From contig NZ_CP049264.1 of NCBI RefSeq assembly GCF_003048875.2, forward strand, positions 1,922,001 to 1,986,000: a DNA stretch of 64,000 nucleotides. Direction: 5' to 3'. Made by a program: the position numbers and the translations under genes. Source of the stretch: Campylobacter concisus (GTDB taxonomy: Bacteria; Campylobacterota; Campylobacteria; Campylobacterales; Campylobacteraceae). How positions within the stretch are numbered: position 1 is the stretch's first letter; every line of letters begins with the position of its first letter. The notes below the pieces were generated by a model, which saw only the letters and a list, made by a program, of their open reading frames with translations, made no database searches and had not been told where the DNA came from. This document shows, in pieces, positions 1 to 64,000 of the stretch.

Positions 1-613
1 CTCATTTACACCAGGCATAAACGACCTACTTTATGGCAATAGCGAGCACAATCTAATAAGCGTTGAAGAGAAGATGGCAAAAGGCAAAGTCGCTATCGAA
101 GCTCTTAAAAACTACAAAGAGGCTAAAAAAGCAAATGACGAGAGCTTGATGAAAAGCTCACTTTCAAATTTAGAGAGCAACCTAAATTTCTTAGGATATG
201 GCTATCTTAAGGACGCAAAAGATGCTGTGCCGCCAGTTGCACTTACATTTTATAGCTTCCACATCATGGTCGCACTTGGCACTTACTTCATAGCTCTTTT
301 TGTTATCACTCTTTATCTAAATCTCTCAAGAAAATATAAATTTGAAAACATAAGAGCATTTTTGTGGATCTGCCTCTTTACCATACCGCTTGGCTACATC
401 GCAGCTGAGGCTGGCTGGATAGTAGCAGAGGTCGGCCGTCAGCCATGGGCAATACAAGATCTCATGACCGTCGGCGTCGGAGCTACAAATTTATCTGACT
501 CAAATGTCAAAATTTCATTTATATTATTTGCTGTTTTATTTACGGTCTTGCTAATTGCCGAGATCAAGATCATGCTTAAGCAAATAAAGATAGGATTTAA
601 CGATCATGCATAG
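1..613 (+). CDS. cydA: cytochrome bd-type quinol oxidase subunit I, C-terminal part
   Basis: The reading frame is open from base 2 and runs to the stop at 613, so the gene begins upstream of the window. The visible 203 residues begin with SFTPGINDLL and contain two or three hydrophobic segments. The segment RAFLWICLFTIPLGYIAAEAGW followed by EVGRQPW is the highly conserved CydA C-terminal region near the heme-binding core, shown here as two adjoining stretches. Subunit I carries the hemes and oxidises quinol in the inner membrane during terminal respiration. It overlaps cydB by 8 bp, which indicates translational coupling. Whether it is a cyanide-insensitive CioA type cannot be decided from this C-terminal part. 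Confidence 0.93.
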   Translation, partial: SFTPGINDLLYGNSEHNLISVEEKMAKGKVAIEALKNYKEAKKANDESLMKSSLSNLESNLNFLGYGYLKDAKDAVPPVALTFYSFHIMVALGTYFIALFVITLYLNLSRKYKFENIRAFLWICLFTIPLGYIAAEAGWIVAEVGRQPWAIQDLMTVGVGATNLSDSNVKISFILFAVLFTVLLIAEIKIMLKQIKIGFNDHA

Positions 614-1730
614 TTTAAGCTTAGAAAATTTACAAATTTATTGGTGGTTTATAGTTAGCCTTCTTGGCGGACTTTTGGTATTTATGATGTTTGTTCAAGG
701 CGGTCAAACGCTCATCTTTAGCCTTGGCAAGGACGAGCTTAAAAAAGATATGCTCATAAATTCTATCGGTAGAAAATGGGAGCTTACATTTACGACGCTT
801 GTTATGTTTGGTGGCGCGTGCTTTGCGGCGTTCCCGCTATTTTACGCTACTAGTTTTGGTGGCGCTTACTGGGTTTGGCTGGCTATTTTATTTTGCTTTA
901 TCATCCAAGCTGTAAGCTACGAGTACCGCAAAAAGCCTGATAACTTCTTAGGCGCTAGGACTTATGAAATTTTCCTTTTCATAAATGGCTCGCTTGGTGT
1001 TATCCTTATTGGTATGGCGGTTAGTACATTCTTTAGCGGTAGTGACTTTGTGCTAAATGAGCACAACTTTGTCGAGTGGAAAACTCCATTTCGTGGTCTT
1101 GAAGCTTTATCAAATCCTTACTTGTACTTGCTTGGCATAGCGATGTTTTTCTTATCTCGCATAGGCGGCTGCTTATATCTTATGAACAACATCGCTGATG
1201 GCGAATTTATACAAAACGCTAGAAAACAGCTACTTGTTAATACCGTGCTATTCTTGCCATTTTTCCTAGGATTTCTTGCGTGGATACTTACAAAAGATGG
1301 CTTTGCATACGACGCAAACGGCGTAGTTAGCCTTGTTGCTTACAAATACGCTATAAATTTGATCGAGATGCCTATCGCTGGCGTGTTGCTACTTGTTGGC
1401 GTGCTTTTGGTGCTTGTTGGAATTTTCCAAGGAGCATTTACAAAAAGCATCCGTGGAATTTTTGCTTACGGCGTTGGCGTTACGCTAGCTGTGACCGCAC
1501 TATTTTTGATAACAGGACTAAATGGCACAGCATTTTATCCGTCATTTAGCGATCTTTCTAGCTCGCTAACTATCAAAAATGCAAGCTCAAGCCACTACAC
1601 ACTTGGCGTCATGGCCTATGTTAGCTTGCTAGTGCCTTTCGTGCTTGCTTATATCGTCGTAGTTTGGAGAGCGATAGATAGCAAGAAGATCACACAAGAT
1701 GAGATCAAAAACGATCATCACGCATACTAA
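606..1730 (+). CDS. cydB: cytochrome bd-type quinol oxidase subunit II
   Basis: This 374-residue protein has about eight or nine hydrophobic helices and opens with LQIYWWFIVSLLGGLLVFM, as CydB proteins do. The motif YEYRKKPDN after helix III is typical of the family. Length matches the usual 340-380 residues. CydB supports heme assembly and oxygen reduction with CydA in the inner membrane. The start overlaps the cydA stop by 8 bp. The stop is followed 9 bases later by a small membrane ORF that probably belongs to the same complex. Confidence 0.95.
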   Translation: MHSLSLENLQIYWWFIVSLLGGLLVFMMFVQGGQTLIFSLGKDELKKDMLINSIGRKWELTFTTLVMFGGACFAAFPLFYATSFGGAYWVWLAILFCFIIQAVSYEYRKKPDNFLGARTYEIFLFINGSLGVILIGMAVSTFFSGSDFVLNEHNFVEWKTPFRGLEALSNPYLYLLGIAMFFLSRIGGCLYLMNNIADGEFIQNARKQLLVNTVLFLPFFLGFLAWILTKDGFAYDANGVVSLVAYKYAINLIEMPIAGVLLLVGVLLVLVGIFQGAFTKSIRGIFAYGVGVTLAVTALFLITGLNGTAFYPSFSDLSSSLTIKNASSSHYTLGVMAYVSLLVPFVLAYIVVVWRAIDSKKITQDEIKNDHHAY

Positions 1731-1739
1731 GGATAAAAG

Positions 1740-1841
1740 ATGTTAGAAGCAGGAATTTTTTTGATACTTTGGCCAGTAACGCTATTTATTAGCTACAAAT
1801 TTGTTCTCTTTTCTCTTAAGAAATTTGACGCAAATAACTAA
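1740..1841 (+). CDS. 33-residue single-helix membrane protein, putative small bd-oxidase subunit
   Basis: A 33-codon ORF begins 9 bases after the cydB stop, with AGGAT upstream of its ATG. It encodes MLEAGIFLILWPVTLFISYK followed by a short basic-acidic tail ending FDANN. It forms one hydrophobic helix with a WP motif near the middle. Known bd oxidases carry a single-helix subunit of about 30-40 residues (CydX/CbdX), usually encoded right after cydB. Size, topology, position and the terminator immediately after it all fit that role. Sequence identity to CydX is not obvious, so the assignment rests mainly on context. Confidence 0.65.
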   Translation: MLEAGIFLILWPVTLFISYKFVLFSLKKFDANN

Positions 1842-1869
1842 AATTTAGGGGCGTTTCGCTCCTAAATTT
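1841..1869. terminator. terminator after the cyd operon
   Basis: An inverted repeat of 13 bp per arm (AAATTTAGGGGCG paired with CGCTCCTAAATTT, one G-T pair) with a TTT loop. It starts at the last base of the small membrane ORF. Confidence 0.8.
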
Positions 1870-1998
1870 ACTCTCTATATACTTTAAACAAAAATTTTAT
1901 ATTTATTTTTACCATTTAAGCCATACTTTACCTAAGTGTTATTTCTGCGTTAGTTTTGTGGAGTAAGATATCATTAAATTTCTACAAAAGGAGCGAAA

Positions 1999-3768
1999 AT
2001 GAGCAAGAATTTCTTAGGTTCTGTTGCCCTTGCGGCTGTTTTGATTAGTGGTATTAGTGTAGGCGTCACGCCACTGGAGGCTGGTGTCTTGGCTCATCAC
2101 GTGAAGGTTCAAGGCGAGCTTGGATCAGTCTTTATAAACCCTTACGACGTATCTCCGCTAACTGCTGTCATCGATAGAGCCGGCAAAGACATCAAAGATA
2201 TCCACGTCAAAGTAAAAGGCAAGCCAGATGGCGGCATAGATATCGACTACAACGTCTCAGAGCATGCCTTACTCACGCATGATGGTGTGCCTATTTGGGG
2301 ACTTTATCCCGACTATCTAAACGAGGTCGTGCTTAGTTATACATTTAACGGAGCTAAAAAGGTTGAGACATATAAAATTTACGCCCAACCTATCGTCACA
2401 TATAGCCGTGATTTTAGATTCTCACACATGCAAAAAACTCACGTCAAAAAGGTCGATCCTGCCTTTAAAAACAGGCTCTATCTCATAAACAACACGATCA
2501 CAAGCATCTATAAACCGCTTGATTGGAAAAATGGTGGAGCTGCTAGCTGGAACGACTTTACCGAAAACTACATCGTAGATACCAAAGGTGAGGTCAGATG
2601 GTACCTTGACTATCAGAAATTTTACGACCGTAGCGAGAGAAGAGTGATGGATGGGGGTATGATGATGGGCTTTCATCAGCTAAAAAACGGCGATATCAGC
2701 TTTGGCATGGCTCAAAGATATCTTAGATATGATCTAATGGGAAAAGAAATTTACAACCGCCCACTACCTAGAGGCTACATCGACCTAAGCCACGAGGTGA
2801 TGCCACTAAAAGATGATCACGCACTTCTTAGAGTAGCAAAATACAACTATCATCACAAAAATGGCAAAATTTCTCATACCATAAGAGACCACATCATCGA
2901 GGTCGATAACACTGGCAAGGTGGTTGAAGAGTGGGATCTAAATGAAATTTTTGGCAACAACGTTTATCGTAGCAACCTCATAAAAGCACTTGATGCTAGG
3001 GCTGTTTGCCTAAATATCGACATGGACGCAAAAGAGATCAAGATAAGCGACGATCAGCCATTTGGCGATGTCACCTCCACTGGCACAGGCAGAAACTGGG
3101 CGCATGTAAATTCTATCTCATACGATGAGAGCGATGATAGCATCATCCTTTCGCTTCGTCACCAAGGCATCGTAAAGATAGGACGAGATAAAAAAGTAAA
3201 ATGGATATTAGCCTCGCCTGAGGGCTGGAGCGAGGACTTTAAAGCAAAAGTGCTAACTCCAGTAGATAGTAAAGGCAACAAGATAAAATGTGAAAACTCA
3301 AAATGCGAGGGCGAATTTGACTGGTCATGGACACAGCACACCGCATGGCTAACGCCAAGATACGAAAACAAGGGCGACATAAAACATATAAGCGTCTTTG
3401 ACAATGGCGACGGCAGGGGCATGGAGCAGCCAGCCTTTAAAGAGGACAAATACTCCCGTGCGGTTGAATACAAGATAGATGAGAAAAAGGGCACGGTTGA
3501 GCAGACTTGGCAGTTTGGCAAGGAGCGTGGATTTGACTTTTATAGCGCAGTCACTAGCAATGTCGAGTGGCAAAAGGATAAAAGCACCTACTTTATCTCA
3601 AGCTCAAATGTAAATTTACTTCGCCCTGACAAGACTATCAAAATGGTCTTAGTCGAGATCGACCCAAAGACAAATGATATAAAATTTGAGATGGATGTGG
3701 ATTCTGCATCAAGAGATGATGTCGCTTATAGAGCGATGGTTATCGATCCAGAAGTGTTTAGTTATTAA
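1999..3768 (+). CDS. assT: periplasmic arylsulfate sulfotransferase
   Basis: This 589-residue protein has a signal peptide over roughly residues 1-28. Members of this family move sulfate between phenolic compounds in the periplasm without PAPS. The active-site residues of E. coli AssT align at a constant offset: His265 (SHEVM), His369 and Asn371 (WAHVN), Arg387 (SLRHQG), and the sulfated histidine His447 (WTQHTAW). A nearby cysteine pair, Cys431 and Cys436, matches the single disulfide of the E. coli enzyme. That bond is made by DsbL/DsbI in uropathogenic E. coli, and a DsbI/DsbA pair lies at 41065-42350. The start has a strong ribosome site, AAAGGAG. In C. jejuni the equivalent gene is called astA. 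Confidence 0.93.
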   Translation: MSKNFLGSVALAAVLISGISVGVTPLEAGVLAHHVKVQGELGSVFINPYDVSPLTAVIDRAGKDIKDIHVKVKGKPDGGIDIDYNVSEHALLTHDGVPIWGLYPDYLNEVVLSYTFNGAKKVETYKIYAQPIVTYSRDFRFSHMQKTHVKKVDPAFKNRLYLINNTITSIYKPLDWKNGGAASWNDFTENYIVDTKGEVRWYLDYQKFYDRSERRVMDGGMMMGFHQLKNGDISFGMAQRYLRYDLMGKEIYNRPLPRGYIDLSHEVMPLKDDHALLRVAKYNYHHKNGKISHTIRDHIIEVDNTGKVVEEWDLNEIFGNNVYRSNLIKALDARAVCLNIDMDAKEIKISDDQPFGDVTSTGTGRNWAHVNSISYDESDDSIILSLRHQGIVKIGRDKKVKWILASPEGWSEDFKAKVLTPVDSKGNKIKCENSKCEGEFDWSWTQHTAWLTPRYENKGDIKHISVFDNGDGRGMEQPAFKEDKYSRAVEYKIDEKKGTVEQTWQFGKERGFDFYSAVTSNVEWQKDKSTYFISSSNVNLLRPDKTIKMVLVEIDPKTNDIKFEMDVDSASRDDVAYRAMVIDPEVFSY

Positions 3769-3773
3769 ATTTT

Positions 3774-3796
3774 GGTGTGAGACCCCCTCTCACACC
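3774..3796. terminator. terminator after assT
   Basis: Stem GGTGTGAGA / TCTCACACC (9 bp) with a CCCCC loop, between the converging assT and the small minus-strand gene. Confidence 0.8.
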
Positions 3797-3803
3797 TAGT
3801 GTA

Positions 3804-4154
3804 TTAGTTATTATTTTGAAATTTATAAATTTCTTCTTTGACGCTAGTTAGGTCAAAATTTATCGCTCGCTCTAGCTCTAGCAAGCTTACATCTTTGTCT
3901 ATCTCAAGAGCTATCGCTATCTCGTTTAGCTCTTTTGCTTCCTCATTTGCGAGGATCGCACTCTTAAAACTAGCCTCATCTATCTGGCCAAATTTTAAAA
4001 AGATCGATTTAAATTTATCTTTTAAAATTTCTCTACTTAGCTTTTTATCTTCTAAAGCCTTCTTCGTGCCGCCATTTCTGTTACAGGTTCTAAATATAAA
4101 ATCTATTGTTTCATTTACTTCATCGAGTAAATTTTTTGTCTTCTCGCTTTGCAT
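3804..4154 (-). CDS. hypothetical small helical protein
   Basis: This 116-residue cytoplasmic protein starts MQSEKTKNLLDEVNETIDF and has no signal peptide or membrane segment. It is rich in Lys and Glu and is predicted by eye to be mostly helical. The ATG at 4154 was chosen because AAGGGAG lies 5 bases upstream. An in-frame TTG 30 bases earlier falls in the terminator of the giant gene A and lacks a ribosome site. The segment FIFRTCNRNGGTKKALEDKK has no family assignment I recognise. It lies directly downstream of gene A but behind its terminator, so it is probably transcribed mostly from another start. Confidence 0.6.
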   Translation of the reverse strand: MQSEKTKNLLDEVNETIDFIFRTCNRNGGTKKALEDKKLSREILKDKFKSIFLKFGQIDEASFKSAILANEEAKELNEIAIALEIDKDVSLLELERAINFDLTSVKEEIYKFQNNN

Positions 4155-4183
4155 ACAAACTCCCTTCACCGCAAACAAATTCA

Positions 4184-4210
4184 AAGCAAGGCAGACTCCC
4201 TGCCTTGCTT
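4184..4210. terminator. terminator of giant adhesin gene A
   Basis: Perfect 11-bp stem AAGCAAGGCAG / CTGCCTTGCTT with a 5-base loop, 12 bases beyond the stop of gene A on the minus strand. Confidence 0.85.
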
Positions 4211-4221
4211 ATATTTTTAGA

Positions 4222-7200
4222 CTAGATAACGTGGATCTCGTCTTTGATTTGAATAGTTACGGTGTTGTTTGTATATGTTGTGTAACCATCTTCTGAAGCA
4301 CCTTGATGCCATCCATTGCCTTTTAGATCAACTGTATCACCTTTATCGCCTGTGATTTTTAGCGTATGTTTATCATCAGTCACATCTAGGACATCTTTGA
4401 TACTAACTTCTAGGGTAGTATTTTTAGCACCAGATATATCAAGCTCTTCAAAATTCTTAGCATGATATGAAACATGTTTTAGATCTATAGTATCTTCTGG
4501 ACTAGATATGATTAGCTTATCATAGCCTTTGCCACCATCAAGGGCACCTTTATCATCTACGCCACTAATTACATGTGCTGCTTTGATAGTTAGAGTATCA
4601 TCGCCATTGCCTAGATCTATCTTAGCTTTATCTATAGCATCACCTTTGATAGTTACGCTATCGTTGCCATCGCCAGTTGAAATTCCAACTTTGGTAAATA
4701 TAGTATTTGCTACTGTATCTCCTACTATCACAGTGTCATTACCTGCACCTGTGATGATCTTAGCACCATTAGCAACATCGTCTTTGATCTCTATATAGTC
4801 ATCGCCTTTACCAGATATAACAGTAGAGTGATCAAGATCTGCAGCCACAATTAATCTATTATTACCATCGCCTAGATCTATCTTAGAGTCCATATTTATC
4901 CAACCCCAGCCATTACCGCTCTTATGGATATTTACTACATCATCACCAGAGCCAAGTGTAAATTCTGCTTTATGAGTTATAGTTTTGACATCTATCTCAT
5001 AGTTATCATTACCATTTAGTTGTGGTTGCAACTCAGTAGAAGCTTTTAGTACTGGTCCGTGTCCTTCTAGCCATAAGCCTGTATCATTATCTCCATAGAT
5101 AGCTTCAGCATTGATCTTTGTATTTTTAACAGGATCAGCTGGCTTATCACTAAAGTCAAATACTAGATCTTCACTTGCTTGTTTGCCCATATTTCCAGCT
5201 TCATCTACTAAATAAGCTTTAGCGCTTAGGTTAAAGCCATTAGCTGTTTTACCAAAAGGTATTAACTCTTTTGATGGATAGGTAATGTTTGCAACAGAAG
5301 TTAGATCCACATATCCTCTCTTAAGATCAAGTTCTGTAATAGTTATTGGTTCTTTAACAACACCTTTATTCCATGCTCCAACATTTGAATGAACTTCATA
5401 ATATAGCTTATCGCCAACTTTAATTAAGCCTTGATCAACTGCCTCTTTTGAGAATCTAGCGCAGCAATATATAACGTTATTTTCGTTAGATATATTATCG
5501 CTCCAGCTATATTTACCATCATGGTTTTTATCACCAAGATAATCAATCCTTAAATCAACTATCTTAGTATCAACTGTTACATTAGCTACATATTCAAGGC
5601 TAGTGTTACCAGCTTTATCTACTGCTTGGTATGAGATTATATGCTCACCATCGCTAAGAGGATTAGTGATCTTGTATTCCCAATGACCATTTTTATCAGC
5701 TTTAGTGGTAACCTCATTCTCATGATGCTCACCATATTTTATGATGATTACAGATCCAGCCTCTGCTGTGCCTTTTAGAAGTGGAGTATTGTCATTAGTA
5801 AATTTGTCTTTGACGTTTCCTGTAAAATCAACTACATCGTTGGTTTTTACATTATCTTCGATACTTGTCAAAGTTACCTCAGGCGCTGTAGTATCAACTG
5901 TTACAGTGATTGGACTTGAAGACTCACTCTCTTTGCCAAATACATTTTTAGCAATTGCTGTGATCTTATAGTCGCCATCAGCCCATGGAGAATTCTCCTT
6001 TGGTTCGTAGTGCCAATTACCGTTAACATCCACTGAGATATTATCAGCAATTACTGTATCGCCATTTTTAAGAGTGATGGTTGTGCCAGCTTCAGCTTTA
6101 CCTACCAACGTAGGGGTTTTGTCATTTGTTATAGCTATAGTTCCTTCTAAGACATTACCAGTTGTATCTCCAGCGTTTATGTCGGTTGGGTTCTTTGGAT
6201 CTATGCCATACTCATTATCTAGAACTGCTATGATAGTTGGAGCTTTTGGAGCAAAACCTACTATTTTTACTGCATCCATAGAACCTTCACTTACATTACC
6301 TGCATCATCGACTAGTCTATAAGATGGAGTTTGGAAGCCTCTTGATTTTGGCATATCGATGCTAAATTCATCTCTTTCTATAAAGCCTTTAGCTATATCT
6401 TGCGCAGTTACTTTAAAGATATCTGTCCAAGTTTTAGCGTCGCTTCCAAGAATTTGAACCCTATCGCCTGCTTTTACAGTATTTTCTGGGATGTCGATAA
6501 CCCATTTAAGCTTGCCATCTTTTAGAGCTGAAGCATCAGCTATGTCTATCTTCTTATCGCTATTTATATCAGTTGTTATCTTAACTGTTGGAGCGCCAAT
6601 AGTTGTATCAACATCTACACTTGACCACTCTGATACAGCGCTTCTGTTGCCTGCTCTATCGGTTGTTTGAACTTTAAGAGTATGTACTCCATCTTCTAGT
6701 GCAGCATGCACTTCGCCACCCCAGTTTAAGTTTGCCTCAAATGTATATTCCCAGTTGCCGTCTTTATCAGCTGTAACTGTTACTTCTTTGCCATCTTTAA
6801 ATACTAGTTTATCATCTACCATTATCTTAACAGTTGAGAATGCCTCAGCTGTACCTTTTAGAGTTGGCAAGTTGTCATTTGTAAGAGCATTTTTAACATT
6901 ACCCACAACACCACCAGCAACATCATCGATGATCTCAGTTATAACTGGCTGTGTAGTGCTTATATCAACATTTACAGTTGCAACATTTGATGGATTGCTA
7001 ACATTACCAGCTTTATCAGTTGCGATAGCTACTACATTATACTCGCCCTCAGCAAGTGGAGATTTTGGAGTAAATTCCCAGTTACCATTTGCATCAGCTT
7101 TTATAATGATGTCTTTGTTAATAATGTCATTGCCATTTTTAAGAACGATAGTTGAACCAGCCTCAGCTGTACCTTTAAATGTCGGTGTAGTGTCATTTGT

Positions 7201-10200
7201 AAAGCCGTCATTTACACCAAGTATATTTCCGCCATTTTCAACACCACCCCACCAGTTATCTGTTACTGCAGTGATAACTGGAGCATCGATATGAGTATCA
7301 ACGTCTATGCTTACTAGAGCAGATGGTTGGCTATTGTTACCAGCTACGTCAGTCGCTTGAGCTTCGAAGTTGTGGTGTCCATCGCTTAGTTTAGGTGTTG
7401 TAAATTCCCAGTTGCCATCTTTATCAGCTACTGCAGTCCAGTTGCTGATAACTTCACCATTCTCAAATCTATAACTACCTCTACCATCGATCTTGATCTC
7501 AACAGTCGCAAATGGCTCAGCTGTGCCTTTTAGAGTTGGAGTATTGTCGTTAGTTAAGCCACCCTTAACATCACCATTTTCTACGCCACCAGCTACATTA
7601 TCAATGATCTTAGTGATGACTGGTTCATCAGAGTGAAGATCGATCTTGATAGTTGCAGCATCTGAAGGAGCGCTTACTTTACCAGCTGCATTTGTTGCAG
7701 TTGCTGTTATGCTGTAATCACCCTGAGCAAGTGGAGTTTTTGGAGTAAATTCCCATGATCCATTAGCTTTTACAGGGATATCATCAGCGATAACATCATT
7801 ACCATTTTTAAGAGTGATAGTTGTGCCTGGTTTTGCTGTGCCTTTAAATGTAGGCGTGCTATCATTTGTTAAGCCACCTTTAACGTCTTCGTTAAATTTA
7901 CCACCCCTTTGATCATCAATTATTTCTGTGATAACTGGAGCTTCTGGAGCTTTAGTATTCTCACTATCTTCACCTATCACCTTGCTATCCTTGCCTGGGT
8001 TGTTAGGGTTATTTGGATTGATGATCTCTGCTGTTACATTGTTATCTTTGCCTGGGTTTAGATCAACTGGGATATCAATCTTACCTTTATCGATATCATC
8101 TTGATTGATTGGTTTTTCAGTCTTTTTGCCATTGTCATCAGTAACAACTACTTTATCACCTGGTTTTACTGAACCATCTTTTGGTATAGTAACTTCTACT
8201 GTTGTTTTACCAGCATCTTTATCACCAGCTTTGTTTTCATCATCAGAAATTTTGCCATCTTTGTTTGTATCTTCTGGGAATTTAATTTCTGGGTTGCTTG
8301 GTTTTCTGCTAAATTCGCTGTCAAGTTGTACGTTAGCATGTATAGCTGTGCTTTGGTTACCAACTAGATCGACTATTCTATAGCTTGGGCTTTCGAAGTG
8401 TTTTCCTGATAAAGTTGCTTCGTATTCAAAGCTTTTACCTAGATCGTCATTTGATAAGACTTTTTCGGTCTTCCACCTACCATCTTTTCCAAGTACTTGA
8501 AGAACATCACCTGCGCTTACAGTGCCATCTTTTGGTATCTCTACTTCCCAGTGGATCTTACTATCTTTTAAATTCTTAGCTTCATCTACGCTTAGAACTC
8601 CATTGTTATCTGCATCTTCTTTTATAGATACTTTTGGAGCGCCGATAGTTGTATCAACTTCTAGTGCTGAAGTTGCTTCGCTAGTGTTGCCAGCTGCATC
8701 TGTCACTACTGCTTTTATAACGTGAACACGGCCAACAAGATCTGCTAGTGGCTCTTTATAGTCGCTTGGTTTAAATTCCCAGTTACCATCTTTGTCAGCT
8801 GTGGCTCTACCAAACTCTTTATTATTATCATAAAGAACTACTTCTTGATTTGCATCAGCTGTACCCTTTATAGTTGGCTTGTTGTCATTTGTGTTAGTGC
8901 CTGCAACATTGCCTTTATAAACGCCACCCTCTACGTTATCAATGATACCTGTGATCTTGACATTTGGAGCTGTAAAGTCTGAGTCTATGCTACCAGATAC
9001 TTCTTTACTAGCATTACCTGCTTGATCAACGATCTTAGCTGTTACGCTTGAAGCTTTGCCATCAACAACTGGTACTTTGATCTCTACATATCCAGTTACT
9101 CTGTCATTGTAAGTAATAGTATGTGTTTTTTCCTCACCATTTATAGTGTAGTGGATCACATCATTTTCTTCAGCATCACCTGGGACAGAAATTTGAGCTT
9201 TTGTGCTAGTGCTATCACCATCTTTGCTATTTTCAGCTTTATTTAGCTTGCCATCTTTTGGATTTACATCTTCAACAAATGTGATTGTTGGTTCTGATGG
9301 AGCTATTAGATCAGCATTAACTACTACAACCTCTGAGAAGTCTGAGATATTTCCTGCTTTATCTTGTGCTCTTGTAGTATATTTATACTCACCATCTCCT
9401 AGTTCAGGTAGTTCAAATTTCCAACCACCATGATTATCAGCTGTGACTGTTCCTATAGCTGTTTTCTCGCCATTTAGCTCACTAATCTCATATATAGTGA
9501 TAACTGAATCAGGCTCAGCATATCCTTCAAGAGTTGGTGTGCTGTCATTTGTTAGAGCAACTTTTGTTTTAGCGTCTAAAACGTTGCCAGTTTGGCTATC
9601 TACATTGTCATTTACAGCGTCTATTACAGGAGCATCTGCAAATGTATCAACATCAAGTGAAACTCTATCAGATGTTGATTTGTTGCCTACTTTATCTGTA
9701 GCAACTGCTTCAAAGTAGTGCTCTCCATCACTCATAGCTTCAGTTGGAGTAAAGCTCCATTTGCCATTAGCGTCAGCTGTTACTTTACCAACTAGAGTTT
9801 TTTCTGTGGTTGTGTAGAAGCTCTCATAAATTTCTACTGTTGCGCCTGGTGCTGCACTACCTTTGAATGTTGGTAGGTTATCGTTTGTTAAATGACCTTT
9901 TACATCAAGAACGTTACCAACTTTAGTATCTTCTCCATAGCCCTTAACATCATCAATGATCTCATCAATTGTTACTTTAACAGTGCTTGAAGCCTCACCT
10001 ATCACCTTGCTATCCTTGCCTGGGTTGTTAGGGTTATTTGGATTGATGATCTCTGCTGTTACATTGTTATCTTTGCCTGGGTTTAGATCAACTGGGATAT
10101 CAATCTTACCTTTATCGATATCATCTTGATTGATTGGTTTTTCAGTCTTTTTGCCATTGTCATCAGTAACAACTACTTTATCACCTGGTTTTACTGAACC

Positions 10201-13200
10201 ATCTTTTGGTATAGTAACTTCTACTGTTGTTTTACCAGCATCTTTATCACCAGCTTTGTTTTCATCATCAGAAATTTTGCCATCTTTGTTTGTATCTTCT
10301 GGGAATTTAATTTCTGGGTTGCTTGGTTTTCTGCTAAATTCGCTGTCAAGTGAAAGGCTAGCTTTTGATGAGTCACTAACATTGCCAGCTTCATCAGCAA
10401 ATCTATACTCTGGAGTCTCATATTTTCCATCTTTTAATTTGTTGATACCTACGTTAAATGTAGCTTCAAATCTACCATCTTTGATCATCTCATCAGTAAT
10501 CTCAACAAATTTAACCCAATTACCTTTGCCATCGATTGACTGGATCACGTCGCCAGCTTTTACGCTACCATCTGTTGGGATGTCGATAACCCAGTGAGCT
10601 TTACCATCTTTTATAGCAGCTACTTCAGCTACACTTAAAACACCGTCATTGTTTGTATCTTCTACAAATCTAACTTTTGGATTGCCTATTGTTGTATCAA
10701 CATCTACGCTTGCTTCTACAGATTTAGCGCTATGTCCTAGTTTATCAGTCGCTTCTACAACAAATTTATGCTCGCCATCGCCAAGTTTAGTTCTAGGAGT
10801 AAATTCCCAGCTGCCATCAAAGCCTGCTTTTGTAGTGCCTGCTATCTTACCATCAACAAATACTTTTATATCTGCACCAGCTTCAGCGCTACCTTTTAGT
10901 GTTGGAGTATTGTCGTTTGTAACTTTACCTTTAACATCGCCATTTTCTACGCCACCAGCTACATTATCAACGATCTCTTTGATCTCTGGTATGTTAGTTG
11001 CAGTATCAACTGTTAAGCTTACAACGTTTGAATTTTGAACTGGGTTTTTGACATAGTCTTGCATACTAGCTTCAACAGTATAGTCGCCATCATTTAGTGG
11101 TTTATCTACTGTGATAGACCAGTCGCCAAGGCTATCTTCTACATAAACTTCACCACTCCATACTACCTTGCCACTGCTATCTTTTACGCTAACAGTTACA
11201 GTTGAATAAGGCTCTGCAAAACCGTTTATAGTTGGAGTATTATCTTTTGTAGCACCTTCATAAGCACCATTTAGAGCGTCATCACCGTTGTCATCTGTTA
11301 CACTAGTGATTACTACTTTACCTGGATTAGTATCTACTTTTATAGTTTCAATATCTGAAGTATTTTTATTGCCTATCTTATCAGTTGCCTCTACATAGAA
11401 TGTATGATCGCCATCGCTAAGTTTAGTTCTTGGTGTAAATTCCCAGCTACCATCAAGACCAGCTTTTGTAGTACCTGCTATCTTACCATCAACAAATACT
11501 TTTATATCTGCACCAGCTTCAGCGCTACCTTTTAGTGTTGGAGTATTGTCATTTGTCCAGTTATTTTTAGAGCTTATATCACCTGTATCACCTTCAACAT
11601 CATCAATGATCTCTTTAATGACTGGTTTATCAGTTGCATTGTCTATTGTTAGGCTTACAACGTTTGAGTTTTGAACTGGGTTTTTGACATAATCTTGCAT
11701 ACTAGCTTCAACTGTATAGTCGCCATCTTTTAACGCTACTGGTACATCAATATGCCAATCGCCAAGACTATCTTCTATATATACTTCATCGCTCCATACT
11801 ACTTTACCGCTACTATCTTTTACGCTAACAGTTACAGTTGCGTACTGCTCACCTGTACCCCAAATAGTTGGAGTATTGTCTTTCATAGCACCTTCATAAG
11901 CACCGTTTAGAACGTCATCACCGTTGTCATCTGTTATTCTAGTGATTACTACCTCGCCTGGATTAGTATCTACTTTTATCCAAGAAATTCCTGAGTTCTC
12001 GCTTACATTGCCAGCTTCATCTGTTGCGATAGCATAGAATGAATGTTTGCCGTCGCTTAGTTTGTCGGTTGTATACTCCCACTCACCTTTTTCGTTAGCT
12101 TTTACACTACCTGCTTTTCTACCATCTACATAGACATCAACGGTTGCACCAGCCTCAGCACTACCTTTTAGTGTTGGGGTATTGTCATTTGTCCAGCCAA
12201 TTCTTTCGTTTTTCACGTTGCCTGTATCCCCTTCAACATTATCTATAATTTCATTAATTACTGGTTTAGAAGTATGAAGATCTATTGTTACAGTAGCTAC
12301 ATTTGATGCATTGCTTACATTACCAGCTTTATCTGTTGCAGTTGCTGTTATATTATATTCACCTTCAACAAGTGGGCTCTTTGGTGTAAATTCCCATGAT
12401 CCATCAGCTTTTACAGGGATGTTTTCAGCGATGATATCATTACCATTTTTAAGAGTGATAGTTGAGCCAGCCTCAGCTGTACCTTTAAATGTAGGCGTGC
12501 TATCGTTTGTAGTGCCACCTTTAACATCTTCGTTAAATTTACCGCCCTTAACATCATCTATTACTTCTGTGATGATCGGAGCATCTGGAGCTGTTTTATC
12601 AGTAAAGTCTGTATTGCCAGCTGTTCCTTCGCCGTTACCTTTGTTGCCAGCTTTATCAGTTACTTCAACATTTACTTTATCACCTGGTTTGATTGGGTCA
12701 GTAGTGATTTCAAAATCTCCCTTATCATCAGTTGTACCAGTGCCGATTGTTTTACCGTCCTTGTCTGTAACAACTACTGGAGCATTTGGCTCATCTGAAT
12801 GACCTTTTACGATACCTTTATCTGGGTTGCCATCAGCTGGGTTATTTGTATCAACTGGAGTTACCTCTTTAACTTCTACGCTTGGAGGTGTATTATCAAC
12901 AAATTCTGTATCCCCTGCAGTCTCTGTATCACTACCTTTATTGCCAGCTTTATCAGTTACTTCTACTTTTACCTTATCACCTGGTTTGATTGGAGTAGTA
13001 GTGATTTCGAAATTTCCTTTGTCATCAGTTGTGCCAGTACCTATTGTTTTACCATTTTCATCAGTAACAACAACTGGAGCATTTGGCTCATCTGATTTAC
13101 CTTTTACGATACCTTTATCTGGAGTACCATCTGATGGATTAGTCTCATCTACTGGAGTTACAGTATCGATATCTACTTTTGGAGCTGTATGATCATTTGG

Positions 13201-15633
13201 ATGCTCTATATTGCCAGCTATAGCCATATCTGTACCTGCGTTACCAGCTTTGTCTATTGCTTGAACAACTACTGGAGTACCTGGTTGAACAGCTTTATCT
13301 AGTTGAATTAAGAAGTCGCCTGAACTGTTAGCGTGACCTTTTCCTATAATGTTGTTGTTTTCATCTCTAAATAATATCTCAGCATTTGGAGTATCTGTAT
13401 GACCTGTTCCCATAGTTAGCTCTGCTGTATCATCAGCTTTGCTATTAGTATCAATTGGAGTGATTTTAACATTGTCAAGTTTTGGAGCGATTGAGTCTAG
13501 ATCGATTGTAGCTTCATTGCTTGGTGTGCTCTTGCCAAATTTATTCTCAGCAGTTGCTGTAAATTTATGCTCGCCTTGTTTAGTAAGCTCTGGTGTAAAT
13601 TCCCATGAACCATTAGCTTTAGCTGTTGTCTCACCTATTCTGTCGCCATTATCATAAATTTCTACTTTTGAGCCAGCTTTTGCAGTGCCTTTGATAGTTG
13701 GAGTTTTATCATTTGTTAAATGACCTTTTACATCAAGAACGTTACCAACTTTAGTATCTTCTCCATAGCCCTTAACATCGTCTATTATCTCATTGATTAC
13801 TGGAGCTTCTGGAAGATCTTTATGTGAAATCTCTGTATCCCCTGCAGTCTCTGTATCACTACCTTTATTGCCAGCTTTATCAGTTACTTCTACTTTTACC
13901 TTATCACCTGGTTTGATTGGAGTAGTAGTGATTTCGAAATTTCCTTTGTCATCAGTTGTGCCAGTACCTATTGTTTTACCATTTTCATCAGTAACAACAA
14001 CTGGAGCATTTGGCTCATCTGATTTACCTTTTACGATACCTTTATCTGGAGTACCATCTGATGGATTAGTCTCATCTACTGGAGTTACAGTATCGATATC
14101 TACTTTTGGAGCTGTATGATCATTTGGATGCTCTATATTGCCAGCTATAGCCATATCTGTACCTGCGTTACCAGCTTTGTCTATTGCTTGAACAACTACT
14201 GGAGTACCTGGTTGAACAGCTTTATCTAGTTGAATTAAGAAGTCGCCTGAACTGTTAGCGTGACCTTTTCCTATAATGTTGTTGTTTTCATCTCTAAATA
14301 ATATCTCAGCATTTGGAGTATCTGTATGACCTGTTCCCATAGTTAGCTCTGCTGTATCATCAGCTTTGCTATTAGTATCAATTGGAGTGATTTTAACATT
14401 GTCAAGTTTTGGAGCGATTGAGTCTAGATCGATTGTAGCTTCATTGCTTGGTGTGCTCTTGCCAAATTTATTCTCAGCAGTTGCTGTAAATTTATGCTCG
14501 CCTTGTTTAGTAAGCTCTGGTGTAAATTCCCATGAACCATTAGCTTTAGCTGTTGTCTCACCTATTCTGTCGCCATTATCATAAATTTCTACTTTTGAGC
14601 CAGCTTTTGCAGTGCCTTTGATAGTTGGAGTTTTATCATTTGTTAAATGACCTTTTACATCAAGAACGTTACCAACTTTAGTATCTTCTCCATAGCCCTT
14701 AACATCGTCTATTATCTCATTGATTACTGGAGCTTCTGGAGCTTTAGTATTCTCACTATCTTCACCTATCACCTTGCTATCCTTGCCTGGGTTGTTAGGG
14801 TTATTTGGATTGATGATCTCTGCTGTTACATTGTTATCTTTGCCTGGGTTTAGATCAACTGGGATATCAATCTTACCTTTATCGATATCATCTTGGTTGA
14901 TTGGTTTTTCAGTCTTTTTGCCATTGTCATCAGTAACAACTACTTTATCACCTGGTTTTACTGAACCATCTTTTGGTATAGTAACTTCTACTGTTGTTTT
15001 ACCAGCATCTTTATCACCAGCTTTGTTTTCATCATCAGAAATTTTGCCATCTTTGTTTGTATCTTCTGGGAATTTAATTTCTGGGTTGCTTGGTTTTCTA
15101 GTGGTTTCTGGATCGATAGTAGTACCAGTGCCTGCTGTATCGTCATCACTACCACCACGACCGCTATCTAAACCGCCACTTTTACCCTCAACTGGACCTG
15201 CAAAAGATGCAGCACCTAAAGGATTGATAGCACTTGTGCTAGCGCTTATGTTTGAGTAGTGTCCGCCATGCTCAAATCTTGTCTCGCCAAGACTCATGCC
15301 ATCACCACGACCGCCGCTATTGCCACCAGCTGCTGTCTCTTCTAGATCTTCTAAATTTGCACCATTTAACAATGCTTTTTGAAGTGCTGCTACTTGTGAA
15401 TCAGCAGCAGTTGCCTTTGGATCGAGACTTAGCGTATCTTCACCGATCATTGATAGCTCTTTTCCATTATTTGTCGCTATCACAACCTTAGAATCAGCTG
15501 AAGTTGTTTTTACCGTCTCACCTTCATAAAGGCTATCACCAACTTTTAGTACTCTTTGGTTACCACTTTTATCTACTGCGATAACCTCAGCAGAACCTGA
15601 TATAGACTTGATTGTGCCTAGTTTCTTTGCCAT
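4222..15633 (-). CDS. protein A: giant (3803 aa) repeat adhesin with LapA/BapA-type retention module and type I secretion C-terminus
   Basis: Residues 1-75 form the retention module (start MAKKLGTIKSISGSAEVIAV). ETAAGG follows at residues 99-104, matching the di-alanine site cut by LapG proteases. Next comes a Gly-rich linker, then roughly 30 Ig-like repeats of about 100 residues with motifs such as TNDNTPTLKGSAEAG and DGSWEFTP. EF-hand-like loops (DTNKDGKISDDE) are interspersed. GDGND-type RTX motifs lie at about 3555-3705. The last 90 residues resemble the T1SS_VCA0849 secretion domain and end IKDEIHVI. In known systems such proteins hang from the outer-membrane pore by the module and extend the repeats outward to promote attachment. 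The start has AAGGA 6 bases upstream. Internal near-identical DNA duplications suggest variable length. The protein is cysteine-free apart from one CC pair near 5460. Confidence 0.9.
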   Translation of the reverse strand: MAKKLGTIKSISGSAEVIAVDKSGNQRVLKVGDSLYEGETVKTTSADSKVVIATNNGKELSMIGEDTLSLDPKATAADSQVAALQKALLNGANLEDLEETAAGGNSGGRGDGMSLGETRFEHGGHYSNISASTSAINPLGAASFAGPVEGKSGGLDSGRGGSDDDTAGTGTTIDPETTRKPSNPEIKFPEDTNKDGKISDDENKAGDKDAGKTTVEVTIPKDGSVKPGDKVVVTDDNGKKTEKPINQDDIDKGKIDIPVDLNPGKDNNVTAEIINPNNPNNPGKDSKVIGEDSENTKAPEAPVINEIIDDVKGYGEDTKVGNVLDVKGHLTNDKTPTIKGTAKAGSKVEIYDNGDRIGETTAKANGSWEFTPELTKQGEHKFTATAENKFGKSTPSNEATIDLDSIAPKLDNVKITPIDTNSKADDTAELTMGTGHTDTPNAEILFRDENNNIIGKGHANSSGDFLIQLDKAVQPGTPVVVQAIDKAGNAGTDMAIAGNIEHPNDHTAPKVDIDTVTPVDETNPSDGTPDKGIVKGKSDEPNAPVVVTDENGKTIGTGTTDDKGNFEITTTPIKPGDKVKVEVTDKAGNKGSDTETAGDTEISHKDLPEAPVINEIIDDVKGYGEDTKVGNVLDVKGHLTNDKTPTIKGTAKAGSKVEIYDNGDRIGETTAKANGSWEFTPELTKQGEHKFTATAENKFGKSTPSNEATIDLDSIAPKLDNVKITPIDTNSKADDTAELTMGTGHTDTPNAEILFRDENNNIIGKGHANSSGDFLIQLDKAVQPGTPVVVQAIDKAGNAGTDMAIAGNIEHPNDHTAPKVDIDTVTPVDETNPSDGTPDKGIVKGKSDEPNAPVVVTDENGKTIGTGTTDDKGNFEITTTPIKPGDKVKVEVTDKAGNKGSDTETAGDTEFVDNTPPSVEVKEVTPVDTNNPADGNPDKGIVKGHSDEPNAPVVVTDKDGKTIGTGTTDDKGDFEITTDPIKPGDKVNVEVTDKAGNKGNGEGTAGNTDFTDKTAPDAPIITEVIDDVKGGKFNEDVKGGTTNDSTPTFKGTAEAGSTITLKNGNDIIAENIPVKADGSWEFTPKSPLVEGEYNITATATDKAGNVSNASNVATVTIDLHTSKPVINEIIDNVEGDTGNVKNERIGWTNDNTPTLKGSAEAGATVDVYVDGRKAGSVKANEKGEWEYTTDKLSDGKHSFYAIATDEAGNVSENSGISWIKVDTNPGEVVITRITDDNGDDVLNGAYEGAMKDNTPTIWGTGEQYATVTVSVKDSSGKVVWSDEVYIEDSLGDWHIDVPVALKDGDYTVEASMQDYVKNPVQNSNVVSLTIDNATDKPVIKEIIDDVEGDTGDISSKNNWTNDNTPTLKGSAEAGADIKVFVDGKIAGTTKAGLDGSWEFTPRTKLSDGDHTFYVEATDKIGNKNTSDIETIKVDTNPGKVVITSVTDDNGDDALNGAYEGATKDNTPTINGFAEPYSTVTVSVKDSSGKVVWSGEVYVEDSLGDWSITVDKPLNDGDYTVEASMQDYVKNPVQNSNVVSLTVDTATNIPEIKEIVDNVAGGVENGDVKGKVTNDNTPTLKGSAEAGADIKVFVDGKIAGTTKAGFDGSWEFTPRTKLGDGEHKFVVEATDKLGHSAKSVEASVDVDTTIGNPKVRFVEDTNNDGVLSVAEVAAIKDGKAHWVIDIPTDGSVKAGDVIQSIDGKGNWVKFVEITDEMIKDGRFEATFNVGINKLKDGKYETPEYRFADEAGNVSDSSKASLSLDSEFSRKPSNPEIKFPEDTNKDGKISDDENKAGDKDAGKTTVEVTIPKDGSVKPGDKVVVTDDNGKKTEKPINQDDIDKGKIDIPVDLNPGKDNNVTAEIINPNNPNNPGKDSKVIGEASSTVKVTIDEIIDDVKGYGEDTKVGNVLDVKGHLTNDNLPTFKGSAAPGATVEIYESFYTTTEKTLVGKVTADANGKWSFTPTEAMSDGEHYFEAVATDKVGNKSTSDRVSLDVDTFADAPVIDAVNDNVDSQTGNVLDAKTKVALTNDSTPTLEGYAEPDSVITIYEISELNGEKTAIGTVTADNHGGWKFELPELGDGEYKYTTRAQDKAGNISDFSEVVVVNADLIAPSEPTITFVEDVNPKDGKLNKAENSKDGDSTSTKAQISVPGDAEENDVIHYTINGEEKTHTITYNDRVTGYVEIKVPVVDGKASSVTAKIVDQAGNASKEVSGSIDSDFTAPNVKITGIIDNVEGGVYKGNVAGTNTNDNKPTIKGTADANQEVVLYDNNKEFGRATADKDGNWEFKPSDYKEPLADLVGRVHVIKAVVTDAAGNTSEATSALEVDTTIGAPKVSIKEDADNNGVLSVDEAKNLKDSKIHWEVEIPKDGTVSAGDVLQVLGKDGRWKTEKVLSNDDLGKSFEYEATLSGKHFESPSYRIVDLVGNQSTAIHANVQLDSEFSRKPSNPEIKFPEDTNKDGKISDDENKAGDKDAGKTTVEVTIPKDGSVKPGDKVVVTDDNGKKTEKPINQDDIDKGKIDIPVDLNPGKDNNVTAEIINPNNPNNPGKDSKVIGEDSENTKAPEAPVITEIIDDQRGGKFNEDVKGGLTNDSTPTFKGTAKPGTTITLKNGNDVIADDIPVKANGSWEFTPKTPLAQGDYSITATATNAAGKVSAPSDAATIKIDLHSDEPVITKIIDNVAGGVENGDVKGGLTNDNTPTLKGTAEPFATVEIKIDGRGSYRFENGEVISNWTAVADKDGNWEFTTPKLSDGHHNFEAQATDVAGNNSQPSALVSIDVDTHIDAPVITAVTDNWWGGVENGGNILGVNDGFTNDTTPTFKGTAEAGSTIVLKNGNDIINKDIIIKADANGNWEFTPKSPLAEGEYNVVAIATDKAGNVSNPSNVATVNVDISTTQPVITEIIDDVAGGVVGNVKNALTNDNLPTLKGTAEAFSTVKIMVDDKLVFKDGKEVTVTADKDGNWEYTFEANLNWGGEVHAALEDGVHTLKVQTTDRAGNRSAVSEWSSVDVDTTIGAPTVKITTDINSDKKIDIADASALKDGKLKWVIDIPENTVKAGDRVQILGSDAKTWTDIFKVTAQDIAKGFIERDEFSIDMPKSRGFQTPSYRLVDDAGNVSEGSMDAVKIVGFAPKAPTIIAVLDNEYGIDPKNPTDINAGDTTGNVLEGTIAITNDKTPTLVGKAEAGTTITLKNGDTVIADNISVDVNGNWHYEPKENSPWADGDYKITAIAKNVFGKESESSSPITVTVDTTAPEVTLTSIEDNVKTNDVVDFTGNVKDKFTNDNTPLLKGTAEAGSVIIIKYGEHHENEVTTKADKNGHWEYKITNPLSDGEHIISYQAVDKAGNTSLEYVANVTVDTKIVDLRIDYLGDKNHDGKYSWSDNISNENNVIYCCARFSKEAVDQGLIKVGDKLYYEVHSNVGAWNKGVVKEPITITELDLKRGYVDLTSVANITYPSKELIPFGKTANGFNLSAKAYLVDEAGNMGKQASEDLVFDFSDKPADPVKNTKINAEAIYGDNDTGLWLEGHGPVLKASTELQPQLNGNDNYEIDVKTITHKAEFTLGSGDDVVNIHKSGNGWGWINMDSKIDLGDGNNRLIVAADLDHSTVISGKGDDYIEIKDDVANGAKIITGAGNDTVIVGDTVANTIFTKVGISTGDGNDSVTIKGDAIDKAKIDLGNGDDTLTIKAAHVISGVDDKGALDGGKGYDKLIISSPEDTIDLKHVSYHAKNFEELDISGAKNTTLEVSIKDVLDVTDDKHTLKITGDKGDTVDLKGNGWHQGASEDGYTTYTNNTVTIQIKDEIHVI
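7971..8326 (-). repeat. copy 1 of a 0.35-kb near-identical module inside gene A
   Basis: This stretch encodes a module beginning RKPSNPEIKFPEDTNKDGKI. It recurs at 9996-10351 (offset exactly 2025 bp, in frame) and at 14763-15099. Confidence 0.9.
9996..10351 (-). repeat. copy 2 of the 0.35-kb module inside gene A
   Basis: Essentially the same DNA as 7971-8326, including the shared edge that encodes the end of the preceding Ig-like repeat (LDSEFSRKPSNP). Confidence 0.9.
12905..13812 (-). repeat. distal copy of a 0.9-kb tandem duplication in gene A
   Basis: This roughly 908-bp segment repeats at an offset of exactly 927 bp (309 codons) as 13832-14739. The encoded Ig-like domains are the same in both copies, from EAPVINEIIDDVKGYGEDTK through KAGNKGSDTETAGDTE. 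Confidence 0.92.
13832..14739 (-). repeat. proximal copy of the 0.9-kb tandem duplication in gene A
   Basis: Partner of 12905-13812. The two are separated by 19 bp of unlike sequence, encoding the junction around ISHKDLP. Confidence 0.92.
14763..15099 (-). repeat. copy 3 of the 0.35-kb module inside gene A
   Basis: The third copy of the RKPSNPEIKFPEDTNKDG module, here placed right after the N-terminal linker of the protein. Confidence 0.88.
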
Positions 15634-15668
15634 GTTAATTCCTTTTGGGCTAAATTAATTTTGGCATT

Positions 15669-15714
15669 ATTTTATAACTATTAGGAGAAATTGTAAATTG
15701 TACCTAGGTACAAT
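15669..15714 (-). promoter_or_regulatory. promoter and palindromic operator of gene A
   Basis: A perfect 18-bp palindrome ATTGTACCTAGGTACAAT lies at 15697-15714. Exactly 20 bp further toward the gene is TATAAAAT (15669-15676), a sigma-70-type -10 element. This places the palindrome centre near -43 and gives a leader of about 30 bases. The same geometry precedes genes D, E, F and G. Nothing else is recognisable in the 312-bp gap between genes A and B apart from B's terminator. Confidence 0.8.
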
Positions 15715-15917
15715 ATAGTTACATTATTTTAATATGTGTTACATTTAGAAAATTTTTTATAATTAATAGATGATATTTCTATGACGCTTATATAAATTTT
15801 AATTTTCTAGTAAGAATTGATTAATGATATTTTAAGTTACAAATGTTTTATTTGATCGTAGTAAATTTTAAAAGAATAATAGAATTTATAGAAAATATTT
15901 GTAAATTTATATAGAAG

Positions 15918-15946
15918 AAATTTAGACCCAAAAAGGGTCTAAATTT
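15918..15946. terminator. terminator of gene B
   Basis: A 12-bp stem AAATTTAGACCC / GGGTCTAAATTT with an AAAAA loop. It overlaps the last base of the gene B stop codon. Similar hairpins end genes C and D. Confidence 0.85.
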
Positions 15947-18900
15947 TAAAGATCGACGTGGATGTTTTCTTTCACATCGATATAAGCTGTAGTTGTGCCG
16001 TAATTCGCTTCATATCTTTCAAAGCCCTCTACTGCATTAGCAGCAGATTTACTAAAGCCTTCAAGTTTTACTCCGCCACTTGCCTCGGTTATTTGAAGCA
16101 AATTATTACTATGTTCGTGTCCGACATCAAGCATATCAGCTATATCAAGAGCTTTTAGAGTGACCTTTTCATTGCTAGTAACCTTTAACTCTTCAAAGCT
16201 CTTAACCTTTGTAAAGTCTATCTGACCATCAACCAAAAGCGTATCGTGATCATAGCGACTTCTATTGTCTGAGTATCCACCAAGAATGCTAGTGCCACCC
16301 TCAAGCTTCATATCTTTAGATATAAAGACACTATCACTGCCATCCGATAGATCTATTTTAATATTAGTTAAGCTTCCAGATCTTAGCTCCAAATAATCTT
16401 TTGCATTTTCATGTCCACTCAAAATCCAGTTCGCATGGTGTTCAGCTGGCAAACCACTAGCTGATGCGTGAGTATCTTCAACTACCACATGCATTTCATT
16501 TATATAAGCCATGATATCTACATCTTTTAGGGTAGATGACTTTAAATTTATATCTGTATGATAAGTTTCTCCAAATGAAGGGACTCTACTGCCTCCATTT
16601 AGTTCTACATTATCAAGGTTTGAGCTATCTATATTTATAGTACCTTTTGATGATCCTGCATAGATCGCACTTTTTTCTGCTGATGTTGTTGAGTTAATGT
16701 CAGTGTATTTGATATTTATAACGTCTTCATCGCCTTTAATTAATTCATTACTAACCCATTGTATGGCACCATTAAACTTATTAGCATTAGTGCTTATGTG
16801 AATATCTGTCATTTTTACATGATCAGCTTTTGTACCTGTTATATTTAAGATATCGCTGTTAATGCCAAGATAGATGGTCTCTTTGTTAAAAACTCCACCA
16901 TTTATATTTATGACGTCATTGCCAAAGCCTGCATTGATCTCAACTTTTTCGTGTGTTCCGCCATTTATATTTATAGTATCGTTCTCGTTACGGGTGTCGA
17001 TAGTGACATTATTTAAATTTGAGTTATTGATTTCAACCTTATCTTTTCCAGTATTAGTTCTAATATCAAGCCAATTTAAATTTGAACTATTGATATTGAC
17101 CTCAGTGTCTCCAGAGTTACTATATACTTCACTAAAATGGATCTTACTAGGTTCTTCTCCTTCTTTATGACTTACGGTTGCATTGTTGAAATTTAAGACA
17201 TTATCTCCATTTTGAAGATACTCTACATCAAAGCGTTTGTCGTTGTGAAATTCGCTATTTACAGTTGTTATATGGTCATTATCTATGATGCCACCCTCAT
17301 ACGTATATTTAGCGTTATCTATACTAAATTCTAAGATCACACTCTCGCTGTAGTAGTGATTGTTTTCAACGCCCTTATCTGCATCTTTAAATAACTTTTC
17401 TTTATCCCAGCTCTCATAAAATTTTTCACTATTTTCAGACAAAAGCTTGCCTTCATTTAGCTCTTTATCGTCTATTACATTTGCACGAACAACTACTTTG
17501 TTGATATCGCCCGCTCTTAGACCTTTTATGACGCCACTACTATCTAGGTCTATCCAGTTTTCATTATCAAGTGAGTACTGAATTTTATCGTAGTCTTTGC
17601 CGTAAGTCGCCTCTCCACTAAATTTAAGCTTCACATCGATTTTTTGATCCGCGTCAGCCTCTGCCACTTCACCCCTTAGCTCAAATATTAAATTGTTATG
17701 TTCCCACATATTCGATTTTTCATGGTTTTCGATCTGAAAGCCTCGTTTGCCATATATGCCTATGTCTTTTACATATTTTGAGTCGTATTCATTTATATAT
17801 TCTGGCTCTGGATCAGGCGTAGGCTGTGGTTCAGGTTTTGGCTCTGGTTGCGGAGCTGGTTCTGGTTTTGGCTCTGGTTTAGGCTCAGGTTGTGGAGCTG
17901 GATTTACAGGCTCGACTGGCTCAATAGGAGTAGGCTCTGGCTTAGCACCAAGATCGACATTGATACCATCTTTTACATCTATATAGCCTTTCTCCGTATA
18001 AGATCTACCGTTATTTTGAAAACCAAAGTCGGCCTCATATCTTGTAAAGCCTTCTTTTAAACCTCTTCCATACTCTGAAAGCTTAAAGCCTGCTAGCTCT
18101 ACTCCGCCAGCTGCCTCTGTAACTGTCAAGATATGTTTGCTATCATTATTTTTAATGTCAAGCATATCATATAGATCTTCTAGTTTTAGGCTGACCTTCT
18201 CTTTGCCAGTCACTTGTAGCTCTTCAAAGCTCTTAAATTTATTAAAATCAACATTACCATCTATCACAAGCGTATCGGTTTTGTAGTCAGTACCACCATT
18301 TATCGCAGTGTAGCCATTAAGCTTCATATCCTTTGTGACGATGACTTTATCTTCGCCGTTGCCAAGATTAACCGTCATATCGTTTAATGTGCCTGATCTT
18401 AGCTCTAAAGTATCATCTGTATCTGCAAAATTCCACTTTGTGGCATTTTCTGGGTAGTTGCCATTTATCTTTGTATCTTCAACTACTACGTGAGTTTTGT
18501 AGATAGTGTTGAGATTTACATCATCTAGGGTAGATGATTTCAAATTTAGATCGAAATTTAGTGGGTTTCTATTTACATCGGTACCTGTGTTTGTCTCTGT
18601 ACCTATGTTGATACCTTTTAAATTTGAGTTTTCAACATTTATGGTGTTGTTTTTCGCCTCTGCCTCGATGTGGTTGGCTGAATTTTTATATGTTGAGTCG
18701 ATATCAGCGTATTTGATATTTATCTCATCTTTCTCGCCTGAGCCAGTTCTTAGGTACATATCTGTCATTTTCACATGATCATCTTTTGTGCCATTTAAAT
18801 TTAATACATCGTTTCCGCTATCAAGCGTGAAGCCACTTTGATAAGGATCGGTGCCTATGTAAGTTCCGCCGTTTAAATTTACAGTGTCGTTGTCTGCACC

Positions 18901-20415
18901 AGTTTCGACGTGAAGTCTTTCGTGTCTTCCACCATTTATATTTATGGTGTCATCTCCGCCTTGGGTGTTGATATTTAGCCAGTTTAAATTTGAGTTATCG
19001 GCATTGATGGTATCTTTACCTTCATTAAGATAGCTGCCATCGCCAAAGACTATAGTGCTAGCCACGTCACCAGCTTTGTGGTTTATCGTCGCATCTTTGA
19101 AATTTAGTGTATTGTCGCCATTATCTTTAAATGTAACGTCAAAAGATTTATCATTATTAAACTGGTTATTTACAGTGATATCATGATCATTATCTACTAT
19201 TTTTTCGCTATTTGATGCTTTTAAGCCACCTATGCTAACTTCTAGCGAAACGCTCTCTTTAAAGTAGCCATTGTTTTCTACGCCCTTATCTACATCTGTG
19301 AAAATTTTCTCTGATGTGTCAAGTGTGCCTTCATTTTGGTCGTGATCGTTTGCCACTTCAACACGCACGCTTACTTTATTTATATCGCCAGCTCTTACAT
19401 CTTTTATCACGCCACTATCATCTAGCTTTTGCCAAGTTTTACCACCATCTAGCGAGTACTCTGCATTTTCATAGTCTTTGCCAGCAGTTGCCTCTCCGCC
19501 AAATTTAAGCGTCACATCTACCTTTTTATCAGCATCAGCCTCCGCTACTTCACCTTTTAGGTTGTACTCTAGGTATGATTTGTCGTTTGAGCTTCTTGGG
19601 TCTGAACTCTTTTCGTAGCCAAATTCTGACTTATCTTCAACCGAGATATTTTTAACTATATCTTTGCTCTCGTCAGGTTTTGGCTCAGGTTGTGGGGTCG
19701 GCTCTGGTTTAGGCTCAGGTTTTGGTTGTGGTTCTGGAGTTGGCTCAGGTTTTGGTTCTGGTTTTGGCTCCGGAGTTGGCTCAGGTTTTGGCTCCGGTTG
19801 TGGGGTTGGATTTTCTGGTTCTGGTTTTGGTTCTACTGGCTCAACCGGTTTAGGCTGCGGAGTTGGAGCTGGATTTTCTGGTTGTGATGGCTCAACTGGG
19901 GCTACAGGTGCAATGGCAGAATTTATATCACTATCTGAACCATCAAAAACATCACTACCGCCACCTTTTACCTCTTGGTTAGTTAGTTTTACAGCGCCAA
20001 AAGTATCTGAAAGTGATCTAAAGCTAGCTGATACATCAGAGCTTTCATGACCGCCATGCTCAAACCTTGTCTCGCCAAGGCTCACGCCGTCACCGCCTCT
20101 GCCACCGCTATTGCCACCAGCGGCACTCTCTTCGAGATTTGCTAAATTTTCACCTTTTAAAAGGGCTTTTTGTATAGCTGCTACCTCTTTGTCTGAGCTA
20201 AGGTCGTTATTTAAATTTAGAGTTTCGCCATCTTTTAGCTCAAACTCCTTGCCGTCGTTTGATGCGATAGTTACCTTTGCGCCGTTTGCTTTAACAACAT
20301 CGCCCTCGTATAAACTATCTCCCGCGACAACAACTCTTTCGTTGCCATTTTTATCTATAACTACTACTTCCTTGGAGCCAAGAATGTTTTTAATAACACC
20401 TACTTTAACAGCCAT
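15946..20415 (-). CDS. protein B: 1489-aa retention-module RTX adhesin with an internally duplicated body
   Basis: The start at 20415 (MAVKVGVIKNILG) has AAAGGAGG 5 bases upstream; an in-frame TTG 21 bases earlier is less likely. Residues 1-75 are the retention module and ESAAGG near 96-101 is the expected LapG site. The remainder is two homologous halves. Each has a Pro-Glu-Lys linker (PEPKPEPTPEP type), a Calx-beta-like domain (EVAEADAD..DVKLKF), RTX-like motifs (GGDDTININGG), and a type I secretion-like ending. The first half ends KGYIDVKDGINVDL at about residue 822, mid-protein. The second ends TAYIDVKENIHVDL at the true C-terminus. It probably arose by fusion or duplication of a C-like protein. 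The promoter lacks the palindrome found at five paralogs. Confidence 0.88.
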   Translation of the reverse strand: MAVKVGVIKNILGSKEVVVIDKNGNERVVVAGDSLYEGDVVKANGAKVTIASNDGKEFELKDGETLNLNNDLSSDKEVAAIQKALLKGENLANLEESAAGGNSGGRGGDGVSLGETRFEHGGHESSDVSASFRSLSDTFGAVKLTNQEVKGGGSDVFDGSDSDINSAIAPVAPVEPSQPENPAPTPQPKPVEPVEPKPEPENPTPQPEPKPEPTPEPKPEPKPEPTPEPQPKPEPKPEPTPQPEPKPDESKDIVKNISVEDKSEFGYEKSSDPRSSNDKSYLEYNLKGEVAEADADKKVDVTLKFGGEATAGKDYENAEYSLDGGKTWQKLDDSGVIKDVRAGDINKVSVRVEVANDHDQNEGTLDTSEKIFTDVDKGVENNGYFKESVSLEVSIGGLKASNSEKIVDNDHDITVNNQFNNDKSFDVTFKDNGDNTLNFKDATINHKAGDVASTIVFGDGSYLNEGKDTINADNSNLNWLNINTQGGDDTININGGRHERLHVETGADNDTVNLNGGTYIGTDPYQSGFTLDSGNDVLNLNGTKDDHVKMTDMYLRTGSGEKDEINIKYADIDSTYKNSANHIEAEAKNNTINVENSNLKGINIGTETNTGTDVNRNPLNFDLNLKSSTLDDVNLNTIYKTHVVVEDTKINGNYPENATKWNFADTDDTLELRSGTLNDMTVNLGNGEDKVIVTKDMKLNGYTAINGGTDYKTDTLVIDGNVDFNKFKSFEELQVTGKEKVSLKLEDLYDMLDIKNNDSKHILTVTEAAGGVELAGFKLSEYGRGLKEGFTRYEADFGFQNNGRSYTEKGYIDVKDGINVDLGAKPEPTPIEPVEPVNPAPQPEPKPEPKPEPAPQPEPKPEPQPTPDPEPEYINEYDSKYVKDIGIYGKRGFQIENHEKSNMWEHNNLIFELRGEVAEADADQKIDVKLKFSGEATYGKDYDKIQYSLDNENWIDLDSSGVIKGLRAGDINKVVVRANVIDDKELNEGKLLSENSEKFYESWDKEKLFKDADKGVENNHYYSESVILEFSIDNAKYTYEGGIIDNDHITTVNSEFHNDKRFDVEYLQNGDNVLNFNNATVSHKEGEEPSKIHFSEVYSNSGDTEVNINSSNLNWLDIRTNTGKDKVEINNSNLNNVTIDTRNENDTININGGTHEKVEINAGFGNDVININGGVFNKETIYLGINSDILNITGTKADHVKMTDIHISTNANKFNGAIQWVSNELIKGDEDVINIKYTDINSTTSAEKSAIYAGSSKGTINIDSSNLDNVELNGGSRVPSFGETYHTDINLKSSTLKDVDIMAYINEMHVVVEDTHASASGLPAEHHANWILSGHENAKDYLELRSGSLTNIKIDLSDGSDSVFISKDMKLEGGTSILGGYSDNRSRYDHDTLLVDGQIDFTKVKSFEELKVTSNEKVTLKALDIADMLDVGHEHSNNLLQITEASGGVKLEGFSKSAANAVEGFERYEANYGTTTAYIDVKENIHVDL

Positions 20416-20444
20416 CGCTGCCTCCTTTAAAATCAATTTGACAC

Positions 20445-20450
20445 ATTATA
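20445..20450 (-). promoter_or_regulatory. -10 element of gene B
   Basis: TATAAT on the minus strand, about 30 bases upstream of the start codon, preceded by a T-rich stretch as in Campylobacter sigma-70 promoters. No TTGTAC palindrome is present. Confidence 0.6.
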
Positions 20451-20551
20451 AATATTTCTTTTAAATATAAAGTAATATAAATATGATGTTAATTCTTAAG
20501 ATTACTCTGTTGCAGTGGGTTTTAAAAATTAAGTTTTGATAAATGTAAGCA

Positions 20552-20569
20552 AGATCCCAAAAGGGATCT
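20552..20569. terminator. terminator of gene C
   Basis: Stem AGATCCC / GGGATCT with an AAAA loop, 6 bases past the gene C stop on the minus strand, followed by a T-rich stretch. Confidence 0.75.
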
Positions 20570-20574
20570 AAATT

Positions 20575-21981
20575 TTAAAGATCGACGTGAATGTCCTCTT
20601 TTATATCTATATAGACTGTGCCTTGATGCTCGCTACCGTCTGCTAAGTGCGTATTATAGGTACTTTCATATCTGTGGTAGCCATTTTCTGCTCCGCTAGT
20701 TTCGCTAAAACCATTAAGTTTTACAGTGCCATGGGCTTCACTAAATTTAACTACATTAGAGCCATTGTCTAAAATGTCACTCAAATGAGCCACATCATTG
20801 CCATTTAATGTCACATAAGCACCGCTCGTTACTTTTAATTCTTCAAAACCAGAGACTTTTGAGAAGTCGATATTATTATCAAGCACAAGAGTATCATAGC
20901 CCTTGCCACCAAATATTTGAGTATTATTATCTATATCTGTTCTTGTCATAGTTAAACTAACTGTATCGTCTCCACCACCTAGATAAAATTTAGAATTTTT
21001 TATGATAGCTGATGTCACATTTAAAGTATCGTTTTGATTATCTGAGAAGTAAAATTCGTTATTTTTACCATGAAATTCTGAGTCGTCTATATGCATATTG
21101 ACTTTGTTATTTCTGCCGTCAAATTTAACGTCACCCATAAATTTTGGCCCAAGAAAATTCATATCAAAAAGCGGTGTGTGGTCTAAATTTGCGTGCGAGC
21201 CTTTTATATCTATCTCGCCGTCTCCACCGCATACTTTTATATTCATAGTGGTCTTTTCGCCGTCGTTTGCTTCGATAGTAGTGTGTCCGTTAAAGATAGT
21301 GTTGTCCATATTTAGCGTATCTACTTCGTTTGGATTTGTAAAACTTGAAAGAGAAATTTTCGTATCACCAAAAAAGCCCACCCAGTCGGTGTTTATAGTG
21401 TCATTTCCTCCGCCAAGCCTTATATCTGCACCGTTTTTGATTTCACATCTTTGGATATCTATAACGTCGTTATCTAGACCTGTATGAATGGCAGCATTTT
21501 CCATCGTCGCACCATAAATTTTCACGCTATCATCGCCGTCATTTGTATATAAAAGCGTATGATCTTTTATGCCGACGTTGTTTCTTATCTCTATATCGTC
21601 ATTGCCGGCTCCAGCGTCAAATCTAAGCCCTCTAACCTCGATATTATCGTGAATTCTTAGCTTGTTGTCGCCATCTCCTGCGTCTATCTTGGCATCATTT
21701 ATGATAGATCTTGTCATATCGACTATGTCGTTGCCATTGTCAAAACGCACATCGTTTGCACTCGTGGTTGCGTCTGCGATGTTTAAAATTTGATCCTGCG
21801 CTTTTGGCCTTGCATCTGCCACCCTTCGTCCGTATAGCTCAGCAAGAAATTTTTCAGGCTCAAGTATCTCAAGTGACTTTATCTCCTCTATGATCCTCAC
21901 GTGAGGGTCGTTTTGCCCGCCATTTTGGCTCACGCCACCGCTTAAATTTAACCCCTCTTTGTCGGCTACTTCTACGCTCAT
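20575..21981 (-). CDS. protein C: 468-aa RTX-like protein without retention module
   Basis: The N-terminus (MSVEVADKEGLNLSGGVSQN) is not the retention module and no AAG site is seen. From about residue 80 there are repeated RTX-like units such as DGDNKL, AGNDDIEI and GGGDDTVSL. The C-terminal 90 residues (FEELKVTSGAYVTLNGNDVA onward, ending YIDIKEDIHVDL) match the secretion domain of protein B. It is expected to be exported by type I secretion but, lacking the module, released rather than held. The last 15 bases of the coding DNA are nearly the same as in gene B. The residue 25-70 segment (IIEEIKSLEILEPEKFLAEL) is unlike anything else in the array. AAGGA precedes the ATG. Confidence 0.82.
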   Translation of the reverse strand: MSVEVADKEGLNLSGGVSQNGGQNDPHVRIIEEIKSLEILEPEKFLAELYGRRVADARPKAQDQILNIADATTSANDVRFDNGNDIVDMTRSIINDAKIDAGDGDNKLRIHDNIEVRGLRFDAGAGNDDIEIRNNVGIKDHTLLYTNDGDDSVKIYGATMENAAIHTGLDNDVIDIQRCEIKNGADIRLGGGNDTINTDWVGFFGDTKISLSSFTNPNEVDTLNMDNTIFNGHTTIEANDGEKTTMNIKVCGGDGEIDIKGSHANLDHTPLFDMNFLGPKFMGDVKFDGRNNKVNMHIDDSEFHGKNNEFYFSDNQNDTLNVTSAIIKNSKFYLGGGDDTVSLTMTRTDIDNNTQIFGGKGYDTLVLDNNIDFSKVSGFEELKVTSGAYVTLNGNDVAHLSDILDNGSNVVKFSEAHGTVKLNGFSETSGAENGYHRYESTYNTHLADGSEHQGTVYIDIKEDIHVDL

Positions 21982-22013
21982 ATTAATCCTTTCTTAAAAA
22001 AATTGACTTTTGG

Positions 22014-22021
22014 ATTTTAAT
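22014..22021 (-). promoter_or_regulatory. -10 element of gene C
   Basis: ATTAAAAT on the minus strand, the same 8-mer used by genes D and F, about 33 bases upstream of the ATG. The operator position holds only an AT-rich imperfect palindrome without GTAC half-sites. Confidence 0.5.
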
Positions 22022-22127
22022 AAGCGTTTTTAAATCACATTGAAATATAAATTATATTGATTATCAAAAGAAATGCCTAAATTTAGGCTTTTTGTATAAA
22101 AAATTTTATTAAATGAAGCAAGGGGAG

Positions 22128-22152
22128 TTTAGACCCAAAAAGTGGGTCTAAA
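22128..22152. terminator. terminator of gene D
   Basis: 10-bp stem TTTAGACCCA / TGGGTCTAAA with a 5-base loop, directly after the gene D stop. Confidence 0.82.
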
Positions 22153-22154
22153 TT

Positions 22155-25100
22155 TTACATTAATTCGTTTACATTGACATTTTGTATAGTAAGCGTAAAT
22201 GTCTGACCGCCTTCATTTACGTTATATACATATCCGTTGCTAATTTCAGTAGAAGCACCTGCTACTTCAGATGAACCCTCTGTAAATGTGCCAACACCTT
22301 TTACGCCTTTTACGATTAGCGATGTTGCACCTTCACCACCGACATTTTTTATGAAATTTGCGATATCAGACGCATGGAAGAACGTAAAGTCCTCATTAGC
22401 GTCTGACATATCAAGCACCTCAAAGCCACTTATCTTGCCGGCATTTGTCGTATTAAATGATGCGTCATGAACTTTTAGCGTATCTATGCCATCGCCTCCA
22501 TTTATAGCAGTGCCATTTAGGCTTACGTCCTTGCCAAGATCGACTAAGTCATTGCCGTCGCCACCTGAAAGGTAGGTGTTGGTTAGTGTCACGTTATCAG
22601 CTATATTGATAGTGTCGTTGCCTTTGCCTGAGTTGATGTTTGATGCATCGTAGTCATGCGCAGCTTCGCCTGCAGCTGGACTTAAATTTACACTTGATGT
22701 GCCAGTTAGATCAGCGTTGATATTTATCGTATCGTCTCCGCCTTGAGTGAAAATTTTAACATCAGTATTATCATGAGTGCCAGCTCCGATAGTCACGCTA
22801 TCGCCGTCATCTGCGGTATTTATAGTAACCCTTCTAAGCTCAGCGTTATCGATAGTCACGGTTTTTACGCCAGCATTTCCAACGCCTGCACCCTCTATGT
22901 TTGTATCAACTAGACCAGTAGCTCTTGCGACATTTAGCGTTACGTTGCCATTTTCAAGCATGATGTTTGAATCCACCATAGAAACATCACCATCGACATT
23001 TACACGGTCATCTCCGCCATTTGTGTAGATGATAGCCTTGTCAAATGAGCTATTTCCAGAGACGTTAATAGTGTCATTTCCGCCGCCTGCACCGATATAT
23101 GTGCTATATCCATCGTTTGAGATCATGGTGACATCTTTTAAATTTATCTCATCATCACCATATCCAGTCTCAATGGCAGCGTTGTTAAATTTAGCGCCAG
23201 TAACATCTACGCTGTCTCTATCGTCACTTACTCCAGCATCAGCTGAGCTAGTGTTTATCTTAGTGTTTGAAATTTCAGCGCCTCTTTCGATAGTTAGTGT
23301 ATCGCGACCTTTGCCCATCTCTATGTAGTTTGAGTAAATTCCAGCTTGATTAGCTACTGGATTTGCCACGTGAGCTGGTGAGCTTATAGGGTCATTATGT
23401 GTGGCGCTATTATTTTTTATTTCAGTGCTGCCTTTGATAGTTAGACTATCATTGCCCTCACCTGTGTAGATATCCATGACATCTGCTTTAGTATCTTGAA
23501 GTACGATCTTATCATTACCATTGCCACTTTTTATTTCAGAGTTATATATGCCTGCACTGATGAAATTTAGCATATCGCCTGTGTCTGAGTCGCCTGTATC
23601 GATATCAACTCTCCTGATACTTGCGTCAGTTACATTTATAGTGTCGTCGCCCTCGCCTGTTTTTATAAAGCTATCAGTTCTGCTTCCTGCATACTCAGTC
23701 TCATCAGTTGTTCCGTTATTAGTAACGTAAGCATACATATCGCTTTTAATATTTACGGTGTCGTTATCAGCACCAGTGTCTATTTTTGTATTTTTTATAA
23801 GCTGATGATTATCACTTTTTTCGATATTTACAGTGTCGTTGCCACTTCCTGTTTTAAACAAGACATTGTCCAAAATCGTACTACTAAGGCTTGGACCAGA
23901 ATCATCTTTTATAGTAAATACATCATTGCCATCGTGGCTTGTAAATCTTGTATCTGTTATAACAGTTCCATTTATATTGAGTGTATCTTGATTTTTCTCT
24001 CCACCAGCGTTTCCAAGGTCTATCCTAGTGTTTTCTACAACAGCATCTTTTCCAGTATTAAACACATCGTCGCCATCGCCCATTTTTATAACATCATTGG
24101 CATTTTCTTTTAGATCATATAACCCACTTGAAAAATAGACTTCCTCTTTTATAGTTATCGTATCATCACCATCTTTTGTGTCAATGATAGTTTTCATAGT
24201 GTTGCCATTGTCTGGGTCAGAATTTACAAGAGCAGGGTTTAAGCCCTCTGTAGATGCATCTATATTTTCTGTGATATTTATATTGTCATCATTATCGATG
24301 ATCTTGCCCTCAGCCGTGCCAGATGTGATAGCAGCGTTGTTTGTAGTCACGCTAAGAGTTACACCCTCTTTATAAACGCCGTAGTCTTTTATGCCAGGAG
24401 CGATATTTGCGCCTAGATCCTCACTGCTTGTGCCCTCGTTTTGATTACCTGCTGTTTGACCGTAGTCGTCGATAACCTGCACTCTAACCTTTACATTTGC
24501 GATATCGCTTGGCGCGACGCCGCTTATCGTGCCACCATTTTGTATCGCTGTCCAACTATGTCCGCCATCAAGTGAGTACTCCATAGCGTTTGAGTAGTCT
24601 CTGCTTGCACTTGCACCGCTTAAATTTAGCGTTAGATCAGTAGGTGTAGTTGAGCTTGTAGCAGCTGATAGGCCTAGGTTATAGACTAGATACTCGTTGG
24701 GAGTCGCCTCTCTTGCCTCGCCGCTACCTTCAAGCGATACGCTTAGTGCCACAGGGGTTGCTGGAGTGACTGGAGTAGCTGGAGTAACCGGTATTACAGG
24801 GGTTACAGGATTTGTTGGGCTTGCTGGGTTTTGCGGTGCAACATTATCGTTCTCGCCATTGTCGCCATTATCAGCATAGCCGCCGATTGGGCTATTAAAA
24901 GAGTCAAAAGCTCTATTTGCATCAGTTAAATTTCTAAAATTTTCATTGATATTTGCGTAGTGGCCACCCTCAGCAAAGCTAGCTGCGCCTAGACTTACGC
25001 CATCTCCGCCAGCACCGCCAGCTGCTGCATTACCACCAGCAGCTGTCTCTTCAAGATCTGTAATGTTTGCGCCATTTAAAAGAGCGTTTTGAAGCGCTGC

Positions 25101-25355
25101 AACCTCTGGATTGGCACTTTGTGCGTTTGCCGCCTCTTTTGGATCAAGTGAGATAGTATCTTCGCCTACTATAGAGACTTCCTTGCCGTCATTTGCAGCG
25201 ATGACTACCTTCGCATCAGCTGAAGTTGTCTTTATGCTCTCGCCCTCATACAAGCTATCGCCAACTTTTAAAATTCTTTCGTTTCCACTTTTATCGACTG
25301 CGATCACTTCAGTTTGACCTGAAATTGATTTTATACTTCCTAGTTTTGCTGCCAT
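22155..25355 (-). CDS. protein D: 1066-aa retention-module RTX adhesin
   Basis: The start at 25355 (MAAKLGSIKSISGQ) is preferred over the ATG 6 bases upstream, because AAGGA lies 5 bases before it and abuts the earlier one. Residues 1-75 are the retention module and ETAAGGNAAAGG near 103-114 holds the predicted LapG site. A Pro-Thr-Val linker (TPVIPVTPATPVTPATPV) follows, then a Calx-beta-like domain (DLTLNLSGASASRDYSNAME), then about 550 residues of RTX-like units (GDGDDVFN, GEGNDSLTIKG). The C-terminal domain (FEVLDMSDANEDF to NVNELM) is the most diverged of the family but keeps the same layout. The body is clearly related to protein G. Confidence 0.88.
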   Translation of the reverse strand: MAAKLGSIKSISGQTEVIAVDKSGNERILKVGDSLYEGESIKTTSADAKVVIAANDGKEVSIVGEDTISLDPKEAANAQSANPEVAALQNALLNGANITDLEETAAGGNAAAGGAGGDGVSLGAASFAEGGHYANINENFRNLTDANRAFDSFNSPIGGYADNGDNGENDNVAPQNPASPTNPVTPVIPVTPATPVTPATPVALSVSLEGSGEAREATPNEYLVYNLGLSAATSSTTPTDLTLNLSGASASRDYSNAMEYSLDGGHSWTAIQNGGTISGVAPSDIANVKVRVQVIDDYGQTAGNQNEGTSSEDLGANIAPGIKDYGVYKEGVTLSVTTNNAAITSGTAEGKIIDNDDNINITENIDASTEGLNPALVNSDPDNGNTMKTIIDTKDGDDTITIKEEVYFSSGLYDLKENANDVIKMGDGDDVFNTGKDAVVENTRIDLGNAGGEKNQDTLNINGTVITDTRFTSHDGNDVFTIKDDSGPSLSSTILDNVLFKTGSGNDTVNIEKSDNHQLIKNTKIDTGADNDTVNIKSDMYAYVTNNGTTDETEYAGSRTDSFIKTGEGDDTINVTDASIRRVDIDTGDSDTGDMLNFISAGIYNSEIKSGNGNDKIVLQDTKADVMDIYTGEGNDSLTIKGSTEIKNNSATHNDPISSPAHVANPVANQAGIYSNYIEMGKGRDTLTIERGAEISNTKINTSSADAGVSDDRDSVDVTGAKFNNAAIETGYGDDEINLKDVTMISNDGYSTYIGAGGGNDTINVSGNSSFDKAIIYTNGGDDRVNVDGDVSMVDSNIMLENGNVTLNVARATGLVDTNIEGAGVGNAGVKTVTIDNAELRRVTINTADDGDSVTIGAGTHDNTDVKIFTQGGDDTININADLTGTSSVNLSPAAGEAAHDYDASNINSGKGNDTINIADNVTLTNTYLSGGDGNDLVDLGKDVSLNGTAINGGDGIDTLKVHDASFNTTNAGKISGFEVLDMSDANEDFTFFHASDIANFIKNVGGEGATSLIVKGVKGVGTFTEGSSEVAGASTEISNGYVYNVNEGGQTFTLTIQNVNVNELM

Positions 25356-25382
25356 TTTCATCCTTGTTAAATTTTTTCTCGC

Positions 25383-25428
25383 ATTTTAATAAATTTTATA
25401 ATTCATGTATATTGTACCCAGGTACAAT
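25383..25428 (-). promoter_or_regulatory. promoter and palindromic operator of gene D
   Basis: ATTGTACCCAGGTACAAT at 25411-25428 has 8-bp arms around a CA centre. ATTAAAAT lies exactly 20 bp downstream at 25383-25390, 28 bases from the start codon. The rest of the 25356-25679 gap holds only the ilvD promoter. Confidence 0.8.
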
Positions 25429-25643
25429 AAAGCCCTTAAATTCGGCATTTGTGACACATGTATGACAATTTTACGTTATCAATTTATATATCATTTTGAT
25501 CAAAATAAGGCAAATTTCATTTTATACGTCTTATCTTTTAAGCGAGAGTTAAATTTAACGTGTTATTTATGTTATAAAACTTATTAAAAATTTTCTTTTA
25601 AATTTTGTAAAAACTTTTAAAATTTTTGATACTTTAGATGTGA

Positions 25644-25649
25644 TAAAAT
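25644..25649 (+). promoter_or_regulatory. probable -10 element of ilvD
   Basis: TAAAAT on the plus strand, 30 bases upstream of the TTG start, in an AT-rich region typical of Campylobacter promoters. Confidence 0.45.
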
Positions 25650-25679
25650 CCTCTCAAATTTTAAAAAAAGGATCAAATT

Positions 25680-27353
25680 TTGAGAAGCGACATAATAAAA
25701 AAAGGCTATACAAGAGCCCCACACCGCTCACTTTTACGTGCGACTGGGCTAAAAGACGAGGACTTTGCTAAGCCATTTATCGGCGTTGCAAACAGCTTTA
25801 TAGAGATTATCCCTGGGCACTTTTTCTTAAACAAATACGCTCAAATTTTAAAAGACGAAATTCGCAAAAATGGCTGTGTGCCGTTTGAATTTAACTGCAT
25901 AGGCGTGGATGATGGCATCGCGATGGGGCATAAGGGCATGCTATATAGCTTGCCTAGCCGCGAGATCATCGCAAATTCTATCGAAACCGTGATGAACGCG
26001 CACGCACTTGACGCGCTTGTTTGTATGCCAAACTGCGACAAGATCGTCCCTGGCATGGTCATGGGCGCTTTAAGGGTCAATGTCCCGACCATTTTCGTAA
26101 GCGGCGGTCCTATGAAAAAAGGCCACACAAAAGATGGCAGACCGATCGATCTTGCGACTGCGTTTGAGGCGGTTGGTAAATTTGAGACCAAAGAGATAGA
26201 CGAGGCCGAGCTAAGAGATATCGAGTGCAATGCATGTCCGAGTGGCGGCAGCTGTAGCGGTATGTTTACGGCAAATTCTATGAACACACTTTGCGAAGCG
26301 ATGGGCATAGCACTCCCTGGCAACGGCACCATCCTAGCGCTAACTCCAGAGCGTGAGGAGCTCATCAGGCAAGCTGCTCGCAGGATCTGCCAGATCGCCC
26401 TTGATGAGAAATTTAAGATAAGAAACATACTAAATGAAAAGGCGATCCGCAACGCACTTGTCGTTGATATGGCGATGGGTGGCAGCAGCAACACCGTCCT
26501 TCACATGCTAGCCATCTCAAGAGAAGCTGGCGTAAATTTAGACATCAAAGAGCTAAATAAGATCAGCCAAAACATCGCTCACATCGCTAAGATCAGCCCA
26601 AGCTTGCCAAACGTGCATATGGAGGATGTCGGCAGAGCTGGCGGTATGAATGCAGTGATAAAAGAAATTTCACGCAGAGACCACGGCATGCTAAATTTAG
26701 ACAATCTAACAGTGAGCGGCGAGACTTTGGGTGAGCGCGTAAAATCTAGCGACATCAAAGATGAGAGCGTCATCCACAAGGTAGAAAATGCCTATTCACA
26801 AGTTGGCGGACTTGCCATTTTGTTTGGAAATTTAGCCGAGCAAGGCTGTGTCATCAAGACAGCTGGCATCGTTGGCGAGCGTAAATTTAGCGGCAAAGCG
26901 GTCTGCTTTAACTCACAAGATGAAGCGATAGCTGGCATCTCAAGCGGCAAAGTAGATAAAGGCGACGTCGTCGTCATCCGCTACGAAGGCCCACGCGGAG
27001 GCCCTGGCATGCAAGAGATGCTAAGCCCTACTTCGCTCATCATGGGACGAGGACTTGGCGCAGACGTAGCGCTCATCACAGATGGTCGCTTTAGCGGGGC
27101 GACAAGGGGTTTAAGTATCGGTCACGTAAGCCCAGAAGCAGCTGAAGGCGGCATGATAGGCTTACTAAAAGATGGCGACATCATCGATATAGACGTTGAT
27201 AAGTACGAGATAAACGTCCGCCTAAGCGAGGTTGAGATCGCAAAGAGAAGAGCGGAATTTAAGCCAGTCGATAAAGCGCTAACCTCTCGCTGGCTAAGGC
27301 AGTATCAAAAACTAGTCACAAACGCAAGCAACGGCGCGATATTAGAGGCGTAA
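25680..27353 (+). CDS. ilvD: dihydroxy-acid dehydratase
   Basis: This 557-residue enzyme dehydrates 2,3-dihydroxy acids to 2-keto acids in valine, isoleucine and pantothenate synthesis. Iron-sulfur and active-site segments are present: [12 protein letters not shown], then [20 protein letters not shown], and near the C-terminus [14 protein letters not shown] with GRFSGATRG. Length is normal. The start is TTG at 25680 with AAAGGA 7 bases upstream, and the N-terminus [19 protein letters not shown] fits the family. It is a housekeeping gene sitting on the opposite strand in the middle of the adhesin array, which suggests that the array was assembled around it. Confidence 0.97.
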
Positions 27354-27357
27354 GTTA

Positions 27358-27379
27358 CTAAAGAGCTTTTGCTCTTTAG
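27358..27379. terminator. terminator after ilvD
   Basis: Perfect 9-bp stem CTAAAGAGC / GCTCTTTAG with a TTTT loop. It ends only 21 bases before the methyltransferase start, so that gene needs read-through or a promoter inside ilvD. Confidence 0.8.
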
Positions 27380-27400
27380 TCTTAAATTTAAAGGATATTT

Positions 27401-28364
27401 TTGAAACATAAATTTACATATATAGACCTTTTTGCAGGAGTTGGAGGCTTCTCTTTTGCACTTAAATCTATGGGGGGGGGTAGCAAGCTGTTTATATGCT
27501 AGCGAAATAGACAAATTTGCATCCATCACATATACACTAAATCACAATCTCACTCCATTTGGTGATATAACAAAACAAGAGACAAAAGATAAAATCCCAA
27601 AAAATTTTGATATTTTGTGCGGTGGTTTCCCTTGTCAAGCTTTTTCGATCGCTGGTTATCAAAAAGGTTTTGATGATGCTAGAGGAACGCTATTTTTTGA
27701 AATTTTATCAATTGCAAAAGAGCATAAACCCAAAGTCTTATTTTTAGAAAATGTCAAAAATCTAAAAAATCACGACAACGGCAACACTTTTAAAGTAATA
27801 AAAAATTCTCTTGAAAGCATAGGTTATCATGTTTATAGCGATGTTTTAAATTCTGCCACACACGCAAATACCCCACAAAATAGAGAGAGAATTTTTATAG
27901 TTGCATTTAATAAAAACAAAGTTAAAAACTATGAAAAATTTACATTTCCAAAGCCCATAAAACTAACAAAAAAGATAAAAGACGTCATTTTAAAAGAAAA
28001 ACAAGATGATTATTTTTACTACACGCCAGAGAAAAACAAATTTTATGCTGAGTTAAATGACGCTATAAAAAATCAAGATACATTGTATCAATGGCGTAGG
28101 CACTATGTTAGAGAAAACAAGTCAAATTTATGTCCAACTTTAACCGCAAATATGGGAACAGGGGGGCATAACGTCCCTTTACTAAGAGATAAATTTGGCA
28201 TAAGAAAACTTACTCCGATTGAGTGTTTTAAATTCCAAGGATTTGAAAACATTATTTTGCCAGATATTGCTATCTCAAAACTCTATATGCAAGCTGGAAA
28301 TAGCGTAACAGTCCCTCTTATAAAAAGAATAGCAGAACAAATTATAAAGGTCTTAGATGATTAA
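27401..28364 (+). CDS. C5-cytosine DNA methyltransferase, phase-variable by a poly-G tract and frameshifted (OFF) in this sequence
   Basis: Translation starts at TTG 27401 (AAGGA 5 bases upstream) and reads YIDLFAGVGGFSFALKSM, the motif I of C5 methyltransferases. It then meets nine G at 27472-27480 and, in this frame, stops at 27500 after 33 residues. With eight G the frame continues GGVASCLYASEIDKF and gives a full 320-residue enzyme. Downstream motifs are intact: catalytic GGFPCQAFSIAG, FLENVKNL, QNRERIFIVAF, target-recognition region, and QAGNSVTVPLIKRI. The enzyme would methylate cytosine in the site cut by the downstream endonuclease, with which it overlaps by 8 bp. A single-base homopolymer error in assembly would give the same picture. 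The target sequence cannot be read from the protein. Confidence 0.85.
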
Positions 28365-29487
28365 CTTTGCTGACGAAGATATTAAAAACAATGGAGAGTA
28401 TTTAAATTTGTTATCCATTATGGCTTCATTATCTAGGCTTTTTAGTGAAAGCAAAACTCCTTTTATATATTATAGATTTGCTGAAAATGTATTTTGCAAA
28501 TGCTTTAATGCTCGTAATTTAAGTAGAAGCGATACAGCATTTGATGCCAAAATAGACACTCTTGGTATAGGACTAAAAACTTTTACGTTTAATTCTAATT
28601 CTTCTTTAGAAAAAGTTGCAGAGTTTAATGCTTTATCAAAAGAATTTGATGGTCTAAAACCTGACGAGTTAGCATTAAAACTATCTAATTTTAGAAATGA
28701 CCGCATAAATTTAGCCAAACGAACATATGAAATAGACGATGCCTTGTATCATATCGTAGCTAGAACGAATGGTAAGCTTGTATTTTTTGAAACCGACTAT
28801 GATGAGATAGATATTTCAAATTTACAAGGCATCAAAAAAACAAAAAATGGCATAAAATTTAGTGATGGTATAAACAAATATAGCTTTAATAGATCAAAAA
28901 GCACTCTTTTAAGAAATTTTAGTATTCCAGATAACGCATACAAAAAAGATATAGAGATTATTGATGATGTCTATTCTTTACTCTCAAAGCTAGGTCAGAT
29001 AAGTTTAACACCTCCTAAAAAAGCAGGGATTGACTACATTGTATTGCCACTTTATTCTGTAAAAAATGATAGAAATATTATTTTTGAAAGAAGCGGCTTA
29101 AATCAATGGAATGCTGGTGGTAGAGCAAGAGATATCAATGAAATGTATATAAATTATCCAGCCAAGGCAAGAGAAATAAATAAAAACTTCTTTCCACCAA
29201 GAGATAAAGAATTTACACTTCAAACACCTACTGGAGAAAATTTACGTGCAAAAATTTGTCAAGATAGTAATAAAGCCTTAATGACAAATCCAAATAAAGC
29301 TATCAGCGACTGGCTTTTGAGAAAAGTTTTAAAGCTTAATGAGGGTGAATTAGCGACCTATGAAAGACTGGAAATTTTAGGATTTGATAGTGTTATTGTT
29401 TATAAATATGATAACCTTTATAGCATAGATATAATGCCACTTGGTTCATATGAGAAATTTATAAATTTATTTTATAAAACCAGCTAG
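28357..29487 (+). CDS. probable type II restriction endonuclease
   Basis: This 376-residue protein overlaps the methyltransferase by 8 bp (ATGATTAA), the usual layout of a type II pair. The C-terminal 130 residues (GLNQWNAGGRARDINEMYIN, then CQDSNKALMTNPNKAISDWL) resemble the B3-like DNA-binding domain of restriction enzymes such as NgoAVII and UbaLAI. The N-terminal half contains TAFDAKIDTLGIGLKTF, a possible PD-(D/E)XK-type catalytic segment; this reading is tentative. AAAGG lies upstream of the ATG, so translation can be both coupled and independent. Base composition is more AT-rich than the neighbouring metabolic genes, consistent with acquisition by transfer. Confidence 0.68.
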   Translation: MINFADEDIKNNGEYLNLLSIMASLSRLFSESKTPFIYYRFAENVFCKCFNARNLSRSDTAFDAKIDTLGIGLKTFTFNSNSSLEKVAEFNALSKEFDGLKPDELALKLSNFRNDRINLAKRTYEIDDALYHIVARTNGKLVFFETDYDEIDISNLQGIKKTKNGIKFSDGINKYSFNRSKSTLLRNFSIPDNAYKKDIEIIDDVYSLLSKLGQISLTPPKKAGIDYIVLPLYSVKNDRNIIFERSGLNQWNAGGRARDINEMYINYPAKAREINKNFFPPRDKEFTLQTPTGENLRAKICQDSNKALMTNPNKAISDWLLRKVLKLNEGELATYERLEILGFDSVIVYKYDNLYSIDIMPLGSYEKFINLFYKTS

Positions 29488-29499
29488 AAACTAGCTGGT
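29479..29499. terminator. bidirectional terminator between the endonuclease gene and thiD
   Basis: Perfect 9-bp stem ACCAGCTAG / CTAGCTGGT with an AAA loop, overlapping the endonuclease stop codon and lying just past the thiD stop. Confidence 0.82.
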
Positions 29500-29503
29500 A
29501 AAT

Positions 29504-30238
29504 TTACTTCGCTCCGTGCCAAAGTAGGCGGTTTTTGCCTAGTTTTGTGTCGATACTCTCTTTTATAATCTCACAAATATACTCTTTTGAAAGCCCTATG
29601 GCCTCCTCTAAGCTCTTGCCCTTTGCAAGGTAGCAAGCAAGCGCTGTCGAGAAAGTGCAACCAGTGCCACTCATCACAAGCGGACTAGCAAGCGGAGTTT
29701 TGAAATTTTGCAGTGAACCATCTTTTCTATAAAGCGTATCTATGCTACTATCCTCACTTACATGCTTTTTCACGATGATATCGCAAGGCAGATTTTTAAA
29801 ATTCCCTCCAAAAAGGACATTTGCCTCGTCTAAATTTGGCGTGGCGACGGTGGCAAGCTTCATTAGCTCTTTTAGCTTCTCTACTGCGCTATCTTTTATG
29901 AGTTTGTGGCCGCTCTTTGAGACGCAGACTGGATCAAGCACGATCTTGCACTTTTGAGTGAGCAAAAACTCATGCACCACGTCCATTATCTCCTCGCTAA
30001 AGAGCATGCCGATCTTTATGGCATCAAAGCTAAATTCTTCCGCAAGCGTGCAAAGTTCATCTTTAACAAAGCTAGGCTCTAAGCAAACTACGCTTTTTAT
30101 CGCGTCTGTAGTCTCAGCAACAAGCGAAGTGACCGCCGTTGCGCTGTAACAACTTAACCTAGCGCATGTCTTTATATCAGCCTGAAGCCCTGCTGTGCCG
30201 CTATTGCAAGAGCCTGCGATGATTAAAATTTTCTTCAT
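29504..30238 (-). CDS. thiD: hydroxymethylpyrimidine/phosphomethylpyrimidine kinase
   Basis: This 244-residue ribokinase-fold enzyme phosphorylates HMP and HMP-P for thiamine synthesis. Diagnostic stretches are IAGSCNSGTAGLQADIKT (a slightly unusual form of the GSDSSGGAGIQADLKT signature), DAIKIGML, LDPVCVSKSGHKL, TPNLDEA and the anion-hole motif GTGCTFSTALA. It is a little shorter than typical ThiD (about 260). The ATG has AAAAGGA upstream. It sits alone between the restriction pair and gene E of the adhesin array. Confidence 0.88.
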   Translation of the reverse strand: MKKILIIAGSCNSGTAGLQADIKTCARLSCYSATAVTSLVAETTDAIKSVVCLEPSFVKDELCTLAEEFSFDAIKIGMLFSEEIMDVVHEFLLTQKCKIVLDPVCVSKSGHKLIKDSAVEKLKELMKLATVATPNLDEANVLFGGNFKNLPCDIIVKKHVSEDSSIDTLYRKDGSLQNFKTPLASPLVMSGTGCTFSTALACYLAKGKSLEEAIGLSKEYICEIIKESIDTKLGKNRLLWHGAK

Positions 30239-30304
30239 CGTTTTCCTTTTGTAAATTTTGGCTTATTATAAGGGATGTTAGTTAAATTTGAGTTTTTAAA
30301 ATGA

Positions 30305-30324
30305 TTTGAGCCAAGCGGCTCAAA
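30305..30324. terminator. terminator of gene E
   Basis: 8-bp stem TTTGAGCC / GGCTCAAA with an AAGC loop, directly after the gene E stop; on the minus strand it is followed by a T-rich stretch. Confidence 0.8.
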
Positions 30325-30325
30325 T

Positions 30326-30862
30326 TTATGAAAGTTTATTTAGATCGTTATCGATCTCGATATATATCGTAGTTGCGTCAAAATTTGCATGCTCGTAAGA
30401 GTTATCTACTTTTAGCTCGTTTGAGTCAGATAAAATCTCATCATTTGCACTATGTTTGTCTGCTAAATTTTCACTGCTCTCAAGGCTATTTGAGCTATTT
30501 TCAGTCTCATTTGGCTGCGTTTTTGCAAACATATCTTCTACTTTTTCATTCATCTGATCAAGTATCTCAGCGTAGTTTTCTCCAAGAAGCGCTCTAAAAA
30601 GTGCATCAGTATCGATGCTATTTTCAGCGCTAGTATCAGCACTTACCACGCTACTATCAAGCCATATTGTGTCATATCCATTTAGAGATATGTCACTACC
30701 ATCCACTGCTGTGATAGTCACGCTCGCACTTTGACTCTCGCCTTTTATGCTCTCACCTATATAAACCTCATCATCTACGTTTAGAACTCTTACACGGTCG
30801 TTTTTATCTATCGCTATAACATCAGATGTGACGCTTTTTACCTTGCCGGCTACAGCTGCCAT
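30326..30862 (-). CDS. protein E: 178-aa miniature of the adhesin family, without repeats or LapG site
   Basis: Residues 1-70 (MAAVAGKVKSVTSDVIAIDK onward, with VYIGESIKGES and ISLNGYDTIWLD) align with the retention module of A, D, F and G. Where paralogs have an ALL-containing segment followed by TAAGG, this protein has LFRALLGENYAEILDQMNEK and no AAG. It then has an acidic Ser/Asn/Glu-rich linker of about 60 residues and ends FDATTIYIEIDNDLNKLS, matching the extreme C-terminus of protein F (TTIYIDVDNDINKQLV). It is an intact gene with its own operator, ribosome site (AAGGA) and terminator, so it does not look like a decay remnant. It might occupy the secretion pore without being cleaved; that is inference. 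Confidence 0.78.
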   Translation of the reverse strand: MAAVAGKVKSVTSDVIAIDKNDRVRVLNVDDEVYIGESIKGESQSASVTITAVDGSDISLNGYDTIWLDSSVVSADTSAENSIDTDALFRALLGENYAEILDQMNEKVEDMFAKTQPNETENSSNSLESSENLADKHSANDEILSDSNELKVDNSYEHANFDATTIYIEIDNDLNKLS

Positions 30863-30890
30863 CTTTATTCCTTACTTTTATTTTTGATTT

Positions 30891-30936
30891 ATTCTAGTGT
30901 TTTTTATTAAATTTGTATATTGTACTTTGGTACAAA
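30891..30936 (-). promoter_or_regulatory. promoter and palindromic operator of gene E
   Basis: ATTGTACTTTGGTACAAA at 30919-30936 keeps both TTGTAC/GTACAA arms. ACTAGAAT (hexamer TAGAAT) lies exactly 20 bp downstream at 30891-30898, 29 bases from the ATG. Confidence 0.8.
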
Positions 30937-30986
30937 GATGGTTTTAAGAGCGTTTTTTGGGAGTAAAAATAGAAATTAAAAAGAAG

Positions 30987-31010
30987 AATTTGGGCTAAAA
31001 AGCCCAAATT
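30987..31010. terminator. terminator of gene F
   Basis: 10-bp stem AATTTGGGCT / AGCCCAAATT with an AAAA loop, immediately after the gene F stop. Confidence 0.85.
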
Positions 31011-34000
31011 TTATACAAGTTGTTTGTTTATGTCGTTATCCACATCTATGTAGATAGTTGTCGGAGTAGCTGAGCTTGTTTGACCCTCGTATCTTGTATA
31101 TCCAGCTTGAACACCAGTTTGATCTGTAGCCTCAGTAAATCCTTTTAATGAAACGCTATCTTTGTTGTCGCCACTTATTTTTAAGATAGTATTTACATCA
31201 TCAGTGATGCTAAATACATTATCCGCTTTTAAATTTAGTAGCTTAACAGCTTGATTGTCATTGCCATGCTCATCCATGCCAAGTTGGATCTCTTCAAAAC
31301 TCTTGATCGCGTTATTCAAGCCTTTGTTGTCTATCTTATCAAAGTCGATAGTGCCATCCTTTGCCACTGGACGCATGATAAGCGTATCTGTGCCAGTGCC
31401 GCCATCAAGGCTTTGAGATAGAGCTGCTCTTGGATTATCAAAAGTAAATACAACCTTATCATTGCCAGCGCCAGCATTTACTAGATCGCCTTTGTTCATG
31501 CCAGTATAGCCACTTCTGCCAGCGTCTATGTAGTCATTACCACTTCCTGTGGTTATAACGTCGTTGTTGTCACCAGTGATGATTACATTGTTGCCGTTGC
31601 CTGTGCGAATTTCATTTTCACCACGTCCTGCATTGATCACGTTGTTTCCATCTCCAACGTTGATGATGTCGTTACCTTCACTTGTTGTGATAACGTTATT
31701 GTTGTCATTATCTGCAACTACTCTTGTATTTTTAGCGATATCAGAAACTTGTAGATAGACATCGCTTGATTTTACATCGCCGTTAAATACAGCTTCGAAA
31801 TTTCCATTGTCATCAAGCGTTACAGAATTTGCAGCTATGATGTGTCCATTTGCATCTCTTAAAGTGATGCTATCTTTTAGAGCTATACCTTTTACCGCCT
31901 CTTCAAAGTGTTGTTTTAGCGTATAGCTTGCACCAACTCCATTTTCACTTAAATTTCCACTCCATGTGGTTTTATCTGTAGCTGCATCGTAGCTTAAATT
32001 TGAGTCTTTTATCGTTGCAGCTGTTGCGTCGATCGTAAATTTAATAGAGTTGTAAAGTAGCTCATCTCCACCTTGATATTTACCATCGATAGAAATTTTA
32101 TAAACGCCATCAGCCATTTTGCCAGCGGGATCAAGTCTGTTGTTATAGCCTGTAAGTCTATTGTAGTGATCAGGCGTTACATTGCCTATCGGTTTTTCTA
32201 TCGCTTGAGATAATAGATCTTTTGAAACACCTTTATCAACGTTAGTTGCTACAAATCTAACATCGCCAGTGCCCCATGTTATGCCTCTGCCGCTATTTAA
32301 AAACTCACTTACAGTTTGATTTTGGCTAGCATTGCCAGCTGTTGCATCTTCTGGGATCACAGCTCTTAGATATGGGATAGCGTCGTTTGAAACGATCCTT
32401 GAGCCATCAGCTCTAAGGCCACTCTCGCTCATCTCCATAGTGCCCCACAACTTCTCAGCTGAGCGGTTATTTGCATTTGTAGTTGTGTCATTGCCGTTTT
32501 CAAACTGCGTCATAGTTGGAACTAAAATTTCATTTACATGAGTATATTTTGTACCAGCTTTATCAGTCATCTCAACTTCGATCTTATCGCCTAGTTTTAT
32601 CTTGTGATCGTACTCAAAGCTTAGCACACCATTGGTTGGTTTAGTTGTGCCAACAGAGATTACGTTAGTATTTCCATCAGCTGTTACGATTTTTATACTC
32701 TCGATCTTATCGCCATCCTCATAGTTTTTGAGGTTAAAATTGATCGTATGGTGTAGCCCCTCATTGTCATTTTCGATGATCTTGATGTTTTCTATAGTAA
32801 CTGGTGTCTTATCAACCACAAAATCACTCACTACCGTACTACTTGTCTTGTTCTCGCCATTTTCAAAGATAGCAGTTGCTTTGATCTTGTAGTTGCCATC
32901 CTCTAAGCTATCAGATGTGACTTCAAATTTACCATTTGCAAATTCACTTTGGCTAAGCTCTTTTGTAAAGACTTCGTGTCCATTTTTATCAAGCACAGTG
33001 ATGATCGCTTTAGTTGCACTACTATCTATGCTACCTGTAAATGTCGGAGTTTTGTCGCTTAGCACTGGTAATGGCGCGTTGGTTGAAAATTTATCAGTTT
33101 GAGCGATGTCGTCAGTTGTAAATTTATAATATTTAGTTGCGTCATTTATACCTGTATTTGTATTCGCACTTACAATGCTTGCGTCATCATCGGTAGCGTC
33201 TATTAGGTCTGTGGCGACATTTATCTTAGCTGATGATGCCTGCGCCTCGTTACCTACAAGGTCGCTAACCTTTGCTGTATATGTAGCTTTTGGATCGCTT
33301 GTTCTAAACTCAACTTCATATTTGCCATCTACCACTTTAGCTGTATGGCTCTCACCTGTGCTTGACGTGACAGTTACGATCTGTCCGTCTTCTACATTAT
33401 CCACAGTTCCTGTGATCTTTTGAGTTACTTTATAGACATTTCTTGTTACTGTATCTACATAGCTGTCAAAGTCGGTTGAATTTAGTTTTATGCCACTTGC
33501 CTCCGAGCCAAGTATGCTCTCAGGTCCGCCATCTTTTGAAACTGTTAGTTTTAGCTTACCCCAAAAGATATAGTTTGCATAGCTCATATCAAAGTCATAG
33601 TAACCTGCTTTATCAACGTGTAAAGTTGTAACTGTGGCTCTATTTCCCGAGTGGATAGTGTCATAATCAACCATAGTAACGCCATCAACCTTAAATCTCA
33701 CGCTATCATCAGTGCCTTTTGCGTCAAATTTATAATCCCCTGGCTCAAGATACATAGTGCCTTTTAAATTTACCATCGCACCAGCTGTTGTGTTTTTGCC
33801 ATTAGGAGCATCTCTTACGATATGAATATCGCTACCTTTTGCGTTGTCGATAAAGTACTCAAGCGCTTTGAAATTTGGAGCTACCCACTCATTATTTGGA
33901 GTTACTACATTACCATCAAGATCGACCGTGCCTATCTTATTATGAGCGCCATCTAGTCCTGAGACTGTTCCAGCATCGCTATCAACATTATCTCTATCGC

Positions 34001-35153
34001 CGCCTTTACCTTGTTGGAAATTTAGCTCTTTTGCTTTAAAGCTTGCCCAAGGCTTAGTGTTGTTCATATAGTATTCGACAAAATCATTTTGCTTCATGCC
34101 GTTATGAGCGTATGTTGTATTATTAAAGGCATAAGGTCTTAGCTCAGTACCTCTTACGCCTTCTTCATAGATGTGGTTAAACCAGAAATTTCCTTTTAGT
34201 CCGCTACTCATCTCAGACTCTTTAACAAGGCTCATCTCGGTTTCAACGTTTATAGTGATCTTTGCAACTGTATCAAGCACAAAATTACCAGTATCGGTTG
34301 CAGTACTGCCGTCTCTTCCAGTTGCTACTACTTTTACTTCATAGTCGCCATCATGGCTACCATTTACGCTTAACTGATCAGTTGTAAATTTAAATTTACC
34401 ATCAGCATAATCGCTTGGATTTAGAGTTTTTGTAAAGACTTCGTGTCCGTCCTTGTCAAGCACGCTAACAACAGCTCTTACAGCAGTAGGCTCAACTGTA
34501 CCACTTATAGTTGGAGTAGCGTCATTTGTGCGAGGTACGCTTGGCGCGTCTAGGCTGTAATCGCCTTTTATAGTTCCAAAATCATCAGTTAAAGTTTTGA
34601 TATCAACACTGATTGGAGGTATAACTGGCGCAACAGGAGTTGCATTGCCTGCGTCATTGCCGTCATTGTAGCCGCCGATTGAGTTTTCTGGAGTTTGAAA
34701 AGCTCTATTTGAGTCAGGTAAATTTCTATAATCATCAGTAATGTTTGAGTAGTGACCACCCTCTTCAAAGCTTGCAGCACCTAAGCTTACGCCGTCTCCA
34801 CCAGCGTTGCCACCTTGGTTACCACCAGCTGCAGTCTCTTCAAGATCAGTGATGTTTGCACCATCAAGAAGTGCTTTTTGTATAGCGCTTACATCAGCTA
34901 CGCTATCGTCACCAAAGCTCTCATTGTGAGCTACGCTCTTGTCTAAATTTAGGGTATCTTTTCCGATGATCGCGATATCTTTGCCATCGTTTGCAGTTAT
35001 GACTACTTTTGAGTCAAAATCAGTTGTCTGTATAGTCTCACCAAGAAAAATTTCATCGCCTACTTTTAACACTCTTTGTGTGCCATCCTTTGCAGTTGCG
35101 ATTACATTTGCTCCTTGTGAGATACTTTTTATAACGCCTATCCTTGTTGCCAT
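31011..35153 (-). CDS. protein F: 1380-aa retention-module RTX adhesin with Ig-like and PA14-like domains
   Basis: Residues 1-75 are the retention module and ETAAGG at 106-111 is the LapG-type site. An Ig-like domain spans about 190-295. Residues about 317-550 form a PA14-like region: GLKGNFWFNHIYEEG at its start, then YLEPGDYKFDAKGTDDSVRF and HVDKAGYYDFDMSYAN. PA14 domains in other adhesins bind sugars. Two or three more Ig-like repeats follow, then a run of classical RTX nonapeptides near 1150-1230 (GDGNNVINAGRGENEI, GSGNDYIDAG), which should bind calcium. The C-terminal secretion domain ends IYIDVDNDINKQLV. AAGGA precedes the ATG. It is the only member of the array with a PA14-like domain. 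Confidence 0.88.
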   Translation of the reverse strand: MATRIGVIKSISQGANVIATAKDGTQRVLKVGDEIFLGETIQTTDFDSKVVITANDGKDIAIIGKDTLNLDKSVAHNESFGDDSVADVSAIQKALLDGANITDLEETAAGGNQGGNAGGDGVSLGAASFEEGGHYSNITDDYRNLPDSNRAFQTPENSIGGYNDGNDAGNATPVAPVIPPISVDIKTLTDDFGTIKGDYSLDAPSVPRTNDATPTISGTVEPTAVRAVVSVLDKDGHEVFTKTLNPSDYADGKFKFTTDQLSVNGSHDGDYEVKVVATGRDGSTATDTGNFVLDTVAKITINVETEMSLVKESEMSSGLKGNFWFNHIYEEGVRGTELRPYAFNNTTYAHNGMKQNDFVEYYMNNTKPWASFKAKELNFQQGKGGDRDNVDSDAGTVSGLDGAHNKIGTVDLDGNVVTPNNEWVAPNFKALEYFIDNAKGSDIHIVRDAPNGKNTTAGAMVNLKGTMYLEPGDYKFDAKGTDDSVRFKVDGVTMVDYDTIHSGNRATVTTLHVDKAGYYDFDMSYANYIFWGKLKLTVSKDGGPESILGSEASGIKLNSTDFDSYVDTVTRNVYKVTQKITGTVDNVEDGQIVTVTSSTGESHTAKVVDGKYEVEFRTSDPKATYTAKVSDLVGNEAQASSAKINVATDLIDATDDDASIVSANTNTGINDATKYYKFTTDDIAQTDKFSTNAPLPVLSDKTPTFTGSIDSSATKAIITVLDKNGHEVFTKELSQSEFANGKFEVTSDSLEDGNYKIKATAIFENGENKTSSTVVSDFVVDKTPVTIENIKIIENDNEGLHHTINFNLKNYEDGDKIESIKIVTADGNTNVISVGTTKPTNGVLSFEYDHKIKLGDKIEVEMTDKAGTKYTHVNEILVPTMTQFENGNDTTTNANNRSAEKLWGTMEMSESGLRADGSRIVSNDAIPYLRAVIPEDATAGNASQNQTVSEFLNSGRGITWGTGDVRFVATNVDKGVSKDLLSQAIEKPIGNVTPDHYNRLTGYNNRLDPAGKMADGVYKISIDGKYQGGDELLYNSIKFTIDATAATIKDSNLSYDAATDKTTWSGNLSENGVGASYTLKQHFEEAVKGIALKDSITLRDANGHIIAANSVTLDDNGNFEAVFNGDVKSSDVYLQVSDIAKNTRVVADNDNNNVITTSEGNDIINVGDGNNVINAGRGENEIRTGNGNNVIITGDNNDVITTGSGNDYIDAGRSGYTGMNKGDLVNAGAGNDKVVFTFDNPRAALSQSLDGGTGTDTLIMRPVAKDGTIDFDKIDNKGLNNAIKSFEEIQLGMDEHGNDNQAVKLLNLKADNVFSITDDVNTILKISGDNKDSVSLKGFTEATDQTGVQAGYTRYEGQTSSATPTTIYIDVDNDINKQLV

Positions 35154-35184
35154 TTTACTTCCTTATCTAAAAAATTTTGAACGT

Positions 35185-35230
35185 ATTTTAATATCTTAAA
35201 AGAGCTTTGTAAATTGTACTATGGTACTAA
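35185..35230 (-). promoter_or_regulatory. promoter and palindromic operator of gene F
   Basis: ATTGTACTATGGTACTAA at 35213-35230 has one imperfect arm (GTACTA in place of GTACAA). ATTAAAAT is exactly 20 bp downstream at 35185-35192, 32 bases from the ATG. Confidence 0.75.
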
Positions 35231-35252
35231 AATTTGAAATTTTGTAAGAATT

Positions 35253-35277
35253 TGCCCTAGTTTTTTAGACTAGGGCA
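35253..35277. terminator. terminator of gene G
   Basis: 9-bp stem TGCCCTAGT / ACTAGGGCA with a T-rich 7-base loop, just after the gene G stop and before the gene F operator. Confidence 0.78.
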
Positions 35278-35283
35278 TGAAAT

Positions 35284-38160
35284 TTAAGAGTGTAAGACTA
35301 TTTCGTCTTTTATCTCGATGGTAAATGTCGTACCATTATTATGCGTAGCTGAGTACTCTGTATATCCTTCAGAATTTACCCCACCTTTGCTAAAGGCTGA
35401 CATATCTACTTGATCGCCTGCCTCGCCATCTATCCTTAGAGTGCGGTTAGTGCCGTTGCCATTTGTGATATTTAGCACGTCATTTATAGTTAAATTTAGT
35501 GTTACGTTGTTTTCACTGCCACCAAGAGTAAGTTTTTCAAAGCCAGCTACCTTGCTAAAGTCGATATTTCCAGCAATATCTAGCGTATCAGTGCCTGCTC
35601 CACCCTTGATAGTTGTACCACTTCCCATTATTGCATCTTTTCCGATATGAAGTGTATCATCGCCACTACCTAGATCTATGCTACTAGTAGAATGCCAATA
35701 ATCAGGTGTGTCTTGTAGTTCTCCATTTAACTTTACATTATCATTGCCGTCGCCAGTATTTATTGTCGCAGCTTTTAAAACAGCGCCTTTGTCGATATTT
35801 ATAGTATCATCACCTGAGCCTGTTGATATGCTAACCCTTTGTTTAAAGGTATAGCCATCAGTACTGCCTGTAAATGTGCCTCCAAAGCTAGTTTCTCCAC
35901 CTATATTTATAGTATCAGCTCCGTCCCCAGTTTCTAAATTTAAACTAGCAGCACTGTTTTTACCCACGAAATTTATAGTGTTGTTGCCACCGCCCATGTC
36001 TATACCAGCACCTGAACCTTCAGTGCCATTGCCAAAAGTGTTGTTGCCATTAAATGTCAAAGTGTCATTTCCAGCATCAAATCTAAAACCAACTTTATCA
36101 TCCGTTTGGGTATTTGTAAGTGTTACAGCAGCATCTGAAAAGTAGTTTCTACCTTGATCGCCAACGTAATTTCCTATCTCGCCACCATGACTAAATAGTG
36201 CATGATCTATATTGATCTCTTTGCCATGAATACTTGAAGCACCTGTAAAAAGTATCTTATCGCTATCAGTGCCATTTATATTTACATGAGTTGCACTAAG
36301 CCCACCGCTATCACTAGCGCCTGTGTTTATAAATCTTGTCTTGCCATGCACATTTATCACTTGATCATTATTCAAATCAGCCATTTCGCCATTATAAGAA
36401 GAGTTATAAACGCCTATCGATGAGCCTATAAAGGTAGCGTCGTTTATATCAACCTTATCAGCTTCGTTTAACTTATCGCGATGCGTCAAGAAAATGTTTG
36501 TCTTTTCTATAGTGGCATTATCTATATTTATAGTATCTGCGCCTTTGCTAGCATCTATATTTACCCCACTTACGGTTGCGTTTTTGATATTTATCGCATC
36601 ATCGCCACCGCCAAGATAAAAAGAGCTATTATTTGTAGTACCTAAACCAGTGACATCTGCATTTATATTTAGAGTATCTTTGCCTGTGCTATTTTCATAA
36701 AAATCGAGACTTATATGAGCTTTGCCTAATTTCATAGCCTCATTTATATTTACAGTGTCATTACCCTCATACATATTGATACTTGCATGCTCATCGATAT
36801 TATCACTGCCAAATGCAATGCCAGCCTTATCAAAATTTACAATATCATCTCCATCATCGGTGTTGATTTGAGTGCCTTTTACGTTTGCTTTTATAGTTAC
36901 TGTATCATCTCCATCTAGAGTTTTTATACGGTAGTTGTTGCCATCTGTATAACTAAGATCGCTTGTTATCTCTAGATTATCATCATTGTCAATGATGTAG
37001 CCTTCGGCTCTATTTGCGGCTGTTGTTGGTAGTAGGTAGCTACTAGTTGGAGTGACGCTTAGACTTACACCTTCTTTATAAACGCCAAAATTCTCAACAC
37101 CTTGAGTGAGACCGTTTTTTACTGGGCTATTGTTATCATCTACACCATAAATTTCTGCTCTACTGCCTTCATTTTGATTATGATGGTCTAAATTTGCTTG
37201 TCCATAGTCGTCAAGCACCTTTATCCTTACTTGCACTTTTGAGATATCTTCTATATTTACGCCAGTTATCGTGTAGCCTGATAGTGGATGAAATGTCGTA
37301 CCATTGTCAGTCGAGTATTCAACCACGTTTGAATAATCCTCTCCTCTAGTGCCACCGAGGAAATTTAAACCTAGATCTGTAGTCTCACCACTTGGGCTTA
37401 CTGGTGTGCCTGATAGACCTAGTTTATAAACAAGATAGTGTCCGCCCTCGCCGTTTGCTCCTGCGCCGCTCTCTCTTACCTCGCTAGTAGCAGGATCGAT
37501 GCTAGTAGTGATCTCTACTGCACCAGGACGAGGCGTGATGACTGGAGGATTAGCAGGTGAAGGAGTGCCTGGTGTTACGGTGACGCCAGGAGTACTTGGA
37601 GTACTTGGAGTTGGTGGCGTTACTGGGGTACTCGGCGTGACAGGCGTAGTTGGTGAGATAGGAGTTGTCGTATCCGCATCTGTGCCTGCATCGTTATAGC
37701 CGCCTATTGAGTTTTCTGGAGTTTGAAAAGCTCTATTTGCGTCGGTTAAATTTCTATAGTTTTCATTGATATTTGAGTAGTGGCCACCCTCAGCAAAGCT
37801 TGCAGCTCCCAAGCTCACGCCATCTCCAGTAGCATTGCCACCTGCTGGGTTGCCACCAGCTGCAGTCTCTTCAAGGTCTGTGATGTTTGCGCCGTTTAGT
37901 AAGGCTTTTTGGATAGAGGCTATCTCTGGGTTGTCACTAAGTGCATTTGCCTCTTTATCTAGGCTTAGACTTTCGCCGTTTTGCAAGCTGACCTCTTTGC
38001 CGTCGTTTGCTGCGATCACTGCTTTTGCAGAGCCATTAGCCTTTATCGTTTCGCCTTCAAAAATGCTATCGCCCACCTTCAAGACTCTTTCGTTGCCACT
38101 TTTATCAACAGCTACGATTTCACCGCCTAGGATATTTTTGATAACGCCTAACTTTTGCAT
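35284..38160 (-). CDS. protein G: 958-aa retention-module RTX adhesin
   Basis: Residues 1-70 (MQKLGVIKNILGGEIVAVDK) are the retention module and ETAAGG at 98-103 is the LapG-type site. A Thr-Pro linker of about 60 residues (TPSTPVTPPTPSTPSTPGV) leads to a Calx-beta-like domain with GGTRGEDYSNVVEYSTDNGT. RTX-like repeats follow (GDGNDNVKLNG, GSGDDTLHIG), and the secretion domain (FEKLTLGGSENNVTLNLTIN onward) ends TIEIKDEIVLHS. Layout and linker type are closest to protein D. AAAGGGAGG precedes the ATG. It is the first gene of the array on its strand, next to the two-component genes at 38675-41017. Confidence 0.88.
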   Translation of the reverse strand: MQKLGVIKNILGGEIVAVDKSGNERVLKVGDSIFEGETIKANGSAKAVIAANDGKEVSLQNGESLSLDKEANALSDNPEIASIQKALLNGANITDLEETAAGGNPAGGNATGDGVSLGAASFAEGGHYSNINENYRNLTDANRAFQTPENSIGGYNDAGTDADTTTPISPTTPVTPSTPVTPPTPSTPSTPGVTVTPGTPSPANPPVITPRPGAVEITTSIDPATSEVRESGAGANGEGGHYLVYKLGLSGTPVSPSGETTDLGLNFLGGTRGEDYSNVVEYSTDNGTTFHPLSGYTITGVNIEDISKVQVRIKVLDDYGQANLDHHNQNEGSRAEIYGVDDNNSPVKNGLTQGVENFGVYKEGVSLSVTPTSSYLLPTTAANRAEGYIIDNDDNLEITSDLSYTDGNNYRIKTLDGDDTVTIKANVKGTQINTDDGDDIVNFDKAGIAFGSDNIDEHASINMYEGNDTVNINEAMKLGKAHISLDFYENSTGKDTLNINADVTGLGTTNNSSFYLGGGDDAINIKNATVSGVNIDASKGADTINIDNATIEKTNIFLTHRDKLNEADKVDINDATFIGSSIGVYNSSYNGEMADLNNDQVINVHGKTRFINTGASDSGGLSATHVNINGTDSDKILFTGASSIHGKEINIDHALFSHGGEIGNYVGDQGRNYFSDAAVTLTNTQTDDKVGFRFDAGNDTLTFNGNNTFGNGTEGSGAGIDMGGGNNTINFVGKNSAASLNLETGDGADTINIGGETSFGGTFTGSTDGYTFKQRVSISTGSGDDTINIDKGAVLKAATINTGDGNDNVKLNGELQDTPDYWHSTSSIDLGSGDDTLHIGKDAIMGSGTTIKGGAGTDTLDIAGNIDFSKVAGFEKLTLGGSENNVTLNLTINDVLNITNGNGTNRTLRIDGEAGDQVDMSAFSKGGVNSEGYTEYSATHNNGTTFTIEIKDEIVLHS

Positions 38161-38199
38161 CTTAGTGCCTCCCTTTGGATTTTATTGATCTATATCAAG

Positions 38200-38245
38200 A
38201 TTTTAGCCAAGAAAAAAATTTAGTTATATTGTACTTTGGTACAAT
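38200..38245 (-). promoter_or_regulatory. promoter and palindromic operator of gene G
   Basis: ATTGTACTTTGGTACAAT at 38228-38245. GCTAAAAT (hexamer TAAAAT) is exactly 20 bp downstream at 38200-38207, 40 bases from the ATG. Confidence 0.8.
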
Positions 38246-38431
38246 ACCCTTAAGAAAAGCCTAAGTTTAGGGGTTAATAATGTGTAAATTTTTTATAAAT
38301 GTGTGAAAATTTTTACATTTATCTATTATAAATTTTAAAATTTTAAGTTTTTGTTCATCAAAATGGCATAGTAGTTGATAAAATAACCCAAAAATGTCAC
38401 AAAATTTTTTTCATTTTAAACGCATAAATTC

Positions 38432-38614
38432 TTAATCAAAAAAGCCTTTATCTAGCCTTGTTATCACTAAATTTAGCTCTTTTATATCAAAATGTTTTTT
38501 ATTTATAACTATCATAAATTTATACCCACTTGTGACATAAATTCTCTTAAGTTTATCTATCAAATTTTGCAAATTTTCATCTCTTTTTCTATAAATTTTA
38601 GCTAGTAGTGACAT
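38432..38614 (-). CDS. possible 60-aa protein (doubtful)
   Basis: A 60-codon ORF (MSLLAKIYRKRDENLQNLID onward) lies in the 514-bp gap between gene G and the response regulator gene. It is rich in Lys, Ile, Leu and Asp and has no signal or membrane segment. There is no convincing ribosome site before its ATG and I recognise no family. It may be a remnant or a chance ORF. The rest of the gap is AT-rich and holds only the gene G operator. Confidence 0.25.
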   Translation of the reverse strand: MSLLAKIYRKRDENLQNLIDKLKRIYVTSGYKFMIVINKKHFDIKELNLVITRLDKGFFD

Positions 38615-38674
38615 AAATTTATCACTACTTTTAAGATATTATTAGATAAAAATATTAATTTTGATATTTTGAAT

Positions 38675-39364
38675 TTATGCTTTTTCGCTCTTGGCGACTA
38701 AGATATACCCACTCTCGCTGATGTTTTTAAATTTAACGCCAAGCTCGCGTTTTAGGCGCAAAACGACATTTTGTATGGCGGCCTTACTCACCTCGGTGCT
38801 CTCATAGACAAATTCCTCTATCATCTCGTAGGTCACAAGCTTGTTTAGGTTGTAGGCAAATAGCCAAAATATCTTATTTTGCAAGAAGCTAAGGTATAGC
38901 TCGCTACCGTTTTTATAAATTTTCTCTCTTTTTAAATTTATACTTACCTCATCACTTAGGCGCACTAGCTTCTCATCTCGCTCAAAGCTTAGGCTTATCA
39001 GCATCGATCTAAGATCCTTTATATCGATAGGCTTTTTCAAAAATAAGGTCGCCCCCTGCTCATAGCTCTTGATCAAATTTTCATCGCTATCATACGAGGT
39101 AAAGACGATAAATTTCTGATGAGGTTTTAGCTTTTTTATCTCGTTCATCATCTCAAAGCCATTTAACACTGGCATGTGAATGTCGCTCATCACGATGTCA
39201 AAGCCCTGTTTTTTAAATTTCTCCAGCCCATCTTGCCCATCTTTTGCGCCTACGACTTGACCACAGTATGGCTTAAGCCCAGTGATGATGAGCTCTCTTG
39301 CCATCTCGTCATCTTCAGCTACTAAGATAGATACTTTTTTTAAAATTTCTAACGCCTCTTGCAT
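38675..39364 (-). CDS. two-component response regulator, OmpR/PhoB type
   Basis: This 229-residue protein has a receiver domain with acidic residues Asp18 and Asp19, phospho-acceptor Asp61 (MSDIHMPVLNG), Ser90 and Lys111 (LKKPID). The C-terminal 100 residues look like a winged-helix DNA-binding domain (VTYEMIEEFVYES, AAIQNVVLRLKRELG). It lies 3 bases after the histidine kinase gene and will be co-translated with it. AAAGGG precedes the ATG. OmpR-type regulators usually bind direct repeats, so it is not the obvious ligand of the palindrome in the neighbouring array, although location makes a link possible. Confidence 0.9.
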   Translation of the reverse strand: MQEALEILKKVSILVAEDDEMARELIITGLKPYCGQVVGAKDGQDGLEKFKKQGFDIVMSDIHMPVLNGFEMMNEIKKLKPHQKFIVFTSYDSDENLIKSYEQGATLFLKKPIDIKDLRSMLISLSFERDEKLVRLSDEVSINLKREKIYKNGSELYLSFLQNKIFWLFAYNLNKLVTYEMIEEFVYESTEVSKAAIQNVVLRLKRELGVKFKNISESGYILVAKSEKA

Positions 39365-39367
39365 CTT

Positions 39368-41017
39368 TTAACCCTTTAAATTCTTATCAAAGCTTAGCTC
39401 AAAAATAGTTGGCTTTAGGTTGTGCGCAAGCGTGATGTCGCCATTTAGCTTATCACGTGCTAGCTTTTTAGCAAAGTAAAGTCCTATGCCATTTCCTTGC
39501 TTTTTAGTCGTGTTTAGCCAGGTAAAAATTTTCTTACTCATCTCGTAGCTCACGCCGCCGCCACTATCATAAACGCCGATGTAGCACTTATCTTCAAAGC
39601 TTCTAAATTTTAGCTCTATGACGCGTTTTAGCGGCTCATCTTTGTAGCTCTCAACTAGTGAGTCCTTTGCGTTGTGGATTAGGATTAGCAAAATTTGCTG
39701 GATGATGTTTTCTATCTGACAGACCTTCATCTCTTCAAATCCGCTAAATTTCACGCTTACATTTGCACGGCTAAGCTCTGTGTGCATAAGTGTTATTAAA
39801 TTTCTAACGCTTGTTTGGATATCAAATTCGCTCACATTTTCAGCGCTTTTGTAAAAATTTCTAAAAATTTCGATTGTTTTTGAAAGTAGTTCGATCGAGC
39901 TTTGCCCTTTTCCTAGTAAATTTACAAGCTCCTCATCGCTTAGCTTGCCCTCTTTTTTTAGCATTATCGCCGAGCTTAGCATCAGTTTTAGCGAATTTAC
40001 TGGCTGGATAAACTGATGACTTATGCCACTTATGAGCTCTCCAGCCTCGCTCATCTTGGCTCTGTGCGCCAGCAAGGTCTCGTACTCGTCTTGCACCTTT
40101 TTTATCTTGTTATACATGAAGTTGTGCAGGCTGTTTGCCAAAAATGCAAGTGCGACGAAGGCAAAGAGTAAATTTAGGGCGTTTTTTAGCGCCTCTCTTG
40201 TCATGGCTAAAATTTCTTCTTCGTTGTTTGTGCCAGCTCCGATAAACCAGTTCATCGTCGGTATCTCGGCTACTTGGATCAAATTTTGCCCTATCTTTAG
40301 GCTAGTGATGTCCTCATCTTTTAAAAATAGCTCCTTAAATTTCTCCTCGATCTCTCTTTTAAGCGTCGCATCAGCCATCGATGTGAGGATCTCGCCGCTG
40401 TGAGTTACCAAAAATGAGTAAGAATTTGGCGCAAGACTAAAGTTTTTGATACTATCAAAGATAGTGCCTATTCGCACGACGCCGCAAAGTGCCGCCTCAA
40501 ATTTATTATCCTTTTCAACTGGCACGCATAAATTTAAAGTAGAGTCCTTTAAAATTTTGTGATTTTGCATGAAATTTACGCTTGGGGCATTTGTATTTTT
40601 TGTCTCGACATACCAGATAAGCCCCGCTCGCTCGCGCTTTGACATCACCTCTTCTGAGATCTTTTGCCCATCTACAAAGATCTCGCCATCCTCTCTTAAA
40701 AGCTGCATGAGATCAAATTCTTTCGCATTTTCTTTAAAGAGCTTTATGAAATTTGCCACCCTAGTATCGTCATCTATGATGCCAGAGTTTTGGATAAATT
40801 TTGACGCACGGATGAGTGAGTTTAAGCGCTCATCAAGCCAAATTTGAAAGTTGCTAACGATGTTTTTGCTAACTGCGATGTTGTTTTTATCAGATAGCTC
40901 GATGATCTTTTCTTTTGCTTTGTTGTAGCTATTTAGCCCAAGAAGCACGACAAAGAGGCTTGCTAGCAAGATGATCGCATAAATTTTAATATTTTGTGAT
41001 TTTAAATTAATACCCAT
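39368..41017 (-). CDS. sensor histidine kinase with periplasmic sensing domain
   Basis: This 549-residue kinase has membrane segments at about 11-29 and 281-300 enclosing a 250-residue periplasmic domain, probably of the Cache type (GEIFVDGQKI, GVVRIGTIFDSI, THSGEILTS). The dimerisation/phosphorylation segment contains His334 (GISHQFIQPVNSL). The ATPase domain has the N box Asn449 (IHNAKDSL), Asp484 (VYDSGGGVS) and GNGIGLYFAKKL at 508-519. It precedes its cognate regulator by 3 bases. The ATG lacks a close ribosome site, AGGA being 13 bases upstream, so initiation may be weak. The signal sensed is unknown. Confidence 0.9.
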   Translation of the reverse strand: MGINLKSQNIKIYAIILLASLFVVLLGLNSYNKAKEKIIELSDKNNIAVSKNIVSNFQIWLDERLNSLIRASKFIQNSGIIDDDTRVANFIKLFKENAKEFDLMQLLREDGEIFVDGQKISEEVMSKRERAGLIWYVETKNTNAPSVNFMQNHKILKDSTLNLCVPVEKDNKFEAALCGVVRIGTIFDSIKNFSLAPNSYSFLVTHSGEILTSMADATLKREIEEKFKELFLKDEDITSLKIGQNLIQVAEIPTMNWFIGAGTNNEEEILAMTREALKNALNLLFAFVALAFLANSLHNFMYNKIKKVQDEYETLLAHRAKMSEAGELISGISHQFIQPVNSLKLMLSSAIMLKKEGKLSDEELVNLLGKGQSSIELLSKTIEIFRNFYKSAENVSEFDIQTSVRNLITLMHTELSRANVSVKFSGFEEMKVCQIENIIQQILLILIHNAKDSLVESYKDEPLKRVIELKFRSFEDKCYIGVYDSGGGVSYEMSKKIFTWLNTTKKQGNGIGLYFAKKLARDKLNGDITLAHNLKPTIFELSFDKNLKG

Positions 41018-41034
41018 GCGCGCAGTATATCCTA

Positions 41035-41059
41035 AGTTAGCCCAAAAATAGGGCTAACT
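41035..41059. terminator. terminator after dsbI
   Basis: Perfect 9-bp stem AGTTAGCCC / GGGCTAACT with a 7-base loop, 6 bases past the dsbI stop and just before the kinase start. Confidence 0.8.
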
Positions 41060-41064
41060 AAAAT

Positions 41065-41685
41065 TTATTTTTTAAAAGATAAGAGCTTTGAAACAAGCAT
41101 AAGTGCAAGCACGATAAAGCAAATGCCAAAGCCAAGCAGCGTGCAATCCGCCATCGACATAAATTTAGAAGACGGCACAAGATACCAGCCATCTGCGTAA
41201 AGATCTACTATGCTCTTTTGCAGATCGCTTAGCACCACGCCATCAGGCACCATAGGGCTGTCATAGCCGCAGTCGCCTGTCGGCATAAACCAGTCTGGCG
41301 CCCACTTCTCAAGTGGCAAACCAAATGGATAGTGCGGCTCAGTCGAGCAGCCCTGCACGCCAAATGGATCATCGCCATGCACCGCGTCGTGGATTTTGGC
41401 TAGCTTTACGCTATACATTATGCCCTGCACCGCTCCCCAAAAGGCAAAGACGTAGCCAACAAGGGCAAAGAGTAAATTTTTAGGATTTATGATAGCGATC
41501 ACGCCGCCAAGTGCCATACACAAAAAGGCAAAACGTATATAGACGCACTGCTCGCAAGGAGGCATATAGGCGTAGTTTTGAAAGAGCGAATGCGCAATGA
41601 CAACAAGCGCAACGCTTACAAAGACTAAGATCGCCCAAGAGATGCGTGAGTCTTGAAATTTAGCCATTTTTTTAAAAAAGCTCAT
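41065..41685 (-). CDS. dsbI: DsbI/DsbB-family inner-membrane thiol oxidase
   Basis: This 206-residue membrane protein has four or five hydrophobic helices. The first periplasmic loop carries Cys44 and Cys47 (YMPPCEQCVYIR) and the second carries Cys113 and Cys139, the two redox pairs of the DsbB superfamily. YMPPCEQCVYIR is typical of the DsbI branch. It would pass electrons from a periplasmic DsbA-type oxidase to quinone. It follows the DsbA-like gene by 8 bases. In uropathogenic E. coli the DsbL-DsbI pair is dedicated to AssT, and C. jejuni keeps a DsbA/DsbB pair next to astA; here assT lies 37 kb away. Confidence 0.88.
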   Translation of the reverse strand: MSFFKKMAKFQDSRISWAILVFVSVALVVIAHSLFQNYAYMPPCEQCVYIRFAFLCMALGGVIAIINPKNLLFALVGYVFAFWGAVQGIMYSVKLAKIHDAVHGDDPFGVQGCSTEPHYPFGLPLEKWAPDWFMPTGDCGYDSPMVPDGVVLSDLQKSIVDLYADGWYLVPSSKFMSMADCTLLGFGICFIVLALMLVSKLLSFKK

Positions 41686-41693
41686 GTGGCGCC

Positions 41694-42350
41694 TTATTTT
41701 TTAAGAAGCTCTTCGATGAGTGCTGCCATGCCGTCAAGCGAGCTGATTGATTTTGTCATGATGAGATATTTGCCATTTACGACAAATGCTGGCACGCCTT
41801 GAATTTTAGCCACGTCATAGCTCTCATCCCACTTTTTAAGTAGCTCAGTCACTTTTGGATTAGCTAGCTCTTTTTCGTAGTCTGCTTTGCTAACGCCAGC
41901 TGCATCAAGTCCGGTCTTTAAAAAGCCCTCAGCATCTTTGCCATCGCCCCAGCGCTCTTTTTTGTCGTGATAAGCTTTGTAGTAGGCAAATTTAGCCTTT
42001 TTAAATAGCGAATTTTCATCAAACAAGCTCACTCCCTTTGCCTCGTCCATAGTGATAAGCACGGCAAAGACCTTGCTCGCAACCTCGCCGTAATCGCCCT
42101 TTGTCTTTAGGTGAAATGGCTCGTATTTTAGTCCAGGGATTTTCTCAACTACCTTTGGAGTGACGCTCTTGTCGTATTTGTAGCAAAATGGGCAAGCGTA
42201 GCTAAAAATTTTAACTAGCGTATTTTGTCCCGCGCTTAGCGGCTTTTCGAGCTTGACGTAGTCCTCGCCCTCAATAAATGCACTTGCACTAATCGCTCCA
42301 GCTACCGCAACGGCAAAGATAGCCTTACTAAATTTAGATAGAAAACTCAT
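41694..42350 (-). CDS. dsbA: periplasmic thiol:disulfide oxidase, DsbA/DsbL family
   Basis: This 218-residue protein has a signal peptide over residues 1-24. The active site is Cys53-Pro-Phe-Cys56 (FSYACPFCYKYD), and IQGVPAFVVNGKYL supplies the cis-proline loop. The thioredoxin fold and helical insertion are of normal length. It oxidises cysteine pairs of exported proteins and is re-oxidised by the DsbI encoded 8 bases downstream. Likely substrates in this window are the sulfotransferase (Cys431/Cys436) and the tannase-type esterase with its CS/HC cysteine pair. AAAGGAG precedes the ATG. Confidence 0.9.
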   Translation of the reverse strand: MSFLSKFSKAIFAVAVAGAISASAFIEGEDYVKLEKPLSAGQNTLVKIFSYACPFCYKYDKSVTPKVVEKIPGLKYEPFHLKTKGDYGEVASKVFAVLITMDEAKGVSLFDENSLFKKAKFAYYKAYHDKKERWGDGKDAEGFLKTGLDAAGVSKADYEKELANPKVTELLKKWDESYDVAKIQGVPAFVVNGKYLIMTKSISSLDGMAALIEELLKK

Positions 42351-42484
42351 GATGATCTCCTTTAGATGATTTACTTTGAGTTATTCTACAACCAAGCTCA
42401 ACCGCACTTTTAACGCTAGAATAAATTTTGGCTGAAATTTGTCTATTTTAAATTTATGATGATGGATTTGGTTTTTTGTTAAAT

Positions 42485-42754
42485 TTATTGAAAAAGCTCG
42501 CTGTGGCTTCCTACTTCAACGCATGTAAGAAGTAAAATTTCGTTTTGTTTTTTATATATCAAGAGCAAGTCTGGCTTAACATGACACTCTCTAAAGCCTT
42601 TATAGCTTCCAATAAGAGCGTGATCTTTATACTTTGATGCTAATTCCTCGTTATTTGCTAACTGCCAGATGATATCTTTAGTTAATTTTTTTTCGCTTTC
42701 ATTTAGCTTTTTAAAAGCTTTCTTAAAACTCTTTGAATACTCTATCTCAAGCAT
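42485..42754 (-). CDS. type II toxin, YafQ/RelE superfamily
   Basis: The ATG at 42754 (MLEIEYSKSFKKAFKKLNES) gives 89 residues; an earlier in-frame TTG is less likely. The pattern HALIGSYKGFRECHVKPDLLLIY and the C-terminal EVGSHSELF are typical of YafQ-type mRNA interferases, with conserved His, Asp and Phe residues. Such toxins cleave mRNA on the ribosome. It overlaps the antitoxin gene by 8 bases (ATGCTTGA). The whole pair is AT-rich and isolated, as mobile addiction modules often are. Confidence 0.85.
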   Translation of the reverse strand: MLEIEYSKSFKKAFKKLNESEKKLTKDIIWQLANNEELASKYKDHALIGSYKGFRECHVKPDLLLIYKKQNEILLLTCVEVGSHSELFQ

Positions 42755-42944
42755 CAAGGCTCTTTTCAAATTCTTCAAATGTTTTAAATCTCTCTACTTC
42801 GCCATTTTCGATCTCTTTGATAGCTTTGTCAAGCCTTGAGACCTTATCTCTTTGCTCAAATTCTACATTTGCCTGCCTAGCCATCTCTTTTATAAGCTCG
42901 ATAAATCCATAGTCAGCATTTTTAAAATCAATCGTTGTAGTCAT
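42747..42944 (-). CDS. antitoxin partner of the YafQ-type toxin
   Basis: This 65-residue acidic protein (MTTTIDFKNADYGFIELIKE onward) ends VERFKTFEEFEKSLDA, a tail common in antitoxins of RelE/YafQ-type toxins. It precedes the toxin and overlaps it by 8 bases, the usual antitoxin-first order. The N-terminal half would form the DNA-binding dimer that represses the pair. Family membership (DinJ/RelB-like) is inferred mostly from context and size. Confidence 0.75.
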   Translation of the reverse strand: MTTTIDFKNADYGFIELIKEMARQANVEFEQRDKVSRLDKAIKEIENGEVERFKTFEEFEKSLDA

Positions 42945-43043
42945 CTTATGCCTTTAAATTTTCATCTTATTATAACTTCAAATTTATAAAAATAATATAC
43001 GTTATCAATAAAAATTATTATTTACATATTTTAATTATTTGGT

Positions 43044-43049
43044 TATAAT
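43044..43049 (+). promoter_or_regulatory. -10 element of the desulforubrerythrin gene
   Basis: TATAAT, 31 bases before the ATG. Just upstream, around 42988-43022, is an AT-rich dyad-like stretch (AATAATATACGTTATCAATA and beyond) that could be a Fur/PerR-type site; this is only a suggestion. Confidence 0.6.
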
Positions 43050-43080
43050 CCGCTCAAATTTTATCAAAATAGGAGTCAAA

Positions 43081-43725
43081 ATGAGACAGTACGAAACATA
43101 CAAATGCGAGAAATGCGGCAACGAGATCGAAGTTCAAAAAGTTGGCGGCGGCACATTAACCTGTTGTGGCGAAGAGATGAAATGCATCACTGAAAATTTA
43201 ACAGCGGTAAATTTGATGAAGGCATTTGCTGGCGAGTCACAAGCTAGAAACAAGTATGAGCTTTACGGCGACCTAGCTAAAGAAGCAGGCTATCACGCGA
43301 TAGCTAGACACTTTTACGAGGCAGCTGAAAATGAGAAATGGCACGCAATGGCTGAATTTAAGAAATATCACGAGATGATGAACGATCCGATCGATAAGAT
43401 GGATAAAAATTTACTTGACGCTGCAGCTGGCGAAAACTACGAGCATACGACGATGTATCCAGACTTTGCAAAGATCGCAAAAGAAGAAGAGCTAAGAGAT
43501 GTTGAAAGGCTATTTAACGCGATTGGCAAGGTTGAAGTTGAGCATGAAAGAGAGTATTTAGAGCTTAAAAAGATGCTTGATGAAGAGGGCTTTTTTGAGA
43601 GCGATGAAGAGGATATCTGGGTTTGCGAGGTGTGCGGACACGTTCATAGAGGTAAAAAAGCTCCAGGCGCTTGCCCACTTTGCAAAGCTCCAAAAGAGTA
43701 TTTTAAACGCGAATTCTTAGGCTAA
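43081..43725 (+). CDS. rrc: desulforubrerythrin, peroxide-reducing diiron protein
   Basis: The ATG at 43081 has AGGAG upstream; an in-frame ATA/ATT-type extension 42 bases earlier overlaps the promoter. The 214-residue product has three domains. An N-terminal desulforedoxin-like iron centre uses Cys9, Cys12, Cys28 and Cys29. A four-helix rubrerythrin domain carries the diiron ligand motifs (GESQARNKYE, ENEKWHA, VEHEREYL). A C-terminal rubredoxin uses Cys182, Cys185, Cys198 and Cys201. This three-domain layout is that of C. jejuni Rrc/desulforubrerythrin, which reduces hydrogen peroxide in the cytoplasm. It stands alone between its own promoter and terminator. Confidence 0.93.
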   Translation: MRQYETYKCEKCGNEIEVQKVGGGTLTCCGEEMKCITENLTAVNLMKAFAGESQARNKYELYGDLAKEAGYHAIARHFYEAAENEKWHAMAEFKKYHEMMNDPIDKMDKNLLDAAAGENYEHTTMYPDFAKIAKEEELRDVERLFNAIGKVEVEHEREYLELKKMLDEEGFFESDEEDIWVCEVCGHVHRGKKAPGACPLCKAPKEYFKREFLG

Positions 43726-43734
43726 AAAGCCAAA

Positions 43735-43768
43735 AAATTTAGCCAAGGCGCTTGTCTTGGCTAAATTT
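43735..43768. terminator. terminator of the desulforubrerythrin gene
   Basis: Perfect 13-bp stem AAATTTAGCCAAG / CTTGGCTAAATTT with an 8-base loop. Confidence 0.88.
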
Positions 43769-43802
43769 AATAAATTTAAATCTCTTTAAAATAAAAAAGT
43801 TA

Positions 43803-43808
43803 TATAAT
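43803..43808 (+). promoter_or_regulatory. -10 element of the small periplasmic protein gene
   Basis: TATAAT within GTTATATAATCTCC, 28 bases before the ATG at 43837. Confidence 0.6.
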
Positions 43809-43836
43809 CTCCTTAAATTTTCACAAGGAGAAAGAG

Positions 43837-44127
43837 ATGAAAAAATCACTTTTAGTTTTAACTACTCTTGGCTTTGCACTAAGCCTAAACGCTGCAGATC
43901 TTACAGATACTTGCAAGTCTTACTTCTCAGACATCGACAAAATGGTCGAAGCTTACAAACAAGCTGGTCAAGAGCAACAAGTAAAAATGTATGAAGATCA
44001 AAAGAAACAATCAATGGATCAACTAGCTTCTTTACCAAAAGAGCAACAAGACGCTACTTGCAAACAAGCTAAAGAGATGTTTGCTCAAGTAATGGATCAA
44101 ATGAAAAAACAAGGTCTTTTAAAATAA
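43837..44127 (+). CDS. small periplasmic protein of unknown function
   Basis: This 96-residue protein has a clear signal peptide (MKKSLLVLTTLGFALSLNAA, cut after about residue 19-20). The mature part is helical, Gln- and Lys-rich, with one cysteine near each end (DTCKSYF and DATCKQAK) that could form a disulfide. No family is recognised. A strong ribosome site (AAGGAG), its own TATAAT promoter and a tight terminator suggest good expression as a single-gene unit. Confidence 0.75.
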   Translation: MKKSLLVLTTLGFALSLNAADLTDTCKSYFSDIDKMVEAYKQAGQEQQVKMYEDQKKQSMDQLASLPKEQQDATCKQAKEMFAQVMDQMKKQGLLK

Positions 44128-44135
44128 ACCTTCAC

Positions 44136-44156
44136 GTGGCTAGGCTCTCTAGCCAC
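44136..44156. terminator. bidirectional terminator
   Basis: Perfect 8-bp stem GTGGCTAG / CTAGCCAC with a 5-base loop, between converging genes. Confidence 0.78.
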
Positions 44157-44165
44157 TCTACAAAT

Positions 44166-44396
44166 TTAACTCTCTTTTTTACATAAATTTTGCGCGATCT
44201 TTGCAACAGACGGCGAAACTAGCAAAAGCACAGGATACGCTACTACAAAGGCTTTTACATAAGCGATTAGCCAAATTTTCACAAAGCCATCAACAAAGCC
44301 AAGGTTTAGATACGTCAGCACAAATGACATAAAAAATGCCATAAATGCTGACATTATAAACGCAAAAACATATCTATAAAATTTCGCTGGTATCAT
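44166..44396 (-). CDS. DUF2798-like small membrane protein
   Basis: This 76-residue protein has two hydrophobic helices (FAFIMSAFMAFFMSFVLTYL and IAYVKAFVVAYPVLLLV) with a short loop between them, the pattern of DUF2798 proteins. Function is unknown. It overlaps the upstream oxidoreductase gene by 4 bases (ATGA), so the two are translated together. Confidence 0.75.
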   Translation of the reverse strand: MIPAKFYRYVFAFIMSAFMAFFMSFVLTYLNLGFVDGFVKIWLIAYVKAFVVAYPVLLLVSPSVAKIAQNLCKKES

Positions 44397-44953
44397 AAAA
44401 TTTTACCTATCAGCTCCTCTAGCCTCTTTGCATGATCAAGCGCCTTTTGCCTCATCAAAGCAAGCTTTGCCTCATCGTGCCTACTCTGATATGATAGCCC
44501 TCCGCTATAAACATAGCCTGCAAACTCCATTCCACACATATTTGCTAACGCCTTAAGTGGAGGCAAAAACTCCTCTATCTCATAGCGCTGAAGTGCCTCT
44601 TTTTTATAAAGCTCCTCAGGCGCGCCAGAGGTAAATGAAAGCACTAGCTTTTTGCCATGTAGCTTATCTCCCTTGCTGCCGTGAGAGAAGTCATGAACTA
44701 GCACATCTTCAAGCCACTTTTGTAAAAGTGATGGCACGCCGTACCAGAAAAATGGATAAACAAGCACGATCACATCAGCTTTTACTAGCTTTTCTTGCTC
44801 GGCTTTTACATCGATAGCGTAGTTTTTATAAAGCTCACTTAGTATGTCAAATTTAGCCTCTGGCAGGTGCTTTTTTAGCTCGCCCAAGATGATCTTATTC
44901 GCAAATGAATTTTCAAGGTCGGTGTGACCTGATACGACTAAAATTTCACTCAT
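44393..44953 (-). CDS. NAD(P)H-dependent flavoprotein oxidoreductase (flavodoxin-like fold)
   Basis: This 186-residue protein belongs to the MdaB/KefF/NQO-like family. It starts ILVVSGHTDLENSFANKI, the FMN/FAD phosphate-binding loop, and has VLVYPFFWYGVPSLLQKWLEDV, the second conserved stretch. Such enzymes reduce quinones or similar acceptors by two electrons. A ribosome site (AAGGGG) precedes the ATG, and the stop overlaps the DUF2798 gene. The substrate is unknown. Confidence 0.85.
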   Translation of the reverse strand: MSEILVVSGHTDLENSFANKIILGELKKHLPEAKFDILSELYKNYAIDVKAEQEKLVKADVIVLVYPFFWYGVPSLLQKWLEDVLVHDFSHGSKGDKLHGKKLVLSFTSGAPEELYKKEALQRYEIEEFLPPLKALANMCGMEFAGYVYSGGLSYQSRHDEAKLALMRQKALDHAKRLEELIGKIL

Positions 44954-44968
44954 TTTTGCCCCTTAAAT

Positions 44969-46530
44969 TTACTTGCAAACAAAGCTACTTGCCTTGCTAG
45001 TATCACCACCCACGTAAGTAGCCACCTTTGGATACGCACACACTAAAAATTCCTTGCCAGCGTAGGTCCTACTTTTTGCTAGCATGCTCTTTGGCGCTTC
45101 GCCCTTTTCGTGCCACGCTTCAAGCGCGCCTAAAGGATCCACGTCATCTATGCCGTTGCCGCCACCGCAGTGGTTCATCCCAGGTAGCGCAAAAAATGCC
45201 GCGAAATTTTGGCTATTTTCATTATCAGCCTCTAGCTTTTTAAACCAATCCCTTTGATCTTTTGCCGAGAAAACTGGGTCTGAGACGCCAGTTACTATGA
45301 TGAGCTTACCGCCATTTGCGCTAAATGTGCTAAGGCTTGTTGAGATAGCGTCATTTATCGCTGCGGTTTCGAAAGTCTTTGGCGTGTCTTTGTCAAAGTC
45401 AAAATTTATCGTGTCAAAATTTGGCTGCGCTGGCGTTAAAAAGTAGTAATTCACCGAGCCGCTTGAAAGCGTGATATTTCTAGCGTTTGGCTTAGCACTT
45501 TGTGAGTCGCCCAGCTTCCACTGCCTCCAGCCCTCAGCGCTCACTCCTGAGTCATAAAACCAGCCACTATAAATTTGCTCGCCCTTGCTGTTTTTGGCTC
45601 CGTTAAAGATTTTCTCTATCGCCTCTATCTTTTGCTTATCTAAATTTAGACTTTTTGGATCAAATTTGCACGCTTCCCACGCATTGATGATCCCATCTTT
45701 TAGTCCGTCTAAGGCGTCACATTTTTCTAGTACAGCGTGGCTTAGCTTGTCAAGGTCGTCCTGCGTTAGGGCATTTGCAAAAATTTTCTCGCCTTTTTCA
45801 TTTTTCGGAGCTATCTTCATAAGAGCTTGGTTGTCCCACTGCTGAGCGATCGCCGCGCGAGATAGCCTAAAGCCAGGGTTTGCAGCGATGACGCCGTCAA
45901 ATTCTAGCGGATAGCGCTGGGCTGCGATTAGTGCTGCCCTGCCGCCATTTGAACAGCCCATAAAGTAGCTATGTTTTGGCTTTTTGGCGTATGCGGCGGC
46001 TAAAATTTGCTTAGCTGCGTCCGTGACCTTGCCGATCGCCTGATAGGCATAGTCTAGCCTTGCTTGTTGATCTAGCCCAAACTCAGCCGTTGGCTCTGGG
46101 TGTCCTGAGTTTGTAGTAACTACCGCGTAGCCTCTAAGAAATGCTGGCGTGGCTGTGCTTGTGCGTATCGGCACTGCGCCAAGAGCAGGCGCTACAAAGC
46201 CGTCCATACCGCCTCCGCCTTGAAACAAAAACTTCTCATTCCACTGCTCTGGCAGCCTTAGCTCGTAATCAATCGCATACTCTTTGCCATCACTTCCAGT
46301 GCGCTTATATAGTTTGCCATGCACCACGCAGTGAGACTTTGCTTTGATAGTGTTTTTACTGCCACCAGTTAGCGCAGACATCCTATCGGCTGAAATTTCG
46401 CCGCTCTCACTCCGCATCTATCATCTCGTTATGTAAGATTTTCACATCTTTTAAACTCGCACCCTGCCTTATCAAGGGCAAATACCGCACTGCCAAAAAG
46501 TGCCAAGGCAAAAAAGTGAAATTTTTTCAT
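44969..46530 (-). pseudogene. tannase/feruloyl-esterase-family protein, N-terminus broken by two frameshifts
   Basis: From an ATG at 46530 (AGGA upstream) the frame encodes a signal peptide, MKKFHFFALALFGSAVFALD, then shifts. An extra base in the TTTT run at 46449-46452 and another at 46412-46413 move the frame twice; removing both restores DVKILHNEMIDASESGEIS. The 482-residue body from 46417 is intact, with the tannase CS/HC motif: GCSNGGRAALIAAQ (catalytic Ser), TGVSDPVFS (Asp), and MNHCGGG (His). As sequenced, no exported product is made, unless these are sequencing errors. Intact relatives hydrolyse gallate or hydroxycinnamate esters. The gene ends 16 bases before the flavoprotein gene. 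Confidence 0.8.
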
Positions 46531-46537
46531 AGCTATC

Positions 46538-47218
46538 CTAAAATTTTACCTTGCTAAATGAGGTCTCATTTTTTAAACCAAAGCCGTCAAATTCATCTAT
46601 CAGCCCAGCTCGCTCTTTAGCGTAAGCCTTGTAGTTTTCGCTGTGGCGGTAGCTCTCAAAGCTAGCTTCGTCTTTATAAATTTCAACCAGCACCCACTTG
46701 TTAGGCGCGTCTTTTTGACTAAAGGCAAACTGCGCGTAAGCTCCCTCATCTACGCTTTTTTGCATATATTTTTTCACTAGCTTTTCAAATTTCGCATCAC
46801 TCTTTGCCAAAAGGCTTAAATTTGTGATGTGAAAGTAGCTATCTTTTAGGCGCTCTGGGGTTAAATTTTTAGAAAAAGTAGCCCGTTTTTTCAAGCTTAA
46901 AGCCTTTTTGCTAGCCAAAATTTCAGCACTCGCACTTGCAAATTTCTTATAGTGCGCCGAGCTTAGATGCTTTTTATAAGCCGCCTCGTCCTTGTAAAAC
47001 TCAAGCACGTAAAATAGCTCTGGCTTGCTCTTTGCACTCGCAAAAAAGATCGCCTGCGTGTCTGGCTCGCTCTTTGAGCTTAGTATATTTTCCCTGCCAA
47101 GCTGCTTTAACAAAGTCTTGTTATTTGGCGTCGCAAGCAGCTCCTGCAAGCTCACTTTCGCCTCCGCCCCAAAGGCAAAAGCCGCCAAAACCGCTAGTAA
47201 AAATAGCTTTTTAAACAT
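46538..47218 (-). CDS. exported protein with two ABM (quinol monooxygenase-like) domains
   Basis: The ATG at 47218 (AAGGA 6 bases upstream) gives 226 residues; a TTG codon just before is unlikely. A signal peptide (FKKLFLLAVLAAFAFGAEA) is followed by two related alpha-beta domains. Each has the ABM pattern of an aromatic strand plus EFYKDEAAYKKHLSSAHYKKF or EIYKDEASFESYRHSENYKA. YgiN-type ABM proteins act on quinols or antibiotics in the cytoplasm; here export is predicted, so the role is open. It lies 7 bases upstream of the esterase start and is probably in the same operon. Confidence 0.78.
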   Translation of the reverse strand: MFKKLFLLAVLAAFAFGAEAKVSLQELLATPNNKTLLKQLGRENILSSKSEPDTQAIFFASAKSKPELFYVLEFYKDEAAYKKHLSSAHYKKFASASAEILASKKALSLKKRATFSKNLTPERLKDSYFHITNLSLLAKSDAKFEKLVKKYMQKSVDEGAYAQFAFSQKDAPNKWVLVEIYKDEASFESYRHSENYKAYAKERAGLIDEFDGFGLKNETSFSKVKF

Positions 47219-47230
47219 CAAATTTCCTTA

Positions 47231-47689
47231 TCATTTTGCCTTTTTCATATCAGCCTTAGCTTTTATCTCTTCTGCGCCTTTTAGGTCAAGCTGTGCTTTT
47301 TTAAAGGCTTTACGTGCTTTTTCTAAGCGGTTAGAGTTTTTGACACTTGGGTTATCAGCATAGGCTTTTTCTGCCTCTTCAAGTTCAAATTCCCTTTTAC
47401 CATAGTTCATTTGTGCTTTTTCAAGGTTATTTGTAGCTTTATCACCGCCTAGTAGCTCAGCCTTTGATGTGACCTTACCAGTGACTGGGTTTCTACCGAT
47501 AGTCATATCTAGTTCGCGTTTAGCTCTAGCAGCGGTTCCGCGATTAACAAAACACTCTTTTTTTCCTCCAATTAGTGTGCCGCCTATATCAAGCGGTAAA
47601 TTTTTTGGATCACTGCAATCAACCTCTTCTTTTGCATAGCCAAATGTAGCTCCCAGAGCCGCTACTACCAATAAATTTATAAATTTCAT
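47231..47689 (-). CDS. exported helical protein of unknown function
   Basis: The ATG at 47689 has AAGGAG 7 bases upstream; codons before it overlap the preceding gene and are not needed. The 152-residue product has a signal peptide (MKFINLLVVAALGATFGYAK), then two cysteines (DCSDP and KECFVNRG) that may pair, and a Lys/Glu/Ala-rich C-terminal half likely to form a coiled coil (NRLEKARKAFKKAQLDLKGA). No family is recognised. It lies between the two tannase-family genes and is probably co-transcribed with them. Confidence 0.7.
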   Translation of the reverse strand: MKFINLLVVAALGATFGYAKEEVDCSDPKNLPLDIGGTLIGGKKECFVNRGTAARAKRELDMTIGRNPVTGKVTSKAELLGGDKATNNLEKAQMNYGKREFELEEAEKAYADNPSVKNSNRLEKARKAFKKAQLDLKGAEEIKAKADMKKAK

Positions 47690-47738
47690 TTTACTCTCCT
47701 TGAAAATTTTAAAATTTCTCATACTTTCTCCTTTAAAT

Positions 47739-49175
47739 TTATCTCTCAACCACTCTTTTCATCCAAGCAAAAAGCTCGTCTAGGTCGTAATCGCCGCCGT
47801 GTCCTTGCCCCCATACCGCTTCGAAATCAACCTCCTTGCCAGCATTTTTAAGCGAAAGTGCGAGCATTGCAGGCACGGCAAGGGCTAGGTCGGTGTCGTT
47901 TGTCCCCTGCCTTATGCGGTAAAATTTCGCCGCCTCTTCGTTTTTAGTGTAGTTCATCGCATTCATCATCTTTATGACGCTAGCCTTAGCCATCTCGCCC
48001 TCGCTTCGCTCTTTTGCAAATTTAGTAAAGTGCTTTGCAGGCGTTTTGCTATCGCCAAAAAGGTCGTTTTCAGTATTTTCTAGCCCAAGGCCGTCAAAGG
48101 CAACCACCGTTTTGGCGCGTTTTAGCGAAGCGATGAAGTCTTCAAATTTGAATGTATATCCAAGCGAGCAGCCCTGCGTGTCAAGAGTTATAAATTTAGG
48201 CGTGAGCGTGCTTTTGTCGCTGCTTTTTGTAGCGGTAAATGCCTTTGAGACAAGAGCGCTTATATACTCTTTGAAGCTGCCCTCGCCATTTTCATCAAGG
48301 CTTAGCACGTGGCCTTTGGCGTCTTTTAAATTTAGCGAGTTTAGATAGGCTGGAAATTTACTCTTTAGCTCGCGTGAGAGCTCTTTTTGCATGGCATTTA
48401 GCTCGCCTGTGATCATCTTTGGCTTTTTGCTTCTGTCGTTAAAAGTGCTCGCATCAAAGCTTGCAAAATCAATCCTTTCAAATTTATCCAAATCCCCAAA
48501 CATCCACTCATACGCCTCGTCCTCATGCTCTAAATTTGTAACAGGGCAGTAGGCTGAGACGGCATAAATTTGATCGTCCGCCTTTGCAGCGCCTAGCTCT
48601 TTAAGATATGGCTCATACTCTTTTGCCCCTGCGCTAGTGCCAAGAAGTGCCGACATAGCGCCGCCTGCACTCGTACCGTTTGAGATGATCTTATTTGCGT
48701 CGCCTGGCATAAATTTGTCGTTAAATTTAAGATATCTAACGGCTGCTTTTAGATCGACTATCATGGCTGGCGCTTTGCCGATAAATTTCTCGCCATCTTT
48801 TAGCGTCCTGCCCCTAGCGCCAACGCTTGCCACGACGTAGCCTCTAAGAAGCGCTTCAAGGGTGGCATTTGGCTTTTCGTTTTTAATTTCTGGCTTTTGG
48901 GGTTTGGCTGGCATGTAGCCGCCTATGCCATTTGGCATAAAAATAGCCCCTTTTTGGTCACTAAATTTACCCTCTGGCACGTAGAAATTTAGCACCTCAT
49001 AGTCGCTAGCTGGCTTTGCCACATAGACTATGCCTTCATATGCTCTAAATTTAAGCGTCCTCTCGCCAACTTGCACGCTTTTTAGCTCAAATTTCTTTTC
49101 ATCAAATTTAAGCTCGCCGCCAAAGCAAGCGCCTACCAAACAAACCCCTAAAATAGCAACTCTAACGCATTTCAT
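47739..49175 (-). CDS. tannase, subtype B (exported alpha/beta hydrolase)
   Basis: This 478-residue protein has a signal peptide (MKCVRVAILGVCLVGACFGG). The nucleophile elbow is SNGTSAGGAMSALLG, preceded by VASVGARGR, and the C-terminal GQGHGGDYDLDELFAWM supplies the catalytic His. This pattern matches the Lactobacillus-type (subtype B) tannases that hydrolyse galloyl esters. It is unrelated in detail to the CS/HC-type esterase at 44969. The ATG has AAAGG upstream. The substrate is inferred from family only. Confidence 0.82.
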   Translation of the reverse strand: MKCVRVAILGVCLVGACFGGELKFDEKKFELKSVQVGERTLKFRAYEGIVYVAKPASDYEVLNFYVPEGKFSDQKGAIFMPNGIGGYMPAKPQKPEIKNEKPNATLEALLRGYVVASVGARGRTLKDGEKFIGKAPAMIVDLKAAVRYLKFNDKFMPGDANKIISNGTSAGGAMSALLGTSAGAKEYEPYLKELGAAKADDQIYAVSAYCPVTNLEHEDEAYEWMFGDLDKFERIDFASFDASTFNDRSKKPKMITGELNAMQKELSRELKSKFPAYLNSLNLKDAKGHVLSLDENGEGSFKEYISALVSKAFTATKSSDKSTLTPKFITLDTQGCSLGYTFKFEDFIASLKRAKTVVAFDGLGLENTENDLFGDSKTPAKHFTKFAKERSEGEMAKASVIKMMNAMNYTKNEEAAKFYRIRQGTNDTDLALAVPAMLALSLKNAGKEVDFEAVWGQGHGGDYDLDELFAWMKRVVER

Positions 49176-49245
49176 GATCTGCCTTTTTATTTTGTCCTAC
49201 TTTTTGTTTCGCCAGCCTTGGCGTAGGCTACCAAGGTTTTAGCGC

Positions 49246-50016
49246 CTAGTTATCTTTTGGCTTATACTTGACCGCATAGTCAAATTTAGGCTGGTGCAGC
49301 GAAAACTCAAAGCTATCTCTATCGACCGCGCCAACGCAGTAATGGCTATCATAAAGGCGAAGCAAAAACTCCGCCATCTGCTCGCTCGTGTGATACTTTT
49401 TAAACGCCTTGTCGTAGTCGTAGCTCTCTTTGCTAGTTGCCACCATGCCAAATTCTGTCTTTGTGGCAGCAGGGGCTAGCACTTTTGCTTGCATCTTTGC
49501 CTGTTTATCCTGTGCTAGCTCGTGGTAAAGTCCCTCGCTAAAGGCACTTACGAAAAATTTGCTAGCGCAGTATGTGACGGCGTTTGGCACGATTTTATAG
49601 CCACCTATTGAAGAGATGTTTATAAGCTGCGTATCTTTGTCTTTATACTTTTTAGTAAAGAGCGTTGAGAGCGTCACAAGAGCGATGATGTTTAAATTTA
49701 TCATCTGAGTGATCTTGTCTAAATTTTGCTCGCCGACCTTGTTATAGTCGCCAAAGCCAGCGTTGTTTATAAGCGCTTTTAGCTCAAATTTTTCTAAATT
49801 ACGCCAAAGAGAAAGGGCATTTTCTTGCTTTGAGAGGTCGCAAAGCTCTATCACGACATCGACATTTGCAAATTTAGCTATCTCGCTTTTTAGCTCTTCT
49901 AAAAGCTCGCCACGTCTTGCGATAAGGATCAAATTCTCCCCACGCCTTGCAAATGCCTTTGCCGCGGCCGCTCCTATGCCTGAGCTTGCCCCAGTGATCA
50001 CTATATATTTTTTCAT
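49246..50016 (-). CDS. short-chain dehydrogenase/reductase
   Basis: This 256-residue classical SDR has the nucleotide-binding motif TGASSGIGAA, the structural NNAG (INNAGFG), the active-site Ser and YxxxK (ISSIGGYKIVPNAVTYCASK), and PAATKTEF. It should oxidise or reduce an alcohol/carbonyl with NAD(P)H. It overlaps the upstream oxidoreductase gene by 4 bases and has AGGAGGA before its ATG. The substrate is unknown. Confidence 0.9.
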   Translation of the reverse strand: MKKYIVITGASSGIGAAAAKAFARRGENLILIARRGELLEELKSEIAKFANVDVVIELCDLSKQENALSLWRNLEKFELKALINNAGFGDYNKVGEQNLDKITQMINLNIIALVTLSTLFTKKYKDKDTQLINISSIGGYKIVPNAVTYCASKFFVSAFSEGLYHELAQDKQAKMQAKVLAPAATKTEFGMVATSKESYDYDKAFKKYHTSEQMAEFLLRLYDSHYCVGAVDRDSFEFSLHQPKFDYAVKYKPKDN

Positions 50017-50654
50017 TTTGTAAATTCCTCCGGACTATAAATTTTTACACCTTCGCTGTGGTCATCTTGTGCTACTTGCACGATCACTTTAGCGATATCA
50101 GCCGCCCTCATCGGACGATACTCGTCAAAAAAACCTTTTGGGATAAATTTAAACGCCTTTATCGCTAGATACTCGCCAAGCCTAAAGTCCTTTCTCTCAG
50201 CCTCGATAAGTGGCAGTCTGGCGATGTGAAATGAGCTATATCCAAGCTCTTTTATCTTTGCTTCTGCTTGACCTTTTGCCTTTAGGTAGAACGAGCCTGA
50301 CTTTCTGTTTGCGCCTGCTGCTGAGAGCAAGACAAAGCGTTTTGCGCCACACTCCAAGCCAAATTTGGCGAAATTTATCGGATAGGTCACATCGACTTTG
50401 TAAAACTGCTCTTTGTGCTTTGCCGCTTTCATCGTCGTGCCAAGCGCGCAAAAAACATCATCAGCGATAAATGGCACCTCATCTTTAAAATCATCAAAAT
50501 TTACTATCTTTACTTCAAGCTTTTCATGGGTAAATTCTAGCTCATGCCTAACAAGGGCGACCACCTTGTTGTAGTGCTCACTCTCGCAAAGACCCTTTAA
50601 AATTTCACTTCCCACAGCGCCGCTGGCTCCTGCTATAAGGGCGACTTTTTTCAT
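50013..50654 (-). CDS. NAD(P)-binding oxidoreductase, atypical SDR (HTATIP2-like)
   Basis: This 213-residue protein starts ALIAGASGAVGSEILKGL, an N-terminal Rossmann motif, and has DVFCALGTTMKAA and FVLLSAAGANRKSGSFYLKAK as in HTATIP2/YwnB-type proteins. It probably binds NADPH. It is followed by the SDR gene with a 4-base overlap and preceded at 29 bases by the alcohol dehydrogenase gene, so the three may form one transcript. Confidence 0.85.
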   Translation of the reverse strand: MKKVALIAGASGAVGSEILKGLCESEHYNKVVALVRHELEFTHEKLEVKIVNFDDFKDEVPFIADDVFCALGTTMKAAKHKEQFYKVDVTYPINFAKFGLECGAKRFVLLSAAGANRKSGSFYLKAKGQAEAKIKELGYSSFHIARLPLIEAERKDFRLGEYLAIKAFKFIPKGFFDEYRPMRAADIAKVIVQVAQDDHSEGVKIYSPEEFTK

Positions 50655-50683
50655 GTTTATCCTTTGTAAATTTTGGATAAATT

Positions 50684-51754
50684 CTATCTCGCTAAGGCAA
50701 AAATTTCGCTTATGGCCTCTTTTGTATAAATTTGCTCCAAGCCCCTGCCCTTGGCGTAGTCATAAACTAGCGCCATGATCTCGTCTAAATTTGACTCATC
50801 AACGCCGATTTCGATGAGGCTTGTTGGCGTGCCGATCTTGCTAAACCACTCTTTTAGCTTTTTAATAGCCTCGTCTGCGTCATCTACGCCAAAAATTTCT
50901 TTGCCAAAGCGTTTAAATGCCTTTAAATTTCTACTCTTATACCACTTCATCCAAGCTGGCATCACTACACTTAGCCCAGCCCCGTGTGCGCAATCAACCA
51001 CCGCACCTATGGCGTGCTCGATCATGTGGTTTGGATATGAGTAACCAGCCGTGCCAACGTAAGTTAGGCCATTTAGCGCCATCGTAGCAGCCCAAGCAAA
51101 CTCGCTTCTAGCGTCATAGTTTTCTGGCTCTTTTAGTAAAATTTCAGTCGTTTTCATGACGGTTTTGATGTTTGCTTCGATGTATAAATTTATGATCTCA
51201 GGCTGAACGCTCGCCGTAAAGTAGCCCTCGATGCTGTGAGCGATGATGTCAGAGGCTGAATAGACCAAATACTCTTTGCTAACGCTTGCTTGAAGAAGCG
51301 GATTTACCACCGATACTTTTGGGTAAAGACAAGCGCCGTGCATGGCAAATTTCTCTTTTGTGGCTTCATTTGTGACGACTGCGCCGCCGTTCATCTCTGA
51401 GCCAGTTGCAGCAAGCGTGATGATATCAAAGATCATAAGCGCCTCTTTTGGACACTTGCCAGTAAAAAAGTCCCAAACGTCGCCGTTATATTTAACTCCA
51501 GCAGCCACTGCCTTGGCCGTGTCAAGCACCGAGCCGCCGCCTATGGCTAGCACGCTATCGACGCCTTGTTTTTTAGCTAAATTTATAGCCTCATTTACCT
51601 TGCTTAGCACTGGGTTTGACTTCACGCCGCCTATCTTGCAAAACTCGATGCCATTTGCGCTTAGGCTCTTTGTGGCAACGTCAAAAAGTCCGTTTTGCAT
51701 GATCCTGTCGCTGCCATAGATGATGAGCGTCTTTTTTGCGCCAAATTCTTTCAT
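50684..51754 (-). CDS. iron-containing alcohol dehydrogenase, N-terminus interrupted by a stop at codon 2
   Basis: The 356-residue frame has the family marks of the BDH-like group: coenzyme-binding AIGGGSVLDTAKAVAAG, metal ligands in ASDIIAHSIEGYF and NHMIEHAIGAVVDCAHGAG, and MPAWMKWY. The expected start is an ATG at 51829 behind AGGAG, but the second codon is TAA (51824-51826). After it the same frame continues NFSFLNPTKIEFGKDKEQNI, a normal N-terminus of this family. A single change such as CAA to TAA explains it. Only the internal ATG at 51754 remains, which would remove the first beta strand and lacks a good ribosome site. The gene may be inactive or poorly made. Confidence 0.82.
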   Translation of the reverse strand: MKEFGAKKTLIIYGSDRIMQNGLFDVATKSLSANGIEFCKIGGVKSNPVLSKVNEAINLAKKQGVDSVLAIGGGSVLDTAKAVAAGVKYNGDVWDFFTGKCPKEALMIFDIITLAATGSEMNGGAVVTNEATKEKFAMHGACLYPKVSVVNPLLQASVSKEYLVYSASDIIAHSIEGYFTASVQPEIINLYIEANIKTVMKTTEILLKEPENYDARSEFAWAATMALNGLTYVGTAGYSYPNHMIEHAIGAVVDCAHGAGLSVVMPAWMKWYKSRNLKAFKRFGKEIFGVDDADEAIKKLKEWFSKIGTPTSLIEIGVDESNLDEIMALVYDYAKGRGLEQIYTKEAISEIFALAR

Positions 51755-51914
51755 GTATTTGCCGATGTTTTGCTCTTTGTCTTTGCCAAATTCTATTTTA
51801 GTAGGGTTTAAAAAGCTGAAATTTTACATAGTTTTCTCCTTGTTTGCTTTTGTGATTTGGGGTAAATTTTAGTTAAATTTTCTTATTTTTAGCTATTTTT
51901 AGTCTTTGCTAAAT

Positions 51915-52589
51915 TTAGAAATTTCTTAGTCTGATAGGTAGTTTTGATGTGATCTTGTCTGGATCGAAGCTATTTTTTGGCTCGCCCATGTTGCCAAAAT
52001 TTTCGCCAGTGTTAAAGAATTTTTGTAAGAAATAATCCCCTCTATATCCAAGCTCGTAAAGTAGCCCTGACATCTCAGAGATATCCTTTTCGCTTAGCAA
52101 GTCCGCATGCACGGTCGTTCTAACTTCAAATTTAAAATTTATCTCAAGCAAGTATCTAAGCGTGGCGGCAAATTTTTCATATAAATTTGAGCCAGTTATG
52201 CCGATAAATTTCTCTTTTGGAGCTTTAAAATCAAGTGCGATATAGTCGATAAGCCCCTCATCTATCGCCTCTTTCAAGACGTCACGATATGAGCCATTAG
52301 TATCTACTTTTAAGCTAAAGCCACGCGCTTTGACCTCGCGTGCTAGCCTTAGAAAGAGAGGGTTTGCTGTGCATTCGCCGCCGCTAAAGACGATGCCATT
52401 TAGCTTGCCGACCCTGCGGTCTAAAAAGTCGCAAACTTCGCTAAAACTTATAGTGCCATTTGACTTTACAACCTCGATGTTGTAGCAGTATCCACAGCGC
52501 ATATTACACCCTGCAAACCAGATGACAGCTGCCACTTTGTCTGGATAGTCAAGCGTCGTAAATGGCGTTATACTAAAGACTTTTTGCAA
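51915..52589 (-). CDS. nrdG: anaerobic ribonucleotide reductase activating protein (radical SAM)
   Basis: This 224-residue protein has the radical-SAM cluster motif in AGCNMRCGYCYN (CxxxCxxC) and GIVFSGGECTANP for SAM binding. It makes the glycyl radical on the class III reductase. Its length is that of the Thermotoga-type activase rather than the shorter E. coli NrdG. The start is TTG at 52589 with AAGGG 7 bases upstream. A hairpin at 52611-52632 separates it from the small glycyl-loop gene, so its level may be set by attenuation. Confidence 0.9.
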   Translation of the reverse strand: MQKVFSITPFTTLDYPDKVAAVIWFAGCNMRCGYCYNIEVVKSNGTISFSEVCDFLDRRVGKLNGIVFSGGECTANPLFLRLAREVKARGFSLKVDTNGSYRDVLKEAIDEGLIDYIALDFKAPKEKFIGITGSNLYEKFAATLRYLLEINFKFEVRTTVHADLLSEKDISEMSGLLYELGYRGDYFLQKFFNTGENFGNMGEPKNSFDPDKITSKLPIRLRNF

Positions 52590-52610
52590 GTTTTGACCCT
52601 TTTTAAACTA

Positions 52611-52632
52611 AAAGGCACAGGAGCGTGCCTTT
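52611..52632. terminator. hairpin between the glycyl-loop gene and nrdG
   Basis: 8-bp stem AAAGGCAC / GTGCCTTT with a 6-base loop. It lies inside an apparent operon, so it may be a partial terminator. Confidence 0.65.
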
Positions 52633-52686
52633 GGTTTGCATTTTAGTTGATTTTTTTAAATTTATTCTTGTTTTTAGGCAAAAAAT

Positions 52687-52857
52687 TTATCTTTTGCAGC
52701 AACTTGCGTATTCGTCAAATTTAACACGCTCTTTGTGCTCGCCTTTTTTACCGAGATTAAAGCTCTCAACTGGTCTGTGATAGCCCATAACACGAGTATA
52801 GACCACGCATCTTGTGCGTTTATCTTGTACTTTTTCTAAAATTTCTTTTTCTGTCAT
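52687..52857 (-). CDS. 56-residue protein carrying the class III reductase glycyl-radical loop
   Basis: The ATG at 52857 has AAGGAG 6 bases upstream, overlapping the nrdD stop. The product (MTEKEILEKVQDKRTRCVVY and on) contains TRVMGYHRPVESFNLGKKGE, which matches the C-terminal glycyl-radical region of Thermotoga-type NrdD (RVxGYxRPVxxxNxGKxxE). Gly25 is the candidate radical residue. In single-chain NrdD this stretch follows the zinc site directly; the 700-residue protein upstream ends just after its zinc site. The two would therefore make one enzyme from two chains. Extra cysteines are Cys17 and a C-terminal CC pair. It is unlikely to be a simple frameshift, because a proper stop, ribosome site and start lie between the frames. 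Confidence 0.8.
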   Translation of the reverse strand: MTEKEILEKVQDKRTRCVVYTRVMGYHRPVESFNLGKKGEHKERVKFDEYASCCKR

Positions 52858-52867
52858 TTCCCTCTCC

Positions 52868-54970
52868 TTATTTGGATTTTTTCTTTTCATTTTCTATAAG
52901 CTCTGCATCACAAAGTGGGCAAAACTCATGCTCGCCAGCTATGTAGCCGTGTTTTGAACAGACGCTAAATACCGGCGTTATCGTGATGTATGGGAGTTTG
53001 TAGTTTGAGATTATACTCTTTACAAGCTCTTTGCAAGCTTTAGCCGAGCTTATGCGCTCTTTCATATATAGGTGAAAGACGGTGCCACCAGTGTAGGCGC
53101 TTTGTAGCTCATCTTGTAGATCAAGCGCTTCGTAAGCGTCGTCTGTGAAATTTGCAGGTAGCTGGGTTGAGTTTGTGTAGTAGATATTGTCCCCCTCGCC
53201 TGCTTGGATGATGTCTGGGTAGCGCTTCTTATCCTCTTTAGCAAAGCGATACGTCGTGCCCTCAGCTGGAGTTGCCTCAAGGTTATATAAATTTCCGCTC
53301 TCTTCTTGAAACGTCCTTATCTTATCACGTAAAAAGCCAACCATCTCAAGGGCAAATTCTCGTCCAAATTTAGTTGAGATGTTCTCTTTGTCGCCAGTGA
53401 AATTTCTAAGTAGCTCATTCATGCCATTTATGCCGATCGTGCTAAAGTGGTTGTTAAAGTGCTTTAGATACCTAGCTGTGTAAGGATAAAGCCCTCTGTC
53501 ATACATCTCTTGGATAAATTTACGCTTTTTCTCTAGGGTTGATTTAGCTAGGTCTAAAAGGTAGCTTAGTCTATTATAAAGTGCGACTTTATCGCCTTTG
53601 TAGTTATAGCCTAGGCGGGCTAAATTTATAGTGACGACGCCTATCGAGCCGGTCATCTCAGCACTTCCAAAAAGACCACCACCACGCTTTAAAAGCTCTC
53701 TTAGATCAAGCTGCAAGCGGCAGCACATAGAGCGCACGTGGCCTGGTTTGTAGGCGTTTTCGTTTTCTATCTTGTTACCATTTTCGTCGTAAGTGTATTG
53801 CGAGCCGATGAAATTTTGAAAGTAGCTTGAGCCCATTTTTGCGGTATTTTCAAAGAGAACGTCAGCTACTTCGCTATCCCAGTTAAAATCCTCTGTGATA
53901 TTTACCGTTGGTATAGGGAATGTAAAAGGCTGCGAGCACTTGTCACCAGCTGTCAAGACCTCGTAAAATGCCTTGTCTATGCGTGCCATCTCAGGCTCGA
54001 AGTCCTTGTAGGTCATATCGATCAAATTTTTCCTGCCACGCTCGTTTGCTTTTTTCAAAATTTTCTCATCTTTTACGTTTGCAAAGAGGTGTATGTCATC
54101 GCTCGTTGGGATCTGATCTCTTAGGTCGCTTGGGCAGGTGATATCTATGGTTACGTTTGTAAATGGACTTTGTCCCCAGCGTGCAGGGACGTTTAGGTTG
54201 AAAATAAAGCTAGTGATCGCCTTTTTGATCTCGGCGTCGCTTAGATCGTCTTTGAAAACATAAGGCGCAAGGTAGGTGTCAAAGCTAGAAAACGCCTGAG
54301 CGCCCGCCCACTCGCTTTGCAAAATGCCTAAGAAATTTGCCATCTGATAAAGCGCCTCTCTAAAGTGCTTTGGCGCTTTGCTCTCGACCCTACCACGAAC
54401 GCCGTTAAAGCCCTCATTTAGCAAAGCTCGCAAACTCCAGCCAGCACAATACCCTGTGAGGCAGTCAAGGTCGTGGATATGGTAGTCGCCATTTCTGTGA
54501 GCAAGACCCTCTTCTTTGCTATAAACAGCGTCTAGCCAGTAGTTTGCTATCACTTTGCCAGCGGTGTTGTTGATAAGGCCTGCGTTTGAGTAACTTGTGT
54601 TTGAATTTGCAGAAATTCTCCAGTCTGTGCCGTTTATGTACTCATTTATCGTTTGGGTTGAGTTTATATAGGTCGTATCTTCATTTAGCCCTAAAATTTG
54701 CTCGCGCTGGAGCTTGTGGGTGTGGCGGTAGAGCATGAAGCTCTTTAAAACCTCAAAATGTCCGCCGTCAAATAGCTCTTTTTCTATCGCATCTTGGATG
54801 TCTTCGACTGTTATCGCACTTGATTTTTGAAAGATATCTTGGACTACATTTGTAAAAACTTGCTCGTCATAAGCTTTATTTTCGCTGGCAAATGCCTTTT
54901 TTATAGCATCTACTATCTTGTATGCTACAAATTCTTGCCTTGTGCCATCTCGTTTTAAAATTTCACGCAT
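52868..54970 (-). CDS. nrdD: anaerobic ribonucleoside-triphosphate reductase, catalytic part lacking the glycyl-radical loop
   Basis: The ATG at 54970 gives 700 residues; an upstream in-frame extension is not family-like. The N-terminal 95 residues are an ATP-cone (MREILKRDGTRQEFVAYKIV). The core has HIHDLDCLTGYCAGW and HVRSMCCRLQLDLRELLKRG, containing conserved cysteines. The C-terminus is a zinc site (VCSKHGYIAGEHEFCPLCDA) and ends ENEKKKSK without the RVxGY loop normally found after it. That loop is encoded by the next ORF, 10 bases on. The enzyme makes dNTPs from NTPs without oxygen in the cytoplasm. The promoter region upstream (55025-55272) is AT-rich with no other signal seen. Confidence 0.9.
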   Translation of the reverse strand: MREILKRDGTRQEFVAYKIVDAIKKAFASENKAYDEQVFTNVVQDIFQKSSAITVEDIQDAIEKELFDGGHFEVLKSFMLYRHTHKLQREQILGLNEDTTYINSTQTINEYINGTDWRISANSNTSYSNAGLINNTAGKVIANYWLDAVYSKEEGLAHRNGDYHIHDLDCLTGYCAGWSLRALLNEGFNGVRGRVESKAPKHFREALYQMANFLGILQSEWAGAQAFSSFDTYLAPYVFKDDLSDAEIKKAITSFIFNLNVPARWGQSPFTNVTIDITCPSDLRDQIPTSDDIHLFANVKDEKILKKANERGRKNLIDMTYKDFEPEMARIDKAFYEVLTAGDKCSQPFTFPIPTVNITEDFNWDSEVADVLFENTAKMGSSYFQNFIGSQYTYDENGNKIENENAYKPGHVRSMCCRLQLDLRELLKRGGGLFGSAEMTGSIGVVTINLARLGYNYKGDKVALYNRLSYLLDLAKSTLEKKRKFIQEMYDRGLYPYTARYLKHFNNHFSTIGINGMNELLRNFTGDKENISTKFGREFALEMVGFLRDKIRTFQEESGNLYNLEATPAEGTTYRFAKEDKKRYPDIIQAGEGDNIYYTNSTQLPANFTDDAYEALDLQDELQSAYTGGTVFHLYMKERISSAKACKELVKSIISNYKLPYITITPVFSVCSKHGYIAGEHEFCPLCDAELIENEKKKSK

Positions 54971-55272
54971 CACTTGCTCTTTTCTGATTGTTTTTTTGAT
55001 ATGGAGTTTAAAAGTATAAGACAAGAAAGCTTAAAATATAGAAAACTTATTTTATTTTGTTTAATAATATTTATCAAAAAATATAAAATTTTATAGAGTT
55101 TTATTAAGTATATTTTTACGTATTTTAGGTATTTTAAAATAAAATTTGATTATTTTACTTAAATAATTATTTTAATTTTAGTTTTTAAAATAGTAGATTT
55201 AAATTTTTCTTCCATATAGATCTTTATTTAATTTATGTTAATATTAGTCGATTTTCAAAAAAGGGAGTTTCA

Positions 55273-55716
55273 ATGAAAAAAATCACAATGCTCGCCCTAG
55301 GTCTACTTTTGGCTGGCTGTGCATCATCCAACGGCGTAAAATCACCCGAAGATGGCATGATGAAAAGCTTTGCAAAATGCGCCCTAAAATCAGATAGTAC
55401 AGTCATTATGCTAGTACCAAGTCGTGGCTTTCTTGCTGACGCAATAGCTAGCGCAACAACTAGTGTTTCAAACAACGACGGAGGTTTTTACAACAATCTA
55501 ACGGATAAAATACAAGAGGGCGTGGATGCCTTTGTCATCTACGGCGAAAGTGGGATGAAAACGGAGTCACTCATGTCAAATGTCTTTACGAGACTAAAAG
55601 AGCGTAACGTAAATGGTATGCAGTTTTGTATATCAGCAGGAATAGAAAAGAGCGAGAAGCTAAGCAAGCTAGCAGATGAGCTTGGTATAAAATTAAGCTT
55701 TGTGACACTTCCGTAA
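55273..55716 (+). CDS. lipoprotein of unknown function
   Basis: This 147-residue protein has a lipoprotein signal peptide with the lipobox LLAGC (MKKITMLALGLLLAGCASS). The mature part has two further cysteines (KCALK and QFCISAG) and an alpha-beta look (AFVIYGESGM, LGIKLSFVTLP). I recognise no family. GGGAG precedes the ATG. It diverges from nrdD and converges with nrdA. Confidence 0.75.
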   Translation: MKKITMLALGLLLAGCASSNGVKSPEDGMMKSFAKCALKSDSTVIMLVPSRGFLADAIASATTSVSNNDGGFYNNLTDKIQEGVDAFVIYGESGMKTESLMSNVFTRLKERNVNGMQFCISAGIEKSEKLSKLADELGIKLSFVTLP

Positions 55717-55743
55717 ATTTATAAATTTAATAGACAATTTAAA

Positions 55744-55775
55744 AAATTTAAGAGAGAAATTTCTCTCTTAAATTT
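55744..55775. terminator. bidirectional terminator between the lipoprotein gene and nrdA
   Basis: A perfect 32-bp palindrome with arms AAATTTAAGAGAGAAA and TTTCTCTCTTAAATTT, flanked by A-rich and T-rich sequence. Confidence 0.85.
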
Positions 55776-55777
55776 AC

Positions 55778-58153
55778 CTACTGACATCCCTCACACTCGA
55801 TCGAACGGTCTGCCACGTCGTTTAGCTTTTCGCTGTCTGGACTTTCAGAGCGTAGATAGTAGGTTGATTTTAGTCCAAGCTCCCATGCAAGCGTGTAAAT
55901 TTCACTTAGATATCCGCCACTTGCCTTATCTAGGCTCATAAATATATTTAGGCTTTGACCTTGATCGATCCATTTTTGGCGGATCGCGCCTGCTTTTATA
56001 AGAATTCTTTGATCAAGCTCGTAAGCTGGCGTGTAAAACTGCCAAGTATCAGGGCTTAAATTTGGCACGACATTTGGGATCATGCCGCTTAGGTTGTGTT
56101 CGAACCACTTGCGCTTATAGACTGGCTCGATAGTCTGAGTAGTGCCAACAAGGATCGAGATCGAGCTAGTTGGAGCGATCGCCATTAGGTAGCCGTTTCT
56201 CATGCCGTCGCGCCTAACTTTTTCTCTTAGCTTGTCCCAGTCGCAGACATTTTCGTCAAATAGCCCGCCTTTGTCGTTTAAAAGCGCTTTTGCGTTCTCG
56301 TTTGCAGTGTCTATCGGCATGATGCCTTTGCTCCATTTTGAGCCTTCAAATTTTGGATAGATGCCCTTTTCTACGGCTAAATTTGAGCTAGCGTAGATCG
56401 CGTTGTAGCTTATGTTTTCCATTATGCTATCAATGAGCGCCAAATGCTCATAACTGCCCCATTTTACGTTTTTCTCAGCTAGCATTTGCGCTTCGCCCAT
56501 GACGCCAAGGCCGATCGAGCGAGAGGCAAGGTTTGTGTGTTTTACCTTTTTGTGTGGGTAGAAATTTAGATCTATAACATTATCAAGCATCCTGATAGCT
56601 ATAGGCACGACACGCTCGATGTCCTCTTTGCTGTTTATCTTGCTTAAATTTATACTTGCAAGGTTGCAAACTGCGGTTTTGCCCTCGATGCTCTCTTTTT
56701 CTACGATGAAAATTTGCTTGCCTTTTAGGCTATCAAGCGCGCTAAGCTTTTTGGCTTTTTTAGTTATGCCACTATCAACAGTGACGTCTTCTTCTTCGTC
56801 AAATAGCTCCTCGCCGCCGTCTTCATAAGTGATCTTGATCTTATAGTAGTTTGGCGCTGTGTTTTGGAAAATTTCAGTGCATAAATTTGAGCTTCTGATG
56901 ATGCCTTCGTGGTCATTTGGATTTGCTTTGTTGGCATTATCTTTAAAGCATAAAAATGGCATGCCCGTTTCAAAATAGCTAGTTAAAATTTTCTTCCAAA
57001 GCTCTTTTGCAAGGATGGTGTTTTTCTGGATATTTTCATCGTTTTCATACTCTAAGTATCTCTTCTCAAACTCCTCGCCATAAAGGTCGCAAAGGTCGCT
57101 TACTTGAGCTGGGTCAAAGAGGCTCCAGCGGCCATTTTCTTTGACACGCTTCATAAATAGGTCGTTTATCCAAAGTGCAGGGAAAAGCTCGTGCGCGCGG
57201 CGTCTCTCTTCGCCTGAGTTTTTGCGAAGATCGAGAAAATCGCTCACGTCCATATGCCAAGGCTCGATATAAACAGCGATCGCGCCCTTTCTAGTGCCTA
57301 GCTGATCGACCGCTACTGCGATGTCGTTTGTCACTTTTAAAAATGGTATGATACCGCCAGCTGCGTTTTTGTGTCCGTCGATACTGCCGCCCATCGCGCG
57401 CACCTTGCTCCAGTCCCAGCCGATACCGCCGCCAAATTTTGAAAGTAGCGCCATCTCTTTGTAGCTATCAAAAATGCCCTCGATATTATCAGGCGTACTG
57501 CCTACGTAACAGCTGCTTAGCTGGTGGCGTGTAGTCCTTGCGTTTGAGAGCGTTGGGGTAGCTAGCATCACTTCAAATTTAGAGATGAGGTCGTAAAATT
57601 TCTTTGCCCAACCTTGACTGTCTAGCTCGTTTTGCGCAAGAAACATCGCTATCGCCATAAACATGTGCTGTGGCAGCTCGATAGGCATACCGCTCTTGTC
57701 TTTGATAAGATAGCGATCATAAAGCGTCTTGATACCAAGGTATGCAAACTGGAGGTCGCGCTCAGGTTTGATGTATGCGTTTAGATCCTCTAAGTCGTAC
57801 TTCTCTTTTAGCCCAGGGATGATGCGGCCTACTTTCTCGCCCTTTGCTAGGTAGTCTTTTAGGTGGTTGTAGCCGTTAAAGCCAGTCACTTTGTGATAAA
57901 GGTCGAATAAAAATAGCCTTGCTGCAACAAATGTCCAGTTTGGGCGGTCGATGTCGATCTTATCAACTGCTGTTTTTATAAGAGTTTGCTGAATTTCCTC
58001 AGTCGTTATCATATCTCTAAACTGAATTTTCGCATCTACCTCAAGCTCGCTAAGACTTACGTTACTAAGACCTAGGACGGCTTCGTTTGTGTATTTTTTG
58101 ATCTTGCTAATATCAAGCTCTTCTGTTCTGCCATTGCGTTTTATAACTTTCAA
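55778..58153 (-). CDS. nrdA: class I ribonucleoside-diphosphate reductase, alpha subunit
   Basis: This 791-residue enzyme begins with an ATP-cone (MKVIKRNGRTEELDISKIKK). The core shows the redox cysteines in QLSSCYVGSTPD, the active-site region SSNLCTEIF and VCNLASINLSKI, and the tyrosine radical-transfer stretch near the C-terminus. The tail ends IECEGCQ, the cysteine pair that takes electrons from thioredoxin or glutaredoxin. It reduces NDPs under oxygen-containing conditions with an NrdB partner that is not in this window. Confidence 0.95.
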   Translation of the reverse strand: MKVIKRNGRTEELDISKIKKYTNEAVLGLSNVSLSELEVDAKIQFRDMITTEEIQQTLIKTAVDKIDIDRPNWTFVAARLFLFDLYHKVTGFNGYNHLKDYLAKGEKVGRIIPGLKEKYDLEDLNAYIKPERDLQFAYLGIKTLYDRYLIKDKSGMPIELPQHMFMAIAMFLAQNELDSQGWAKKFYDLISKFEVMLATPTLSNARTTRHQLSSCYVGSTPDNIEGIFDSYKEMALLSKFGGGIGWDWSKVRAMGGSIDGHKNAAGGIIPFLKVTNDIAVAVDQLGTRKGAIAVYIEPWHMDVSDFLDLRKNSGEERRRAHELFPALWINDLFMKRVKENGRWSLFDPAQVSDLCDLYGEEFEKRYLEYENDENIQKNTILAKELWKKILTSYFETGMPFLCFKDNANKANPNDHEGIIRSSNLCTEIFQNTAPNYYKIKITYEDGGEELFDEEEDVTVDSGITKKAKKLSALDSLKGKQIFIVEKESIEGKTAVCNLASINLSKINSKEDIERVVPIAIRMLDNVIDLNFYPHKKVKHTNLASRSIGLGVMGEAQMLAEKNVKWGSYEHLALIDSIMENISYNAIYASSNLAVEKGIYPKFEGSKWSKGIMPIDTANENAKALLNDKGGLFDENVCDWDKLREKVRRDGMRNGYLMAIAPTSSISILVGTTQTIEPVYKRKWFEHNLSGMIPNVVPNLSPDTWQFYTPAYELDQRILIKAGAIRQKWIDQGQSLNIFMSLDKASGGYLSEIYTLAWELGLKSTYYLRSESPDSEKLNDVADRSIECEGCQ

Positions 58154-58481
58154 AAATATCTCTCCGTGTTAAATTTTAATTTGAGATTTTATCCAAAAAG
58201 ATATAAAAACTCTCTTTGCCAAAAACTACTCAATAAATATAAAATTCAGAGCCAAAATGAGAAGGATAAAGGCTTGCCAAAAACTCTTATTTTTCTAGCG
58301 CGAGGGCGATAAAAATGTTAAACGTGACGAGCTTTTGGGTTAGCTTTGGCGACCAAAAGTTAAATGCGCCAACATTGCCACTAAATTTTGCTGACACTTG
58401 TAAAAGCTACTTGAAAAGTGCCGCCCTTGGCTGATAAATTTGGCGAGCTAAATTTAAGGTGGATTTTGTGTTAGGGTATTT
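58154..58481. other. 328-bp gap without a convincing gene
   Basis: The stretch between nrdA and the purB terminator holds AT-rich promoter-like sequence near nrdA. It also holds a 39-codon plus-strand ORF (58315-58434) with no ribosome site or recognisable family. No RNA gene is recognised. Confidence 0.5.
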
Positions 58482-58506
58482 GCAAGGGGCTAAATTTACC
58501 CCTTGC
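58482..58506. terminator. terminator of purB
   Basis: 8-bp stem GCAAGGGG / CCCCTTGC with a 9-base loop, 8 bases past the purB stop. Confidence 0.78.
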
Positions 58507-58514
58507 GTTTAAAT

Positions 58515-59846
58515 TTACTTGCCAAAAACTCTGGCGAAAATTTTATCTACATTTTTGGTGTAGTAGTTGTAGTCAAAACACTCTTTGATCTCATCTTTGC
58601 TAAGGCTCTTAGTTAGGTCCTCGTCGTTTAGTAAATTTTGTAAAAATAGGCTGTGGCCTTGCTCGTCGATCGCTTTTTTGCCCTCTTGCAAGTCCGCCCA
58701 GACCTTCATGGCGTTGCGCTGAACGATCTTGTAGGCATCCTCTCTAGAAATTCCACGCTGTGGCAGCTGTAAAAGCACGCGCTGTGAAAAGACTAGCCCG
58801 CCTGTTAAATTTAAATTTTTCATCATATTTTCTGGATATACAACCAAATTTGCTATCAAATTTTTGATACGAACCAGCATAAAATCAGCCGTGATAAACA
58901 TATCTGGCAGGATAAATCTCTCAACCGAGCTGTGGCTGATATCGCGCTCGTGCCAAAGAGCTACGTTTTCAAGAGAAGGCGTGACGTATGAGCGTAGTAC
59001 CCTGCAAAGGCCTGTGATGTTTTCGCTAAGGACTGGGTTGCGCTTGTGTGGCATCGCGCTTGAGCCCTTTTGTCCTGGGCTAAAATACTCCTCCGCCTCA
59101 TAAACCTCGGTCCTTTGGTAGTGTCTAATGGCAACTGCGATCTTCTCGCAAGTAGAGGCTAGAACTGCGATAGCGCTCACCACATGGGCGTAGCGGTCGC
59201 GCTGGATCACTTGATTTGACGCTGGGGCAGCTTTAAGACCTAGCTCCTCGCACGTTAGCTCTTCAAATTCCATCGGAGCGTGGGCTAAATTTCCCATAGC
59301 GCCTGAGAGTTTGCCGTAGCTGATCGTTTCTTTTGCGTCTTTGATGAGCTTAAGCGCCCTTGCGATCTCGTCGTACCAGATGGAAAGCACAAGGCCAAAG
59401 GTTATCGGCTCGCCGTGGATGCCGTGGCTTCTGCCGACCATAAGCGTATGCTTGTGCTCGTTTGCTCTGTTTTTGACCGCCTGCATAAACTCCTCTACGT
59501 CGCTGATGATGAGCTCTAGGCTCTCTTTCATCTGAAGTGCGACGGCTGTATCGATGCAGTCGCTTGAGGTCATGCCATAATGCACGAACCTACTCTCCTC
59601 GCCAAGGCTCTCGCTGACGCTTGTTAAAAATGCGATGACATCGTGCTTTGTCGTCTTTTCTATCTCGTCGATGCGAGCCACTTCAAATTTAGCGTTTTTG
59701 CAAATTTTCTCACAGTCGCTGTCGCTTATGAAGCCAAGCTTATTCCAAGCTTTAACGGCAGCTTTTTCTACCTTGAGCCAAGCGTCGTATTTTGCTTGTA
59801 TGCTCCACTTTTCAGCCATCTCTTTGCGTGAGTATCTTTCGACCAT
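58515..59846 (-). CDS. purB: adenylosuccinate lyase
   Basis: This 443-residue enzyme cleaves SAICAR and adenylosuccinate in purine synthesis. The fumarase/aspartase signature is present as GSSAMPHKRNP, with GMTSSDCIDTA and MVGRSHGIHGEP supplying other active-site residues. Length is normal. The ATG has AAAGG upstream. It is divergent from the pseudouridine synthase gene. Confidence 0.96.
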   Translation of the reverse strand: MVERYSRKEMAEKWSIQAKYDAWLKVEKAAVKAWNKLGFISDSDCEKICKNAKFEVARIDEIEKTTKHDVIAFLTSVSESLGEESRFVHYGMTSSDCIDTAVALQMKESLELIISDVEEFMQAVKNRANEHKHTLMVGRSHGIHGEPITFGLVLSIWYDEIARALKLIKDAKETISYGKLSGAMGNLAHAPMEFEELTCEELGLKAAPASNQVIQRDRYAHVVSAIAVLASTCEKIAVAIRHYQRTEVYEAEEYFSPGQKGSSAMPHKRNPVLSENITGLCRVLRSYVTPSLENVALWHERDISHSSVERFILPDMFITADFMLVRIKNLIANLVVYPENMMKNLNLTGGLVFSQRVLLQLPQRGISREDAYKIVQRNAMKVWADLQEGKKAIDEQGHSLFLQNLLNDEDLTKSLSKDEIKECFDYNYYTKNVDKIFARVFGK

Positions 59847-60032
59847 TGTTGAACCTTTTGTGTTAGTTTGCTTTTGTCCTGAAAGTATAAATTTGGCTTT
59901 TTGAGCCAGAAATCACGTCGTGCAATTTCTCTAAATTTAAGTTTTTATTATATAAAATCCGGGCTGAAATGTCGGTTATACGCTTATAAATTTGGGCTTA
60001 AGATAGCTCGCTCATTTTTCAAAGGATCATTT

Positions 60033-60956
60033 TTGCCCTACGTAAATAAATTTATCATTACTGCAGATCATCAAAAAGCTTACGAAATTTTACTGCAAAA
60101 TGGCTTTAGCATGAGCCAAACCCAGCGTCTCATCGACAAAGGCAGGCTGATCTGTGGCGGCAGTGTCGTGAGTGAGAAAAATGCCGTTTTGTGCGGTGAT
60201 GTTTTTTTGATCGACTATGAGGTCAAACCAAAGGGACTAAAGCCGATCTTTGAATGCGAGAGCTTTGCGGTATTTGACAAGCCAAGTGGGGTGCTCAGCC
60301 ACCCAAATGGCAGGCACTGCGACTACTCGCTAAATGATGAAATTTACACACTTTTTGGGCGAGATGCGAGCGTAGCACATAGGCTGGACTGCGAAACAAG
60401 CGGCGTAATAGTCGTTGGCAAAGATAGAAATTCTACGATAAAACTAAAGAAAATCTTTGAAAACAGAGAGGTTTCTAAAAGCTACGTCGCGATGGTGCAA
60501 GGCAAGATCGAGCGAGAATTTACGATCGATGCTAAGATGGATCTGGCAAACAACTACGACGATGTGAAAATGCGAATGCAAATTTGTGAAAATGGAAAAA
60601 ATGCGGTGACTAAAATTTTGCCGATCAGATATTTTGACGATATCGATACGACTTTAGTTCGGGCTATCCCACTCACTGGTAGGCAGCATCAAATTCGCTT
60701 GCATTTGTTTCATGTGAAACACAAGATCCTTGGCGAACCACTTTATGGTTTGTCGCGTCCGCAGATCGAGAAAATTTTAGATAAAGAGATGAGCGAGTAT
60801 GAACGAATAAATTTAACTGGAGCAAAGAGGCTCTTGCTTCACTCGGACGAAATTTCATTTAAATTTGATGAAATTTTTTACACCATAAAAAGCAAATTTG
60901 ACGCCGAAAGTGAGTTTTATAAATTTGCAAAAAAAGCAAATAATCAAACTATTTAA
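60033..60956 (+). CDS. RluA-family 23S rRNA pseudouridine synthase
   Basis: The start is TTG at 60033 with AAAGGA 6 bases upstream, giving LPYVNKFIITADHQKAY as the N-terminal region and 308 residues. Residues 1-60 look like an S4-type RNA-binding domain (SQTQRLIDKGRLICGG). The catalytic motif is VAHRLDCETSGVIVVGK with the active Asp in HRLD, and TGRQHQIRLHLFH is also conserved. It converts uridine to pseudouridine in RNA; the exact target (RluC/RluD-like) cannot be told. A longer in-frame extension to 59901 has no family resemblance. Confidence 0.88.
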   Translation: MPYVNKFIITADHQKAYEILLQNGFSMSQTQRLIDKGRLICGGSVVSEKNAVLCGDVFLIDYEVKPKGLKPIFECESFAVFDKPSGVLSHPNGRHCDYSLNDEIYTLFGRDASVAHRLDCETSGVIVVGKDRNSTIKLKKIFENREVSKSYVAMVQGKIEREFTIDAKMDLANNYDDVKMRMQICENGKNAVTKILPIRYFDDIDTTLVRAIPLTGRQHQIRLHLFHVKHKILGEPLYGLSRPQIEKILDKEMSEYERINLTGAKRLLLHSDEISFKFDEIFYTIKSKFDAESEFYKFAKKANNQTI

Positions 60957-61146
60957 ATTTCAAAAAATCTTTCTAGTAAAAACAATCTATAAAATTTTTC
61001 ATAATTTTGCTTTTAAATTTGAAACAGAATTTTTATTGAAAAGTAGAATTAGATTTTTAGTGTCGCCGCATTATGAATTAAATTTTGGCAATCGACTTTG
61101 CGTTTTTGTTTTTCACTCACAAAATTTCATGCCAAATTTTTAGAAT

Positions 61147-61254
61147 TTATTTTGAAGTTTTATTTTCATCTTTTAAAACTTTAATGATAAGTCCAAGCCC
61201 AACACCAGCAACCAGCACTATAAAAATTATCTCGGCGATATCAAGAGCTGTCAT
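61147..61254 (-). CDS. 35-residue membrane protein coupled to rlmN
   Basis: An ORF of 35 codons starts at 61254 and overlaps the rlmN stop by 4 bases (ATGA). It encodes [20 protein letters not shown] followed by [15 protein letters not shown]: one hydrophobic helix with a charged C-terminal tail. The overlap implies translation by ribosomes finishing rlmN. No family is recognised. Between its stop and the pseudouridine synthase gene (60957-61146) there is only AT-rich sequence. Confidence 0.6.
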
Positions 61255-62396
61255 TTTTTACTCACGTTAGTTTTATCGTTAGTTGGTTTTTCTTCTGCTG
61301 TAGCTGCACTCTTATCGCTAACGTTAGCTCTGAATTTTGAGTTTTCATTTCGCTGTTTTAGCTGTCCGCAAGCCGCACTTATATCAAGCCCTTTGCTCTG
61401 TCTGATCGTGCAAGTAACACCATGATCCCTTAGATATTCTTGAAATTTTAGCATGCTAGCAAGCTCAGGCCGTCCAAATTCACTACCTTCATGCGGGTTA
61501 AAGTAGATCAAATTTACCTTTGCCTTGATACCATGCAGCAGTTTTACCAGCTTTTTTGCGTCACTAACGCTGTCATTTAGGTCTTTGATAACAAGATACT
61601 CAAACATCACACGCTTTCGCATATCGATAGGAAATCCCCTAACAGCGTCCATAACAGCCTCGATATTATACGCCTTATTTATCGGCATCAGGCGGCTTCT
61701 AAGCTCGTTAGTAACAGCATGTAGCGATATGGCCAACAAGACACCAAGGTCCATCTCGCCAAGCTTTTTTATCTGACTGCCAAGGCCACTTGTTGAAACA
61801 GTTTGGCGGCGTGGCGATATGGCTAGACCCTCATTTAGAGCTAAAATTTTGATCGCTTTACTAACGTTAGCAAGGTTATCAAGTGGCTCACCCATACCCA
61901 TATAAACGACATTTATGCGCCTCTCGTATGGTATGTTATTTTCTCTTTTTATCCATAAAATTTGCCCTACGATCTCGCCAGCGGTCAAATTTCTAACAAG
62001 CCCGCCCTTTGCTGTTAGGCAAAAAGCACAGCCCATTTTGCAGCCAACCTGCGAACTAACACAAACAGTGTAACGAGCATGGCGACTGATCTTGCCATCT
62101 TCGTCACTAACCTCCTCTTTCATCGGTAACAAAACGCTCTCTATCTTCAGCCCATCTTTTAGCTCAAAAAGATACTTGATCGAGCCATCACTACTTTGCT
62201 CAAATTTCACACATTTTAAAGGATCAAGATAAAATTTCTCAGCCAGATCCTGGCGCATATCTTTTGGCAAATTTAGCATTTGGCTAAATTCTGTTGCATT
62301 TTTTTTATATACCCACTCATAAATTTGCGTCGCTCTAAAAGAGGGAGAGACCAGCTCTTTTAACTCTTCGATGCTAAGGTCAAGCAAATTTTTCAC
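61251..62396 (-). CDS. rlmN: 23S rRNA (adenine-2503-C2) / tRNA (adenine-37-C2) methyltransferase
   Basis: This 381-residue radical-SAM enzyme has the cluster motif in [26 protein letters not shown] for SAM binding, and a C-terminal ACGQL with the reactive cysteine. The start is GTG at 62396, overlapping the upstream stop by 4 bases (GTGA). The last 35 residues ([20 protein letters not shown] and on) extend beyond the usual end and are low-complexity, unlike most RlmN. Confidence 0.94.
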
Positions 62397-63079
62397 ATAT
62401 TTTCCTTTACATATTTTGTTAGTAGCTCTTTGGCCGCAGAGTGATTTTTTATAAAATCAGCATGCGCATTTTCATCACAAAAATTTGTCGCTACGAAAAT
62501 TCCATAAGCTGGAATTTTAAAAATTTGAGCCACTTTTAGAACAGAAAAAAACTCCATATTTTCTAAAAAATATCCCTTTTCAAACATCTTATAAGCCAAA
62601 TTTTTATCTGTTGTTATAAAATTTGATGAATTTGTTTTGATAGTTCCACGTGAAACGATAGAAGAAATTTCACACTCGATAGGCGAATAAGATCTATTTT
62701 CTATGCTAGAAATTTCAACATTTGTCCCAACCGAGCTTTCATAAATTTGCAAAATTTCACCATCTTTATATAGACCTGCCGAGCCAACAAAAATTATCTT
62801 TTCTGGCATCTGGTATAAATTTTGATCAGGATTTTTTGACAAATTTTGGCTTAGATTTTGCAGCTCTGGGTTTGATGAGTTTGCAAATTTAGCCTCGATC
62901 TTTGCAAGGTAGTGAGGGTCAATATTTTTTAAATTTACACTCTTTTCATCTGCTCCCACGCATGATCTTTTTTGCAAAAACTTTGTCAAATTTATCGCCA
63001 TATCGACTAGCCCCACACCCATCGGCAAGGCAAAAGGAAACACTTCATTTCGTCCCGCACTTATTATTATACTCTCCAT
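62393..63079 (-). CDS. nucleoside phosphorylase-like protein
   Basis: This 228-residue protein has phosphorylase-superfamily features: [29 protein letters not shown], and [17 protein letters not shown] near the C-terminus, where family members bind the nucleoside. A low-complexity Asn/Gln/Ser insertion lies around residues 68-88. It could cleave purine nucleosides or a futalosine-type compound; the substrate is not clear. It is the first gene of an operon with rlmN (4-base overlap). Confidence 0.7.
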
Positions 63080-63190
63080 TTAACTCTTTTCAAATTTTCT
63101 TTAATGGTATCAAAATAGTAGTAAATTTAAAACTAAATTCAAAAATTTAGTACGAAAATAAAATTACAATAAATTTTAAGCAATTTTTTA

Positions 63191-63206
63191 TGGGGGGGGA
63201 TAGAAT
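63191..63206 (+). promoter_or_regulatory. poly-G8 tract abutting a TAGAAT -10 element
   Basis: Eight G at 63192-63199 are followed at 63201-63206 by TAGAAT, 28 bases before the ATG at 63235. The tract would lie in the spacer between -35 and -10, where changes in G number alter promoter strength in phase-variable genes. Confidence 0.5.
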
Positions 63207-63234
63207 ACGGGTAAAAATTTACAAGATGTAAAAA

Positions 63235-63507
63235 ATGGATAAATATGAGAGTTGTTTGCAAAAATCCTTAGTCTCGTTAATAGCTTTTTTAAGCGCCGTT
63301 ATGTTTGATGGCGGTGCTTTGATACATCTAAGGATTTTAGCAGCTATATCAATACCATTTTATGGGATTATTTTATATAGACTAGATAAACTCTCTGAAA
63401 ACCCTGACGGTAGCCACAAATATTCTGCTTGGGGGATTATTATAAGGGTAACTTTTGGTTTCCTTGCTGGTCCAGCTATAAATTGTGTGATAAAAAATTG
63501 CTTTTAA
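63235..63507 (+). CDS. small membrane protein of unknown function
   Basis: This 90-residue protein has two or three hydrophobic segments (SLIAFLSAVMFDGGALIHL, ILAAISIPFYGIILY, IIIRVTFGFLAGPAINCVI). A cysteine lies near each end. It has no recognised family and only a weak ribosome site (AAGATG). It precedes the Sel1-repeat gene by 9 bases, so the two are probably co-transcribed from the poly-G promoter. Confidence 0.65.
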   Translation: MDKYESCLQKSLVSLIAFLSAVMFDGGALIHLRILAAISIPFYGIILYRLDKLSENPDGSHKYSAWGIIIRVTFGFLAGPAINCVIKNCF

Positions 63508-63516
63508 GGAGAAAAG

Positions 63517-64000
63517 ATGAAAATCTTAAATTTTAGTAAAGTTGTCATTGGTTTAACGATAGTCAGTTCGCTTACTTTTGCAAGTAATAACTTAAATTTT
63601 AGTCAAGAAGAACTAAGAGAATTGGGAAAAAGCTGCAAAAATGCCAATACTACTTTTTTAACTGGCTATGGTACGATGTATCATTATGGTTTAGGGCAAG
63701 AAAAGGATATTATAAAAGCCATAAGATTATATCAAAAAAGTTGTGATTGCAATGAATATGAAGCTTGCAATAATCTCGGAACGATATACGAAGGAGAAGA
63801 TGGTATAAAAAAAGATTATAAGAAAGCAAGAGAGTTATACAAAAAAGCTTGCGATGGTGACTATGCACTAGGATGCTATAATCTTGGAAATATATATTAT
63901 GATGGAAAGGGTGTAAAACAAGATATAGGAAAAGGGGCTATGTATTTTAAAGAAAGTTGCGATACTGGTAATAATTGGTCTGGATGTTATAATTTTGCCG
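63517..64000 (+). CDS. exported Sel1-repeat (Hcp-like) protein, 5' part
   Basis: The frame starts at ATG 63517 (AAGGAG upstream) and is open to the window end, giving 161 residues. A signal peptide (VVIGLTIVSSLTFA core) is followed by 36-residue Sel1 repeats with two cysteines each, such as AIRLYQKSCDCNEYEACNNL and ARELYKKACDGDYALGCYNL. This matches the Helicobacter/Campylobacter cysteine-rich Hcp-type proteins, which form alpha-alpha superhelices held by disulfides. The number of repeats is unknown because the gene is cut. Confidence 0.85.
   Translation, partial: MKILNFSKVVIGLTIVSSLTFASNNLNFSQEELRELGKSCKNANTTFLTGYGTMYHYGLGQEKDIIKAIRLYQKSCDCNEYEACNNLGTIYEGEDGIKKDYKKARELYKKACDGDYALGCYNLGNIYYDGKGVKQDIGKGAMYFKESCDTGNNWSGCYNFA

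Follow-up and report, generated by a model that had tools for sequence, protein, structure and literature searches.

Known control of LapA-type adhesins acts on their release, through LapD, LapG and c-di-GMP. LapG cuts these proteins within a [T/A/P]AAG motif that follows a helix docking on the protease, and the retention domain can contribute further LapG contacts in characterised systems (PMC13090378). In V. cholerae adhesin peptides, mutation of the di-alanine abolishes LapG cleavage (PMC6890996).

We analysed a window of 64,000 nucleotides from Campylobacter concisus, a bacterium of mouth and gut, that carries an array of such adhesin genes (A, B, D, F and G; Table 1). The genome has genes for a TolC-like protein, LapB, LapC and LapD as well as two LapG genes, with a type I secretion system (T1SS) operon at L038, and PF06035 was found in 45 of 48 genomes of the genus. 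The clade-1 T1SS cluster holds two LapG paralogs (L038:4876-5544 and 12244-12870); clade-2 genomes have one. Elsewhere in the same genome, at C1:1823556, a retention-module gene with one in-frame TAA is possibly a pseudogene or a phase-variable gene. A sequence-only reading of the window had singled out the short gene E as a miniature adhesin that keeps the retention module and the extreme C-terminus of the family and lacks the cleavage site.

Table 1. Gene E, its parts and control elements, and the neighbouring genes (positions within the window)
Feature	Positions	Strand	Description and basis
Gene E	30326..30862	-	178-aa non-cleavable mini retention-module protein; ORF, orthologs, dN/dS
Retention domain of E, residues 1-78	30629..30862	-	beta-rich; NF033682 match, 5ix9 by sequence and fold
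E residues 79-117	30512..30628	-	helix with ALLxG core, no TAAG; alignments, model, motif count
E linker, residues 118-158	30389..30511	-	disordered, variable, indels
E residues 159-178 and stop	30326..30388	-	adhesin-type C-terminus ending in TTIYIEIDNDLNKLS; presumed type I secretion signal
Ribosome-binding site of E, AAGGA	30868..30873	-	read from sequence; kept in 27/27 orthologs
Hairpin 3' of E, ATTTGAGCC-GCTT-GGCTCAAAT	30304..30325	-	possible weak terminator; read from sequence
Operator TTGTACTTTGGTACAA, palindromic arms	30920..30935	.	0 mismatches to TTGTAC-N4-GTACAA
Promoter of E, TATACA-17-TAGAAT	30891..30919	-	abuts operator; promoter scan
Long paralog F	31011..35153	-	1380 aa; TAAG at 107
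Long paralog G	35284..38160	-	958 aa; TAAG at 99
Long paralog D	22155..25361	-	1068 aa; TAAG
Long paralog B	15946..20436	-	SAAG; operator copy absent
Giant paralog A	4222..15633	-	3803 aa; TAAG at 100
Response regulator and dCache histidine kinase	38675..41017	-	Pfam, synteny; directly upstream of E, without F/G, in 19/27

E is a genuine open reading frame of 178 codons with an ATG start and an AAGGA ribosome site. The retention module attributed to it was borne out by profile, structure and fold. The NCBIfam model retention_LapA (NF033682) matched residues 5-79 with E=4.6e-5, which lies below its curated cut-off, a profile of E orthologs matched PDB 5ix9 (E=5.6e-7), whose depositors describe it as an anchoring domain of the cell surface, and the AlphaFold model of E superimposed on 5ix9 with a TM of 0.88 and an rmsd of 1.5 Å over 75 columns. 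In this model the pLDDT of the retention domain is above 90 up to residue 70, residues 85-114 are predicted to form a 30-residue helix, and residues 115-162 (pLDDT below 50) are predicted to be disordered. The tail that follows the helix has ~64 residues. Pfam gave no RTX or other accepted domain in E, and neither repeats nor an extender or ligand-binding region were present; a UCH match (E=0.04) was below cut-off and was disregarded. E and the similar mini proteins described below are free or nearly free of cysteine and have a pI of 4.05-4.72, as in the long substrates.

At its other end, E has kept no more of the adhesin C-terminus than the final ~20 residues, and the RTX repeats are absent. 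Scored against a profile of long-adhesin C-termini, this end reached 15.8 bits, a value that none of 1000 shuffles attained, so that E does carry the family's extreme C-terminus as had been claimed. Removing paralogs B, C and F from the profile left 15.4 bits (0 of 2000 shuffles as high), and the other C-termini of the background set that scored in E's range were those of adhesins only. We presume that this end is a type I secretion signal, which would make E competent for export; an exported E might block or reserve the pore. A mirror image of E is also present in the window: gene C (20575-21981, minus strand) encodes 468 aa with an adhesin-type C-terminus and no retention module, and its product would be secreted freely.

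The motif AAG occurred nowhere in the sequence of any of 27 E orthologs. By comparison, [TAPS]AAG is present near residue 100 in 33 of the 34 long retention-module N-termini that we examined; the remaining one has TATG. Loss of the cut site thus stands, but the segment in its place had been taken for an unrelated helix and is not wholly so: the helix that the paralogs have ahead of the cut site has an ALLxG core, which aligns across all six window proteins, and in E the scissile region alone is gone. Outside the counted set, two tandem long retention-module-like proteins of the same genome (L063, C1:1283000-1286500) also lack AAG. The missing site is therefore not unique to mini proteins, and non-cleavable long versions may exist too, judging from this pair.

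Placement of E under an operator shared with the long adhesins was confirmed, as an exact 16-bp palindrome abuts its promoter. Five genes (A, D, E, F and G) have the pattern TTGTAC-N4-GTACAA abutting the promoter, F's copy with one mismatch, and their promoters share a layout of -35 TATACA or TTTACA, a 17-bp spacer and -10 TANAAT, the -35 of G being poorer. With at most one mismatch allowed, the 2.03 Mb genome holds 7 sites, all upstream of retention-module genes (window positions 15698, 25412, 30920, 35214 and 38229, plus genes at C1:20756 and C1:1651716), and the pattern read backwards gave 0 sites across 48 genomes. The operator is the mark of a small regulon whose members, in this genome, are retention-module genes only. 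Operator and promoter, including the 17-bp spacing, are kept among orthologs wherever E is present, and in G025 the genome's only exact operator copy belongs to E. Other families of the order have the palindrome, or a close variant of it, in the interval that separates a luxR-type gene from a retention-module gene immediately beyond lapC (L066, L071, L072 and L091), which makes the luxR-type gene of the T1SS operon at L038 the likely regulator of the regulon. Clade-2 C. concisus genomes, at the place of the missing A-D array by ilvD (L055:4073), keep an exact operator and promoter; the arms of this operator are exact, its inner bases vary, and the 42-codon ORF that follows is a leftover of D or else a tiny gene missed by annotation.

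E is its own transcription unit, since F's terminator lies at 30987-31010. The sequence-only reading had credited E with a ribosome site and a terminator of its own; the ribosome site is there, whereas for the terminator we found a hairpin with a 9-bp stem and a weak T-run, and a terminator scan that requires a T-run did not call it.

We took as the C. concisus complex the 27 genomes with a thiD identity of 88% or more and found E intact in all of them. Loss of E in close relatives, which the sequence-only reading had named as a refuting observation, was not seen. E is under purifying selection, most strongly in the retention domain: between clades its dN/dS is ~0.2 overall and 0.07-0.09 in this domain; these ratios are approximate because between-clade dS is above 1 and near saturation. 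The linker is the most variable part and holds most of the indels, and ortholog lengths range from 170 to 190 aa. Conservation beside long paralogs, as had been expected, held for E itself and not for its neighbours: in 19 of the 27 genomes (18 of clade 2 and G025) the kinase-response regulator pair is followed by E and then thiD, with no long paralog between. Clade-1 genomes with the interval on one contig have long adhesin genes between regulator and E. Because so many genomes have E without an adjoining long paralog, E is the constant member of the site and F and G are variable, and a dependence of E on the neighbouring long array was rejected. The stretch between ilvD and E (27432-29487) holds a gene resembling those of DNA cytosine methyltransferases, together with a companion ORF, and in G027 the ilvD-thiD interval has other genes (glycosyltransferase- and sugar-epimerase-like), indicating a variable island. 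A plasmid search gave no match.

Searches with profiles of E and of the mini proteins, in a sample restricted to the phylum Campylobacterota, revealed at least four further lineages of non-cleavable minis in Campylobacterales. These minis are proteins in their own right (191-231 aa); they combine a retention domain with an adhesin-like C-terminus and contain no AAG. Minis at the plsY locus of three other Campylobacter species (G004, G041 and G045) each have the operator or a one-base variant. The remaining ones stand close to adhesin or secretion genes: in G137 the order is lapB-lapC-luxR-operator-mini, with lapG two genes further on, in G291 it is lapC-luxR-operator-mini-long adhesin, in G283 long adhesin-mini-lapG, and the mini of G124 comes right after a long adhesin. 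In plsY-type minis a similar AIL helix is kept and TAAG is replaced (e.g. LEETAAGG to IEEVTTES); the minis of family f20 have lost the LapG-docking helix too. What all minis share is a retention domain, a secretion C-terminus and the loss of the cut site. The C-terminal half of a profile of the G283, G137 and G124 minis matches long-adhesin ends of the same family (f20) with E values of 1e-9 to 1e-5; the Campylobacter C-terminal profile did not recognise the C-termini of the four f20 minis.

On the retention-domain tree the minis are scattered over several positions, and the G283 mini lies beside the long adhesin encoded at the same locus. The AU test rejected a single clade of all minis, and with it one origin for all of them (p-AU 1.5e-4); it did not reject an origin that E would share with just the G041/G045 type (p 0.20). 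The number of origins is uncertain, the domain being short and some branches long, and a single one is not supported. No mini was recognised in 18 of 48 genus genomes or in most f20 genomes, so that such systems do not require one. The f20 searches also returned FecR-like 146-aa proteins, first taken for minis and set aside for their Sec-like hydrophobic start and the absence of an adhesin C-terminus. Short ORFs in G006, G020, G024, G040, G042, G043, G046 and G047 were left uncounted, as they were affected by contig ends, runs of N or broken frames, or proved to be ordinary proteins with TAAG. Giant adhesin genes of f20 genomes (L096 and L097) are split near the 3' end, with the C-terminus on an overlapping out-of-frame ORF; the split is a frameshift, an assembly error or real.

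How might a bacterium benefit from a retention module that cannot be released? Our leading reading, to which we give a probability of roughly 0.45, is that LapBCE-type secretion has in E a mini substrate, conserved and co-regulated, which lodges uncut in the LapE-type pore and caps or rations pores. Exported C-terminus first, E would come to a halt when its retention domain meets the TolC-like pore in the periplasm, and its ~64-residue tail would span the tunnel. By tunnel geometry, such a tail is about the minimum for a tunnel of TolC length. As LapG could not cut E, the pore would stay occupied. With 178 aa to be made, far faster than the 1000-3800 aa of long adhesins, E would be at the exporters before them when the regulon is switched on, and would in this way cap or ration the number of pores displaying long adhesins. 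The independent recurrence of minis, some beside lapG or within a lapBC-luxR cluster, strengthens the notion that they have a role in the secretion system.

The same anatomy could serve LapG rather than the pore: as a pseudosubstrate, E would bind periplasmic LapG through its retention domain and the kept helix without being cut, lower LapG activity and stabilise long adhesins on the surface. LapG docking in characterised systems involves the helix ahead of the cut site (PMC13090378); E keeps the ALLxG core of this helix, and plsY-type minis retain the AIL helix where TAAG is replaced. This decoy is the main rival reading and a serious one for E, yet we hold it to be less likely, because f20 minis lack the helix, so that docking is not a shared property, and because a periplasmic decoy would not need an export C-terminus unless this were also its route to the periplasm. 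As the helix is lost in f20 minis and the other three features are common to all, exporter occupation is favoured over a LapG decoy as the general function; E itself could do both. Anatomy and a tail of about the length needed for a TolC-type tunnel would equally suit a protein that fills idle exporters to seal them or to stabilise the tripartite complex and leaves adhesin number unaffected, yet co-regulation with the adhesins suggests action during adhesin production and not in idle cells, which renders such a seal improbable.

We see very little likelihood that E reports exporter status to the adjacent kinase-regulator pair via the periplasmic dCache domain of the kinase. The order kinase-regulator-E-thiD is present in both clades, but the other minis are not beside such a pair, and where an E-lacking species has the regulator and thiD on a single contig, the two are far apart, so that the order may be historical. 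Finally, a retention module joined to a C-terminus is just what an internal deletion in a long adhesin is expected to produce, and E could then be a remnant on its way to loss. This is effectively refuted by the 27 intact copies, a dN/dS of ~0.2 across dS above 1, the preserved promoter and operator, and the repeated origins, each accompanied by loss of the cut site.

A retention module that is selected, co-regulated and recurrent yet not releasable implies that control also acts at a second point, be it pore occupancy or LapG supply. It raises the question of how a cell whose paralogs compete for a single exporter fixes its number of giant adhesins. We tentatively propose, with more doubt than conviction, that Campylobacterota repeatedly evolved non-releasable mini substrates that plug LapE-type exporters, an undescribed control of giant-adhesin number apart from c-di-GMP and LapG. 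Our search of open-access papers turned up no account of mini retention-module proteins occurring in nature.

Among known proteins, the LapA-type adhesins (LapA, MapA, FrhA, CraA and MpIBP; NF033682) resemble E in their N-terminal retention domain of the 5ix9 fold, their adhesin-type C-terminus and the presence of LapBCE-LapD-LapG in the genome, and E has its operator in common with its long paralogs. It is very likely that E works in the same export-and-retention pathway. In contrast to these adhesins of about 1000-5000 aa, E has 178 aa and is devoid of [T/A/P]AAG, extender and ligand-binding domains and RTX repeats; as the cut site and the extender are two defining features, E should not be called a LapA-type adhesin. 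FecR-like periplasmic proteins of 146 aa have weak profile similarity to the retention domain and differ from E in their start and C-terminus, as described above. If E were a decoy, its effect of less adhesin release would be similar to that of the periplasmic output domain of LapD, a LapG inhibitor; LapD, however, is an inner-membrane c-di-GMP receptor, and E has no such domains. Cleavage-site mutants of adhesins (PMC6890996) are likewise retention-module substrates that LapG does not cut, but these are laboratory constructs, whereas E is natural, short and conserved.
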